This document shows, piece by piece, positions 1 through 64,000 of a DNA stretch of 64,000 nucleotides. The DNA lies in assembly GCA_019454045.1 (NCBI GenBank), contig SKCR01025346.1:211267-275266 (forward strand). Reading direction: 5' to 3'. The translations under genes were made by a program, and so were the position numbers. This stretch comes from Zanthoxylum bungeanum (lineage: Eukaryota > Streptophyta > Magnoliopsida > Sapindales > Rutaceae). The notes under the pieces were generated by a model. It searched no databases. It was not told the DNA's origin and was given only the letters and a program-made list of their open reading frames with translations. Position 1 is the stretch's first letter; each line of letters opens with the position of its first letter.

Positions 1-966
1 ACGAATATAAACTAATGAAAAGGTACCCTCAGGTCTAACCTTTTAAATCACCTCTCGGATGTACGGTACATGATCGTCGGAAGGGTGGATGCTCCGCAAC
101 TCTCCCGGTTCACTGGTTCATTGTTCTCGTTCGTTGTCTTACTGTTTTGAGTTGTCGTTCTCCGTCTTTTGCTATTGTTTCCTTGTGGTTTCGCTGCCGT
201 TTCTCTTTATCTTTTGCTTACTGTTTTTGGGTGTGTTCTTCCTGTAATTTTCTTGTGTTTTGTATGAGCTAGGGACTAGGGTTGAGAAGGTTGGTGAAGG
301 GTTCTTTTTATAGGCAAAGGGTTGGGCTTGACAAGGAAAGGGATTTGGCTAATTAAAGAGGGATTTTGATTTGGTTTGGTTAAGGGAAGTCAAAGATTGA
401 GGGGGGACAAATCTTGGCTAGATATGGAAGGTTGAATATTTGATTGGCTTGGTTTATGAATACAATATTTTAAGTTAGGAATAATATATTGGTGATTGAT
501 TTTAACTTGGTATGATTATATTTTTGATTTAGTATGTGATTTGTTTAATTAGGCATGATTTTAGTTTAAGTTGGTAATTGCTTATTTTATTTTGGTATAT
601 GTTTTATTTAATTATTTAATTAATTTAATTATTATCTTATTTAGTTAATGTTTTAATTAATATTTATTTATTTAAATTGGGATGTGTTTTATGGGCTTTG
701 GGGGGCTAATTGGGCTGGATGTGAGGCTAGCAGCAAAACCAGAATTACCGACACCGTTCGAACGCTTCCTCGAACGCGGCACGAACGCCGTAATCCGTTT
801 GACGTTCGAACGTAAACACGAACGCAGCACTAACGAAAACAGTGAACCTTGTTTATTCTGAATTTCCCCTTCCGATGTCCGTTTCCCGTGACCTCCGTGA
901 CTTAAAAGCAGTGTCTCCAAAATGAGACTCATCACAGGGACTTATGTGTAAAATGCAGTGCCTACA
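1..966 (-). repeat. Partial LTR (copy A) of a Tat/Ogre-like gag-only element
   Basis: From about position 25 this stretch matches the right-hand part of the LTRs ending at 3657 and 10597. It shares the block beginning CCCTCAGGTCTAACC, the TTCGAACG-rich block near 755-835 and the terminal GTGCCTACA. Read on the minus strand it begins TGTAGGCACTG at 966, the same LTR start as the other two. It is shorter than the matching part of copy B (about 940 against 1090 bp) and clearly more diverged from B than B is from copy C, so it is an older or separate family member. A minus-strand TATA-like CTATAAAAAG lies near 304-313. The rest of this LTR lies outside the window. Confidence 0.75.
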
Positions 967-977
967 CTTATGCCACT
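967..977 (-). other. Remnant of a primer-binding site between two LTRs
   Basis: Eleven bases separate LTR copy A from LTR copy B. On the minus strand they read AGTGGCATAAG, the same as the bases that follow LTR copy C (TGGCATAAGTAAGGG..., 7902 leftwards). They are therefore the first bases of an internal region whose remainder has been lost, leaving LTR-PBS stub-LTR. Confidence 0.6.
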
Positions 978-3657
978 TGTAATAAAATGATTTGTGCAAT
1001 AATTCAACCAAGCCTAAGCAACATTTATTTCCAAGGATAATTTACTCCTAAGTTCGCATGCATACATCAAAAGTTCATCTAGGTTCACATGTAACACATT
1101 TTCATATTTGCATACAACCTATTTGCATATAATCTATGTCCCAATTTGCATGCATAAAGATAAATACAGCTAGCATACAATGTCATAAGCACATCACATT
1201 CGATCATGGGCATGCCAGTAGATAATAATTGTATAATCACGCATGAAAGCAAATTGGAGTAATGGCAAGCATATAACTTCATGAACATGTTGAATGGATG
1301 AATGCGGAAGCATAATTAGGTAACTACCGTGCAAACATGCATAATGGAAAATAACATGTAACCTTGTGAACACAATGAATGACTAAGTGCGAGAACATGA
1401 GTAATCAAAAAGGGAAATGACAAAATGAGTAACCATGCTTGAGATGTGATGGAAGATGGCCTGTTTACCGTGGGCATTTGTGCGGCGTTCGTATCCGCGT
1501 TCGAACGGTAAACAGAAGGTTCAGTTCGAGTAACGTTCGTAAACGCGTTCGAACGGAAATGAAACAGAATGCTCACGTTCATATGGCGTTCGGAAAAGCG
1601 TTCGAATGGAAATGAGACCTGATGCATGATAAGGCAAAATGCATGTGCGTTCGAGTTGCTTTCGTAAACGCGTTCGAACGAGCTGAGACAGAAAACATGT
1701 GTTCGTGCGGTATTCTGAAACGCGTTCGAATGGGGTCACGACAGTGACCTCTAAAATGCAGTAAACAACATGACACATACATGAACGGATGAATAGATGA
1801 CACCTAATAAATAATGATAGGCTTAAAGGCGCGGCAAAGCATCGTGGTAAAGGATTTTAACCTCGCAAAATAGAGGACCTTTAATCGCACTTACTAAGCC
1901 CATGCGCAAACAACACAATACTTATATAAAAAAGTGAAGACAATGATATCGGACTTCGTGTATCCGATTGAACATATTTCACATCCAATCGAATAGACAT
2001 TATCCGGCGCGGCAAAGCATCGTGGTAAAGGATTTTAACCTCTCAAACTAGAGGACCTTTAATCGCACTTACTAAGCCCATACGCTAATAACACGATCAT
2101 ATAAGAAATAAAGACAATAATATCGGACTTCGTATACCCGATTGAACATATCTCACATTCAACCGAATATACATCATCCGGCGCGGCAAAGCATCGTGGT
2201 AAAGGATTTTAAGCTCTCAAAATAGAGGACCTCTAATCGCACTTACTAAGCCCATGCGCTTTATCTCATCATTACATAAACCAATAACATGCAGAAATCA
2301 AGTAGCGAATAGTAAACAAATCATAACAACATAAAACGAAATATGCGCCATTTACTCAAGTGGTACGTGGAGTTGTATCCCGAGAACAGATCATACTACC
2401 GTCCATTCAGAATCGGCTATGAAATTTATGTCCGGGTTTCCATCCTATATACCACAAGAGGCGACACATTTTCCATTTTATTCAAAGCCACAATATGCAT
2501 CCACAAACGACTCTCATGCGAATAAAACAATAAAAAAAATGAATGACAATAAATAGAAAAAAGTGCCCTCAGGTCTAACCTTTTAAATCACCTCTCGGAT
2601 GTACGGTACATGATCGTCGGAAGGGCTAACACCTGCAACTCCTCCAATCACTGGTTCACTGCTCTCGTTCGTTGTCTTACTGTTTTGAGTCGTTATTCTC
2701 CCTGTTTGCTGCTGCTTTTACTGTATTTCACTGTTCTTTCGGTGACATTTTCTGGTCACTACGTTTATTGTATTTAGGCTACTGTTCTTGGTGTATTTGG
2801 GGACTGTTTTGGTGTAGTTTGGGCTGTTGTTATGGTGTGGTTTGGGGACTATTTTGGTGAGGTAAAGGGGCTATTCGGATGTGTTTTGGTCAAGGCAATG
2901 AGGGTTCTTTGGTTTGTGATTTTTGGTTATTGAGAGTGAGGAGAGTTTGTGTCAATGAGCTTGGGTGTTTCTTGTGTGAATGAACTAGGAGTTTTCTGTG
3001 TGAATGAGCTAGGGTGTCAATGCCTTGCAGAATTTTTGTGGTTTGTATCAATGTGCTAGGGGGAAGTGTCTTGGTTTTGGGTTTCTTTTATAGGCAAAGA
3101 GCTAGGTTTCTCCTTGTTGAAAAGGAATGAATCAATTGTGTCTCACAAGGAAGTCTAATATTTGATTGGAGGACATGTCTTGGCTAGATTAGGAATATGA
3201 TATATTTAATTTGTTTTTTTAGGCATATAATATTTGTTGATTGATTTTAATTAGGCATGATTTTATTTGATATTTATTTTAATTTGGTATGTGATTTTTA
3301 GATTTTATTTAATTTCACCATGTGTTAAATATGTTTTATTATTTGGATGTGTTTTATGGGCTTTGGTGGGCTAATTGGGCTTGGGTGTGAGGCTAGCAGC
3401 AAAACAAGAAAATACCGACACCGTTCGAACGCCTCTTCGAACGCTACACGAACGCCCGCAATCTGCTTGACGTTCGAACGAACAACGAACGCAGGACGAA
3501 CGAAAACAGTGAACTTATGAAATGAATCTGATGACATACTTGTTCTGAATGTCCCCTTCCGACGTCTGTTTCCCGCGACTTCCGTGACATAAAAGGTAGT
3601 GTCTCCAAATGAGACTCATCATAGGGACTTATATGCAAAAAGTACAGTGCCTACAGT
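978..3657 (-). repeat. 3' LTR (copy B) of the gag-only element
   Basis: It matches 7905-10597 almost throughout and has TG...CA ends (TGTAATAAAATG at the left, GTGCCTACA at the right on the plus strand). Inside are a run of about 57-bp units with the palindromic core CGTTCGAACG (about 1480-1740), three units of about 175 bp starting GCGCGGCAAAGCATCG (about 1829, 2007 and 2180), and a second TTCGAACG cluster near 3420-3500. A minus-strand TATA box (CCTATAAAAG) at about 3085-3094 is conserved in copies A and C and marks the probable promoter. Short open frames here are not credible genes. Confidence 0.85.
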
Positions 3658-3672
3658 CGCCCCCACTTTGAT
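3658..3672 (-). other. Polypurine tract before the 3' LTR
   Basis: On the minus strand the bases just before the LTR start are AAAGTGGGGGCGAC, followed directly by TGTAGGCACTG. A G-rich purine run at this place is the usual plus-strand primer. It fixes both the LTR edge and the minus-strand orientation. Confidence 0.75.
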
Positions 3673-3829
3673 GGGACTTGTGTAATGTGTAACAGTGACA
3701 ATCCGATCAAAGTTATGCAATGCATTTTCACTTACCTGGCTCGCCAGCTGCCACTTGACTTGCCATGTGTTGAGTTGAGTTGATTTGGTGGTGAGGTGTT
3801 GCGACCCCTGGTTCATTCCCGACCGTGCT

Positions 3830-4135
3830 CTATTTTTGGAGCGCCATTTTCGGAATCTGTTGTTGTGGCTCCATTTTGGAGCGCCATTTTCGGCATCTGT
3901 TGTGTGTGCTCCATTTTGGAGCGCCATTTTCGGCATCTGTTGTGTGTGCTCCATTTTGGAACGCCATTTCGTCGGCCTTTGCTGTGTGTACTCCTCCATT
4001 TTGGAACGCCATTTTCGTCCTTGTTGTGTGTGTGCTCCATTTTGGAACACCATTTTCGGCATCTGCTGTGTGTGCTCCATTTTGGAACGCCCTTTTCGGC
4101 ATCAGTTGTGTGTGCTCCATTTCTGAACCGTGCTG
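3830..4135 (-). repeat. Minisatellite, about 40-bp unit, in the pol position of the gag-only element
   Basis: About seven units contain GCGCCATTTTCGGCATCTG and CTCCATTTTGGA, spaced 40 bp apart (for example at 3841, 3881, 3921 and 3961). The overlapping open frames of 75-178 codons on both strands come from the repeat being free of stop codons and are not evidence of genes. Confidence 0.85.
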
Positions 4136-4214
4136 TCCGAGAATGTGGCTCATTTTTGAACCGTTACTTGATGAGGTGGTCTTTGCCGCTACAATCCTGC
4201 GAATACAAAACAAA

Positions 4215-4680
4215 AATTGTATGCTATGGGCCTCGACCCTCGGGACTCATCCCTAAACTGACACTGATGCGGGCCTCAACCCTGGGACTCATCCCCAAAC
4301 TGATGCTGGTGCGGGCCTCGACCCAAAACTGATACTGATACGGGTCTCGCCCCTAACTGATACTGATATGGGCCTCGCCCCATACTGATACTGATATGGG
4401 CCTCGCCCCAAACTGATACTGATATGGGCCTCGCCCCCCAGACAGATACTGATGTGGGCCTCGCCCCCAGACTGATACTAATATGGGCCTCGCCCCAAAC
4501 TGATACTGATATGGGCCCAGGCCCCAGACTGATACTGATATGGGCCTCGCCCCAAACTGATACTGATATGGGCCTCAGCCCCAGACTGATACTGATATAG
4601 GCCTCGCCCTAAACTGATACTGATGTAGGCCTCGCCCTCAGACTGATACTGATATGGGCCTCGCCTCACTGATACTAATT
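4215..4680 (-). repeat. Minisatellite, about 28-bp unit
   Basis: Some fifteen imperfect copies of a unit built around GATACTGATATGGGCCTCGC with a variable C run follow the 40-bp array. Spacing is about 28 bp in the clean part (for example 4393 to 4421). It lies between the pol-end remnant and the 3' LTR. Confidence 0.85.
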
Positions 4681-4848
4681 CATTCCTGAAACTGATATAC
4701 TGTACTATTGATGCTTCTGATTGGCTTGCTTTGACGTTTTCTTTTTTTTCTCTTTTCCTTCGTTGAAACCTGTAAATACAAAACAAAACAAACATAAAAA
4801 GGAATGCAAAATACGTTACGTGTATGCATGTATGCACGAATGAGTTTC

Positions 4849-5073
4849 CTATCCCGTTGGGTTAGGTTCTCTGTCAATTCCCTTGGTGATTGCTCGATCT
4901 TCTCTTCCTCTGGGAAAGTACCGCTTCAATCTGTCTACATTGAACGGCTTGGTGAACTCATTCCCTTCTAAACCCGACAGTCTCACTGCCTCATTTCCCA
5001 ATTTCTGAATGGTTATCATGTCTTTCTGCTTGCTTCTCTCAGGAATCCCCCGTGTTCTGAGTGTTGCTGAATA
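4849..5073 (-). pseudogene. Remnant of the end of a Ty3-gypsy pol frame
   Basis: A stop-bounded minus-strand frame of about 74 codons ends at TAG (4849-4851). It contains a segment like the last part of gypsy integrases, where a short strand phrase (RLSGLEGN) precedes a motif of the form NxDRLKRYF. It sits downstream of gag where the end of pol would be, with no other pol domain between. I infer that one internal deletion removed protease to integrase and left only the last few dozen codons. The assignment rests on motif resemblance and could be wrong. Confidence 0.5.
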
Positions 5074-5319
5074 TCATGGTATCAGGGTTGAATGCTTTTG
5101 TCAAACATACTCATGTCATGTAGGTTGAAAGGAAAGGACTCAGGCAAGTAGGCGAAGTGGATGACTTTATTAAAAATGCAGAAAATAAACCAGAAAGAAC
5201 AGTTTCATTGCCTTCTTCCTCGGCCTATGGTTCTTCACTGCTGTCATCCTATATCCTCATGGAAGAAACTGGGTGGTTGAGAGTTTGGAGGACAAAGCTT
5301 TCGGGCAGGCCGGAGTTTA

Positions 5320-6555
5320 TCATGTAAGTGGGTGGGGGAACAGAGTGATAATTTGGTAGGGGGTTCCGATGTGTGTTGGGTTGTTCTTTCTTTCAGGATC
5401 GGGTATTTTATGGGCATCAATGTGGTTTTGGATTTCATGCCTAAGGCGGGTGCAACTGTCAGTTTCATGGCCTCTCCTCTGATGGAAGTGACAATATAGG
5501 CTTAGGTCAAGGTTGGGTGGTATAGGATCTTGAAGTGGTTTAGGCTCTAAAGGTTTTAAGAGTCTTTGTGCCTTCAGCCTCTCAAGCACCTTAGATAAAG
5601 GCTTCCCTAGGTTAGAGAAATGCTGGTTCCTGATGGTAGTAACCTCGGTGGTAGTGGGCTTGGTCTCAGAATGTCCCCCAAAAGTCCTTCTATTCTGGCC
5701 ATAGAACTTTCTATTTTCTGCTTCTTCTTTGATGTCCATGACAGTCTCCCTCAACTGTCGGAAATCTGCAATCATGGAGGTCATCCTCCTCAATTCGCCA
5801 TAGATGGAAGGCTTGGTACCTTTGATGATCATCTTTATTTGGTCCTTCTCCGAAAGCCGAGTCTGCATTTTCAGAAGCTGGCTTCTCCAACGGTCTACAT
5901 ACTCCTTGAAGCTTTCTTCCGGCTTCTGCTTAGTGTTCTCTAAATCACGGAGTGACAAATCAATCTCCAAGTCTGTAACATATTGTTTCAGAAATGCATC
6001 TGCCAGTTCCTTCCAATCTTCTTTAACCTTTTTCTCAAGGCTGTGATACCATACTACAGGTGCTCCCTCGAGTGACATCCCAAACATCTTTTGGACTTGG
6101 CGCTGTGATAGGCCCACTGAACTCATCATTGAGACATATTGCCGCAGATGGACCTTTGGGTCCCCATTTCCATTGAACTTAGCCATATCAGACATCTTGA
6201 ACTGAGCTGGCAGCTGTTCTTCGAAGGTCAATGCCTCATAATCCAGTAAGTCTTTGTCCTTACCCTTCATCTTACGGGTAACGGACTCTACCTGGTCACG
6301 GAGTTTTTGTATCTCGGCCTGAGACCCAATCACTCTGCCTGTTACATATTCTGCCATGTCATCATCAAAAGCGGGGATATCATCCCCCAACCCATTCAGA
6401 GGCTCATCACGCCTCACATTCTCAGAATTTCCCCCAGCACGGGGCACAGCCATATTTGCCATGGCAGTAGTCAAGGCTTGCAACTGTTCGGTAATTTTGG
6501 TGAAACCATTCTCCAGTTGGTCCATGCGAGATATCTCCTTATCAGATGTATTCAT
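5320..6555 (-). CDS. gag: Gag polyprotein of a Tat/Ogre-like element
   Basis: This 411-codon intact frame starts at the ATG ending at 6555. It would make the capsid/nucleocapsid protein that packages element RNA in cytoplasmic particles. Residues about 1-115 are polar with a coiled-coil-like stretch (VTGRVIGSQAEIQKLRDQVE). Residues about 120-290 look like a Retrotrans_gag capsid domain, with features such as FNGNGDPKVHLRQY, WYHSL and FKEYVDRWRSQLLKM. Near residue 355 is a zinc knuckle of unusual spacing, YCHFHQRRGHETDSC, that is CX2HX4HX4C, as in Tat/Ogre gags and in the gag at 40253-41797. No protease follows. The frame has no stops, unlike nearly all other element genes here, so the element may have been mobilised fairly recently. 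Confidence 0.85.
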   Translation of the reverse strand: MNTSDKEISRMDQLENGFTKITEQLQALTTAMANMAVPRAGGNSENVRRDEPLNGLGDDIPAFDDDMAEYVTGRVIGSQAEIQKLRDQVESVTRKMKGKDKDLLDYEALTFEEQLPAQFKMSDMAKFNGNGDPKVHLRQYVSMMSSVGLSQRQVQKMFGMSLEGAPVVWYHSLEKKVKEDWKELADAFLKQYVTDLEIDLSLRDLENTKQKPEESFKEYVDRWRSQLLKMQTRLSEKDQIKMIIKGTKPSIYGELRRMTSMIADFRQLRETVMDIKEEAENRKFYGQNRRTFGGHSETKPTTTEVTTIRNQHFSNLGKPLSKVLERLKAQRLLKPLEPKPLQDPIPPNLDLSLYCHFHQRRGHETDSCTRLRHEIQNHIDAHKIPDPERKNNPTHIGTPYQIITLFPHPLT

Positions 6556-6719
6556 ATCTGTTACCGGTCTTTTAGTGAGTCTTCCCTCTTCCCTAACCCA
6601 ACGGGACTCTATGATATCTTTTAGACATAGAGGGTGTTAACATGATATATGTATACATGAGAAGAATGAGATGCATGTGATACAAGGAATATATCAACTC
6701 ATTAAAATTTTCACGCAAA

Positions 6720-7170
6720 TCGGCCCATCATCATTTTAGAAGCTTTTGGGCTAACTGTCATAGGAGTGAACTCGTCCCAGTTTAAATGGTTCAACAAGTT
6801 CACATCTTATGGTAAGAAGTCCAACCGTATCCAAATGAAATGTTCCTAAATACAAACACAAAATGGCACATTGGCGTTTTAGAAGCTTTTAGCCCAATCA
6901 TCACAAGATACGTTCTTGTCCCAGTTTAAATGGCCCAACAAGCCCATACCTCATGACAAAAGGTCCGATTAGATCAACACGACAACGTTCCTAAACACAA
7001 GCATACAAAAATAATTTCTACAGAGTGGCCCATCAACATTTTAGAAGCTTTGGGCCCAATCGCCATAGGATACGAACTCGTCCCAGTTTAAATGGCCCAA
7101 CAAGTTCGTATTTCTGACAAAAAGTCCAACTGCATCCAAATGAGGATAGTCCACAAGCACAAGGAAATAG
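6720..7170 (-). repeat. Leader repeats, about 150-bp unit, upstream of gag
   Basis: Three diverged direct repeats each carry ATTTTAGAAGCTTT...GGGC, then CGTCCCAGTTTAAATGG and CCAACAAG (starting near 6722, 6866 and 7024). They lie in the untranslated leader between PBS and gag. A related unit occurs in inverted orientation at 63895-63990. Their function is unknown; RNA packaging or structure is a guess. Confidence 0.8.
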
Positions 7171-7639
7171 TTGCTATAGGCCATACAACCCCGGTCTACG
7201 CGTGGGTTCGTGGGAGTATAGACAAAGACTCTCGCTAGCGAATGATTGCCCACAACTAGGTCTCCCCACTCAAGGGTTCGAGCGAACAAGTGAGCGCACC
7301 TTTTTTATACCTTAAAGTATGTGCCAACAAGTCATAGCGTGTGACTAACTGTCAAATGGATTTCTTGTTGCAGATTCCCCAGAGGGAGGGTGGAGCGAAC
7401 TCTCTTAAATACCCAAGCCTCTTAGGCTCTTCTCACTTGGTGACAGGAATAAGCAACAAGTCCTCCAGATTAGTCTGTCACAACATGCCAATTGTCATAA
7501 TTATCTAGGTGCCTTCACAACTTTTCCTTATAGAAAGGTGGTGAATAAAGGAAGACACCAAACCATTACCTAGCCTTAAAATGTCTTTAATCAAAACCTC
7601 ATTTTACCCACTGTAGACACGGTTAATTAAAGCACAAAT

Positions 7640-7902
7640 CCAAACATTACAAGACAATATTTTGGGGCCAATTCTCTATCCCCAGTGGAGTCGCCAGACT
7701 GTGGGAAACATAAACTGGGCGACGCATGTTGTCCTAGGCTCGCGGCCCGGTTGGGAGTACAGAGTAGCCCGCGGGGGACTAAACCGGAGAATAATGGAGT
7801 CGCCACCCGGTGTGAACCGGGAAAATAGTTTAAGGCCGCACTCACCCCTCGCAAGGGAAGACCTAAAACCGTTGGGTTCGGAATGGTCCCTTACTTATGC
7901 CA
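7640..7902 (-). promoter_or_regulatory. PBS-like site and 5' leader of the gag-only element
   Basis: Directly after the 5' LTR the minus strand reads TGGCATAAGTAAGGGACC (7902-7885), starting with the TGG expected of a tRNA primer site. The same position in the element at the right end of the window has TGGCATCAGTAAGTGACC (63219-63236). Further in are two TGGCGACTCC motifs (7696 and about 7806, leftwards) of the kind seen in Tat/Ogre leaders. I could not match the PBS to a particular tRNA from memory. Confidence 0.55.
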
Positions 7903-7904
7903 CT

Positions 7905-10597
7905 TGTAATAAAATGATTTGTGCAATAATTCAACCAAGCCTAAGCAACATTTATTTCCAAGGATAATTTACTCATATGTTCGCATGCATACATCAAAAG
8001 TTCATCTAGGTTCACATGTAACACGTTTTCATATTTGCATACAACCTATTTGCATATAATCTATGTCCCAATTTACATGCATAAAGATAAATACAGCTAG
8101 CATACAATGTCATAAGCACATCACATTCGATCATGGGCATGCCAGTAGATAATAATTGTATAATCACGCATGAAAGAAAATTAGAGTAATGGCAAGCATA
8201 TAACTTCATGAACATGTTGAATGGATGAATGCGGAAGCATAATTAGGTAACTACCGTGCAAACATGCATCATGGAAACGAACATGTAACCTTGTGAACAC
8301 AATGAATGACTAAGTGCGAGAACATGAGTAATCAAAAAGGGAAATGACAAAATGAGTAACCATGCTTGAGATGTGATGGAATATGACTTGTTTACCGTGG
8401 GCGTTCGTGCGGCGTTCGTATCCGCGTTCGAACGGTAAACAGAAGGTTCACGTTTGAGTAGCGTTCGTAAACACGTTCGAACGGAAATGAAACAGAATGA
8501 TCACGTTCGTATGGCTTTCAGAAACGCGTTCGAATGGAAATGAGACCTGATGCATGATAAGGCAAAATGCATGCGCGTTCGAGTTACGTTCGTAAATGCG
8601 TTCGAATGAGCTGAGATAGAAAACATGGGTTCGTGCGGCATTCTGAAACGCGTTCAAACGGGGTCACAACAGTGACCTCCAAAATGCAGTAAACAACATG
8701 ACACATACATGAACGGATGAATAGATGACACCTAATAAATAATGATGGGCTTAAAGGCGCGGCAAAGCATCGTGGTAAAGGATTTTAACCTCTCAAAATA
8801 GAGGACCTTTAATTGCACTTACTAAGCCCATGCGCAAACAACACAATACTTATATAAAAAAGTGAAGACAATGATATCGGACTTCGTGTATCCAATTGAA
8901 CATATTTCACATCCAATCGAATAGACTTTATCCGGCGCGGCAAAGCATCGTGGTAAAGGATTTTAACCTCTCAAACTAGAGGACCTTTAATCGCACTTAC
9001 TAAGCCCATACGCTAATAACACGATGCATATAAGAAATAAAGACAACAATATCGGACTTCGTATACCCGATTGAACATATCTCACATTCAACCGAATATA
9101 CATCATCCGGCGCGGAAAAACATCGTGGTAAAGGATTTTAACCTCTCAAAATATAGGACCTTTAATCGCACTTACTAAGCCCATGCGCTTTATCTCATCA
9201 TTACATAAACCAATAACATGCAGAAATCAAGTAGCGAACACTAAACAAATCATAACAACATAAAACGAAATATGCGCCGTTTACTCAAGTGGTACGTGGA
9301 GTTGTATCCCGAGAACAGATCATACTACCGTCCATTCAGAATCGGCTATGAAATTTATGTTCGAGTTTCCATCTTATATACCACAAGAGGCGACACATTT
9401 TCCATTTTATTCAAAGCCACAACATGCATCCACAAATGACTCTCATGCGAATAAAACAATTAAAAAAAACGAATGACAATAAATAGAAAAAATTGCCCTC
9501 AGGTCTAACCTTTTAAATCACCTCTCGGATGTACGGTACACGATCGTCGGAAGGGCTAACACTCCACAACTCCTCCGGTTCACTGGTTTACTGCTCTCGT
9601 TCGTTGTCTTACTATTTTAAGTCGTCGTTCTCCCTGTTTTGCTGCTTCTTTTACTGTATTTCGCTGTTCTTTCGGTGACATTTTCTGGTCACTACGTTTA
9701 CTGTATTTAGGCTACTATTCTTGGTGTATTTGGGGACTGTTTTGGGTGTGGTTTGGGCTGCTGTTATGGTATGGTTTGGGGACTGTTTTGGTGAGGTAAA
9801 TGGGGCTATTCAGGATGTGTTTTGGTCAAGGCAATTGTGGTTCTTTGGTTTGTGATTTTCGGTTATTGAGAGTGAGGGAGAGTTGTGTCATTGAGCTTGG
9901 GTGTTTCTTGTGTGAATGAACTAGGAGTTTTCTGTGTGAATGACCTAGGGTGTCAATGCCTTGCAGAATTTTTATGGTTTGTATCAATGTGCTAGGGGGA
10001 AGTGTCTTGGTTTTGGGTTTCTTTTATAGGCAAAGTGTTAGGGTTTCTCCTTGTTTGAAAAGGAAGGAATCAATTGGTGTCTCACAAGGAAAGTCTAATA
10101 TTTGATTTGGGGACATGTCTTGGCTAGATTAGGAATTTGATATATTTAATTTGTTTTGTTTAGGCATATAATATTTGTTGATTGATTTTAATTAGGCATG
10201 ATTTTATTTGGTATTTATTTTAATTTGGTATGTGATTTTTAGATTTTATTTAAATTCACCATGTGTTAAATATGTGTTTTTTAATTTGGATGTGTTTTAT
10301 GGGCTTTGGTGGGCTAATTGGGCTTGGGTGTGAGGCGAGCAGTAAAACCAGAAATACCGACACCGTTCGAACGCCTCTTCGAATGCTACACGAACACCCG
10401 CAATCTGTTTGACATTCGAACGAACAACGAACGCAGAACGAACGAAAACAGTGAACTTGTGAAATGAATCTAATGACATACTTGTTCTGAATTTCCCCTT
10501 CCGACGTCCGTTTCCCGCGACTTCCGTGACATAAAAGGTAGTGTCTCCAAATGAGACTCATCATAGGGACTTATATGCAAAAAGTGCAGTGCCTACA
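7905..10597 (-). repeat. 5' LTR (copy C) of the gag-only element
   Basis: This near full-length match to 978-3657 keeps the same order of the CGTTCGAACG array (about 8400-8660), the three GCGCGGCAAAGC units (about 8758, 8935 and 9110) and the second TTCGAACG cluster (about 10370-10445). The TATA-like CCTATAAAAG lies at 10021-10030 on the minus strand. It ends with the same GTGCCTACA. Copies B and C are much closer to each other than either is to copy A. Confidence 0.85.
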
Positions 10598-12048
10598 CCG
10601 AATAGTTTCAAGCCATCCCAGTTGCACCCAAGCGCTTTAGAGGCTACCCTATAAGTCTCGTATCAACCTGTATGTATAAAATTATATCATGGCATACGTA
10701 CTATATGCCTCAGAATTATAACCTTTATTTGAATATGAAAAATTCAATTTGTTTTTGATCTATATATTCTTAGTGTATTTTCTAATCGAAATTATCGATG
10801 GTAGATCATCGCATGAACCACAAGTTCTTCAGCGAAGCAATGAAAGGCTAACAGAACTTCAACTCAGTGAGTGGACACTCTTCTTTTAAATTGACTCTTA
10901 TTCTATTATTTTATTTTAGACTTTTTTTTACGCAGTAGGGCGTTAGATGATTTCCAGTACAATTATTTCATGCACAGTTATGTTTGTGATAAGTAATGCT
11001 TTTCAGAAAACGTTTTATACAGTCTTGAGATTCAGAACATGAGTTTTATATTTTTCGGGACATGAGGGAAAAACCCACCCCAGTATGTAACTTGATACAG
11101 TTTGGTATTGACGGACAGAGAACATGTGCACATGTAGAGGACTGGGGGGACGACCATACGTAACGCCCCGCAGATCCTAGTTCAAGGCTAGGAGGATGGC
11201 GATATGTAACGCCCTTAGACCATAGTTTCAGAGCTTGGAGGGTAGCATAGATTCACACCCCTAGTTCTAATTTTGTGGCTTGGGGTACAACGATACGTAA
11301 TGCCCCAAGATCACCAGTATCAGGGACAAGAGTGGCATGATTTGGGGGACGGTGATACGTAACGCCCCAAAGTCATGGTTTTGCATTCCTGGCTCCAGAT
11401 AGACGTATAGGGGACGACGATACGTAACGCCCCTATGTGTCAAGTTTTTCAGATACAGATCAGATTTCGGATTCCAGATTTTCAGCATACAGTTTTCAGA
11501 AACAGATTTTAGAAATAGTTTTCAGAAACCAGAGCTTCAAAAACAGTTTTCAGAAAAATGAGTTTTCATATAAAGATTTCTTCTGGCACTTTGGTTTTAA
11601 AATCAAATGTTTTGATATTAGTATTTCAGTTTTTCATCCATTCACTTAGATCGTACAATGATCTAACCCCCCCAATCCCAGTTTCCTTGTCTTGGAGGTT
11701 TCTCGGAGGACGAGCCCGAGAGGACGAATACTGTTACAGTCACTTTGGTATGGAGTCCACCAGTCCAAGTCAGAGAGAGAGCGAGAGAGTCCAGTCAGTT
11801 CAAGTAAAAGATATGTATTAGTCATTGTTTGTGATAGTCGTTGTAAAGTAAATGTAATTAAATACTCAGTCATTAATGTTGAGTTTGAGAGATGTGTTAT
11901 GAAACTCGGATTTTGGTCCCACACTTAAGATATTTAAATAAGAGAAAAGAGAGTATTAATATATGTTTATGGTGAGAGAGTCAGAGGCTTATGGGGATAG
12001 TACGGCCTATTCACTGCGGTAGCATCTCCCAGATTTTGGGATGTTACA
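10598..12048 (+). repeat. LTR-like segment with about 60-bp repeats
   Basis: This non-coding stretch contains five units with the phrase GATACGTAACGCCCC (or close variants) at about 11153, 11210, 11290, 11353 and 11420. It ends GGGATGTTACA at 12048. That end is typical of plant Ty3-gypsy LTRs in plus orientation, where a PBS would follow. Here the following bases belong instead to an opposite-strand RT pseudogene, so the segment is truncated or solo. The left end is unclear; it abuts LTR copy C at 10597. No reliable open frame is present. Confidence 0.45.
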
Positions 12049-12051
12049 TCA

Positions 12052-13010
12052 AAAGCATGGTGGCATTCTTTGGTGAAGTGGAACATCACGTCTTTCTCCA
12101 GCAGATTGCATAATGGTTTAGCAATCTCGGAGAAGTCTTTGATAAATCTCCTGTAAAATCCTGCATGCCCGAGAAAACTTCGAATCCCTTTGACGGATGA
12201 TGGTGGAGGTAAATTTTCTATTGTCTCGATCTTTGCTTTGTATACCTCAATTCATTTCTGTGAGATTCGATGTCCCAGGGCAATGCCTTCCTGCACCATG
12301 AAGTGACATTTCTCCCAGTTTAGTACCATATTGGTATATTCACATCTTTGTAACATTTTTTCCAGATTTTGCAAGCAGTGGTCGAACGAGTCTCCAAATA
12401 CTGAGAAGTATTCCATAAAGACTTCCATCCTTTGTTCTATCATGTCTGAAAAGATGGCCATCATGCAACGTTGAAATGTGGCAGGAGCATTACAGAGTCC
12501 AAATGGCATCATGCGGAAAGCAAAAGTACCATAAGGGCATGTGAAAGTTGTTTTCTCTTGATCTTCTAGGGCGATGGCAATCTGATTGTATCCTGAGTAT
12601 CCATCCAGAAAACTGTAGAATTCATGTCCCGCCAATCTGTCTAGCATCTGGTCAATGAATGGTGGCGGGAAATGATCCTTTTGTGTTGCTTTGTTCAGTT
12701 TCCTGTAGTCCATACACACTCTTCATCCAGTCACTGTCCTTGTTGGAATCAGCTCATTATTTTCATTAGTGACTACAGTCATTCCTCATTTCTTAGGTAC
12801 ACATTGAATATGACTCACCCAATAGCAGTCAGAGATGAGGTAGATGATGTCGGCATCCAACCATTTGATGATTTATTTCATTACTACTTATTTCATGATT
12901 GGATTCAGTCTCCGTTGATGCTCAACTATGGCTTTGTATTCATCGTTCATCAGGATTTTGTGCATGCAAAATGATGGACTAATGCCTCAAATAGCTGCTA
13001 TAGTCCATCC
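12052..13010 (-). pseudogene. pol: Athila-type reverse transcriptase, degraded
   Basis: The minus strand encodes the finger-palm region of a Ty3-gypsy RT of the Athila lineage: a segment leading into VCMDYRKLNKATQ, then FLDGYSGYNQIAI, TFAFRMMPFGLCNAPATFQ and, past a stop near 12252, the LPPP...GFYRRFIKDFS segment down to about 12052. The best frame is 12719-12252 (155 codons). Upstream parts to about 13010 are readable but carry several stops. The catalytic motif expected as [YF]xDD reads FMEY (12405-12416), so both aspartates are gone. RNase H and integrase are missing: the segment ends against the LTR-like end at 12048. Confidence 0.85.
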
Positions 13011-14114
13011 AATAGCTCTTTTGTGCTCGAGTAGCACTCTCAGCAACTTATCTTTCTGCACCCATGTTAGCGACGAAGAAATAATCACAGATAAATCAGA
13101 AGAGTTTTCTAAGTATGCATACCTGAGATGGTTCAGAAGCGGCTTTAGTTCCAGCTATGGTGGTTCTTCAATCGAGGGGTTGATTTGCTCCTTTTTCGGT
13201 AGTTCCAAGCTTTCCACATGTGGTGTCGATCTGAAGCGAGAGGCTCCATTAAGATAGTTGATACATTCCATAATCTCATCATCTAATTCTCTGGCAGTCA
13301 TGTTGGTGATGCATGCTTCAAGTTTGTCAGTGGAAAGTTGCATTACATATGTGTTCTAGATGATACTATCTATTACATCAAGTCTGAAACATTCCTCCTC
13401 ATTTTCATCATTTGGGAATTTCATGTTACTTCTTGGTCATGCACCCTCATGGTTAGTTCACATTTTTTGTATATCAATGATGGTTCGACCTGTAGCCAAG
13501 AATGGTCTCCCGAGGATGATGGGTACGTCTTTGTCTTCCTCAATGTCAGAGAAAATGAAATCTGCTGGGAAAATAAATTTGTCGACTTTGACTAGCACAT
13601 CTTCGACTACACCTCTCGGAAATGTGAGTGATCTATCAGCAAGTTGCAGAGTGACTGGGGTGGGCTTTGCTTCTCCAAGCTGTAGTTTCCTGTAAATAGA
13701 CAAGGGCATCAAGTTAATATTAGCACCTAAATCACACAACGCCTTAATGAAGTAATGTTCTCCTATGGAGAAAGGGATGGTGAAACTACCAGGATCTTTC
13801 AAATTTTGGGGAAGCTTCCTCTGAATGATGGTGGTGCATTCTTCTATCAATGCTACAGTCTCATAATCTCTCGATCTTTGCTTTCGTGACAGAATATATT
13901 TCATGAATTTGACATAACTGGGGCATATGCTCCAATGCTTCTGCAAATGGAATGTTGATAAGCAGCTTTTTGAAGATTTCCAGGAATCGAGCAAATTGTT
14001 TGTCCAGTTTGTGTTTCTGGAGATGCTGTGGAAAATGTGGAGGTGGAGTAAATCTTTCTCGATCATTTTCTTTTGCCTCTTTTTCCTCCATCTGTGGATC
14101 TGCTTCGTTGCTTT
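13011..14114 (-). pseudogene. gag-pro: Athila-type gag C-terminus, protease and linker, frameshifted
   Basis: Reading leftwards from 14114 there is a gag C-terminal segment (FTPPPHFPQHLQKHKLDKQF). A frame change follows, then a retropepsin-like domain with LCDLGANINLMPLSIYRKLQ (the D-L-G form of the active site) and IPIILGRPFLATGRTIID-type strands, ending near 13458. The protease-RT linker (ELDDEIMECINYL, then SIEEPP) is at 13343-13155, with further stops beyond. The frame changes twice. The right end is joined directly to an LTR at 14115 with no PBS, leader or gag N-terminus. Confidence 0.8.
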
Positions 14115-15878
14115 TGATCGGTGAAATCACACACGTAATGCAAGCGCACGTATCACTCAAGTAGTATAAAAATATTGATCCCACGATGACTTAATTTCTA
14201 CTGTTTTTATTAATTATTGATACCAAATGTTTACAGGTCTCTAATTGAGGTGAGAATGGAATGATTGTCGATTGGTTGGTTGAATGTGTATTTGCTAAAT
14301 AAATAAAATATAAAATAAAACAAAGGAAATTAATAATAAAGAAAATAAACATCTAGGGCTGTGATTCCACACAATATTATTCTAATGATGAATTGATTCT
14401 CTTATATATGTGTAATAAATTAGTTTCTTAACCTGGAACACGAAGATATGCAAAAGCCTCTTCTGATGGTCAGATGCAAACATCCATAGTAACCCAAGTA
14501 ACTATATTCCTATGTTAACCAAGTTACTCTGAATTCATTAACATTAAGTTCCAATTGTGGCTACCCACGTCCGACAGGTATATGTCTATCCTGAAAGAAA
14601 ATATCCCATAAAGTGAAATATACCATAAGACGAGATTGTGAGCTATTGAATCTAAGGTTGAAACATAAAATCCCTTCGTCAAGTTCATTTTAAGTTACCA
14701 CATCAATCTTATTGGTGATCAGTCAACAAGAAGCATTAAGCTTAAGGTTCAATAAATAAGCCTAAAGCATTATACATAATATAATTAAATCAATTGTTAA
14801 ACTTATAAATATTGTGCTTCATCACTTCCCTAGATTAAAAATAAAATATTGGGGTTATGGGATCCACCTTTACTATTTCAAATCTAGAAATATCCCTTAT
14901 TATAATATATAAATTTGCATTATATTACCAACCGACCATATAAGCGATATCTTGATTAAGTAATGTGATAATTAATTCCAATCGACCATGAAGGCGGCAT
15001 CCAATTAAGTCAAGTTAAAATTAATTTAATTAAGTCCAACTGACCATAAAGGCGATATCCAATTAAGTCAAGTTTTAAGATAATTTATATATTATAATTT
15101 AAGGGAGATTAATCTAAATTATCATAATAAAAGTTTCAGCATTCCCTCAGCGGAAATTTAACTACAAAACATAAAAGAAAGATAAACTAATTAAACTATT
15201 ATTACTACTAGAAATAAAAATACATAATTAAAAGTACAAAAATTAAACACACAAGATACAGTCCTTAGATCCTTATTAAGAACCTTAAGGAAAGTATTAT
15301 TACTACTATTAAAAATAAAAATATATATTAATATAAATATATACAAACAAGATATAATCCTCAGTTCCTTATTAAAAAAGCTAAGGAAAGTATGAATTTG
15401 GAAAATGAAATCAGCTTCAATTTATAGGCAAAATTCGACCTTGCGTATCGCGACGCAGAAGGCTTGCGCGTCGCGATGCGCATTGATGCTTGACACGTGT
15501 ACGCGACTCGCTGCGATGGTGACACATGTACGCGTTTCGTCGGTGCGTCGTGATGCAGAAATTATACGCTTCACGACACGTGAACAATAATGACATAGGG
15601 ATGACGTCAGCGATGATGCGTATCGACAGGCTGTATAATTGAGGCACGTCGCGATGCAGAGAAGTGCGCGCGTCGCGACGCGTGAACAATGAATTTTCAT
15701 TTTTGCCCTTTTTGTCTGTTTTTCATTGTTTTAGCCCCAAGTTGATTCCATTGAGTCCCAAAACTTTATTTATCTGCAAAACAAACAAAAACACATCAAA
15801 ACGTTCATAAAACCCGAGAAACTAAACAAAATATTAGGTCAAGTGAGTGGTAAATAGTGATATATTTTCCGCTCATCA
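14115..15878 (-). repeat. Athila-family LTR (L1)
   Basis: On the plus strand it starts TGATCGGTGAAATCAC and ends TTCCGCTCATCA. It shares the blocks ACAAGCGCACGTATC-like, CAAGTAGTATAAA, CCTGGAACAC and the three-fold ACCGACCATA...GGCGGTATCC units (about 14930-15060) with the LTRs at 16930, 28456 and 30632. The minus-strand TATA box CCTATAAA lies at about 15421-15428. A purine tract (TTTGGGGGTG on the minus strand, just right of 15878) marks it as a 3' LTR of DNA to its right. Its left edge nevertheless abuts gag-protease DNA directly. Between about 15430 and 15700 it differs completely from the other three LTRs, so it is from another subfamily. Confidence 0.8.
15430..15700. repeat. CpG-rich block inside LTR L1
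   Basis: Short repeats of the type GCGTCGCGACGC or TATCGCGACGC recur here, for example near 15440, 15463, 15545, 15645 and 15668. They are separated by ACACGTG-type sequence, within otherwise AT-rich DNA. The three other Athila LTRs have CCACCAAATCC-type repeats at this place. Short open frames on both strands here are compositional. Confidence 0.75.
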
Positions 15879-16310
15879 CACCCCCAAACCTAACATTTTG
15901 CTAGTCCTCGAGCAAAACAAACAAAATGAAATGAAATAAATAATTAAAACTAAATTAAACTAAGCCACTTTCGTAGGGATCACGATTGCATTTAGCGTAT
16001 GCAACAAGCTTTTAAACCCTTAGGTGTCCCTAGTGGACAAGTTGTAGTCTCGTAAGGGCTTACAGCGACGATACCCACAAACGTCAATTACATGCACATG
16101 CAATCACACACAAAAACAAAAGAAAGAAATAAAAGAAAAGAAAATAATAGCTATATATACAATTTCCTCAGATAATGTCTAGCAACAAAGTTAAAGGAAC
16201 CTTCAAAATGCATACTACAACTAAAATCATTTCCTTACAAAGTATCTAAATCAGACTCTAAGTGTGTGTGTGAATAATTCTGCAAATAACTTCAATTCTA
16301 AGTTATTAAC
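15879..16310 (-). other. Purine tract and 3' non-coding end of an Athila-type element
   Basis: The minus strand reads GTTTGGGGGTG directly before the L1 LTR start TGATGAGCGG, the standard purine tract position. The next several hundred bases (GCTCGAGGACTAGC, then CCACTAGGGACACC) are homologous to 19087-19300 beside LTR L2. No gene is present. Confidence 0.75.
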
Positions 16311-16929
16311 TAGGTGAGTTTGTATCAATTCTCAATTTTGTTGTTCTGGTTGGGGGAAAGTATTTTGCAAGGAATTTGGTGGCAAGAGTGTTCCAAGTTG
16401 TGATGGAACCTGCTAGTTGTGAATGGAGCCAAGCCTTAGCTATGTCTTTCAAAGAATATGGGAACATACACAGACACGTTGCTTCTTCTGCCGCTCGGTT
16501 GTAATTGAATGTGCCACAAACTTCCAAGAAATTGCTAATGTGGGCATTAGGATCTTCAGTTGCACTTCCCCCAAACTGGACTGATTGTTGTATCATTTGA
16601 ATACATGTTTTGATGTCACACATATCTGCTGGTAAGGGTGGAAGTACAATGCATGATATGAAGCCGTCAACCACCGGAATTGTTCTATCTCGAATAGGAA
16701 TTGGTGGTGCAACTTCCAAAGGTTCAGGTTCTTGATTGTTCATGTTGATCAGTGCTTCTTGATCTTCTCGTCTTTCCTTTCTCAACTGTTTAATAGTTCT
16801 TTCAATTTATGGGTCAAGCAAACTGATTTCAAAGCTTCTACTTCTTTTCATGTAGTGTCTGGGAACCTGAAACACAAGAAAATAAAAATAATAAGTAAGA
16901 ACAAATTAAACACAAGTAAAGTATCTAAC
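16306..16929 (-). pseudogene. gag: Athila gag N-terminal fragment
   Basis: It is homologous to the gag at 27689-28324. The recognisable start (MKRSRSFE-like) is followed by a stop near 16808. The frame is then open from 16785 to 16306, with capsid features such as FGGSATEDPNAHISNFLEVC, FPYSLKDIAKAWL and TWNTLATKFLAKYFP. At about 16310-16325 the gag frame breaks and runs straight into 3' non-coding sequence, so all of PR, RT and IN is deleted. The leader of this gag continues at 30580, because the element 16930-30574 has inserted at CTAAC (16925-16929). Confidence 0.8.
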
Positions 16930-19086
16930 TGACCGGTGCGTAATCACACGCGTATAAAGCAAGCGCACGTATCGTTCAAGTAGTATAAAAAGTATCGACC
17001 CCACGAGGACTTAATACCTAATATATTAATTTTATGAGGTCAAATGATTACTAGTATCTAACAGGTTGATTGATTGATTTGAAATGGTGATGATTTTGAA
17101 TTTATAAATAAGTAAACAAAATTGCGTGAAATTAGGTTTAAGAAAATTCAATATTAGGAAACTATATAGGGTTGTGAATCTTCCAATATCATTTTAAAGA
17201 TGAAGTGGTTATTTCATTTTTGTGTAATATATCGATTTACTAACCTGGAACACTAAATTATGCGAAAGCCTCTGTCGAAGGTCAGACGCAAATACCCAGT
17301 ATAACCCAATTGAACCATATGTCTATGTCAACCAAATTACCTGGATTCATTAAGTTTAAGTTCCAATTATGGCTACCCCCGCCCGACAGGTATATGTCTA
17401 TCCTGTAAGGAAATCTATTAAAGGGTTATCTATCCTCAAGGAAGATCGTGGGCTATAAAGTCTAAGGCTGAAACCTAAAATTCATTTGTCAAGTTTATTT
17501 TAGATTTACCAGATCAATCTTATTAGTAGCCAATTAACAAGACGCATTAAGCTTAAGACTTAATAAGTACACCTTTAAATTACCCAAACTATAAAAATAA
17601 CCCCTTATAAACCGGTGATATTAGAATTCATCACAACCCCAGATAACTAACTTGGTTACGACACATAGCTAGGGCTAGTAAAAACTTAAATAAAATAAAA
17701 GACATAAAGTAAATGCTGAAAGTAAATTGCTGAAAAGTAAATGAGGGAAAGTAAATGCTGAAATTAAATACTGAAAATTAAATGCTGAAAAGTAAATGCT
17801 GAAAGTAAATTACTGAAAAGTAAATGCTGAAAGTAAATTGTTGAAAGTAAATTGCTGAAAAGTAAATGCTGAAAGTAAATTGCTGAAAAATAAATAAAGT
17901 AAAAGTACAATAAAAGAAAATGCTGAGGTAAAATGATCCACTTTTATTATTTTTATTTTAGATATCTCCATTAATATAATATATTAACTTTGCATGATAA
18001 TTACCAACCAGCCATATAGGCGGTATCCAGATTAAGTCAAATTAATAATTAATTACCAACCGACCAATCAGGCGGTATCCAGTTTAGTCATGTTAAAACC
18101 AATTTAAATAATTACCAACCGACCAATATGGCGGTATCCTCGTTAAGTCAGGTTTTAACTAGTTTATATATTATAATTAATGGAGATTAATCTAAATATT
18201 AGTAATAAAAGTTTTACCTTTTACCCCAGCAAAGGGGAGTTACCGCCTCATTACTGAAAAGTAAAAACTGAAAATTAAAGAAAGAAAAGTATTGTGCGTA
18301 AAAGTAAATTGCGGAAAGTAAAAACTGAAATGTAAAGAAAAGAAAGTGCGAAAGCGGAAATTAATTACTGAAAGCTGTAAATAAACAAACAAGATACAAT
18401 CTTCTTAGTATTCTTAAGGAATTCCTTAGAAGAAAGTATGAATTTACAAATGAAATGGCTTGGTATTTATAGGCAAAATTTTGCCTCCATCAAATCATCC
18501 ACCAAATCCATTATTAATTGCTCCACTAATTACTCAACTAATTGCTCCACCAAATCCATTATTAATTGCTCCACTAATTGCTTATCATGTTTGGTGGTGA
18601 TTTGATAATTTTTATTATTTATTTATTAATTTATTTTTTGCTTTGAAAATGATTTTAATAATTACACACAACACACTTTTGGATGGTTCATCAATTTCGG
18701 GCATGAAATCTTCCGAATTCGAAATTATTTTGTCTCTCAAAGTTGTCTATCTTTGAGTCTTCTTTAATCTGAAACCATGAATCAGCTCAATCCGATATCT
18801 GAGTAAAAAGTTATGCCCAAAATACGACAGATGCGCAAAATTAGAATTTCCAAAACTGCACTTCGTTAAAACGCCCTTTCAAGTTTCCAATCTCCAAAAT
18901 TAATATGTCAAGTCCAATTTTTACCCTTATTTGACCCACATTTCGTCCTAAATGATTTCATTGTTTCCCAATATTATTTTATCTGCAAAATAAACTAAAA
19001 CACATCAAAACGTTCATCAAACCTGAGAAACTAAACAAAATATTAAGTAAAATTGGCGGTAAATATTGATATATTTTCGCTCATCA
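16930..19086 (-). repeat. 3' LTR (L2) of the LOG-carrying element
   Basis: It starts TGACCGGTGCG and ends TTCGCTCATCA on the plus strand. It contains a minisatellite of 14-16-bp units (AGTAAATTGCTGAAA-like, about 17705-17900), three ACCAACCGACCA...GGCGGTATCC units (about 18003-18140), CCACCAAATCC repeats (about 18495-18590) and a minus-strand TATA box, CCTATAAATACC, at 18462-18473. Confidence 0.9.
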
Positions 19087-20417
19087 CACCCCCAACCTAA
19101 TATTTTGCTAGTCCTCGAGCAAAACAACAAAATAAAATACAAGAAACAATTAAAATTAAACTAAGCCACTTTCGTAGGGATCACGGTTGCATTTAGCGTA
19201 TGCAACAAGCCTTTAAACCCCTAGGTGTCCCTAGTGGACGAGTTGAAGTCTCGTGAGGGCTTACAACAACGATATCCACAAACGTTTTACAAAAGTAAAA
19301 AGATAGTAAAACTAATGAACACAAAAGCAAAAAGACAAGAGAAAAGAGAATAAAGAAGTTAGTGACTAATCAGGTGAAACTTCTACTTCAAGTTACTAGT
19401 TGTTTTCTTTCTTTCTAAATTACTGAATAAGTAAATTCTCCAATTATATTTACCATTCTCCATATGCACAGCCGATAAAATATTAATCAACTCATTTTTG
19501 CCCACAACAGTCACAAGTGCAGTTGATAAGAGAGTAATATTTTTGTCCTAAAGTTTTATCAGAATTCACACCTTTTTGCAGCAATGGAATATTTTTTCTG
19601 ATTTTTCTCTTTGATTTTTGATTTTTTTTTTAGTTACATACAATATCTTCCATCTATGTAGCGAGTGTTGGGTCGGTGGCTCCCAAACCAGTTGGCTTAG
19701 GGCACCAGGTGTTAAGACACCCATACAGACTTAATTACTCAGACTTCAGATATATATATATATATATATTTGCAACATCCTTGATCCATATAGCGAGCTT
19801 TGGGCCAGTGACTCCCAAACCAGTTGGCTTTAGGGCACTAGGTGTTAAAACACCCCTACAGACTTAATAACTCGGATCTCAGACGGTTTGTTGTTTTTTT
19901 TACTCCATCACTTTTTGAGATGTTTCCTCCAATTAAACTAGAGCACTGAATATTACAAACTTTTCAATTATAGCTCATGCCCGTATATTACCATGCATGT
20001 TGATAATTCCTGCCAACTGAGCATATGAAGATCCATTTTAGTCAATTTTATGGAGAATTTACAAATTAAATAATTCAAAAGGAAATAAACAAAATTTAAC
20101 TTGTTCCGAAAATAGGTTTGAAATACGTCTCAGGAGTGGAAACTCCTTACTCAGCTATCTCTTACCAATTTCACCTTTTAGTCAAAATAAAAACACAAAA
20201 ATGCAAAATATTTTTGTAATTTTTGAAAAAAATTCAATATTTTTGTATTTTTCAAAAAAAAATTGGACTAAAAATAAAAATAACACACAACTAAAAACAA
20301 GATACTGATCAACTAATTCTCCCCCAAACCTAAATGAGACATTGTCCCCAATGTCTTAAACAGTAGAAAAAGAGCTTGGAAGATAATACCTGGTTAGCTG
20401 AAATTCTACACAAAAAG
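19087..20417 (-). other. Purine tract and 3' non-coding region of the LOG-carrying element
   Basis: The first bases give the minus-strand purine tract TTGGGGGTG before the LTR start. The rest holds no gene. It includes a pair of diverged direct repeats of about 130 bp (about 19655-19750 and 19785-19880, both with CTCCCAAACCAGTTGGCTT) separated by a (TA)n run at 19750-19770, and A/T-rich runs near 20210-20290. Confidence 0.75.
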
Positions 20418-21071
20418 TTAAATGTTAAGATCCAGATTAATCCGACACCTCTTACCACGATCGTCCTCGGACCAATTTATCTTTGAAAGGATATGGTCAA
20501 TTTGTGGTTCATAGGCTAAGATTTTTTCAATTAGATCCGGAGAAGTTCTGGCAGTGAAGAAGAGTTCTTTTGAAGGTTTTGACACGAATCCATTTCTCCG
20601 GGCATCATCAAGAAACACACAAAGAAAATAATAAAATCCTTCAACGTTGTACCGTTCAAGCGATTTCTGGTGTATGTTCAAGTTTGCCCAAGATAATAGT
20701 GTAAAAATTTCCTCCAATGTACCCAAGCCACCTGGCAAAGCAATAAAAGAATCAGCACTTTTAATCATTTCTACAAGTCGTTCAGACATACCTGGCACGA
20801 TTAGTTCCTCTCCGTTTGATGGTCCAATAAGATTTTCCTCTGCCAATGGTTTTAGGATGATTCCCAATACGTGACTGCCTCCTTCCTGTACAGCCTTTGA
20901 AACGATCCTCATTAGTCCAAGATTGCCTCCGCCATATACTAAGTGCATATTCCTTGCAGCTAAGACTCGACCCAATTCCTGTGCTGCTTCTACGTATTGT
21001 GGCTTAACACCAACACTAGTACCGCAAAACACACAGATGTTTTCAACTCGTCTTCTTGAAGTGGCTTCCAT
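20418..21071 (-). CDS. LOG: LOG-family cytokinin riboside 5'-monophosphate phosphoribohydrolase (copy 1, intact)
   Basis: This 217-codon frame starts at the ATG ending at 21071. LOG enzymes cleave the ribose phosphate from cytokinin nucleotides to release the active base. The family features are ICVFCGTS (residues 12-19), VYGGGNLGLM (45-54), the M-x-x-R segment (M95 to R98) and the hallmark PGGLGTLEE (113-121), followed by LSWANL. Length is normal for the family. Plant LOG genes usually have several introns, but this frame has none, which suggests capture from a spliced RNA. Odd points are Arg at residue 55, where I would expect Gly, Leu after R98, where Lys is usual, and a C-terminal LDLNI. 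It lies in sense orientation between the pol remnant and the purine tract of an Athila-type element. Expression and activity are unknown. Confidence 0.9.
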   Translation of the reverse strand: MEATSRRRVENICVFCGTSVGVKPQYVEAAQELGRVLAARNMHLVYGGGNLGLMRIVSKAVQEGGSHVLGIILKPLAEENLIGPSNGEELIVPGMSERLVEMIKSADSFIALPGGLGTLEEIFTLLSWANLNIHQKSLERYNVEGFYYFLCVFLDDARRNGFVSKPSKELFFTARTSPDLIEKILAYEPQIDHILSKINWSEDDRGKRCRINLDLNI

Positions 21072-21111
21072 GTTTTACTCTGGATGTCTTCAAAAGTGCA
21101 ATGATGAGTTG

Positions 21112-21134
21112 AATTTATAACACCTAAAAAAGGG
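21112..21134 (-). promoter_or_regulatory. Candidate splice acceptor and TATA-like site before LOG
   Basis: On the minus strand CCCTTTTTTAG ends about 52 bp before the LOG ATG, and TTATAAATT follows about 41 bp before it. The first resembles a 3' splice site that could give a spliced subgenomic RNA, and the second a weak TATA box. Neither is proven. The same bases occur before LOG copy 2 (around 24721-24743). Confidence 0.3.
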
Positions 21135-21348
21135 TGAGTAAAATAATAGCACTAGTACCTACCAAATGACAATTATTAGTTAACAGTAAAATAAATCGTG
21201 ATAGTCAAAAAGGTCTGGATCCTGTCGGAGAAAATAAAAGAAAACAACAAAACAAATTACAATTATTAGGAAAAGACAAAGAGATATAATATGTACAAGA
21301 AAAGTAGCGGCTTGATTGACGTCTATGCGTCAGGGACAAGCTTCCCAT

Positions 21349-21810
21349 CTAATTTTCTAATAATTGGCAAACAGGGTCTTTTTGAGTCAGATTCCCGAGA
21401 CTTAACTGTTGTCTTTCTCTTTGAAATTGTGCATATAACACACAAATTTCGTGATACACATATCCGCTGGGATGCGTCTCAAGAGTTTTAGATATATCAT
21501 CCAAAGACTCCTTACTCAAGCCATCCCTAATGAAATTAATCTTATCTTCGCGGTTATCAGACATCATTCCTAAAGAACGACAACGAGTATCACAAAACAT
21601 ACGAGCACATTTATAACAAACACACATTCTTTTTACTCTTCTCTTTTTAGCATAGGTGCTCCTTCCTAAACCAGGCAGATGTGAAATAAAGGGGTCAGAA
21701 GACTCACCTGCCAATCGGACCCGTGCTTCAATAATCCAATGAATGTCAGTAGGAATACATTTGATCATCAGTAACCTCATCCGTTCCAAGCGAGCTTTGT
21801 AGACTTTCAT
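21349..21810 (-). CDS. Unknown Cys-containing ORF next to LOG (copy 1)
   Basis: This 153-codon frame starts at the ATG ending at 21810, 277 bp upstream of LOG on the same strand. I do not recognise the family. Visible features are a basic N-terminus, a Lys/Arg-rich stretch (AKKRRVKRM) that could act as a nuclear signal, a Cys cluster CVCYKCARMFCDTRC (four Cys in CX2C...CX3C-like spacing plus one more), and a charged helical region with NREDKINFIRDGL and QFQRERQQLSL. No signal peptide or membrane segment is seen. Copy 2 keeps a different C-terminus (FIRKLDGKLVPDA) because a single base differs near 21360, so one copy is frameshifted at its end. It lies where some Athila elements have an env-like ORF, but it shows no envelope features. 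Confidence 0.5.
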   Translation of the reverse strand: MKVYKARLERMRLLMIKCIPTDIHWIIEARVRLAGESSDPFISHLPGLGRSTYAKKRRVKRMCVCYKCARMFCDTRCRSLGMMSDNREDKINFIRDGLSKESLDDISKTLETHPSGYVYHEICVLYAQFQRERQQLSLGNLTQKDPVCQLLEN

Positions 21811-22008
21811 CAGAGATTTTTGAGAGAGAGAAGGAAATTGCTTGTGAAGATTTGCGAGAACTTATTCCATCCTGAAATGAATTAACCTACGAAAATTAAA
21901 CACACAAAATGAAATCACACCAAATCACAATATATACACAAATTGCATGGGTTGCCTCCATGCGAGCGCTAAGTTTAACGTTGACAGCTAGACGTGACTT
22001 CTCGAACG

Positions 22009-22913
22009 TTAGGCTGGATCTGAAAGTGTGACACTTTCTTTTTGTCGCTCAAATGATTCTCCCCAGTAGTGCTTGACACGCTTGTTTTTAACCTTGAATG
22101 TTTTGTTGGAGTCAGGATCATGTATCTCAACGGCTCTGTCTGGTAAAACCTTGGTGATCACAAATGGACCTGACCACCGTGATTTTGGCTTCCATTGGAA
22201 GAATTTCATTATTGATTTATTTAACAGTACCTTCTTCCCTGGTTCCAGTTGTATGTGCACTAACTTCTCATCTTGTCTCTTCTTGGCCTTTTCTTTGTAC
22301 AATTTGGCATCCTCAAAAGGCTGATTGTGAAATTCCTCCAATTCGTTGAGCTGGTGGAACTTTTTCTCTTCTATTGCTTGTAGTGCAAGAATTGGCTTTT
22401 TCAGTGCAAAAGACGTTTTATCCTCAGGCTCTACATGCAATTGACATGTTTTAAGTTTGTCAATAGAACTTTGCATTGCATTGGAGTTCTGAATGGTACT
22501 GTGTATCACATCAAGTCTGAAATATTCTTCATTCTTTTCATCATCTGGGAAATTCATGGCCTTGAAAACATTGAATGTTACTTCTTGGTCACGTACCCTC
22601 ATGGTTAGTTCTTCTTTCTGTACATCAATAATGGTTCGACCTGTAGCGAAGAACGGTCTCCCAATGATGATTGGCACGTCTGCGTCTTCCTCCATATCAA
22701 GGATAATAAAATCTGCTGGGAAAATGAATTTATCAACCTTGACCAGCACATCTTCAACTACACCTCTCGGAAATACGAGCGTTCTATCAGCAAGTTGTAG
22801 AGAGACTGAAGTTGGCATTGTTTCTCTAATCTGCAATTTCCTGAAAATAGAAAAAGGCATCAAGTTAACACTCGCACCTAAATCACACAAAGCCTTACCA
22901 AACTCATGTTCTC
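22009..22913 (-). pseudogene. pro-int: Protease fused in frame to integrase C-terminus (copy 1)
   Basis: A frame of about 300 codons begins after an in-frame TGA near 22914 and has no natural start; it is part of a polyprotein. Its first part is a retropepsin-like domain with CDLGASVNLMPFSIFRKL (D-L-G active site) and DVPIIIGRPFFATGRTIID. A linker follows (VTFNVFKAMNFP). From about residue 185 it reads as an integrase C-terminus: HNQPFEDAKLYKEKAKKRQ, KVLLNKSIMKFF and SRWSGPFVITKVLPD (the GPY/F module), then FKVKNKRVKHYWG. RT, RNase H and the integrase zinc finger and DDE core are missing, yet the frame stays open across the join. The same structure is present in copy 2. Confidence 0.8.
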
Positions 22914-23051
22914 ATATGGTGCAAGGAACAGTGAAACTGCCAGGATCTTTCAATTTTGGAGGAAGTTTCCTTTGAATGATAGCGCTGCATTCTTCTGATA
23001 ATGCTACTGTTTTGTAATCTCCCAATCTCCGCTTTCGTGAAAGAATTTCTT

Positions 23052-23954
23052 TCATGAATTTGGCATAGCTGGGCATTGTTCCAACGCTTCTACAAATGGA
23101 ATATTGATATGTAGCTTTTTGAACACCTCCAGGAAACGAGCAAACTGCTTGTCCAGTTTGTTTTTCTGAAGACGCTGAGGAAAAGGTGGAGGTGGAGTGA
23201 TCTGTTCTTTTTCCTTTTCTTCTTTTTCCTCCATCCGTTGCTTTGTTTCTTTTGGAACTTCCTCAGCAGTTGTTTTGGCTCCAACATCTTTGTTGCTTTC
23301 AGTACCACTTTTTAATATGATGGCATGACATTGCTCCTTCCCCATTTTCCTCGGATTTGGTTCAGTGTTGCTAGGAAGGTTACCTGGCGGTCTGTAACTC
23401 TGAGCATTGGCCAGTTGTCCAATTTGATTCTCCAGTGCTTTAATAGAAGCTGATTGACTTTGAATTAATGCTACTTGGGATTGAAACATAGCATCATATC
23501 TTGCTGCTTGAGAGTCGTGTTTTGCTTCTATCTTTTTCAAGTGGGTCAACACTTCTGTTATTCCTGATTCATTTGCCTGCTCCTGGCCTTTGTTCTGTTG
23601 TTGGAATTCGAGTAGTGGGTTGTTCATTTGCCCTGAATTGTTGCTCAATGCGAAATTGTGGTGATTCATCCACCCTGGGTTGTAGGTGTTGGAATATGGA
23701 TTGTTCCCCTGTCTGTTGAAATTGTTGACATAATTCATAGTTTCTTTATGTTGATTGAAAGATTCTGACTCAGGTGCTCCTCCAAATGGTGAACTTGTGG
23801 ATCCACCAGTAACCTTCATGTTAAGAGTTTCCAGATTTTTGCAAATCACATCCAGCTTGGAATTCAGTGCTGTGTTGGCTCCAACTTTATAAATTCCTGG
23901 AATTCTTTGGATCATGCTCCTTTCTGTTGGCCATAAAGAATTATTGTTGGCCAT
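23052..23954 (-). pseudogene. gag: Athila gag middle and C-terminal region (copy 1)
   Basis: The open 300-codon frame starts at an internal Met (ANNNSLWPTERS). It contains the Asn-rich gag middle (NNFNRQGNNPYSNTYNPGW), a coiled-coil-like ALENQIGQLA, an acidic-basic EEKEEKEKEQ run and the TPPPPFPQRLQKNKLDKQFARF segment shared with other Athila gags. It lacks the N-terminal capsid part, which exists only beside copy 2. It loses frame at about 23060, where the sequence should continue towards the protease. A stop also separates this region from upstream gag. Confidence 0.75.
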
Positions 23955-24116
23955 TTCTTCAATTAAGTCTCAGGCCTGATCTTCTCATTTTGTCATCAAA
24001 GCTCTTCCAGCAGCAGCATCAATTGTGGTTCTCATTATTCCAGAAAGTCCATTGTAGAAGGTTTGGACTTGTAGCCACTTTGCGATCTCATGATGAGGAC
24101 ATTTCCGGAATAATGA

Positions 24117-24680
24117 GTTCATAGGCTAAGATTTTTTCAATTAGATCCGGAGAAGTTCTGGCAGTGAAGAAGAGTTCTTTTGAAGGTTTTGACACGAATC
24201 CATTTCTCCGGGCATCATCAAGAAACACACAAAGAAAATAATAAAATCCTTCAACGTTGTACCGTCCAAGCGATTTCTGGTATATGTTCAAGTTTGCCCA
24301 AGATAATAGTGTAAAAATTTCCTCCAATGTACCCAAGCCACCTGGCAAAGCAATAAAAGCATCAGCACTTTTAATCATTTCTACAAGTCGTTCAGACATA
24401 CCTGGCACGATTAGTTCCTCTCCGTTTGATGGTCCAATAAGATTTTCCTCTGCCAATGGTTTTAGGATGATTCCCAATACGTGACTGCCTCCTTCCTGTA
24501 CAGCCTTTGAAACGATCCTCATTAGTCCAAGATTGCCTCCGCCATATACTAAGTGCATATTCCTTGCAGCTAAGACTCGACCCAATTCTGTGCTGCTTCT
24601 ACGTATTGTGGCTTAACACCAACACTAGTACCGCAAAACACACAGATGTTTTCAACTCGTCTTCTTGAAGTGGCTTCCAT
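24117..24680 (-). pseudogene. LOG: LOG copy 2, truncated and frameshifted
   Basis: It is a duplicate of 20507-21071. The ATG ends at 24680. One C is missing near 24586 (AATTCTGTG against AATTCCTGTG in copy 1), which breaks the frame after about 31 codons. From 24585 the frame is open again and keeps VYGGGNLGLM and PGGLGTLEE. The last part is lost at the duplication junction: after AYE the residues change to LIIPEMSSS, replacing about 30 codons. It is unlikely to make an active enzyme. Confidence 0.9.
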
Positions 24681-24931
24681 GTTTTACTCTGGATGTCTTC
24701 AAAAGTGCAATGATGAGTTGAATTTATAACACCTAAAAAAGGGTGAGTAAAATAATAGCACTAGTACCTACCAAATGACAATTATTAGTTAACAGTAAAA
24801 TAAATCGTGATAGTCAAAAAGGTCTGGATCCTGTCGGAGAAAATAAAAGAAAACAACAAAACAAATTACAATTATTAGGAAAAGACAAAGAGATATAATA
24901 TGTACAAGAAAAGTAGCGGCTTGATTGACGT

Positions 24932-25420
24932 CTATGCGTCAGGGACAAGCTTCCCATCTAATTTTCTAATAAATTGGCAAACAGGGTCTTTTTGAGTCAG
25001 ATTCCCGAGACTTAACTGTTGTCTTTCTCTTTGAAATTGTGCATATAACACACAAATTTCGTGATACACATATCCGTTGGGATGCGTCTCAAGAGTTTTA
25101 GATATATCATCCAAAGACTCCTTACTCAAGCCATCCCTAATGAAATTAATCTTATCTTCGCGGTTATCAGACATCATTCCTAAAGAACGACAACGAGTAT
25201 CACAAAACATACGAGCACATTTATAACAAACACACATTCTTTTACTCTTCTCTTTTTAGCATAGGTGCTCTTCCTAAACCAGGCAGATGTGAAATAAAGG
25301 GGTCAGAAGAAGACTCACTGCCAATCGGACCCGTGCTTCAATAATCCAATGAATGTCAGTAGGAATACATTTGATCATCAGTAACCTCATCCGTTCCAAG
25401 CGAGCTTTGTAGACTTTCAT
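24932..25420 (-). pseudogene. Unknown Cys-containing ORF, copy 2 (frameshifted)
   Basis: It is a duplicate of 21349-21810. The start at 25420 is kept, but small indels at about 25243, 25270 and 25306-25316 disrupt the N-terminal half. The frame is open from a Met at 25237, contains the Cys cluster, and runs to a stop at 24932 with the C-terminus FIRKLDGKLVPDA that copy 1 lacks. This C-terminus may be the original one. Confidence 0.65.
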
Positions 25421-25618
25421 CAGAGATTTTTGAGAGAGAGAAGGAAATTGCTTGTGAAGATTTGCGAGAACTTATTCCATCCTGAAATGAATTAACCTAC
25501 GAAAATTAAACACACAAAATGAAATCACACCAAATCACAATATATACACAAATTGCATGGGTTGCCTCCATGCGAGCGCTAAGTTTAACGTTGACAGCTA
25601 GACGTGACTTCTCGAACG

Positions 25619-26523
25619 TTAGGCTGGATCTGAAAGTGTGACACTTTCTTTTTGTCGCTCAAATGATTCTCCCCAGTAGTGCTTGACACGCTTGTTTTTA
25701 ACCTTGAATGTTTTGTTGGAGTCAGGATCATGTATCTCAACGGCTCTGTCTGGTAAAACCTTGGTGATCACAAATGGACCTGACCACCGTGATTTTGGCT
25801 TCCATTGGAAGAATTTCATTATTGATTTATTTAACAGTACCTTCTTCCCTGGTTCCAGTTGTATGTGCACTAACTTCTCATCTTGTCTCTTCTTGGCCTT
25901 TTCTTTGTACAATTTGGCATCCTCAAAAGGCTGATTGTGAAATTCCTCCAATTCGTTGAGCTGGTGGAACTTTTTCTCTTCTATTGCTTGTAGTGCAAGA
26001 ATTGGCTTTTTCAGTGCAAAAGACGTTTTATCCTCAGGCTCTACATGCAATTGACATGTTTTAAGTTTGTCAATAGAACTTTGCATTGCATTGGAGTTCT
26101 GAATGGTACTGTGTATCACATCAAGTCTGAAATATTCTTCATTCTTTTCATCATCTGGGAAATTCATGGCCTTGAAAACATTGAATGTTACTTCTTGGTC
26201 ACGTACCCTCATGGTTAGTTCTTCTTTCTGTACATCAATAATGGTTCGACCTGTAGCGAAGAACGGTCTCCCAATGATGATTGGCACGTCTGTGTCTTCC
26301 TCCATATCAAGGATAATAAAATCTGCTGGGAAAATGAATTTATCAACCTTGACCAGCACATCTTCAACTACACCTCTCGGAAATACGAGCGTTCTATCAG
26401 CAAGTTGTAGAGAGACTGAAGTTGGCATTGTTTCTCTAATCTGCAATTTCCTGAAAATAGAAAAAGGCATCAAGTTAACACTCGCACCTAAATCACACAA
26501 AGCCTTACCAAACTCATGTTCTC
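25619..26523 (-). pseudogene. pro-int: Protease fused in frame to integrase C-terminus (copy 2)
   Basis: It is identical in structure to 22009-22913, including the in-frame TGA upstream and the missing RT to integrase-core section. I see one amino-acid difference (EEDTDVP here, EEDADVP in copy 1). Confidence 0.8.
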
Positions 26524-26660
26524 ATATGGTGCAAGGAACAGTGAAACTGCCAGGATCTTTCAATTTTGGAGGAAGTTTCCTTTGAATGATAGCGCTGCAT
26601 TCTTCTGATAATGCTACTGTTTTGTAATCTCCCAATCTCCGCTTTCGTGAAAGAATTCTT

Positions 26661-27557
26661 TCATGAATTTGGCATAGCTGGGCATTGTTCCAACGCTTCT
26701 ACAAATGGAATATTGATATGTAGCTTTTTGAACACCTCCAGGAAACGAGCAAACTGCTTGTCCAGTTTGTTTTTCTGAAGACGCTGAGGAAAAGGTGGAG
26801 GTGGAGTGATCTGTTCTTTTTCCTTTTCTTCTTTTTCCTCCATCCGTTGCTTTGTTTCTTTTGGAACTTCCTCAGCAGTTGTTTTGGCTCCAACATCTTT
26901 GTTGCTTTCAGTACCACTTTTTAATATGATGGCATGACATTGCTCCTTCCCCATTTTCCTCGGATTTGGTTCAGTGTTGCTAGGAAGGTTACCTGGCGGT
27001 CTGTAACTCTGAGCATTGGCCAGTTGTCCAATTTGATTCTCCAGTGCTTTAATAGAAGCTGATTGACTTTGAATTAATGCTACTTGGGATTGAAACATAG
27101 CATCATATCTTGCTGCTTGAGATCGGTTTGCTTCTATCTTTTCAAGGGGTCAACACTTCTGTTATTCCTGATTCATTTGCCTGCTCCTGGCCTTGTTCTG
27201 TTGTTGGAATTCGAGTAGTGGGTTGTTCATTTGCCCTGAATTGTTGCTCAATGCGAAATTGTGGTGATTCATCCACCCTGGGTTGTAGGTGTTGGAATAT
27301 GGATTGTTCCCCTGTCTGTTGAAATTGTTGACATAATTCATAGTTTCTTTATGTTGATTGAAAGATTCTGACTCAGGTGCTCCTCCAAATGGTGAACTTG
27401 TGGATCCACCAGTAAACTTCATGTTAAGAGTTTCCAGATTTTTGCAAATCACATCCAGCTTGGAATTCAGTGCTGTGTTGGCTCCAACTTTATAAATTCC
27501 TGGAATTCTTTGGATCATGCTCCTTTCTGTTGGCCATAAAGAATTATTGTTGGCCAT
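26661..27557 (-). pseudogene. gag: Athila gag middle and C-terminal region (copy 2, frameshifted)
   Basis: It corresponds to 23052-23954 but is split into two frames (27557-27162 and 27098-26661) by several small indels around 27115-27200. The second frame keeps the coiled-coil-like ALENQIGQLA and the TPPPPFPQRLQKNKLDKQF segment. Confidence 0.75.
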
Positions 27558-27688
27558 TTCTTCAATTAAGTCTCAGGCCTGATCTTCTCATTTTGCCATC
27601 AAAGCTCTTCCAGCAGCAGCATCAATTGTGGTTCTCATTATTCCAGAAAGTCCATTGTAGAAGAAAGTATGAATTTTGCCATCAAAGC

Positions 27689-28324
27689 TCATTGGACTTG
27701 TAGCCACTTTGCGATCTCATGATGAGGACATTTCCGGAGTAAATCTTTGAATTTTTCCCAAGCTTCGCAAAGGGATTCTGAATCTTGTTGCACGAAGGAT
27801 GTGATATTATTCCTCAATTTTGCAGTTCTGGCTGGTGGAAAGTACTTTGCAAGGAATTTGGTGGCTAGAGTGTTCCAAGTTGTGATGGAACCTTCTGGTA
27901 ACGAGTGTAGCCAAGCTTTAGCTATGTCTTTCATGGAATATGGAAAAACCTGCAGTCTCATTGCTTCTTCAGCTGCTCGGTTGTAATTGAAAGTACCACA
28001 AACTTCCAGGAAGTTGCTGATGTGGGCATTAGGATCTTTAGTTGCATTTCCCCCAAACTTTACTGACTGTTGAATCATCTGGATGCATGTTTTGATGTCA
28101 CCCGCATTTGCTGGTAAGGGAGGAAGTACAATAAAAGAAATGAGTCTGTCAACCACCAGAATGGTTCTGTCTCGAATGGGAATCGGTGGTGCAACGTTCA
28201 AAGGTTCAGGTTCCATGTTAATGATTGCTTCTTGGCCTTCTCTCCTTTCCCTTCTCAATTGTCTGATGGTTCTTTCAATTTCTGGGTCAAGCGGTAGGAG
28301 TTCAAAGCTTCTGGTTCGTCTCAT
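27689..28324 (-). pseudogene. gag: Athila gag N-terminal (capsid) region
   Basis: The likely start is the ATG ending at 28324 (MRRTRSFELLPLDPE). The frame is also open further upstream to 28450, but that part overlaps the PBS and leader and is not protein-like. Capsid features are FGGNATKDPNAHISNFLEVC, FPYSMKDIAKAWLHS, TWNTLATKFLAKYFP and CEAWEKFKDLLRKCPHHEIAKW. It ends at a stop near 27689, beside the altered duplication edge, so it is separated from the rest of gag. The leader bases just before the ATG (TTGTGTTTCAG) look like a splice acceptor. Confidence 0.8.
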
Positions 28325-28431
28325 GTAGTTTATGAGAACCTGAAACACAAGAAAATAAAAACAATAAGTCAAAAGAATTAGATACAAGTAACGGTATCTA
28401 ACCTTAAGATTAATAGTAAAAGATAAATAAG

Positions 28432-28449
28432 TCCTTGGCAACGACGCCA
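28432..28449 (-). other. Primer-binding site (tRNA-Asp type) of the LOG-carrying element
   Basis: The minus strand reads TGGCGTCGTTGCCAAGGA, six bases after the LTR end. It matches the complement of the plant tRNA-Asp 3' end (the usual Athila primer) except for three positions, all explicable by C-to-T or G-to-A change. Confidence 0.8.
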
Positions 28450-28455
28450 AAAACT

Positions 28456-30574
28456 TGACCGGTGCGTAATCACACGCGTATAACGCAAGCGCACGTATCG
28501 TTCAAGTAATATAAAAAATATCGATCCCACGAGGACTTAATACCTAATCTATTAATTTTATAAGGTCGAATGATTACTAGTATCTAACAGGTTGATTGAT
28601 TGATTTGAAATGATGATGATTTTGAATTTAATAACAAGTAAATAAAAATGTGCGAAATTAGGTTTAAGAAAATTTAATATTAGGAAACTATCTAGGGTTG
28701 TGAATCTTCCAATATTATTTTAAAGATGAAGTAGTTATTTCATTTTTGTGTAATATATCGGTTTACTAACCTGGAACACTAAATTATGTGAAAGCCTCTG
28801 TTGATGGTCAGACGCAAATACCCAGTATAACCCAATTGAACCATATGTCTATGTCAACCAAATTACCTGGATTCATTAAGTTTAAGTTCCAATTATGGCT
28901 ACCCCTGCCTGACAGGTATATGTCTATCCTATAAGGAAATCTATTAAAGGGTTATCTATCATCAAGGAAGATCGTGGGCTATTAAGTCTAAGGTTGAAAC
29001 CTAAAATTCCTTTGTCAAGTTTATTTTAGATTTACCAAATCAATCTTATTAGTGGCCAATTAACAAGACGCATTAAACTGAAGACTTAATAAGTAAACCT
29101 TTAAATTACCCAAACTATAAAATAACCCCTTATAAACCGGTGATATTAGAATTCATCACAACCCCAGATAACTAACTTAGTTGCGACACATAACTAGGGC
29201 TAGTAAAAACTTAAATAAAATAAAAGACATAAAGTAAATGCTGAAAAGTAAATTGCTGAAAAGTAAATGACGGAAAGTAAATGCTGAAATTAAATAATGA
29301 AAATTAAATGCTGAAAAGTAAATGCTGAAAAGTAAATTACTGAAAAGTAAATGCTGAAAAGTAAATTGCTGAAAAGTAAATGGTGAAAGTAATTGCTGAA
29401 AAGTAAATAAAGTAAAAGTACAATAAAAGAAAATGCTGAGGTAAAAGGATCCACTTTTATTATTTTTATTTTAGATATCTCCCTTAATATAATATATTAA
29501 CTTTGCATGATAATTACCAACCAGCCATATAGGCGGTATCCAGATTAAGTCAAATTAATAATTAATTACCAACCGACCAATCAGGCGGTATCCAGTTTAG
29601 TCACGTTAAAACCAATATAAAATTACAAACCGACCAATATGGCGGTATCCTCGTTAAGTCAAGTTTTAACTAGTTTATATATTATAATTAAGGGAGATTA
29701 ATCTAAATATTAGTAATAAAAATTTTACCTTTCACCCCAGCAAATGGGAGTTACCTTTTCATTACTGAAAAGTAAAAACTGAAAATTAAAGAAAGAAAAG
29801 TACTATGCGTAAAAGTAAATTGCGGAAAGTAAAAACTGAAAAGTAAAGAAAAGAAAGTGCGAAAGTGGAAATTAATTACTGAAAGCTGTAAATAAACAAA
29901 CAAGATACAATCTTCTTAGTATTCTTAAGGAATTCCTTAGAAGAAAGTATGAATTTACAAATGAAATGACTTGGTATTTATAGGCAAAATTTTGGCTCCA
30001 TCAAATCATCCACCAAATCCATTATTAATTGCTCCACTAGTTACTCCACCAAATCCATTATTAATTGCTCCACTAATTGCTTGTGTTGATTTGATAATTT
30101 TTATTATTTATTTATTAATTAATTTTTTGCTTTGAAAATGACTTTAATAATTACACACAACACACTTTTGGATGGTTCATCAATTTAGGGCATGAAATCT
30201 TCAGAATTAGAAATTATTTTATCTTTCAAAGTTGTAGACCTTTGAGTTTTATTTAATCTGGAACTTGAATCAGCTCAATCTGATATCAGAGTAAAAAGTT
30301 ATGCCCAAAATACGACAGATGCGCAAAATTGGAATTTCCAAAACTGCACTTCGTTAAAACGCCCTTTCAATTTTCCAATCTCCAAAATTAATATGTCAAG
30401 TCCATTTTTTGCCCTTATTTGACCCACATTTCTCCCTAAATGATTTCATGTGTCCCAATATTATTTTATCTACAAAATAAACTAAAACACATCAAAACAT
30501 TCATCAAACCCGAGAAACTAAACAAAATATTAAGTAAAATGGGCGGTAAATATTGATATATTTTCCGCTCATCA
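28456..30574 (-). repeat. 5' LTR (L3) of the LOG-carrying element
   Basis: It starts TGACCGGTGCG and ends TTCCGCTCATCA. The parts are in the same order as L2: minisatellite of AGTAAATGCTGAAA-like units (about 29230-29410), three GGCGGTATCC units (about 29525-29650), and the minus-strand TATA box CCTATAAATACC at 29972-29983. The right flank CTAAC equals the left flank of L2. Confidence 0.9.
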
Positions 30575-30631
30575 CTAACCTCAAAATTATGGTAAAAGAT
30601 AAATAAGTCCCCGACAATGGCGCTAAAAACT
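30575..30631 (-). other. Leader and PBS of the host Athila-type element
   Basis: This is the continuation of the leader cut at 16929. It contains a PBS (30608-30625, minus TAGCGCCATTGTCGGGGA) with three transitions relative to the tRNA-Asp type, placed just before the LTR at 30632. Confidence 0.75.
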
Positions 30632-33600
30632 TGATCGGCTAAATACACACACAAGCGCACGTATCATTCAAGTAGTATAAATATATTGATCCCACGAGGA
30701 CTTATCACTAATACTATTAATTGTTGAAACTAAATGTCTACAAGTATCCAAATTGATTGTTGGATAGGTGGTGAATTTACCTAAAACAAACAAGTAAATA
30801 AAACTAAAGTTGATTTCAAAATTAACAATGATATGCAAATGTCCAGGGTTGTGAATCCTACCAATATTCTACTAAAGATGAGTTGATTACCTTATGCATG
30901 TGCAATATGCCAATTTATTAACCTGGAATACGAATGTATTCATAAGTCTCTTCCGATGGTCAGATGAAAATATTCAAAGTTACTTAATTAACTATATTCC
31001 TATATTAACTAAAAATTTCCAAATTCATTAAGTTTAAGTTCCAATTGTGGTTACACCCGCCCTACAGGTATATTCTTATCCTGGAGGGAAATCCCCCTAA
31101 GTGAGATCGTGTGTTATTGAGTTTATGGCTAAACCTAAAATCTCTTTTCCAAGTTCATTTTAAGTCTACCTACAATCTTATTGGTGGCCAATTCAACAAG
31201 ACGCATTAAGTGTTAGTGTCCTACACATGCCATAAGATCACTAAGATGATTTGTGTGTGAATACATCAAAAAGTTTGTGGAAAAAACTTACAATGATCGG
31301 ATGAGATTCAAAACTTTTCCATGGATGTGTGGAAGCTCCAAGCTTTCTTTTGCATTCCAAACTTAAAGGTGAGTTTCCCTATCACCTTGATTCACTCTTT
31401 AAGTGTTAGCTTAAGAAAAATTTTACAACAAAATTTTCCCTTGGAGAAGAAGAAGTCACGGCATTGAGGGAGAGAGGGAGAGAGTTTTGCTTTTGATATT
31501 TTGTTTTCTAAAAACCAATTACCAAAATCAACTTTCAAAAGTGGTATATCCTTTTCCAAAAAGAAAAAGCAAAGAGTGTTGTGTAAGTCACCATAAAAGC
31601 TCCCAACCACTTCCATCAACTTGAATGACAGGTGATGTAAGTTGGTGGGTCTCACACTTAAATTCAAAATTCAAGTTGGGTTACTCAACACACTTTGGAC
31701 TCGGGTTCGTTTAATCCGATTAAATGAATTTTCCGTCGCAACGTAATTAAATCCAATTTAATTAAATAATAATGCCTCACAGAATTATTACGGAAGTCGC
31801 TTATGAATTAATTCCAAATTAATTCGTTCGCTAGAATTAAAAACTAATTTAATTCCGCATTGAAATCTAATTTCAAATAATAAATCTAATATATTATTTT
31901 AGCCCAATTAAATAAATTAAATAGAAAAATTCAATTTAACTATTAAATTTATTTTGCCAATTAATTCCAAATTAATCGCGTTCTCTCTTCTAGTCGAATT
32001 AATCCCAGATTAATTCTTGACGCAATTAATCCCATATTAATTTTATCTTTGATAATTAATCCCAGATTAATTCTTGCCGTAATTAATCCCAGATTAATTT
32101 TATCTCTCATAATTAATCCCATATTAATTCTGTTCGAGTCAAATGTCATCGGTGAATCTTTGGGAAGCGACCCAAGAGATCACTGGATATGTTGGCAGTA
32201 AATTCGGTTGTCGGACTATCCGACATATGCGTACCGCGTACCGCGTACCACGTTCTCACTGATTTACAAGACATGGTTGGCTTCTAGCAAAGCACCGTGC
32301 CTACCCACTTCTCCTTAAATATATTCAACATGGAATATATATAATATGTATCAGGCGTAGTATACAATGTATTGCGTATTACGATTCAGTATCGGATGTC
32401 ACATGCTAGGCCTAGGGCTGGAATTGTGTCTGCCCCGTACGAAGCACATATCGGATTACTAGCAACTAGTCTCTATAATCGGATAATCATGACCTAGTCA
32501 TACTATCCCGATAGCTGCAGCATTTAAGAGTACCAGTTTTGTATCATACGTGATCATCATCTCCATATGACTAAAGTGATACTTCCATCTTGACATCACA
32601 CCCAATACACTACGATTCTCAGTATACCCAGAAGAGGCGTACACAGAACCTGTTAAAGCTCCGGACGACCAAAACCAAAGCATACTGATTGTCACAAGTA
32701 TTAGCGATGCAAGTCTCAGGTTAAGACCATATACACCTACCCTGATTCAGATTCCCATAGACACATAGTCATACTACCAATGGGTTTCTGAGGGGTCTAT
32801 CCAGAGTGAAGTTGTTCCCGATCCAATGGCTAACAGAACCTCCTATCACACTTGCATAAGTATCCTATACTTAAATATATGAGAACTATGTTGCTAAGCT
32901 TCCATAACGCGCACAAGTGCAATACTAGCATATTCCACATTATCGATCTTCATTCTCGATAATACTACGACTAGAGATATTTAATGATTAAACCTTTCAT
33001 GGATTAATATTGTCTCATATCTTATTAATCTGGTACTAATCATAGGGACTTTTATCATTTATATATTCAAGTAATCCAATTACAAAATGATAAAAGAGCA
33101 ATTTCCTTTGTCACATAGTTAATTTGTACAAAGAACACCATGTCTTTTACAAATAGTGATGTTATGGGTCATAATTGTCCAACATTAAGAACTAGACTCA
33201 ATAAATAAACCAAAACATCACACAAAATACAAAGTAACTCAACTTATAAAACCATTGATATTGGTATTCATCACAACCCTAGATAATATGTTTAGTTACA
33301 AAACATACCTAAAATTATAAAATGCATAATTAAACAAAATAACATAACAGAAAATTAAAAAGTAATGAAAATTACAACAATAAAAGAAAATGGAGCTAAG
33401 GGTTTCACTTTTAATACTTCAAATATAGATTACCCCATTATCAATTAATCATTTCTTGAATTAATTATATTAAAACCGACCATATAGGCGGTAATAAAAT
33501 CATATAAACCGATCATGTAGGCGGTAACAAGGATAGCACCTAAACCGACCATATAGGCGGAGACTAAGTCCAATAATGTAAAATCGTCATATAGGTTGTA

Positions 33601-34429
33601 AATAATTAATTTAAATTACTTATTTATATTAAGGGCATAAATCTAAATTATTATATTAAAAGTTTCACCCCAGAATCCAGCAAAAAGAGATTATCTACTC
33701 ATGATGTAATTAAAAACACACAAAAATTTATTAAATAAATAAAAAGAAAATACAAGAAAACTTAAATAAACATACAATACACTTTTTTTTAGGTTTTCAT
33801 GGAGAAATCCCTCAAATAAAGCATGAAAAATTTACAAAGTTTGGCTTGGTATTTATAGGCAAATATAAAAGTTTCCACCAATTTCTCCACCAAACACTCC
33901 ATCAAACACTCCACCAAACATGCCACCAAACATGTAACCATGTTTTGTGGAAGTTTGACAATTTCCATTTTTATTTTATTATTTTTTTTGAAAATGACTT
34001 TAATAATTATACATAACGCACTTTCAAATTTTTCATCAATTTCGGTCTTGAAAACTTCAGAATTCGAAATTCTTATGAACGTCAAAGTTGTAGATATTTG
34101 AGTTTTCTTTCATCTAAAACTTGAATCACCTCAATCCGATATCGGAATAAAACTTTATGGCCAAAATACGAAAATTACGCAAAGTTGAAATTTTCGAAAT
34201 TGTACTTCGTTAGAACGCCATTTCAATTTTCCAACTTCCAAAATCTAAATGTCAAGTCCAGTTTTACCATTATTTGTTCCATATTTCATCATGAATGATT
34301 CCATTGAGTCCCGATTTTATTTTATCTGTAAAATAAATAAAAACACATCAAAACGTTCATAAAACCGAGAAACTATACAAAATATTAAGTAAATGGGGCA
34401 GTAAATATTGATATATTTTACACTCATCA
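30632..34429 (-). repeat. 5' LTR (L4) of the host Athila-type element, interrupted
   Basis: It starts TGATCGGCTAAATAC and ends ACACTCATCA on the plus strand. It is homologous to L2 and L3 at 30632-31210 and 33190-34429, including GGCGGTA units (about 33475-33600), CCACCAAACA repeats (about 33875-33935) and the minus-strand TATA box CCTATAAATACC at 33848-33859. A 1974-bp insertion with its own TSD sits at 31211-33184. L4 differs from L1 in its last third, so L1 is not its true partner. The flanks GTTCC (right of L4) and GCTTT (left of L1) do not match. Confidence 0.85.
31211..33184. mobile_element. Solo LTR-like insertion with TSD TTAAG
   Basis: It starts TGTTAGTGTCC, ends TTGTCCAACA and is flanked by perfect TTAAG repeats (31206-31210 and 33185-33189) inside LTR L4. 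There is no internal coding region. Inside is a minisatellite of about 36-bp units built on TTAATCCCAGATTAATT (about 31965-32130). Size, ends and TSD fit a solo LTR of a large copia- or gypsy-type element. The orientation is undecided. Confidence 0.8.
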
Positions 34430-37180
34430 GTTCCAACGGTTCAACTAATCTAACCGGAACTGAACGGCCGTTGGGCTCCTAACGACTAGTTTTAAGATCA
34501 TTTTAGGTATCACAAAAATAATCCGAAGATATATAAATAGGGGTCCTTCTTCATTTTTTCAACACACTAATTCTCAATTCTCTCAATTTTTTAATTCTCT
34601 CATTCTCAATTCTCTCATCTTCAATTTCTCATGCTCAATCCTCTCATTCTTCAATATTTCTTTAACAAAAAATGGCAAACTCATCTGAGAACACCATGTC
34701 CAATGTGCCAACCCAAGAGAGCCACCAAAGTATTGGTACACGGAGACGAGAATTTAAGTCTTGATCCTTCGATATTTTCAAAATTCATTTTCATTTAGTC
34801 GAGATTGAAAATGAAGGTATAAGAGCAACATGCAACTATTGTGGTGTATCTTACAAATTACTAGTGGCTATGGCAATATGAACAAGCACTTGATAGACAT
34901 CATGTCACTGAAATTGCACTTAATTCAAATAGATAGGTACGCACATATAGTAGAGGTACGAGTTCTTTAGATTTATTTAAATATTCTGATGATAAAAATA
35001 TAGAATATTTGCTAAATTTACTTCTTTAAGTTTTGGTGAAAAAATTACTTTTACTAATTATATTCGAAATCTTTTAAATCTTGCTGCTTGTAAAATGACT
35101 AGAAATATAACAAAACGTCAAAATTTTAAATTATACAAATATGGTAAAATTATTTTAAATGAAATATTTGAAGATATTAAAAGTCATCTTTCTATTTGTT
35201 CTGATATTTGGAGTGACCATTGGAAAACACACTCATACATGGGTGTGACTTGTCATTGTATTGATACATCATGGAACATGCAAAAATGACTTATTTCTTT
35301 AAGTTTTGGTAAAAAAAGTCATCTTTCTATTTGTTCTGATATTTGGAGTGACCATTGGAAAACACACTCATACATGGGTGTGACTTGTCATTGTATTGAT
35401 GCATCATGGAATATGCAAAAATGACTTATTGTATTTAGAGTTTTTTATGAGCAACATACTGCACAAAATATTTATAAAACGATTAAAGTAATTTTTGATG
35501 AATTTGGTTTATTAGGTAAAATTTTAACAATTGGTTTTGACAATGCATCTACAAATACTGCATCAATTATATATTTAAAAGAAATATGCCAAACAAATGT
35601 GGAGGATCGATTTTTTCATGTTCGTTGCATATGTCATATCCTTAATTTATGTGTTCAACATGGTCTGACTTTTTAGCACCTTATATTGTTTCTATTAAGA
35701 TTGCACTTAATTATATTTGGTCATATTCCCAAGTTAGGAGAGAATGTATCAAGTTTTGTAAATTAAATAATGTTAAAGCGGTAAAATTTTCACGAGATGT
35801 TCCAATGCATTGGAATTCAACTTATTTTCTTTTAAGTCAAATTTTTCAATACAAAGATGTATTATGTAGTTTCTTTTTCCAACATGTTCAACATATCACA
35901 CTTTTTCATAGTCAATGGGATATTTGTGAAAAAAATTTAGAACTTTTAAAAGTTTTTAATGATGCTACAAATATTTTTAGCTGAATTTATTATCATACAA
36001 TAAATTTATTTATTGTTGAAAGTTTGAATATTGTTGGTACTCTATATGAGCATGCTGAAAGTTCTTATCCTAATGATATTATTTTAATTAAAGCTATTAC
36101 TGTTATGAAGAGAAAATGGATAATTTATTTTAAAGACATTCCATTATTTTATCTTATTGCCACAGTTTTTGATCCTAGAGTTAAAATAGAAGGTTTGAAT
36201 AGTCTCTTACAAACTTATTATACATATTTAGGAATATCTGATGAAATTAATATTACAAAAATAATAAATAAAATAAAATTTGATTTAATAGATTTATTTA
36301 AGATTATATTAGTAGATATAACTTGCAATCATTAGAACAATCTAGTAGTGAACCCGTAATTAGTTCAAGACTTAGCGCACGTAGGTAACCGTTGGTTACT
36401 ACAACAACGAAATAAAAACATAGGGATAACACGACTAACAACCCGAAATTAGATAATTATTTATCTACCAATATCGAGTTTCCAGCTAAAAGTTTAGTGC
36501 ATAAAAATTTTCAAGTACTTGAATGGTGGAACCAACATCAAAATGTCTATCTTGTTTTATCAATTATTGCTAAAAAGGTGCTGATAGCACTTGTTTCTAC
36601 TGTTGCGGTTGAACAAGTCTTCAGCTTATGTTTCAATATTTTGGAAGGGAGACAGTCTTCATTACATCCAAGCACTTTAGAAGCAACAACATGCGTGGAT
36701 GATTGGACCCGAGCTTATCAGAGGCAATAATAAAATACCTCTGATAATATTGAAGACTTGTTTGTTAATGCATCTGCAAGTGCAAGCAGAACGAGAGCTG
36801 AAGGATCAACAAGCACTGATAATGATGATGATTGATGAGTTTGAATAATTGTAATGGGGAACTATCTTAAAAATATAATGGAACTACGTGAGCTTTGATT
36901 TCTCTCACCCATAGAGGATACGTAGACAACTTAAGTTTGTAAAAATTTAAGTTCAAGCTCTTTAATTTTATTTTTAATTAATGTAATCTAAATTCAAATT
37001 AATAAAATTAAATAAATTTTTTAATATCATTTTTTTAAAAAATCATTATTAAAATTTAAAATTAAAAAAAGGGAACCGAACCAGAACCATCCGGTTACGT
37101 TCCGGTTCCACAAGTGTGGAACCGGGAACTGTTCGGTTCGGTTCTGGTTCGAAACCGAACCGAACCATTGGCCGGGTCTA
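34430..37180 (+). mobile_element. Decayed hAT-family DNA transposon
   Basis: A hAT transposase pseudogene (34672-36730) is flanked by GGTTC/GAACC-rich subterminal DNA (about 34430-34480 and 37070-37180). The right side ends near CATTGGCCGGGTCTA (37180), which resembles a hAT terminal repeat. The left terminus is missing: the DNA starts at the edge of LTR L4, so the Athila-type DNA inserted in or recombined into it. A TATA box (ATATAAATAG, 34531-34540) and a CTCTCAATTCT-rich 5' leader (about 34565-34665) lie before the start codon. Confidence 0.75.
34672..36730 (+). pseudogene. hAT transposase, broken
   Basis: The ATG at 34672 is followed after 30 codons by a stop (TGA near 34762). A BED-type zinc finger remnant (CNYCGVSYK) follows near 34830 and then loses frame. 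The catalytic region is spread over fragments: 35095-35289 (ICSDIWSDHWKTHSYMGVTCH), 35649-35984 (FSRDVPMHWNSTYFLL) and 36024-36335 (FYLIATVFDPRVK). The C-terminal dimerisation domain is at 36497-36730 (FQVLEWWNQHQNVYLVLS, VSTVAVEQVFS). A block of about 110-120 bp is duplicated in tandem (35181-35303 and 35316-35430), repeating the SDIWSD...MGVTCH segment. Many stops and shifts make it inactive. Confidence 0.85.
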
Positions 37181-38668
37181 AATATGATTTTATTCTAAAT
37201 CTATAAGTTTTTTTAATATTCTTGTATATAAAAAAAAAAAAAAAATTATTAACATTTATTAAGAAATGGAAATTTCGAATCCAATTTTTATCAAACTTTC
37301 ATTCGATTTAGTTCAATTTAATTTGATTTGGTTCAGTTGGATTTAAACCCAACCATTTGCGCAACCCAGTGATGGTTAATTGGTTATAAAATATAAAAAA
37401 TTTCATTATTGTTAATAAAATTTATGTTATATGTACTTATGTAGTAAGTTTTTTGTAAAATATATTGTGCGAACTCATAAATTATATATTCAATGAAAAA
37501 TTATTATTATTAATTAAAAATAGTTTTTTAGAAGGATTAAAAAAATAGTTAAATACACCTTAGCAAGACCCATTTTTCAAAAAAAAAAAATGCATATAAA
37601 AGAAATTGATGTGGTTTAAAGACATTTTTTTTATAACATGTAAATTAGAAATTAAAGTTAGGAAAAAAAAACTGAAATTTTTATTTAATCAAATTCTCTC
37701 AAATAATATTTGAGTATTCTTATCCCCAAAAGATAGTCTAATTGTTTAAATTTTTGCCGTGTAAATAAGAAATCATGAGTTGAAGTCAATACATTTAATT
37801 AAGGGGTTATTCCTCAAAGGTACAAAATCATAATGGGTCTTACAATTCAATTAAAGCATAAACGATTCTTCCAATTTAGTCCTTTTTTTTTTTTTTGGAA
37901 AGAAGTAAAACATTTCGTTAGAAAAAAATTATAAGGTAAGAAGGGGCCATAAACCCATTGCATAATTTTTACAAGCTAACTTAACTAAATTATGAACGAC
38001 ATGCTCGAGGCCTAAACTAAACTCCGTAAGAACTCGTTCCCCAATCACATTTTGATAGTCCACCTATTTGTTGAATGATATGCCTAAAATTGAAATAATA
38101 ATAATTTTGTCACTTGAAAAAAAAAAGTGACGCTACTTTGGAGCCAAATTTGGCTTAATTTTTAATCTAAGTTTCAGCTTAAAATTAAAAATATCGTAAA
38201 AATATAAAGTATTTAAAAAATTACATATTATTAATATATAAATTATAAACTTTAAAATAAGTATTATTACTGATATATTTTGATAAAAAAAAAATGGGGT
38301 CAACAATGACCATTACATTTATAAGTTACCGATAATCAATTTTCAAATATTTATATCTCATTCATCTAAACTTCAAATTATAATCTATAAAGTGTTACAT
38401 AAAATGAACATTCATATATAAAACTTTCAATTAGTCTTTTCAAAAAAAAAAAAAAAATCAATTAGAAACCTCTATCAAATTAACACTTTCACAATGTCAA
38501 ATCATCCTTAAAATTGATATGTTGCAAAAATCATAATCATAGTCCATAGTCAATCGCTTAGTCACACATACAACTCAATCACAGTGTCAATCACATATAG
38601 AATTTTTAGTTATATATCTCAGTTATAATGATATTTATAAATATTCAATCACACTTTCTTAATCATAA
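37181..38668. other. AT-rich DNA, no gene seen
   Basis: Homopolymer-rich AT sequence with long A/T runs (for example 37229-37244, 37881-37898 and 38441-38457). No credible open frame, RNA gene or terminal repeats were found. Confidence 0.6.
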
Positions 38669-39070
38669 TCAAGGGTTGCAGAAAAGCCCGAACCCGGTCC
38701 AGCCCGGCCCACCCGGGGTAAAAAAAACATGGATCTGGCCCTAAAATGGTAAGCCCGGCTCGGGCTCAGACCAAAAACAAAAAAAAACATATATATATAT
38801 ATTAATATGTTTGTAGCATTTTTATTTGTTTGTAGCATTTAAATTGTTAATTATCGATGAAACTTTTGATTTATTTTTGAATTGTCTTTGCAAATAGTGT
38901 GAATGTATTTTGTATTTGTATGTTTTTATTTTTAAAAACGGGCCGGATAAAGCTCGATTCCGAGTCGGGCCGGGCCGGGCTTTTCCCGGGCCCGAGTTTT
39001 TTTTTTTGCTTTGTCGGGCTCGGGCCGGACTTATCAAAGCCCGAGCCCGGCCCGGCCCATTGCCACCCTT
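38669..39070. mobile_element. hAT-type MITE with GC-rich ends
   Basis: An element of about 400 bp has imperfect inverted ends AAGGGTTGCA (38671) and TGCCACCCTT (39061-39070). Behind them are inverted GC-rich arrays (GCCCGAACCCGG, CCCGGCCC, CGGGCTCGGGC). AATCATAA occurs at 38661-38668 and 39071-39078, an 8-bp target duplication as expected for hAT (two extra bases on the left). The centre is AT-rich. Antisense and sense frames of 71-88 codons across the GC arrays are not genes. Confidence 0.8.
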
Positions 39071-39385
39071 AATCATAATGTCAGGCACATATACTATATT
39101 CTGTCAAATTTTCCGATTACAATGAAAGTTATAAATATTTAATCACGTTTACAATATCAGTCATAATTGTAATGTCATTTTACCTACCTAAAATACATTT
39201 GAACATGCCCACCACTACAAAAATTCACTATTTATGTGAACATTGTCTAAAATTATATTTGGAGTTCAACCTTGAAAAAAAAAATTAATAGCATATGGAA
39301 TATATAATAAACACACAAGAATAAGGAATTTGTGATTTTGAATATACCGAAGATCAACCAATTTTTTAAATTGTTTTTTTCCCTC

Positions 39386-40200
39386 TGTTGATGGTGTTTT
39401 CCGGGCACTATGTCATTTAAGCAGCACGACAGGGGTAAAAGGGTAATTCCCTTATTGGACCGGATCATTAATACCGACCCGACCACATGAGTCAGGGGCC
39501 GAGCACTTAAGATCGTTAACCCGACCACTTAAAGATTGGATGACCGGGCAATTATCAGGTCGACAGCAGCACTCTCAGTACAAAAAACTATTGTGACCGA
39601 CCTCATGAAGACCGACCATATAGCGAGGCGTGCTCCAGAAGATAACACCCTATCATTGTGGATAAGATGACAAGTTATCATATTTTCATAAGGAAAACTG
39701 GTGAGTTAATATCCTAATAGGATAAAAGAAAGTAAATGTAGTTTTGATTAGGAATCCTTATGGAAAAAGGGAAAAGTTTTGACTAGGAAATTCTTGTACA
39801 AATAGGAAAATGATTTCTTCACCATTATAAATAGGAGGGTAGAGTGAAGAGAAAGAGAGAACAGCAACAAGGGAGAACAAAAAAGAGAGAATAAGAGGAA
39901 CAAGTTGAGAGCAAGGTAGAGTTGAGATCAGAATCACCAAGCTCTAACTTGTAAAAGACAAAGAACGGTCTGAGAAGCACATTTTGAATAATAAAAGTAT
40001 CATCTTGTTTGTGCCCGTGGACGTAGGTCGGACCAAGATCCGCCGAACCACGTTAAATCTCCTTGTCGATTGGTGCATTTATCTGTCTTTTGCTAAGTTT
40101 GCTTTTGGTCCCCCATAACCAAACAAATTCACTATTGAAGGAGGATTTCCTCGGGAGTGATATTCCAATATTACCCTGAGACCAAAATCAGCCGTCAACA
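39386..40200 (+). repeat. 5' LTR of the young gag-only element
   Basis: 815 bp, starting TGTTGATGGTG and ending CGTCAACA. A TATA box (TATAAATA, 39826-39833) is followed by a purine-rich GAGAGAACAGC stretch, so transcription probably starts near 39860. Confidence 0.9.
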
Positions 40201-40202
40201 GT

Positions 40203-40220
40203 TGGCGCCGTCTGTGGGGA
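40203..40220 (+). other. Primer-binding site
   Basis: TGGCGCCGTCTGTGGGGA starts two bases after the LTR. The first nine bases match the complement of the tRNA-Asp 3' end. The whole site is of the form commonly seen in plant Tat-like elements. Confidence 0.8.
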
Positions 40221-40252
40221 ATCGAACAAAAAGTAACTCGCGTAGTGAGACG

Positions 40253-41797
40253 ATGGCGGAAGGCGGAAACCACCAATCATCAGGGAGCTCGGCTGCAGAT
40301 TGGATGGAGAAAATGGAGGAAAATATTAGGAAAGATAGGGAGGAAAATCAAATCCTTCTGAAATCCATGATGAACAAACTGAAGATAATGGAGGAAACGA
40401 ACAACGAAAGACCCGAAGTCGGAACCAGTCGAAGAAGAAGTGAAAAAGCAGATGGAAAAAGGGTCGCCGATGTGAGTGATGACGATGAACCGATGAGGAA
40501 GGGTCCCTACGGGATGAGGTCCGTAGTGGTAGAAAAAGATTTACAAACGGAGGATACGTGGGAAGAAGAAGAGGGGAGACAATCACCATATTCTTCCTAT
40601 GATAGCCCCCGCGACACCAGAAGGGGAAATATAAAGCATGGTGAAACTGGACGGGAAGTCTCAGGTCATAAGGAATGCCACACCCGTGGTGACAGACGCG
40701 AAGGAGGCCGCGGGAGGCAGCATAGTGACACAGATGGCAGTATAAAGTCTTGGTTAAGAAAAGAAATGGCCAAGTGGGGAGTAAACCCCAAAACTGATAC
40801 ATCAGATGCTCGGGATGACGAGGTTGAATCTCCCTTCACAGAAGAAATAAGGTCGGCAAAATTCCCAAAAAGATTCAGCATGCCGACCATGACACCATAC
40901 AAGGGCCATACCGATCCCAAAACCCACATTGAAGGTTTCGTCCTACTAATGGAGGTGCAAGGGGTAACAGGGGACGCCATCTGCAAAGTGTTCCCCCTAA
41001 CTTTAAGTGGACCCGCCATCCTATGGTACAGAAGCTTGGCTCCGGGGAGCATCAGAGGCTTCACACAACTTAAGAAGTCGTTCATTCGACACTTTAAAGG
41101 GGCATGCGTCCCAAAGAAAATGGTGGGAGAATTGAGACTGATGAAGCAGGGGGATGATGAGCCCCTGAGGAATTTTATTGAAAGGTACCACAATTTGGTG
41201 CTTGAGGTCAGAGCGTACGAGTCATCGGAAGTGCTAGAAAGTCTCAAGGGAGGTCTGAAGGTCGGGAAGTTGTGGACTCACCTGAGGATTTAAGACGTAT
41301 CGGATTATGCCACTGCCCTGGAGTTGGCCAGGAAGTTTATCTTAATAGAGGAGGAGAAAAAGATTGTCCGGGGAGTAGACACCCGAAAGGCTAAGATACT
41401 CAGGTCAGACAATCAGTGGGATTCGATCAAAAATTTGAGGAGGCCGGTCTCGGAGCAAAAAAAACTCAGACTGACACCTCCGAGTAATCATGTTCAAGAG
41501 ATAAAGTCATCTGACCAAGTCAACCGTGTCGCGGGGAGGACAGTATACACCCCCCTGAACAAACCTATGGCCCAGATAGTTCGGGAAATCCAGGATAAAG
41601 GTCTGTTGGCCGAATCTAATTTGAGGAGGTTCCCGATTGAGGATGGAAATAGTAGGGCTTACTGTATCTACCATAACGTAAGGGGACATGCCACGAATGG
41701 GTGCAGAGACCTGCGGGAGCAGGTGGAAGACTTGGTGAAAGAAGGCTATCTCAGTGTATACATAGACCATTCGGTTTTTGAGGTTGACCAAAGTTGA
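40253..41797 (+). pseudogene. gag: Gag of the young element, one internal stop
   Basis: The start is the first ATG after the PBS (40253), rather than the in-frame ATG at 40157 inside the LTR. Codons 1-346 are open, then a single TAA (41291-41293), and the same frame continues to 41797. In order there is a charged N-terminus (residues about 15-170, with RRRSEK and GDRREGGRGR runs), a capsid domain (about 200-345, with YKGHTDPKTHIEGF, LSGPAILWYRSL and GFTQLKKSFIRHF), and after the stop a knuckle YCIYHNVRGHATNGC (CX2HX4HX4C, near 41663-41705). The stop could be one C-to-T change. The N-terminal product alone would have the capsid domain but no knuckle. Confidence 0.85.
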
Positions 41798-41989
41798 TAG
41801 CGGAAGCCATCCGGTCGGATGCGTGGAATGTTGAGATGCAGAGATAATGTATTAAGAAGAATCTTGCTTGTAGAGTTGCAAGAAAGGCAACAGATCCCAA
41901 AATGTGAGTAAGACCTCTGCTGTCTTAGGCTGACATTTATTTTTGCATGTTTGTTGTGGTCCACACAATAGTTTTGATATTTGTTTTAC

Positions 41990-42520
41990 GGCTCGGGTCT
42001 GCTCTTGTACCGCCGAGACCAATGTTTATTTCCGGCTCGGGTCTGCTCTTGTACCGCCGAGACCGATGTTTCTTTCCGACTCGGGTCTGCTCTTGTACCG
42101 CCGAGATCGATGTTTCTTCCTGGCTCGGGTCTGCTCTTGTACCGCCGAGACCAATGTTTATTTCCGGCTCGGGTCTGCTCTTGTACCACCGAGACCGATG
42201 TTTCTTTCCGACTCGGGTCTGCTCTTGTACCGCCGAGATCGATGTTTCTTCCTGGCTCGGGTCTGCTCTTGTACCGCCGAGACCAATGTTTATTTCCGGC
42301 TCGGGTCTGCTCTTGTACCGCCGAGACCGATGTTTCTTTCCGACTCGGGTCTGCTCTTGTACCGCCGAGATCGATGTTTCTTTCTGGCTCGGGTCTGCTC
42401 TTGTACCGCCGAGACCAATGTTTATTTCCGGCTCGGGTCTGCTCTTGTACCGCCGAAACCGATGTTTCTTTCCGACTCGGGTCTGCTCTTGTACCGCCGA
42501 GGCCGATGTTTATTCGGCTC
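41990..42520 (+). repeat. 44-bp minisatellite with a 132-bp higher-order unit
   Basis: About twelve units contain CTCGGGTCTGCTCTTGTACC followed by GCCGAGA and a variable tail. The tails rotate in a fixed order (CCAATGTTTATT, CCGATGTTTCTTTCC, TCGATGTTTCTTCC), giving a 132-bp period: ACCAATG recurs at 42018, 42150, 42282 and 42414. It lies directly downstream of gag. All three forward frames are open through it, so the 248-336-codon frames at 41943-42957 are by-products. Confidence 0.9.
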
Positions 42521-43200
42521 GGGGCTGGATTTTGTTCCGCCGAGGCCGCTTGGTTATTCGGCTCGGGGCTGGATTTCGTTCCACCGAGGCCACTTGTTTA
42601 TTCGGCTCGGGGCTGGATTTCGTTCCGCCGAGGCCACTTGTTTATTCGGCTCGGGGCGGGATTTCGTTCCGCCGAGACCGCTTGGTTAATCGGCTCGGAT
42701 CTGGATTTTATTCCATCGAGGCCTTATGGTTTATTCAGCTTGGGGTCGGGTTACGTCCCACCGAGTCGGCTTCTTTGGACTGGGGATGTAATATTCCCCC
42801 AGAGCCAAGTCTTTCTTTCAGCTCGGGGTCGGGTTACGTCCCACCGAGTCGGCTTCTTTGGACTGGGGATGTAATATTCCCCCAGAGCCAAGTCTTTCTT
42901 TCAGCTCGGGGTCGGGTTACGTCCCACCGAGTCGGCTTCTTTGGACTGTGGACGTAATATTCCCCCAGAGCCAAGTCTTTCTTTCAGCTCGGGGTCGGGT
43001 TACGTCCCACCGAGTCAGCTTCTTTGGACTGGGGACGTAACATTCCCCCAGAGCCAAGTCTTTCTTCAGCTCGGGGTCGGGATACGTCCCACCGAGAGAC
43101 TTATCATCGGCATGGGATCGAAGCATCTCCCACATGGTCGGCCCTCTATTGGTCTGGGGAGGTAACATTCCCCCAGAGCCAAATGTTCTTCTCAGCTCGG
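42500..43200 (+). repeat. Related minisatellites, about 45-bp then 83-bp units
   Basis: From 42500 to about 42730, units of about 45 bp carry TCGGCTCGGGGCTGGATTT. From about 42740 to 43200, an 83-bp unit (GGTCGGGTTACGTCCCACCG...CCCCCAGAGCCAAG) repeats about six times (for example at 42827, 42910 and 42993). The phrase GCTCGGG is shared with the 44-bp array, so the arrays probably evolved from one another. Confidence 0.85.
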
Positions 43201-43443
43201 GATCAGGTTACGTCCCACCGAGTCGATCGTCATCAGCATAAGGGCAAAACATTTTCTCCACGGGAAGATATCGGGATCCTCGTTGACTGAGCACATGAAG
43301 GTGGCAGGAATGACCAGATTTGCAGCCAATGCGTTTTTCTCTGTGATTTCTGGAGCGACCACCAGCAAAGCGATCAGCACACCATCTTTTTATAGTTCCC
43401 GCACCAACTTGTATACTCGTTGAACCGAGAACTAGGGGACAGA
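43201..43443 (+). other. 3' non-coding end and purine tract of the young element
   Basis: No gene is present. The last bases before the LTR, GAGAACTAGGGGACAGA (43427-43443), form the purine tract. Confidence 0.7.
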
Positions 43444-44258
43444 TGTTGATGGTGTTTTCCGGGCACTATGTCATTTAAGCAGCACGACAGGGGTAAAAGG
43501 GTAATTCCCTTATTGGACCGGATCATTAATACCGACCCGACCACATGAGTCAGGGGCCGAGCACTTAAGATCGTTAACCCGACCACTTAAAGATTGGATG
43601 ACCGGGCAATTATCAGGTCGACAGCAGCACTCTCAGTACAAAAAACTATTATGACCGACCTCATGAAGACCGACCATATAGCGAGGCGTGCTCCAGAAGA
43701 TAACACCCTATCATTGTGGATAAGATGACAAGTTATCCTATTTTCATAAGGAAAACTGGTGAGTTAATATCCTAATAGGATAAAAGAAAGTAAATGTAGT
43801 TTTGATTAGGAATCCTTATGGAAAAAAGGAAAAGTTTTGACTAGGAAATTCTTGTACAAATAGGAAAATGATTTCTTCACCATTATAAATAGGAGGGTAG
43901 AGTGAAGAGAAAGAGAGAACAGCAACAAGGGAGAACAAAAAAGAGAGAATAAGAGGAACAAGTTGAGAGCAAGGTAGAGTTGAGATCAGAATCACCAAGC
44001 TCTAACTTGTAAAACACAAAGAACGGTCTGAGAAGCACATTTTGAATAATAAAAGTATCATCTTGTTTGTGCCCGTGGACGTAGGTCGGACCAAGATCCG
44101 CCGAACCACGTTAAATCTCCTTGTCGATTGGTGTATTTATCTGTCTTTTGCTAAGTTTGCTTTTGGTCCCCCATAACCAAACAAATTCACTATTGAAGGA
44201 GGATTTCCTCGGGAGTGATATTCCAATATTACCCTGAGACCAAAATCAGCCGTCAACA
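43444..44258 (+). repeat. 3' LTR of the young gag-only element
   Basis: 815 bp, the same as 39386-40200 except for five single-base differences (G/A, A/C, G/A, G/C and C/T). The TATA box TATAAATA is at 43884-43891. It is followed by the second CCCTC. Confidence 0.9.
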
Positions 44259-44263
44259 CCCTC

Positions 44264-44810
44264 TAAATTGTGAATTTCATTTGAAGATAATTGATATATT
44301 CTCTAACTAAAATAATAGCTAATTGGAGGTTGTCGTCTCTCGCTTTCTAATTTTTTCAATCTTGAGATGTTTGATGGAATTTAACGTTCAAATTGAGATG
44401 AATAAAGTTATAATATAATATGATTAAAATAATTTAAAACCATATTTTAGATAAAATAAGAATAATTTAAAAAAATATGTTTTAAATTAAATTTTCAATC
44501 AATCAACTTTGAAACCGCAATTAATGTTAAAGCCCCACCAGCCAACAAAAAGATAATATTTGATCTGAAAAATTGTAACCTAACCTTTACTAATGGCCCT
44601 CATGTGCTTTTTACTTGTGACTATTTGATTGGACGAACACAAGGGCCCAACCTTTTTCAACAGTGTTTTTTTTTAGTTCCCCTTTTCACTACCCCAATGA
44701 GGCAATAAGAATAATTGGATAAGAGCATGAGATAATTATAGATAAATTTGAAAAGAATAATTTGATATTGTGATTTTCAACGATTCCTAAAAATAATAAT
44801 AATAATAATA

Positions 44811-44858
<48 letters not shown>

Positions 44859-47238
44859 GAATAAGGCAACTGGGGTGAATTCCTTTTCAACAGTCTTCCC
44901 AATTAAAAAAATAAAATAAACAAGAAACGAAAACAAAACAATTATTGAACACCCAATTTTTCTTTTCTTAATTTTTTAATTGTTATTTTTCAACCTCGAT
45001 TCTGTGGCAAATTCTAAAATTTCAAATTGTAATTGAGGTGGTATTCATACATCTTGATAAAATTTATCACTCATATTAAAAAAAAATTGATTAAAAAATA
45101 ATTTTAGATTTACTCACTTTTATTTTATTAGAAAGGAAAAAAGAAAAAAAATTTCAGATTCATTTGAATTCATTACCTTTCAAGATATTCAATGTGTCTT
45201 CCATCTGAACCACATAACTAATTTATGATAACTCATTGGCTAAGTTACGAAGTAAAAAAAAAATTACCTATAGCAATTTATAATTCATTAAACTATATAC
45301 ATTTAATGTATTAGTTTAATAAAACTGTGGTCCGAATACGATTTTTAGTTAAATGAGATTTGGTCACAATCCATGAATATAATATTCATTAAATGGTTAA
45401 AGATATATGATGTGATATCGTATCAGACCATTCTTACTATATGAAATAAATATCTAATACTTAAGTGATAAAATCTCATAAACCATTGTTTTAAGTTATT
45501 TACTTAACCGAATATTTTTCTAAATATTTATCTCTATTTTAATGACACTACTAGTTGTATTAAATATGTAACAACTATTTATAAAGATCAAGTAACTAAC
45601 CAATAGTTACAAGTTCCGATATCAAATGTCTTAACAGTTATTAAATAATATTTTAACAACTAGATGAAAGATCTAGTATCAAATACATAAAAATGTCGTG
45701 TTATGAAAATCAATATTCTCTACACACAACTATACACATCTCATTTCTTTAACTTTCTAATTAGCCTTCAACTATTCACAACAGTTGCAAACAATTGACT
45801 AGCAAATTGTGTCAGACACGTGACTTCTAAAAATCATCAAAGTCAAGAAACATCATTACCAGATAAACAAATACCTAATGAAATTTTCTTAATGCTAGTC
45901 AAGAATCTTGAGACATGAACTAATTCACGTCAATCCTTATTGCACAATAAATTATTCTCTCTAAGGATAATATCCTAAACCAGATATTAATTCAGATGAT
46001 CTACTATGACATAGCAACTAAGTCACTACCATCTTGATTTTCAAAGAAAATCGGAACAATAATTTCGGATGGTTTAAACTGATCTAATTATCATATTCTA
46101 GCCTACTCTAATCTACAACCTATTCTAGAAATCTACCACCAGAAGTGAAGTTAGAAAACATATATCAAATATGCATGCAGTGGATTATAAGTTTAATTTT
46201 ATCTACACGATAGAATAAGGGAAACATTAGTCATTGCCTATGTTATGGATTTTTAACTCAACAACGCCTCCCACTACTTTACGTAATACTGTAATCCCCA
46301 ACGAAAATGAGAATTCAATAATTAAATTAAATTTCATAGTAGGAAGTGGACCCCATGAATATATTTCGTCTCACAGCTTTGGCACGTTCTCGCCTATGTA
46401 TATTCTCAAGTAGATAATTTATTGTCAATCACACTCATTGTGACTCCTAATTTCGGTCACAGCCATTTCTTGTTGTGACAGCTTTGACACATTCACAGGG
46501 AGACGTATCAAAGTAATATTTGACAATGACAAATTCAAGATACCGATGAAGTTCTGATAGCTTTGGCACGTTCATGATTTCCACTTTCACTTAAATTTAA
46601 CACTTATCATATAAGTTCTACAGGCGTAAAATGAATTATCATCAGTCATAACTACACAGCTTTGGCACGATACAACTACATCATCATAAAATCATCTGCA
46701 TCCGTATTGACAAGACAAACCAAGAAACAAGTATTCCTAATACTAGTCACTATAAGGTCTTATTTAACAGAGATATTTTTAAATTGTCAAACAATGTGAA
46801 ATTAATCAAATTAATTTAACATGCATGTGCAAACATTCACAATAAGGCGTATCAAAGTAATACTTTTTAATGATAAAGTCAAGATACCGATGTAGTTCAG
46901 ACAGTTTTGGTACGTTCAGGATTTTCACTTTCATTTAAATTTAACATTTATTATATAAGTTCTATCGGCGCAAAACGAATTACCATTAGCCATAATTGCA
47001 CAGCTTTGGCACGATACAACAACAACATTAGGAAATCATTCGCATTCGTATTGACAAGACGGACCAATAAATAAGTATTCATAATACTAGTCATTATAAA
47101 GCCTTATTTAACGAGGATATTTTTAAATTGTCAAACAATGTGAAATTAATCAAATTAATTGAACATGCATGTGCAAACATTAAATTGGATTAAATATCAC
47201 ATATCAAGCATGAAACATGTAATGGATGTAGGATCGGA
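44264..47238 (-). other. AT-rich non-coding DNA, probably the interior of a copia-type derivative
   Basis: No protein domain is seen. It contains an (AAT)n microsatellite (about 44793-44858). From about 46370 it carries repeats with CAGCTTTGGCACG (46375, 46556, 46656 and 47002, with variants at 46482 and 46902). The block 46500-46835 is repeated at about 46850-47190. The right edge is a PBS-like site for a minus-strand element (47239-47253), which suggests this is non-coding internal DNA of a LARD-like derivative. The left boundary is unknown. Confidence 0.4.
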
Positions 47239-47253
47239 CCTGCTCTGATACAA
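47239..47253 (-). other. PBS-like site (initiator tRNA-Met type)
   Basis: The minus strand reads TTGTATCAGAGCAGG, one mismatch from the TGGTATCAGAGC primer site common in plant copia elements. It is three bases after an LTR-like end CCCTACA. Confidence 0.6.
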
Positions 47254-47256
47254 TTT

Positions 47257-49653
47257 TGTAGGGTTATTTGCTGTGAAAGCATGGTTTAGGCGAATCGTAA
47301 TCTTAAAATTTTAAACTACTAAATAAATTATTTTCATCCTATAACAAATATTTTATTCTTATTTCACCTAAATATATTTTACGTTATCAAATAACGACAT
47401 AATGAATTATGAAAACATTACGAAATTTTTATGAAATAAATTTCCGTAAAATAGCATAAAATACGTTTTCAGTATTTTCACTCCGAAATAGTGACGAACC
47501 GACAAATCAAAATCACATGGGACTGTTCAGGTCAGCCCCAATAGTATTCGGTCAGTCAGTGGGATGCACAAACAGTGACAAAATAAATGTTTGGACAACC
47601 TTTACCCAGTAAGCTCGAATTTCACCCGGTAACACCGTTTTCACCATTTTCGAGTATTTTCACTCTAAAATAGTTTTCGGCAATTATTCTAACACCCAAT
47701 TTACATCCAACACATCCAAAAAATATACTTTTTTATAAAAAAAATTCCATATTTTCTAGAACTGATCTGGGCAGAAAAACAACCAAGTTTACATGCTTTA
47801 AATCTAATTTTCTCAAAATTAATCTAATTAATCTCTACACCAATCAAAGCCAACACAAAAGTAGAACTCAAGAACTATTATATGTATTATAAGATTGGTC
47901 ATAACACTCTGGAATGACAACAAATCATCATATGATAAAATTGAACTAATATTACACTAATATTACTCAGTATTACTTCACACATGCATCTACCCACCAA
48001 ATGAATCAACCATATCAAAAAACCCAAAATTTAGAGTAAACATAATCTATACAATATTTCCAAATCACAAGAACAACAAAAATAATTTTTCTAACTTAAA
48101 GATTATTAAAGATTACCTTTAATCTTTAAGATTTCATAAAATCTTCGTTCTTGTTTGGATTCTTATCTCTACTCTCTTTTGGTGTATTTTGTAAGCTTGA
48201 AGATGGCTAAGGATTCAACCTAAATGAAGGAAATGAAAATATTTCCCTTTTATACCTAGGCTGGTCGAATTTGGGAGGTGGTACTTTTATCATTTTTAGT
48301 TTATTTAATCTAATTAAATATCAAGCTTTAAGTTATCAAATTCAATTTGTACACTTCAAGCTTTGTTAAATCATGTCATTTGTAACCAATTACAAATAAC
48401 CATTTAACAAAGCACTTATGACTAACATATATTATATAATTATTTAATTATTTAATATTTAAATATTTAATTAATATTTTATTTATATATATTTGTATTT
48501 ATAATAAATAACAAAATACATATATTGACATGTGTCAAAAAATTATTTGACAATTAATCAATGTGTATCGAATAAAATTTAATTTCAAATACAAATATAG
48601 ATTAATTATAAAATGACTGAAATGCCCTTAAATATGTGTATTTTCGTCTAATGGTTAAACGATTCGAATTAACTGATTTAATCCGATAAAATATTATGAA
48701 TAATTTGTATTATTCATATTGCATTGTCCAATTACTCAACGAGTACACTTCATATTCTGAGACTCTCTAAGTTCAGGTTTATCCATCACGAAATCTAATT
48801 TCATTTCCATAATTCACCCACTCATTAGTTATGATGACCACAGATAATCTCGCTAAACTATACAAGTCGAGGTCTGCGCATGCAAATAATCTCTCTGTCA
48901 TAAGTAATCCATATTATACCGGGGATATAGATACGATCATCAAATCCCTTAGGTATAATATAGTCGACTCATAAATTTGTGATCTTTTAATAACACTCAA
49001 AACTCGTTTCCGTTGTGTACCACGACCATGAATTTAATAGATCACAAACACGTGCAGGATAGCTACACAAGACTGGTGGATTATATCCAATACATACGGG
49101 ATATCATAGATATTAGTCCATACTCAATGAACAGACGGAGGTCTAACTTAATAGATCGGTGACGTGACTGTCATTAAAGAGTGAATGATAGCTCATATAT
49201 CCACAATGGTATCTCAAATCAAATGACCAATATGCTACTCGACTCGAGAAGATTTCTATTGACGTTGGTGTACCATCTATTAGGAAATCTTCGGTAAGTC
49301 GTTCAGTGATTATCAAATAAATACCTACATGTCTATACGAGTTTCGAAAAAACTCATGGTTCACTGGGATAGACCATCGAACCAAATCTTGATATACGAC
49401 ATATACTAGTCTCATCAGATTTTACTAACCGAACTGTGTCAGTAAATCTTACCATGAACTTTATTTGAGAATATACCTCTAGTAGTAACACTTTCCAATG
49501 TCAATTATAAACTACGTTGTAATCGCACATTATAAAATATATTCTCGGGTCTTTATCTAATACATATATATCATTAAACCAGATTATGTTTCAATCTAAT
49601 TAAAATTAGATCAAATATTTATATAAAAGACAAGAGGTGCGACCATATATTCA
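47257..49653 (-). repeat. Copia-type LTR, degraded
   Basis: On the plus strand it starts TGTAGGGTTATTTGC beside the PBS-like site. It has no coding potential and has the AT-rich, phrase-rich look of long copia LTRs. The right end is uncertain: it may be near TATTCA at 49653. No second copy lies in the window, so it cannot be confirmed by pairing. Confidence 0.45.
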
Positions 49654-49739
49654 TAATATTATGGAAAAATGAATTGTTATTATTTATGAATCGGTCATAA
49701 ATACGACCCGGATTGGCGTTCAGAGCACCAACTCTAACA

Positions 49740-51962
49740 GTTTTATTTAAAATTTTCAATGAAACTTCATAAAAATTAGCGACTGGGAATGACCAAGTCA
49801 TAGTTTTAAGAGCTTTTAGGGGATGTGATGCATACATCAAGCATGCACATCAAGAAAAATTAGATGTTAAGGCAATTAAGTGTAAATTTATAAGAGAATG
49901 AATGTATACTTGTTCTATAGTTTTAGACCAACATAAAATTTGGACAGCCCCTGCAGTTCACGATTCCAGCACTTTTGAAAGGTTTATGTATGTTAGAAAC
50001 AGCCCCCAACAATCCCTAAATGCTCCCAAATGGTCATGCATTATTTTGGCAAAACTGTACGGCCTCTATACCATCAAAATAGCCCCGAAAAGCAGCAATG
50101 TGCACAAACTAAATGTATTTTTCCACTACAATTGGTGCAACTTTCAGGGATTTTTACGATAATTTTTTACAACCATATCAGCCCTAAAACATTCCCTACT
50201 CAATCCTCTATAATCCCAAATTTTTCCAACTAAGAAAATAAAAACTCCAGTAATCCGAAATAATGCGATATGCGAGTGTGGAGTATGTTAAAAATTATGC
50301 CAACCGCCGTGAGCTATAGATGGGGAAAAAGATGGATTTTCTTCACTTGATCTTCCGCACTATATCTCATCGCCATCAAGCCAGACTGTGGGATCTCGAG
50401 TCTCACAATTATTTTTTCTAAACTTTTTAGGGAAATAAAAAATTATTGCAATGTATATTTTCTTTTTCTCTATAGAAAACGCAAAAGGTTGTTAAGGTTT
50501 TTTATTATAACACCTATGTTTAAAAGAGAACTAACTTCTCTTTTTTATACTTAGGGTTGAAATTATTTACTTGTAATCAAATTACAAAACAACTCCTAAT
50601 CCTAATCATCATAACTGGCGTGAACATTTTTTTTATTTATTTAATTAATTAAATACACAATATCAAATATTAGATATTTATTTCGGAATCAAATATCAAA
50701 ATTATTTAGTCATAAATTAAATAAACTAATTAAAATGATTTAAACTCTTTTATGTTAAATATTTGATTATCTCATAATCAAGTGCAATTTTATATTAAAC
50801 TGCTTAATATACAGTCTTCAATTGTGATTTGACTAAATTATTAATCACATTAATAATTTTTCATAACAAATAGTTATACATGTGAGATCATAATTGGACT
50901 TTCCAATTATTTTATGGCCTCCTATAGTATATTGAGCTAGAACGGAAACCAAATAAATATGCAGCTCTGAGCTCCAATAATGTCGAGATATTGATTTCAA
51001 CTCTTTAATCAATTATCCTGAATTATTATCTTCAGGTTATTTCACTAAAAACCTGAAGTTGAACTCTCGCCACTTCAAATATATTTTATACCGAGCTGAG
51101 TTGATGTCCACCGATATAATCACTACATAGAGATTTATCCTCCACGAGTATCTTATAATTAGTGTCGGTTCATAATGTTTGTTATACCCCTTTAATTTTT
51201 TCTTGTGCCTTTTGTACCATTAGTTCTATAATGAACAATTTATTCATAAGTATTATGAATTTTATCTTTCTATTCATAATAGAAAGATTCAAGAACTCAA
51301 ATCGTTCAAATACCGAACCAATCCTTATGAAAGATACATGTATACTTGTCATAAGAATGAGTAGATTCCATATATATATGTAAAATATCCCCAGCTACTT
51401 TCCAAATCATGCCCTCAAAGTACGAAGTTATTGATCAGGATTGGTACACTGATCTCACCATTGTAAAATAAAGGACATTATCTGTCATATAAGAGTTCGT
51501 AGTACACTCGAGATTCAGATCAATCTATATATGATCATCTATTAGACTAATATGAATTTCTTTGTTTAATGTATATTAAAAGAAATCCATATGTCTAGGT
51601 TTAGTCCTATATGATCGCATCATATAAGGTGTATCCATTCCCGCATCACCACATAAATGATCTAAGATAAAGGTCATCATACAATTATGGAATTGACCGC
51701 AGTTGTAGATAAACCATAAAACATTACATGCTTTGTTTGCTCTCTACGGACAATTTTAAATTACTAATTTCAAACTTAAATCCTCTTGTGTATGACACTC
51801 ATACATTAAATCTGAAAGTATATTAATAATAATGGGCTTGCATGACAATTTGTAATATGTGAATTTAAAATAAATAGTTTGATCAACGAAAGTGCATCAT
51901 TTATTTATTAAAATAACTCTTTTGACATACTATATGATTCTCGAGGACGTACATCCCAAAAA
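49740..51962 (-). repeat. Old copia-type LTR related to the one at 53318, inverted
   Basis: Read on the minus strand from about 51959 it starts TTGGGATGTACGTCC and follows the same order as 53318-55409: AATGATGCA, TATGAGTGTCATACACAAGAGG, TGGTTTATCTA, TGATCATATAGGACT-like and, near 50310-50340, GAGATATAGTGCGGAAGA and CTCACGGCGGT. It is more diverged than the pair at 53318 and 61009. The left end is uncertain; a weak PBS-like TTGGTGCTCTG follows near 49722-49735. No genes were seen. Confidence 0.6.
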
Positions 51963-53317
51963 TGTCCCACATGCACAAGAAAGAGACATATCACGTATAA
52001 ATGTAGAGAATATCCATGTATAAGTTTAGACATATCACGTATAAGGTGACCTTCAAAACTATAGTTGCCAAAGACCTTGTATAAATGTAGACATTGTATT
52101 TTTATGCACAGCCCGATGATGAGTCACTTACGGGGAAACCCTATGAATATTGGGAAATTGCGAGGATATATTCCAGGAAGGAAAAGAACTCCAAGAATAT
52201 AGAACAAAAGTCGGCCAGACATCACATATGTCCGACCTATCTTTTCTCTAACCAGTACAACTAGTCGGATATTCTTTGAAAACTCTAAATCCGGTCGGAC
52301 GTGAATGGATGTCATTGATAAGAAGATTTTCAGTTACCAAAGGCATGAGATCTTATTATGGATGACCAGATATGTAATTCAAATTACACATCCGATCGGA
52401 CATGAGTTAATAAATCAACACAAGTGCAAATTTTCAAAGGCTGAAGTAATGAACATACATAAGTTCGGCCAAATATACATTTCAAGTATAATTCTAGCCG
52501 GACATTCTTCAGGCATTACAATCTTCAGAAATCTAGTAACGTTAGACATAGAGGATGGAAGTTTAGGATTTTGCTTCTCCCTCTTCCTTTCTCAAACCTC
52601 CCTTTTGCACTATAAAAAGAGGCCTCATTCATCACATATGAGGAGGTTGGTAATCACCTAGAAATCGAGCCTAAGGAAATCCCTATAAAATTCTGAAACC
52701 GAGAAAGAAAATAAATAAGAACATTCTGATATTTGAAATTCCTTCCTCCTAGTGCGAATCCAAAAATTACCTGACATTCAAAGACGTCTTCTAAGCCAAT
52801 CTACATAGAAAAAATACGACATGAGGGCACATTTCTTATTATTTTTGCATTTTGGAATTTATGTTCTAACACAGTATCTCCGGCCAGATGTCATTCACGT
52901 CTGGCCAGAGATATAGACACCTCCAGCCAATTGATAAAAATATCATGCCACATCACCGATTTGATATTTTACTCTTTTATATTTGTTTTCGATTTATCAT
53001 TGAATAACAATAAACATGCAATTGTTTACTCCATTGTTTAGATTATTATTATGCATGTTCTTCCTCTCGCTTGTATACATGTTCTTGTTTACTTTTTGAT
53101 CCATGAGGGATATCCAGCCGGACTCATCATATATCCGGTCGGACATTGATAAGAATATATGAACCTTGAGTATCCTAAAAAAATTTTATCCGAAAAGATA
53201 TATTTTCTAGTTTTTTCACGTATTATCATTACTGAATATTGTAAAAATATTTATTTGTTCTATTTATTATTAATCTATTATTCATGATTGTACATTTGTA
53301 TGCCTTTAAATTGCTTT
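51963..53317 (+). repeat. 5' LTR of a Tat/Ogre-like element, interrupted by a copia insertion
   Basis: This non-coding DNA has a TATA box (CTATAAAAAGAGG, 52610-52622) and repeated CCGGTCGGACAT / GGCCAGATGTC phrases. The copia element inserted at GCTTT (53313-53317), and the LTR continues at 63161 to about 63217, where a PBS-like site begins. The left end is placed at TGTCCCACATG by inference. The total is about 1.4 kb once the copia element is set aside. Confidence 0.55.
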
Positions 53318-55409
53318 TGTTGGGATGTATGCCCTAGAGTTACATGAATTGTAAACGGTTTTATGTGTTTTGAAATAAAATGATGCATTATTCATTTATC
53401 AAAGTGTTTGTTTAAATTCGCATATTATAAATTATCTTGAAATACCCTAGATTACTTATGTGCCTTCAGACTTAGTGTATGAGTGTCATACACAAGAGGA
53501 TTTAAGTATGAAGTTAGTAATCTTAAATAGTCCATAGAGAAAGAACAAAGTGGGTACTTTGTTTGTGGTTTATCTATAGCTGCGGTCCATTCTATATTTG
53601 TATGGCGAACTTGATCCGGGATCGTACATGTAGAGACATGAGAATGAAGGCACCTTGTATGATGTGATCATATAGGACTGGACCCAGATGGAAATGACAT
53701 TCTTATAACATCCTTTAAACAAAGAAAGTTAGATGGTCATATATGGATTGATCTTAATCGTGAGTGTACTATGAACTCCTGCATGACAGGCTATGTCCTT
53801 TGATTTACAAAGGTGAGGTTGGTGTAGCAGTCTCGACAATAGCTACGTACTTTGGGGGCATGGTCTGTTGTGTAGCTGTGAACGTTTTACATAGACATGG
53901 AGTTCACTCCTTCTTGTGAGAAGTAAATGAGTATCTTTCTTAAGGGTTGATTCGGTACTTGAACGGTTAGAGCGCTCAAGTCTTTCTATTACGAATAGAA
54001 AGATTAAAATTCATAATCGTTATGAATAAATTGTTCATTAGAGAATCAATGGTATTTAAGGTAAAAATAATTAGAGGGGTATAATGGATATTATTACCCG
54101 ACTCTAATTATGAGATACTCGTGAAGGGTTAATCTATATGTAATGACTATATCGATAGACACTGACTTGGTTCGGCTTAATATATTATATGAGGCAACAA
54201 GAGTGCAACTTCAGATTTTTAGTGGAATAACCCGAAGTTAATAATTCAGAATATTTAATTAAGAGCTTAATTAATATTTCGAGATTATTGGAGCTCGGAA
54301 TCGTAGGTCCATTTGGTCCCCGTGCTAGCTGAATCTACTATAGCGGATTTAGTATAATTGGATAGTCTAATTATATACTCACAAAGGTATAAATATTATT
54401 AATATGACTAATAATATTATTTTGTCACACTTGAAACTATATGTTAAAAGTTTAATATATAGTTTTTGTAATTAGATGATAATTAAACACTTGGCATTTA
54501 ATTATATATGATAGAATTAAGTAAAAGGTTAATTGTGTAAATTCCAAATTTTGGGTTTTGGAAAACCTTGGACTTTATTTGGAAGTTACAATTCTTTTAA
54601 TAGGAATTAATCTTTTATTTTTGTAACATCTTTTTCCATTATGGTAATTGATTTTGATGATACAAAAATTAAATAAAAATTGCTTCCTTGGCCGATTTTT
54701 TGACTAGATGGGAGGGAAATGATTTGTTTATTTTGGAAACAAATAAACCAAAATATAAAAAGAAAAATTATTTTTCTTCTTACTAAGCCTTTCATTCTAA
54801 CCTAGCCTCCTTTCTTATTCTTCTCTAATTCTCTCAAAAGTTGAGAAAACCAAAAACAAAAGAAAAAGATGAAAAACAAAAATAATAAGAACACAAGTTG
54901 TTAGTGTGCTTAAATCTCTAAAATGTTTATGGATTATTTTGTGAGTCTTGCCCACACAAGTTTACTTTGATAACGAGATATAGTTCGGAAGACTTGTGGT
55001 GTCGAATAAAATTCTTCTCCATCTTATTTTATATTGTTCACGGCAGTAAGGCATTATTTTGCTCATTGTCGCCATTTTTCTTGGTGAAACGGAACTCGGT
55101 TTCGTTTCGTTTTAATCCATAATTTTTGGGGAATATTTTGTGATATTTTAGGGCTATTTTCAAGTGAAAAATCAGAACCAAAACACAGCCTAAGCCCACG
55201 CATTTCAGGGGCTGTTTCTGCAGTGCTTTGGGCGCAAATTGTGTGAAAACAATGCAGTTTTTGCACAGCTGTTTGGGGCTATTTCGAGACTGTTCCGGAG
55301 CTGAAACGAGGCTGAAATTTTGTAAAAAGAAGGGGAAGGGCAGAAAATTTTTCAAGTCCGATCCGTGTGCCTAAGTCGTTTCCGCTGCGCAAGGAAATCG
55401 TTTCCTACA
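53318..55409 (+). repeat. 5' LTR of the copia element
   Basis: It starts TGTTGGGATGTATG and ends GTTTCCTACA. The 3' copy matches over its whole length with scattered substitutions and indels. Antisense open frames of 62-105 codons in it are not genes. Confidence 0.9.
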
Positions 55410-57109
55410 ATTGGCATCGATAGCAAGGTTGAAAACTGTTCTTAACCCTTCTCTTTTTCATTTAAAGTTACTGTTTTTAATATGTTTATATTAGTTATAA
55501 ATATTGATTTGCATGTTAGATGAGTAGGCACAAAATAATATTCATATGATGAATGATTATTATTTTATTTTCATGTGATGAATGGATTTTGCATTGGTCG
55601 TAAATTTTTCCAGCTCTTATTGATTTGTTGGTTTTTGATTTTGGGATGTAAGGCCATAAGGCCAATTTTTACAATTGTTGTAATAATTTTTTCCAATGTA
55701 AATTTTCAATTGTTGTAATTTGGAGCACCGAAGCCGCAAAAGGAGCAAACACCACCTTGGAGAGTGATTTGAAGACCAAGAGATGCCTTGGGTATTTTTG
55801 TACTAATTAGATTAGTATAGGATAAATAAGAGCCCGGTCAATGCAAAATATTTTTTTATGTTATATGTTTGTTTAATTCGAATTGTTTGAATAACATGTC
55901 ATATAGCTTAGGGTGCATACTCTTGCATTTTACATGTCATAACATGCTTTAGATGCATTATCATTATAGACATGAAATATGATTTTATGTGATTTAAAGT
56001 GTTTAAATTAGAATATGATATGCATGATAAAAACAATTAATTGGATTAATTATTTTTAAGGTTTAAAATTTGAATTCTAATATATTGGGCTAAATAAGTG
56101 CATAATAAATTCCATTGGTATATAGGATGGAAACCCGAACATAAATTTCATAGCCGAATCCGAATGGACGGTAATATGGTCTGCACTACGGATACAATTC
56201 CACGTACCATTGGATTTTGTAACGCACTAAGATTAATTAAATAGTTTAATACAAATATTGACCATTTTAGGATTCTAAAATTTTAAACCAATTAATGTTC
56301 TTATAGTTTAAGAGTTAAAATATAATAGGTCACTAATACCACTTTAATTAAATTAGTTTAATTAAGTAATACTATTAGTAGAGACTAATGGAAGATTAGT
56401 GATATAAATTTTAAGAGTTAAAATTGGTTAGGTCACTAATGTTGAACTACTGTAAATAAAAGTTATGATTTAGCCGCTATAAATTTATCCACACTAGTTA
56501 AAATAAAATATTTTTATATTTTATATATAGAAACCTTAATTTTTAAATAGTGAGTGGGAGAGGGATATACGAAACTATATCCCGCGATCTCCAATGTTAG
56601 TCTGAAAACGTGAGATTCAAAAGGCGCCTCGAGACGGCTTTGCTTTCGTCCCCTTGTGGATGGTGTCCATTTTGGGTCAATATCAGGTTTGGATTCCGAG
56701 AGGATAGAGATTCTAGATGTATCTTGTGAATTGACCTACCCTACGGCAGCACTTCACTCGTTAAGTCCAAGAATCCCGAAACGGTGGGTCATACTCACAA
56801 AGGAATAATTAATTGTTAATAAAATTCCTTGATCGAATGAAACGGTAGTTGTTTAATATAGGAATAAGAGTTATTCCCGCATATATTAATCGACTGAGAT
56901 TGTCTCGATCTATCATGCAAGTACTTGACCTACCCTATGGCGGGACTTACTTGTGGGATAATAGATTTCTGTGGCATAGTAATTCTCTTAAGTTTCTAAT
57001 TCGTTATTCATGGATTCATGCATCATGTTTAATTTTATGCCAAAATTATTTGATGATTTTAATATGCGATGAATGAATGTTAAATGCATGTTTATTTTAT
57101 TTTTCAGCC
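55410..57109 (+). other. Leader of the copia element
   Basis: This is 1.7 kb without a credible gene. The PBS position reads TTGGCATCGATAGC, a poor match to the initiator tRNA-Met site. A phrase TTGACCTACCCTA(C/T)GGC occurs twice (about 56733 and 56926). The last bases, TTTATTTTTCAG (57096-57107), look like a splice acceptor just before the gag ATG. Confidence 0.6.
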
Positions 57110-58396
57110 ATGGTTTCTCCAATTATTTCCATACTCTCAAACGATAAATTAACGGGAGAAAATTATATTAAGTGGAAAAGTAACATGAACGATATCATGG
57201 TCTGCGAAGACCTAAAGTTTGTCCTAATGTAGGAGTGTCCTCTTGAGCTGGCCAGAAATGCTGGCCAAGATATGCGTGATGCCTACCAGAAATGGGTCGC
57301 AGCTAATGAGAAAGCCCGCTGCTACTTGATAGCAGAGATGTCTGAGGTTCTTGTTGCAAAGCATGAACCTATGGCTTCAGCATCTCAGATGATAGAGTCA
57401 TTGCAGGATATGTTCGGGCAGCCTTCGGAGCGTCAACATCATAAGGACATGGTCTCAGCGATGACTGCTAGGATGAAGGATGTGACATCAGTCCGAGAGC
57501 ACGTCTTGCGGATGATGACCTATCTCAACACTACTGAAACCCATGGAGCTCGTATTGACGAGCATAGCCAGATGACCATGATTATGAAAACTCTTCCGAA
57601 GAGTTTCCTGCAGTTTAAAAGCAACTATGTTATGAACAAGTTGACTCTTACTTTGACCTAGCTGCTTAATGAGCTCACCCAGTACGAGTCCATGCTTGTG
57701 GATCCTCGTAAGTCCAATGCTGAGGCAAATGTTGCCGAGTCTTCTAAATCTGCAAAGATGAAGAAGAATAGCACTGGGAAGGCTAAGGCTAAGCCCATGA
57801 AGAAGAAGAACAATAAAGGCTCCAAGGATGCCAAGCCCAAGGGAAAATGTTTCAACTGCAACAAGAACAGGCATTGGAAAAGGAATTGTCCTAAATACCT
57901 TGCTGAGCTAAAGGAGAAAAAGGATACAGGTAAATATGATTTACTCGTTATCGAATCTATATTGGTGGAGGATGATAAATCCGTCTGGATTGTTGACTCT
58001 GGAGCCACTAACCATGTTTGTTCTTCTTTGCAGCTACTTGACTTATGGAGGGACCTTGCTGAAGGTGACTACACCATGAGGGTCGGGATAAGGGATGTTG
58101 TTCCGGCAAGAGCAGTGGGAGTTTCTAATTTAAAATTTACAAATAATAGTTATTTAAATTTGAACAATGTGTTATTCATTTCTGGTTTTCGCGGGAATTT
58201 GATTTTTGTTTCTAAACTTTTGAATGATGGTTATTCAGTTTCTTTTAATAGCAATTTAGTTATTATTGGTAGAAATGGATTAACCATATGCACAGGAAAC
58301 TCAGAAAATAACTTGTATGTGTTAAGACCGTTAACTAATAGGTCACTGCTCAATGCTGAAATGTTTAAGGTTGAGAAACCTAAAACTAAATGGTAA
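57110..58396 (+). pseudogene. gag-pro: Copia gag and protease
   Basis: The ATG is at 57110 (MVSPIISILSNDKLTGENY). Stops occur near 57230, at 57659-57661 and at 58394-58396, all without frameshift. The gag domain is of the UBN2/Retrotran_gag type with a coiled region (VREHVLRMMTYLN). A Lys-rich basic stretch leads to the CCHC knuckle CFNCNKNRHWKRNC (CX2CX4HX4C, about 57847-57890). The protease follows with VDSGATNHVC, the catalytic Asp at 57995-57997. Confidence 0.85.
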
Positions 58397-59473
58397 AAGA
58401 TTTCTCATGATGACACATATCTGTGGCATCTTAGACTTGGTCATATCAACTTTGACCGGATAGACAGATTAATAAAGAACGGAGCCTTAAACCAGTTAAA
58501 GCTCAGAACTTTACTAGTCTGTAAATCCTGTTTAGAAGCAAAAATGACCAAAAGATCTTTTACTGGAAAATGTATAAGAGCCAGTCAACCACTTGAGCTA
58601 ATACATTCAGACGTTTGCAGACCGATGAATGTAAGAGCCCGAGGTGGTTATGAATACTTCATCACATTCATTAACGATTATTCTAGATATGGGTATGTTT
58701 ACCTAATGCAGCACAAGTCAGATACTTTTGAAAAGTTTAAAGAGTATCGTGATGAGGTTGAGAACCAGTTAAGTAAAACAATCAAAACTCTACGACCAGA
58801 TCGTGGAGGAGAATACATTGACAGAGATTTCGAGGAATTATTAGTTGAGCATGGGATAGTATCCCAACTCACAGCAGCTGAAACAGCACAGCAAAATGGT
58901 GTTTCAGAAAGGAGAAATCGAACCCGACTAGACATGATGAGATTTATGTTTAGTTATAGCTCACTACCTAATTTGTTTTGGGGATATGTGTTACAAACTG
59001 CAATGCATATCCTTAATGTAGTTACATCTAAGTCTGTCCCTAAGACTCCCATAGAGTTGTGGAATGTTCGTAAAACTAGTTTATGACATTTCCGCATATG
59101 AGGGTGTCTAGTACATGTGCTTAATAATAAGACTACAAAGTTGGATCCACGTTTTCAGATGTGGCTATTTGTAGGCTATCCTAAGGAGACTAGGGGTGGA
59201 TTCTTCTATAGTCCTGATGATAACAAAGTGTTTATATAGACAAATGCTATGTTTCTAGAAGAAGATTATATGAGAGAGTTCAAACCTCGAAGTAAAGTGT
59301 TACTCGAGGAGTTACTTGCTGGTTCGACCAGTACACCATCAATGACAGTTGACAAATACATAACACCTTCAACATCTGAGCGTCAGATGCAAGCTCATCA
59401 AAATAATCTACCACCTAGACATAGTAGGAGGGTTGTACGACAACCTGATCGCTATCTTGGAGTTGGAGAGGCA
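58397..59473 (+). pseudogene. int: Copia integrase
   Basis: It is in the same frame as gag. The N-terminal HHCC finger is present (WHLRLGH then CKSC). The catalytic triad is intact: Asp at 58610-58612, Asp at 58799-58801 and Glu at 58907-58909, giving D-x62-D-x35-E. Stops follow at 59084-59086, about 59099 and about 59237, then an open stretch of 75 codons (59249-59473) covering the variable integrase C-terminus, ended by TAA (59474-59476). Confidence 0.9.
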
Positions 59474-59476
59474 TAA

Positions 59477-60829
59477 GTTGTCGCATCCAACGATGGTATA
59501 GATGATCCATTAACCTATCGTAGTGCAATGGATGATTCTGATAAAGAGGAATGGCTCAAAGCCATGAATCTAGAGATGAAGTCTATGTACTCCAACTCAG
59601 TCTGGGAACTTGTAGACCAACCTGATGGGGTGAAACCCATAGGTTGCAAGTGGATCTACAAGAGGAAGAGGGGAGCAGATGGGAAGGTACAGACCCTTAA
59701 GGCTAGGCTAGTGGCCAAAGGTTATACCCGGAAAGAGAGAGTTGAATATGAGGAAACTTTCTCGCCAGTAGCCATGCTCAAATCCATCCGCACTCTTATA
59801 TCCATTGCCGTATGTTATGACTATGAAATTTGGCAAATGGACGTCAAGACTGCATTCTTGAATGGAAATCTTGATGAGAGTATCTATATGGTACAACCAG
59901 AGGGGTTCATAGCCCAAGGTCAAAAGTAAAAGGTTTGGAAGCTGCAAAGGTCCATTTATGGATTTAAGCAAACATCTCGATCTTGGAATATAAGATTTGA
60001 TACCACGATCACGTCTTATGATTTTGAGCAGAAAGTTGATGAGCCTTGTGTATACAAGCGTATCATTGATGGGAAGGTGATTTTTCTTGTTTTATACGTC
60101 AATGATATTTTACTCATTGGGAGTGATGTAAAGATATTATCGTACGTGAAAACCTAACTAGCTAACCAATTCCAAATGAAAGATTTGGGAGAGGCCAGTT
60201 ATGTTCTTGGGATTCAGATACTTCGGGATCGTAAGAAATGACTGTTAACTATGTCTCAGGCATCCTATATCGACAAGATCCTTGTGCGATTTGGGATGCA
60301 GAATTCCAAGAAATGCAACCTACCTTATCGACATGGAATTCATTTGTCAAAGGAACAGTCTCCTAAGACACCTCAAGATATTGAGGAAATGAGATATATC
60401 TCATATGCCTCAGCAGTTGGTAGTCTCATGTATGCTATGTTATGCACAAGACTGGATATCTATTTTGTAGTGGGAGTAGTCAATAGGTTTCAGTCGAACC
60501 CAGGATTGGATCACTGGGTGGCTGTGAAACACAATCTCAAGTATCTTAAGAGAACGATAGATTATATGCTTGTGTATTCCGGTGAGGATATGATCCTAAG
60601 GGGATATACGGACTCATATTTTCAGACATATGTCGATTCTAGGAAATCAACATCTGGACCAGTGTTTACCCTAGGTGGTGGGGCAATAATATGGAGGAGT
60701 GTAAAGCTATCTTGCATTGTTGACGCCACCATGGAGGCTGCGTATGTAGCCGCTTGTGAAGCAGCTAAGGTAGCAGTCTGGCTCCGTAAAATTCTTGGGA
60801 GATCTGGAAGTTGTTCCAGATATGAATAA
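59477..60829 (+). pseudogene. rt-rh: Copia reverse transcriptase and RNase H
   Basis: RT begins with EEWLKAMNLEMKSM and VKPIGCKWIYKRK, and includes WQMDVKTAFLNGNLDE. Stops lie at 59927-59929, about 60156 and 60238-60240. The active-site motif of the YVDD class reads YVND: the first Asp is Asn (60101-60103), a single G-to-A change. RNase H (60251-60829) keeps SYASAVGSLMYAM, a GYTDS Asp and the MEAAYVAACEAAK Glu. The end of RNase H is shortened: DNSGAVENSKNQEG (60847-60888) is followed almost at once by the final ADPFT segment (60931-60945), so a small deletion is likely. Confidence 0.9.
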
Positions 60830-61008
60830 ACCACTCACACTTTATTATGATAATAGTGGTGCAGTGGAAAATTCAAAGAACCAAGAAGGGAAAGCATATA
60901 TAGAGGAAATTCAAATGAACATGGCTGATCCGTTTACATTAGACCTTGTCGGCTAAAGTGTTTGATGGTCTTGGATTACGTGACATGTCCAATTTTCTCT
61001 AGTTCAAG

Positions 61009-63155
61009 TGAGAGGATGTATGCCCTAGAGCTACATGAATTGTAAACGGTTTTATGTATTTTGAAATAAAATGATGCATTATTCATTTATCAAAGTGTTT
61101 GTTTAAATTCGCATATTATAAATTATCTTGAAATACCCTAGATTACTTATGTGCCTTCAGACTTAGTGTATGAGTGTCATACACAATAGGATTTAAGTCT
61201 GAAGATAGTAATCTTAAATAGTCAATAGAGAGCGAACAAAGCAGGTACTTTGTTTGTGGTTTATCTATAGTTGTGGTTCATTCTATATTTGTATGGCGAC
61301 TTTGATCCAAGATCGTCCATGTAGAGACATGAGAATGGAGGCACCTTGTATGATGTGATCATATAGGACCGGACCCAAATGGAAATGACATTCTTATAAC
61401 ATCCGTTAAACAAAGAAAGTCATTTCAGTCTACTAGATGGTCATATATGAATTGATCTTAATCGTGAGTGTACTACGAACTCCTGCATGGCAGGCTATGT
61501 CCTTTGATTTACAAATGTGACGTTGGTGTAGCAGTCCTGACCAATAGCTACGTACTTTGGGGGCATGGTCTGTTGTGTAGCTGGGAACGTTTTACATAGA
61601 CAATGAGTTCACTCCTTGTGAGAAGTAGAGGAATATCTTTCTTAAGAGTTGATTCGGTACTTGAACGGTTAGAGCGCTCAAGTCTTTCTATTACGAATAG
61701 AAATATTAAAATTCATAATCGTTATGAATAAATCGTTCATTAGAGAATCAATGGTACTTAAGGTAAAAATAATTAGAGGGGTATACCGGACATTATGACC
61801 CGACTCTAATTACGAGATACTCGTGAAGGGTTAATCTATATGTAGTGACAATATCGATGGACACCGACTTGGTTCGGCTTAATATATTATCTGCGGCAAT
61901 GAGAGTGCAACTTCTGGTTTTTAATGGAATAACCCGGAGTTAATAATTCAGAATATTTAATTAAGAGCTTAATTAATATTTAGAGATTATTGGAGCTCGG
62001 AATCGTAGGTCCATTTGGTCCCCGTGCTAGCTCGATCTACTATAGTGGATTTAGTATAATTGGATAGTCCAATTATATACTCACAAAGGTATTAATATTA
62101 ATATGATTAATAATATTATTTTTTTCACACTTGAAACTATAAGTTAAAAGTTTAACATATTTTTTTTTGTAATTATATGCTAATTAAACACTTGCCATTT
62201 AATTATATATGATATAATTAAGTAAAAGGTTAATTGTGTAAATTCCAAATTTTGGGTTTTGGAAACTCTTGGAATTTATTTGGAAGTTGCAAATATTTTA
62301 ATAGGAATTAATCTTTTTATTTTTGTAACATCTTTTTTCCATTATGGTAATTGATTTTGATGATACAAAAATTAAATAAAAATTGCTTCCTTGGCCGATT
62401 TTTGACTAGATGGGAGGGAAATGATTTGTTTGTTTTGGAAAAAATAAACCTGAGTATAAAAAGAAAAATGATTTTTCTTTTTACTAAGCCTTTCATTCTA
62501 ACCTAGCCTCCTTTCTTCTTCTTCTCTAATTCTCTCAAAAGTTGAGAAAACCAAAAACAAAAGAAAAAGATGAAAAACAAAAATAATAAGAACAAAAGTT
62601 GTTAGTGTACTTAAATCTCTAAAACGTTTAGGGATTATTTTGTGAGTCTTACCCACACAAGTTTCTGTTGGTAACGAGATATAGTTCTGAAGACTTGTGG
62701 TGTCGAACAAAATTTTTCTCCATCTTATTTTATATTGTTCACGGCAGTGAGGCATTGTTTTGCTCATTGCCGCCCATTTTCTTGGTGAAACGGAACTCGT
62801 TTTGGTTTCGTTTTAATCCAGAATTTTTGGGAAATATTTTGTGATATTTTGGGGTTGTTTTCAAGTGAAAAATCAGAACCAAAACACAGCCTAAGCCCAT
62901 GCATTTCAGGGGCTGTTTCTGCAGTACTTTGGGCGCAAATTGTGTGCAAAACAGTGCAGTTTTTGCACAGTTGTTCGGGACTATTTCGGGACTGTTCCGG
63001 GGCTGAAATGGGCTGAAATTTTATAAAAAATGGTAGCAAAATTTCAGTATACTTGCTGGTTCCATTCGGCAAAATGAGGGGAAGGGCATAAAATTTTTCA
63101 AGTCCGATCCGTGTGCCTAAGACATTTCTGCTGCGCAAGGAAAATGTTTCCTACA
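61009..63155 (+). repeat. 3' LTR of the copia element
   Basis: It matches 53318-55409 and ends TTTCCTACA, followed by the second GCTTT. The first bases read TGAGAGGATGTATG where the 5' copy has TGTTGGGATGTATG, so the LTR start has three changes or a small replacement. It has extra sequence near 63030-63075 that the 5' copy lacks. Confidence 0.85.
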
Positions 63156-63160
63156 GCTTT

Positions 63161-64000
63161 TTGTTTGATATTGCATTATAACATGAGATGATACTTCCTT
63201 TGAGCGTAAATATTATACTGGCATCAGTAAGTGACCATTTCGAACTCAAACAAATTTAAGATCGGATCTTACGAGGGGTGTAATACGATCTTAAATCATT
63301 TCTGATTTCTCATAGAGGATGGCGACTCCCTTATTCTCTGGTTAGTCACCCAGCGGGACTATCCGTACTCTCTATAGACTGTGAGCCCAACAGTGTAGTG
63401 GTCGCCGACATCATAGGCATACCGATAAACCTCATTTTGCTCCTATAGATGGTCACTCTACTGGGAATAGAGAATCGGTCCCGAAAAAAATTGCTCGTAG
63501 TATTTATGGTGAGATTGAGGAGAACCATGTCTTCATCTTTTGCATATCCTTTTTAGTTCATATGGCGTTGCATATGGAAAAATATATTTCACTTAAAGCG
63601 GTGGATTGGTATGTGATAATAATCATCACTCATTAGCATGTACCCTTAGGTATTAAGGTACATTCATTTGGTTGATTGGACCATTGGGTGGGGAGATCTA
63701 GATATGGACAATCCTTCATATCCTTAGGTAGAAAAAATATGTGTTCACTTGGTCGATCGAACCCTTGAGTGGGGAGACTTAGTTGTGGGTAATCATTCAC
63801 CGATAAGAGCCTAAGTCGTACCCTGATGAGCCCACATAATAAATCATAGTCATTATACAATAGGAGCCTCTCTTATGCTTGTGATATATAAAACTTGTTG
63901 GGCCTTTTCAATTGGGATAAGTTCATACCTCATGAAAATTGGGCCAAATGCTTCGAAATGTCAATGGGCCACCATGTACGCTAACTTTGTAAGACCTAAA
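63161..64000 (+). mobile_element. LTR end, PBS and leader of a Tat/Ogre-like element (continues beyond the window)
   Basis: After the copia insertion the interrupted LTR ends near TAAATATTATA (63217). The PBS-like TGGCATCAGTAAGTGACC (63219-63236) follows, then a leader with ATGGCGACTCCC (about 63318). The leader matches that of the gag-only element at 978-10597 read in reverse: the TGGGGAGACTTAGTTGTGGG phrase (about 63771-63790) pairs with 7246-7265, and the GGGCCTTTTCAATTGGG...GTCAATGGGCC block (63900-63970) with 7023-7100. No gag is reached before the window ends. Confidence 0.75.

What the first reader, a model, noticed from the sequence alone, without database searches (positions are those of the whole stretch)
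20418..21071. Intact, intronless LOG (cytokinin-activating) frame carried inside an Athila-type retrotransposon
Sequence: a full-length 217-codon frame with PGGLGTLEE and the other LOG motifs lies in sense orientation between the pol remnant and the purine tract of an element with LTRs and a perfect TSD (CTAAC). Knowledge: LOG enzymes release active cytokinin, and plant LOG genes normally have several introns. Inference: the element captured a spliced LOG RNA. If other copies keep LOG, this is a retrotransposon family with a hormone-activating cargo, which could favour divisions of infected lineages or act as a source of LOG duplicates. The intact frame alone does not prove selection: at the LTR divergence seen, few stops would be expected by chance.
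Basis: partly seen in the sequence, partly recalled or inferred. Interest (0 to 1): 0.9.

Follow-up and report, generated by a model that had tools for sequence, protein, structure and literature searches.

The report
Jumping gene carrying hormone-enzyme relative
A very common plant jumping gene carries, in many copies, an intact relative of the enzyme that activates the growth hormone cytokinin, with a changed substrate pocket and a new tail, and the pattern of mutations suggests the gene was kept for a purpose rather than picked up once by chance.

Summary
It is no one-off: in the unnamed 3.96-Gb plant genome 150 LOG matches were scored (from 69,791 first-look candidates); by my count 112 of 150 lack an in-frame stop. 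In 28 of the 30 best loci LOG follows a second accessory gene (two of them partial), a zinc-finger protein related to carlavirus/allexivirus cysteine-rich proteins. One compact 7.3-kb element without detected pol keeps LOG. Variants shared by three or more copies show N/S at 0.30 of neutral for LOG, private variants 0.80: purifying selection during spread. Element-type LOGs form one branch against canonical plant LOGs. They keep the catalytic Arg/Glu, have mostly lost three prenyl-pocket residues, and most have a basic plus LxLxL (EAR-like) tail, absent from 120 canonical LOGs. So "cytokinin-activating" is unproven; a nuclear, altered LOG-fold accessory protein fits better. LOG (YgdH) domains in Citrus and poplar gypsy elements are already in print (PMC9289625); pocket, tail, companion gene and LOG-only form were not met in my ten paper searches.

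The parts
16925..16929 (.). target-site duplication CTAAC (left)
16930..19086 (-). 3' LTR (2157 bp)
19087..19106 (-). stretch with the purine-rich tract next to the 3' LTR (sense AGGTTGGGGGTG)
   Evidence: read from sequence
19087..20417 (-). non-coding spacer between LOG and 3' LTR; 86-91% identical in the matches
20418..21071 (-). LOG-fold frame, 217 aa, with basic plus LxLxL-like tail (GKRCRINLDLNI in this copy)
21349..21810 (-). NABP: zinc-finger frame related to viral cysteine-rich proteins (PF05515 E 5.7e-7); broken in this copy (early stop before this frame, shift near the end)
22009..22890 (-). protease joined to integrase C-terminus; RT, RNase H and integrase core absent
   Evidence: comparison with C38886; no Pfam hit, domain names by motif are my reading
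23052..23954 (-). gag, 3' part (no Pfam hit; by position and comparison)
20507..24113 (-). tandem unit 2 (element sense), holds the intact LOG except its last codons, which lie just outside
24117..27742 (-). tandem unit 1 (element sense), 98.6% identical to unit 2
24094..24680 (-). second LOG copy, frame-shifted, matches LOG residues 1-196 only
24968..25420 (-). second NABP copy (82.8% as read through by tblastn)
27689..28450 (-). gag, 5' part (PF03732 E 7.4e-20)
28431..28449 (-). primer binding site (TGGCGTCGTTGCCAAGGAC); tRNA-Asp type by recall
   Evidence: read from sequence
28456..30574 (-). 5' LTR (2119 bp)
30575..30579 (.). target-site duplication CTAAC (right)

Best explanation
It is one decaying copy of a high-copy Athila-type LTR retrotransposon lineage in which a LOG gene, taken long ago from a plant, has become a standing accessory gene in the place where other Athila elements have an env-like frame. 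SHOWN: same position in many copies, different target sites, one branch of element-type LOGs, a selection signal, conserved catalytic residues, changed pocket, new conserved tail. INFERRED mechanism: the element makes a nuclear LOG-fold protein. The tail (basic run plus LxLxL) carries it to the nucleus and docks host TOPLESS-type co-repressors; the active site still splits a nucleoside monophosphate, perhaps no longer mainly a prenylated cytokinin nucleotide. Together with the zinc-finger NABP, a relative of viral silencing suppressors that can act as transcription factors, it would tune the host cell (hormone, cell division or silencing state) in favour of element expression and germ-line transmission. 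Shortened non-autonomous forms keep LOG even after losing pol or most of NABP. I hold 'retained accessory gene under selection' at about 0.85 and this particular nuclear mechanism at about 0.4.
For: Copy number and frames: (150 scored rows; 112 without in-frame stop by my count). Same architecture. An element with gag-PR-RT-RNaseH-INT-NABP-LOG-PPT-LTR: C38886 (integrase domains just under Pfam cut-offs, protease by DNA match only). Compact element without detected pol, TSD GAGAC: C23088. Selection: 49 of 50 fetched LOG loci (L005 dropped, same translation as L004): variants in >=3 copies N42 S61 (0.30 of neutral), private N109 S52 (0.80), Fisher p 2.3e-5; NABP, found in 39 of the 49: 0.40 against 1.10, p 1.5e-4. 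Transversions alone, >=3 copies: LOG 0.25, NABP 0.45. In 17 pol-deleted copies LOG variants shared by two or more give 0.24. One branch, SH-aLRT 97. Pocket and tail. Fold: AF2 pLDDT 85.5, pTM 0.82, tail 204-217 under 50; Foldseek best hits At LOG8 and LOG3, TM 0.93-0.95 by target.
Against: LOG copies were picked by protein similarity to the window's LOG, which lowers N in all classes (private LOG transversions 0.49). Classes differ: private A/T to G/C transitions are low in both genes (0.53 and 0.40), private C/G to T/A ones high (1.47 and 1.74). Shared variants may move between backbones by recombination, so selection in pol-less forms is not shown apart from selection in the undeleted ones: LOG identity between types equals that within types, and the compact type is no separate branch. 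One LOG stop (residue 64) is shared by 3 copies, and shared NABP variants include 2 stops. LxLxL comes and goes on the tree (6 changes) and 20 of 94 homologues lack it. An LxLxL sequence need not bind TOPLESS: ten tested LxLxL effectors of a downy mildew did not (PMC7446885, passages). The context of homologues outside this genome was not seen. No transcript, protein or enzyme data.
Confidence: 0.6

Rival explanations
1. Plain cytokinin activation: the element-borne LOG still turns cytokinin nucleotides into free cytokinin and pushes infected meristem cells to divide.
For: Catalytic Arg99 and Glu122 kept (48 of 49 copies each; 109 and 116 of 120 homologues); PGGxGT largely kept; Met96 and Trp129 of the prenyl pocket kept (48 of 49 each); fold as At LOG3/LOG8. 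A viral relative of the neighbouring NABP causes hyperplasia (PMC12172455, passages).
Against: His97, Lys100 and Glu125, named as adenine/prenyl contacts in PMC4979012 (passages) and unchanged in 120 of 120 canonical LOGs, are Ser, Leu (once Met) and Thr/Ile in the family.
Confidence: 0.27
2. Passenger: LOG was copied along by chance in a successful family and is only slowly decaying; apparent constraint is an artefact of how copies were chosen.
For: Copies were ranked by LOG protein score. 38 of 150 rows have in-frame stops by my count. Much of the variation among copies is private.
Against: The shared-versus-private contrast is also seen in NABP, which was not used to choose copies (0.40 against 1.10), and in transversions. 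Catalytic residues and tail recur across homologues down to about 45-50% identity. LOG is kept in a shortened element.
Confidence: 0.1
3. Domesticated host gene family: a LOG branch with the new tail is a normal host gene in several plants, and elements only picked it up later and repeatedly.
For: Populus and Xanthoceras homologues are annotated as proteins of those genomes. I could not search this genome for intron-bearing host LOGs (search machine unreachable).
Against: In this genome at least 27 of the 30 best loci sit in element sequence. PMC9289625 (passages) reports the YgdH domain inside LTR-element consensuses of Citrus and poplar.
Confidence: 0.1
4. The tail, not the enzyme, is what is selected: the LOG fold serves as a stable carrier for a TOPLESS-titrating or repressing LxLxL tail.
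For: The tail ends LDLN[LIF] in 47 of 49 copies and has LxLxL in 74 of 94 homologues of 205-260 aa against 0 of 120 canonical LOGs. A downy-mildew effector uses a C-terminal LxLxL tail on TOPLESS (PMC7446885, passages).
Against: Catalytic residues are kept too, which a mere carrier would not need. Some basal rows have the basic run but no LxLxL.
Confidence: 0.2

Closest known systems
YgdH (LOG-family) domain in Citrus and poplar Ty3/gypsy consensus elements (PMC9289625, passages read; it cites Steinbauerova et al. 2011, which I did not see)
   Same: LOG-family domain inside plant gypsy elements: consensuses of Citrus sinensis and C. clementina, and of P. trichocarpa without the filter.
   Different: In the passages I read, nothing on selection, pocket residues, tail, a neighbouring NABP, or pol-less LOG-only forms. 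Whether those elements are of the same lineage was not tested.
Athila lineage of plant Ty3/gypsy elements (PMC6317226, passages; PMC7264820, two of three parts read)
   Same: PR-RT-RNaseH-INT order, no additional archaeal-type RNase H found, extra frames between pol and 3' LTR, 5-bp target duplication.
   Different: No Athila ORF-1 domain found; the extra frames are NABP and LOG, not env-like.
Gypsy elements of Phalaenopsis with an AlkB m6A demethylase (PMC9289625, passages read)
   Same: A host-type enzyme gene fixed as an accessory frame in a plant gypsy lineage; that one was shown active in vitro.
   Different: Different enzyme and proposed target (RNA methylation).
Canonical plant LOG (Arabidopsis LOG3, LOG8)
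   Same: Fold, PGGxGTxxE, catalytic Arg and Glu.
   Different: Prenyl-pocket His/Lys/Glu and Tyr117 replaced; C-terminus replaced by a basic plus LxLxL tail; frame without introns.
Cysteine-rich (NABP) proteins of carlaviruses, allexiviruses and mandariviruses
   Same: Basic run followed by a C-x2-C zinc-finger region; Pfam PF05515/PF01623 hits.
   Different: Weak similarity; here encoded behind pol in a retrotransposon. Direction of transfer unknown.

Membership tests
LOG phosphoribohydrolase family | PGGxGTxxE motif and catalytic Arg/Glu | tested here: met
   residue numbering from PMC4979012 (passages)
LOG phosphoribohydrolase family | LOG fold | tested here: met
   (predicted model)
LOG phosphoribohydrolase family | prenyl/adenine pocket His97, Lys100, Glu125 (cytokinin-type) | tested here: not met
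   S 49 of 49; L 48 and M 1 of 49; T 32 and I 17 of 49
LOG phosphoribohydrolase family | release of free cytokinin from its nucleotide | not testable with these tools
   needs an enzyme assay
Athila (Ty3/gypsy, OTA) | domain order RT-RNaseH-INT without additional archaeal RNase H | tested here: met
   Pfam on 10 of the 23 stop-to-stop frames of the C38886 element: RVT_1, RT_RNaseH, Integrase_H2C2 and rve in this order (the last two just under the curated cut-offs); no RNase_H (PF00075) hit
Athila (Ty3/gypsy, OTA) | extra frame(s) between pol and 3' LTR | tested here: met
Athila (Ty3/gypsy, OTA) | Athila ORF-1 domain (in 16% of Athila elements by PMC6317226) | tested here: not met
   no PF03078 hit in the frames searched; optional feature
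Athila (Ty3/gypsy, OTA) | RT/RH/INT place in the reference tree | not tested
   no reference set of plant elements on hand; the label rests on domain set and a recalled protease motif
Viral NABP / cysteine-rich protein | Pfam PF05515 or PF01623 above curated cut-off | tested here: met
   window frame 21349-21810: PF05515 30.2 against 23 bits; the short piece 24932-25237 has no hit; 7 of 10 homologues pass one of the two cut-offs, 1 hits below both, 2 have no hit
Viral NABP / cysteine-rich protein | silencing suppression or transcription-factor activity | not testable with these tools
   known for viral members (PMC12172455, passages)
EAR-motif (TOPLESS-recruiting) proteins | LxLxL near a terminus plus nuclear localisation | tested here: inconclusive
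   sequence present; binding and location untested

The most novel reading that the evidence does not exclude
A lineage of plant retrotransposons has turned a captured hormone enzyme into a nuclear effector. A LOG-fold hydrolase with a rebuilt nucleotide pocket and a C-terminal nuclear/EAR tail works with a virus-type zinc-finger protein as a two-gene host-manipulation module, and shortened elements without pol persist as carriers of the LOG effector.
Probability: 0.3. Interest if true: 0.93.

Novelty: new variant of a known kind. Interest (0 to 1): 0.77.

Why it matters
Plant retrotransposons are usually seen as carrying only what they need to copy themselves; the roles of their extra frames are open. 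Here is a frame with a known enzyme fold, a selection signal, a rebuilt active site and a tail with a recognisable host target, so the old question of what accessory genes do for plant elements becomes testable with one protein, two assays and a two-hybrid. It also warns that genes annotated as LOG in poplar and Xanthoceras, and LOG gene counts in general, may include element-borne members with another function.

Tried and rejected
Rejected: plus-strand reading of the frame (15 stops); one-off capture; a virus as carrier in IMG/VR (no confirmed relative of LOG or NABP in viral contigs); a useful structure of NABP (mean pLDDT 62, pTM 0.32; not used for a fold search); a PDB relative of a NABP homologue by sequence (none up to E 1). 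The idea that the compact form has its own LOG branch was not borne out.

Not answered: an intron-bearing host LOG in the same genome (DNA pattern for PGGYGTLEE) and copies drawn through spacer or NABP, which would remove the selection bias. The genome search machine was unreachable. Searches were waiting scripts only.

Paper searches behind the novelty statement. Only open-licence papers are held; Steinbauerova 2011 was not seen.

Full report
1. The observation. ORF listing shows a 217-aa frame at 20418-21071 on the minus strand. Pfam calls it LOG family (PF03641 4.2e-29; PF18306 1.2e-16). The element reads on the same strand: 5' LTR 30574-28456, primer site 28449-28431, gag 28450-27689, then two tandem units of about 3.6 kb (27742-24117 and 24113-20507, 98.6% identical), each with gag end, protease joined to the integrase C-terminus, NABP and LOG; then a 1.3-kb spacer, purine tract and 3' LTR 19086-16930. 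CTAAC flanks both ends. LTR K2P distance is 0.044 over 2116 sites, about 1.7 million years at a recalled rate of 1.3e-8 per site and year. Only the LOG nearest the 3' LTR is whole; the other is frame-shifted and matches to residue 196 only. The window's NABP is itself broken.

2. Copies in the genome. A protein search scored 150 of 69,791 first-look candidates; the 150 rows match at 85% identity or more over residues 1-216 or 1-217, and by my count of the rows 112 show no in-frame stop and 38 do. These are the best matches to the window protein, not a random sample, and candidates are not copies. In the 30 fetched loci, NABP DNA was found upstream in 28 (in L008 and L014 only about 100-125 bases of it) and protease/integrase DNA in 27. 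Eighteen run through the same protease-integrase junction as the window, that is, a shared pol deletion; seven match only past the junction and at 74-79%, the undeleted type; five are unclear (my sorting). Wider stretches of six contigs show LTRs around the unit. C38886 holds gag, RT, RNase H, integrase zinc domain and core (the last two just under Pfam cut-offs), NABP, LOG, spacer, purine tract and LTR in order; protease is placed by DNA match only, and the polyprotein is in several frames.

3. Independent insertions. Eight elements were examined for target duplications. Both ends could be read in four, and the duplications differ: CTAAC (window), TCACC (C6946), ATATT (C47125) and GAGAC (C23088). 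In the other four (C38886, C31204, C9414, C19872) one or both ends were not found or not covered. C47125 sits inside another LOG copy, whose nucleotides 121-125 are the duplicated target.

4. A LOG-only form. Of 20 further loci that I picked by hand from ranks 32-150, 8 lacked a NABP match within 800 bases; seven of these share one upstream sequence among themselves (the eighth, L055, only its last 150 bases). A NABP protein query found nothing there at E 1e-3; by my reading a scrap of the NABP C-terminus remains, without a long frame. One of them, C23088, was fetched further: a 7.3-kb element, 91065-98364, TSD GAGAC, LTR match 95.5% over 1809 columns, one 305-codon stop-to-stop frame with weak similarity to gag (E 1.2e-5 over 49 aa; no Pfam family above cut-off) and LOG. 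No pol DNA was found in the stretches upstream of its LOG; downstream, spacer and LTR matches fill most of the stretch. Its spacer end and 3' LTR start are deleted. Nine such LOGs (L030, L049, L051, L053, L054, L055, L057, L059, L064) do not form a branch of their own (7 label changes, 8.4 expected by shuffling), so LOG seems to pass between backbones; they give N/S 0.21 of neutral for variants shared by two or more and 0.38 for private ones, with one stop in one copy.

5. Selection. For 49 of the 50 fetched LOG loci (L005 dropped, same translation as L004), variants were sorted by the number of copies that carry them. LOG, three or more copies: N42, S61, stop 1, 0.30 of the neutral ratio; two copies: N16, S26, stop 2, 0.26; private: N109, S52, stop 5, 0.80. 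NABP (39 of 49): N37 S38 stop 2, 0.40; N28 S13 stop 2, 0.87; N90 S27 stop 5, 1.10. Fisher, three or more against private: 2.3e-5 and 1.5e-4. An earlier run on 30 LOG and 28 NABP copies gave 0.27 against 0.69, and 0.43 against 1.07 (Fisher 0.0007 and 0.0011). Transversions alone: LOG 0.25 against 0.49, NABP 0.45 against 1.23; other classes vary. In 17 pol-deleted copies LOG gives 0.24 (shared by two or more) and 0.61 (private); in 7 undeleted ones 0.24 and 0.72. Private variants are mostly decay after insertion; shared ones passed through replication. The LOG sample is biased by its ranking; NABP was not used for ranking and shows the same contrast. Recombination between backbones limits what can be said of each form alone.

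6. What the protein is. Structure prediction gives a confident LOG fold (pLDDT 85.5) with a disordered tail from residue 204; Foldseek puts At LOG8 and LOG3 first. With CgLOG numbering (PMC4979012, passages): Arg99 and Glu122 (catalytic) are kept in 48 of 49 each, Thr119 and Glu121 in 49; His97 is Ser in 49 of 49, Lys100 is Leu in 48, Glu125 is Thr in 32 and Ile in 17. In the 120 listed homologues of the first search H97 is unchanged in 20, K100 in 11, E125 in 11; in 120 canonical LOGs all three are unchanged. On the tree, loss of K100 and of E125 each needs one change inside the element branch, loss of H97 needs three (those columns were not taken out of the tree). The canonical set is the 120 best of 7,998 hits to At LOG3, so other LOG groups are thinly covered (At LOG8 only).

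7. The tail. LxLxL within the last 14 residues: 0 of 120 canonical, 74 of 94 element-like proteins of 205-260 aa; basic cluster in the last 20: 1 of 120 and 90 of 94. In this family 47 of 49 end in LDLN[LIF]. On the tree LxLxL needs six changes and the basic run four, so neither is strictly fixed. Basic run plus LxLxL is what nuclear EAR repressors look like. In PMC7446885 (passages) a downy-mildew effector uses such a tail on TOPLESS, but ten other LxLxL effectors did not bind it.

8. Origin. The 62 element-like rows lie on one side of a branch with SH-aLRT 97 against 26 canonical rows, with a bacterial LOG as outgroup (quick search). Rows P0060 and P0097 (Xanthoceras) and P0031-P0033 (unnamed) lie at the base, with the canonical pocket and the basic run but no LxLxL; P0034 has pocket and LxLxL. 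This suggests basic tail first, then LxLxL, then pocket change. For homologues outside this genome the element context was not seen by me; for poplar and Citrus it rests on PMC9289625.

9. The companion. NABP has 307 homologues; named ones among the 120 listed are from Xanthoceras, Populus, Acer, Orobanche and Rhamnella. One Rhamnella protein joins an integrase-C-terminus-like stretch to NABP (P0236, my reading), which fits a place behind pol there too. NABP shares a basic run and C-x2-C zinc-finger region with the viral families. Viral members suppress silencing, and one (chrysanthemum virus B p12) acts as a transcription factor causing hyperplasia (PMC12172455, passages). That is the basis for the two-gene module idea; it is inference.

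10. Verdict. A real and common feature; not a fresh capture but an old accessory gene; not safely a cytokinin enzyme. LOG in gypsy elements is known; the remodelled enzyme, tail, partner and LOG-only elements make it a new variant.

Noticed in passing
13312-16929 and 30649-34428: Fragments of a related element (LTR 71-79%, gag 82%, protease 79%) on both sides: the LOG element is nested in a relative.
   Followed up: partly
41985-43096: G+C-rich tandem arrays of 44, 132 and 83-bp units with long open frames in three frames.
   Followed up: partly
57692-60829: Copia-type polyprotein pieces (VDSGATNH, integrase and RNase H-like motifs; my reading).
   Followed up: no
L033 1877-8021 and L040 1-8000: LTR-internal-LTR-internal chains (contigs C31204, C19872): the second internal part begins inside gag directly at the LTR edge, at different gag points; an odd junction for simple recombination.
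   Followed up: no
20507-24113 and 24117-27742: Tandem duplication only 1.4% diverged while the LTRs differ by 4.3%: it arose after insertion or is an assembly effect. Its two NABP copies match 82.8% by tblastn although long DNA stretches there are identical, which I put down to frame shifts.
   Followed up: partly
L011 and L016, LOG codon 64: The same stop at LOG residue 64 in 3 of 49 copies, these two among them: recurrent mutation or a dead sub-line that still spread.
   Followed up: no
P0228 C-terminus: A NABP homologue with an extra C-terminal stretch ending NLSLSL, again LxLxL-like.
   Followed up: no
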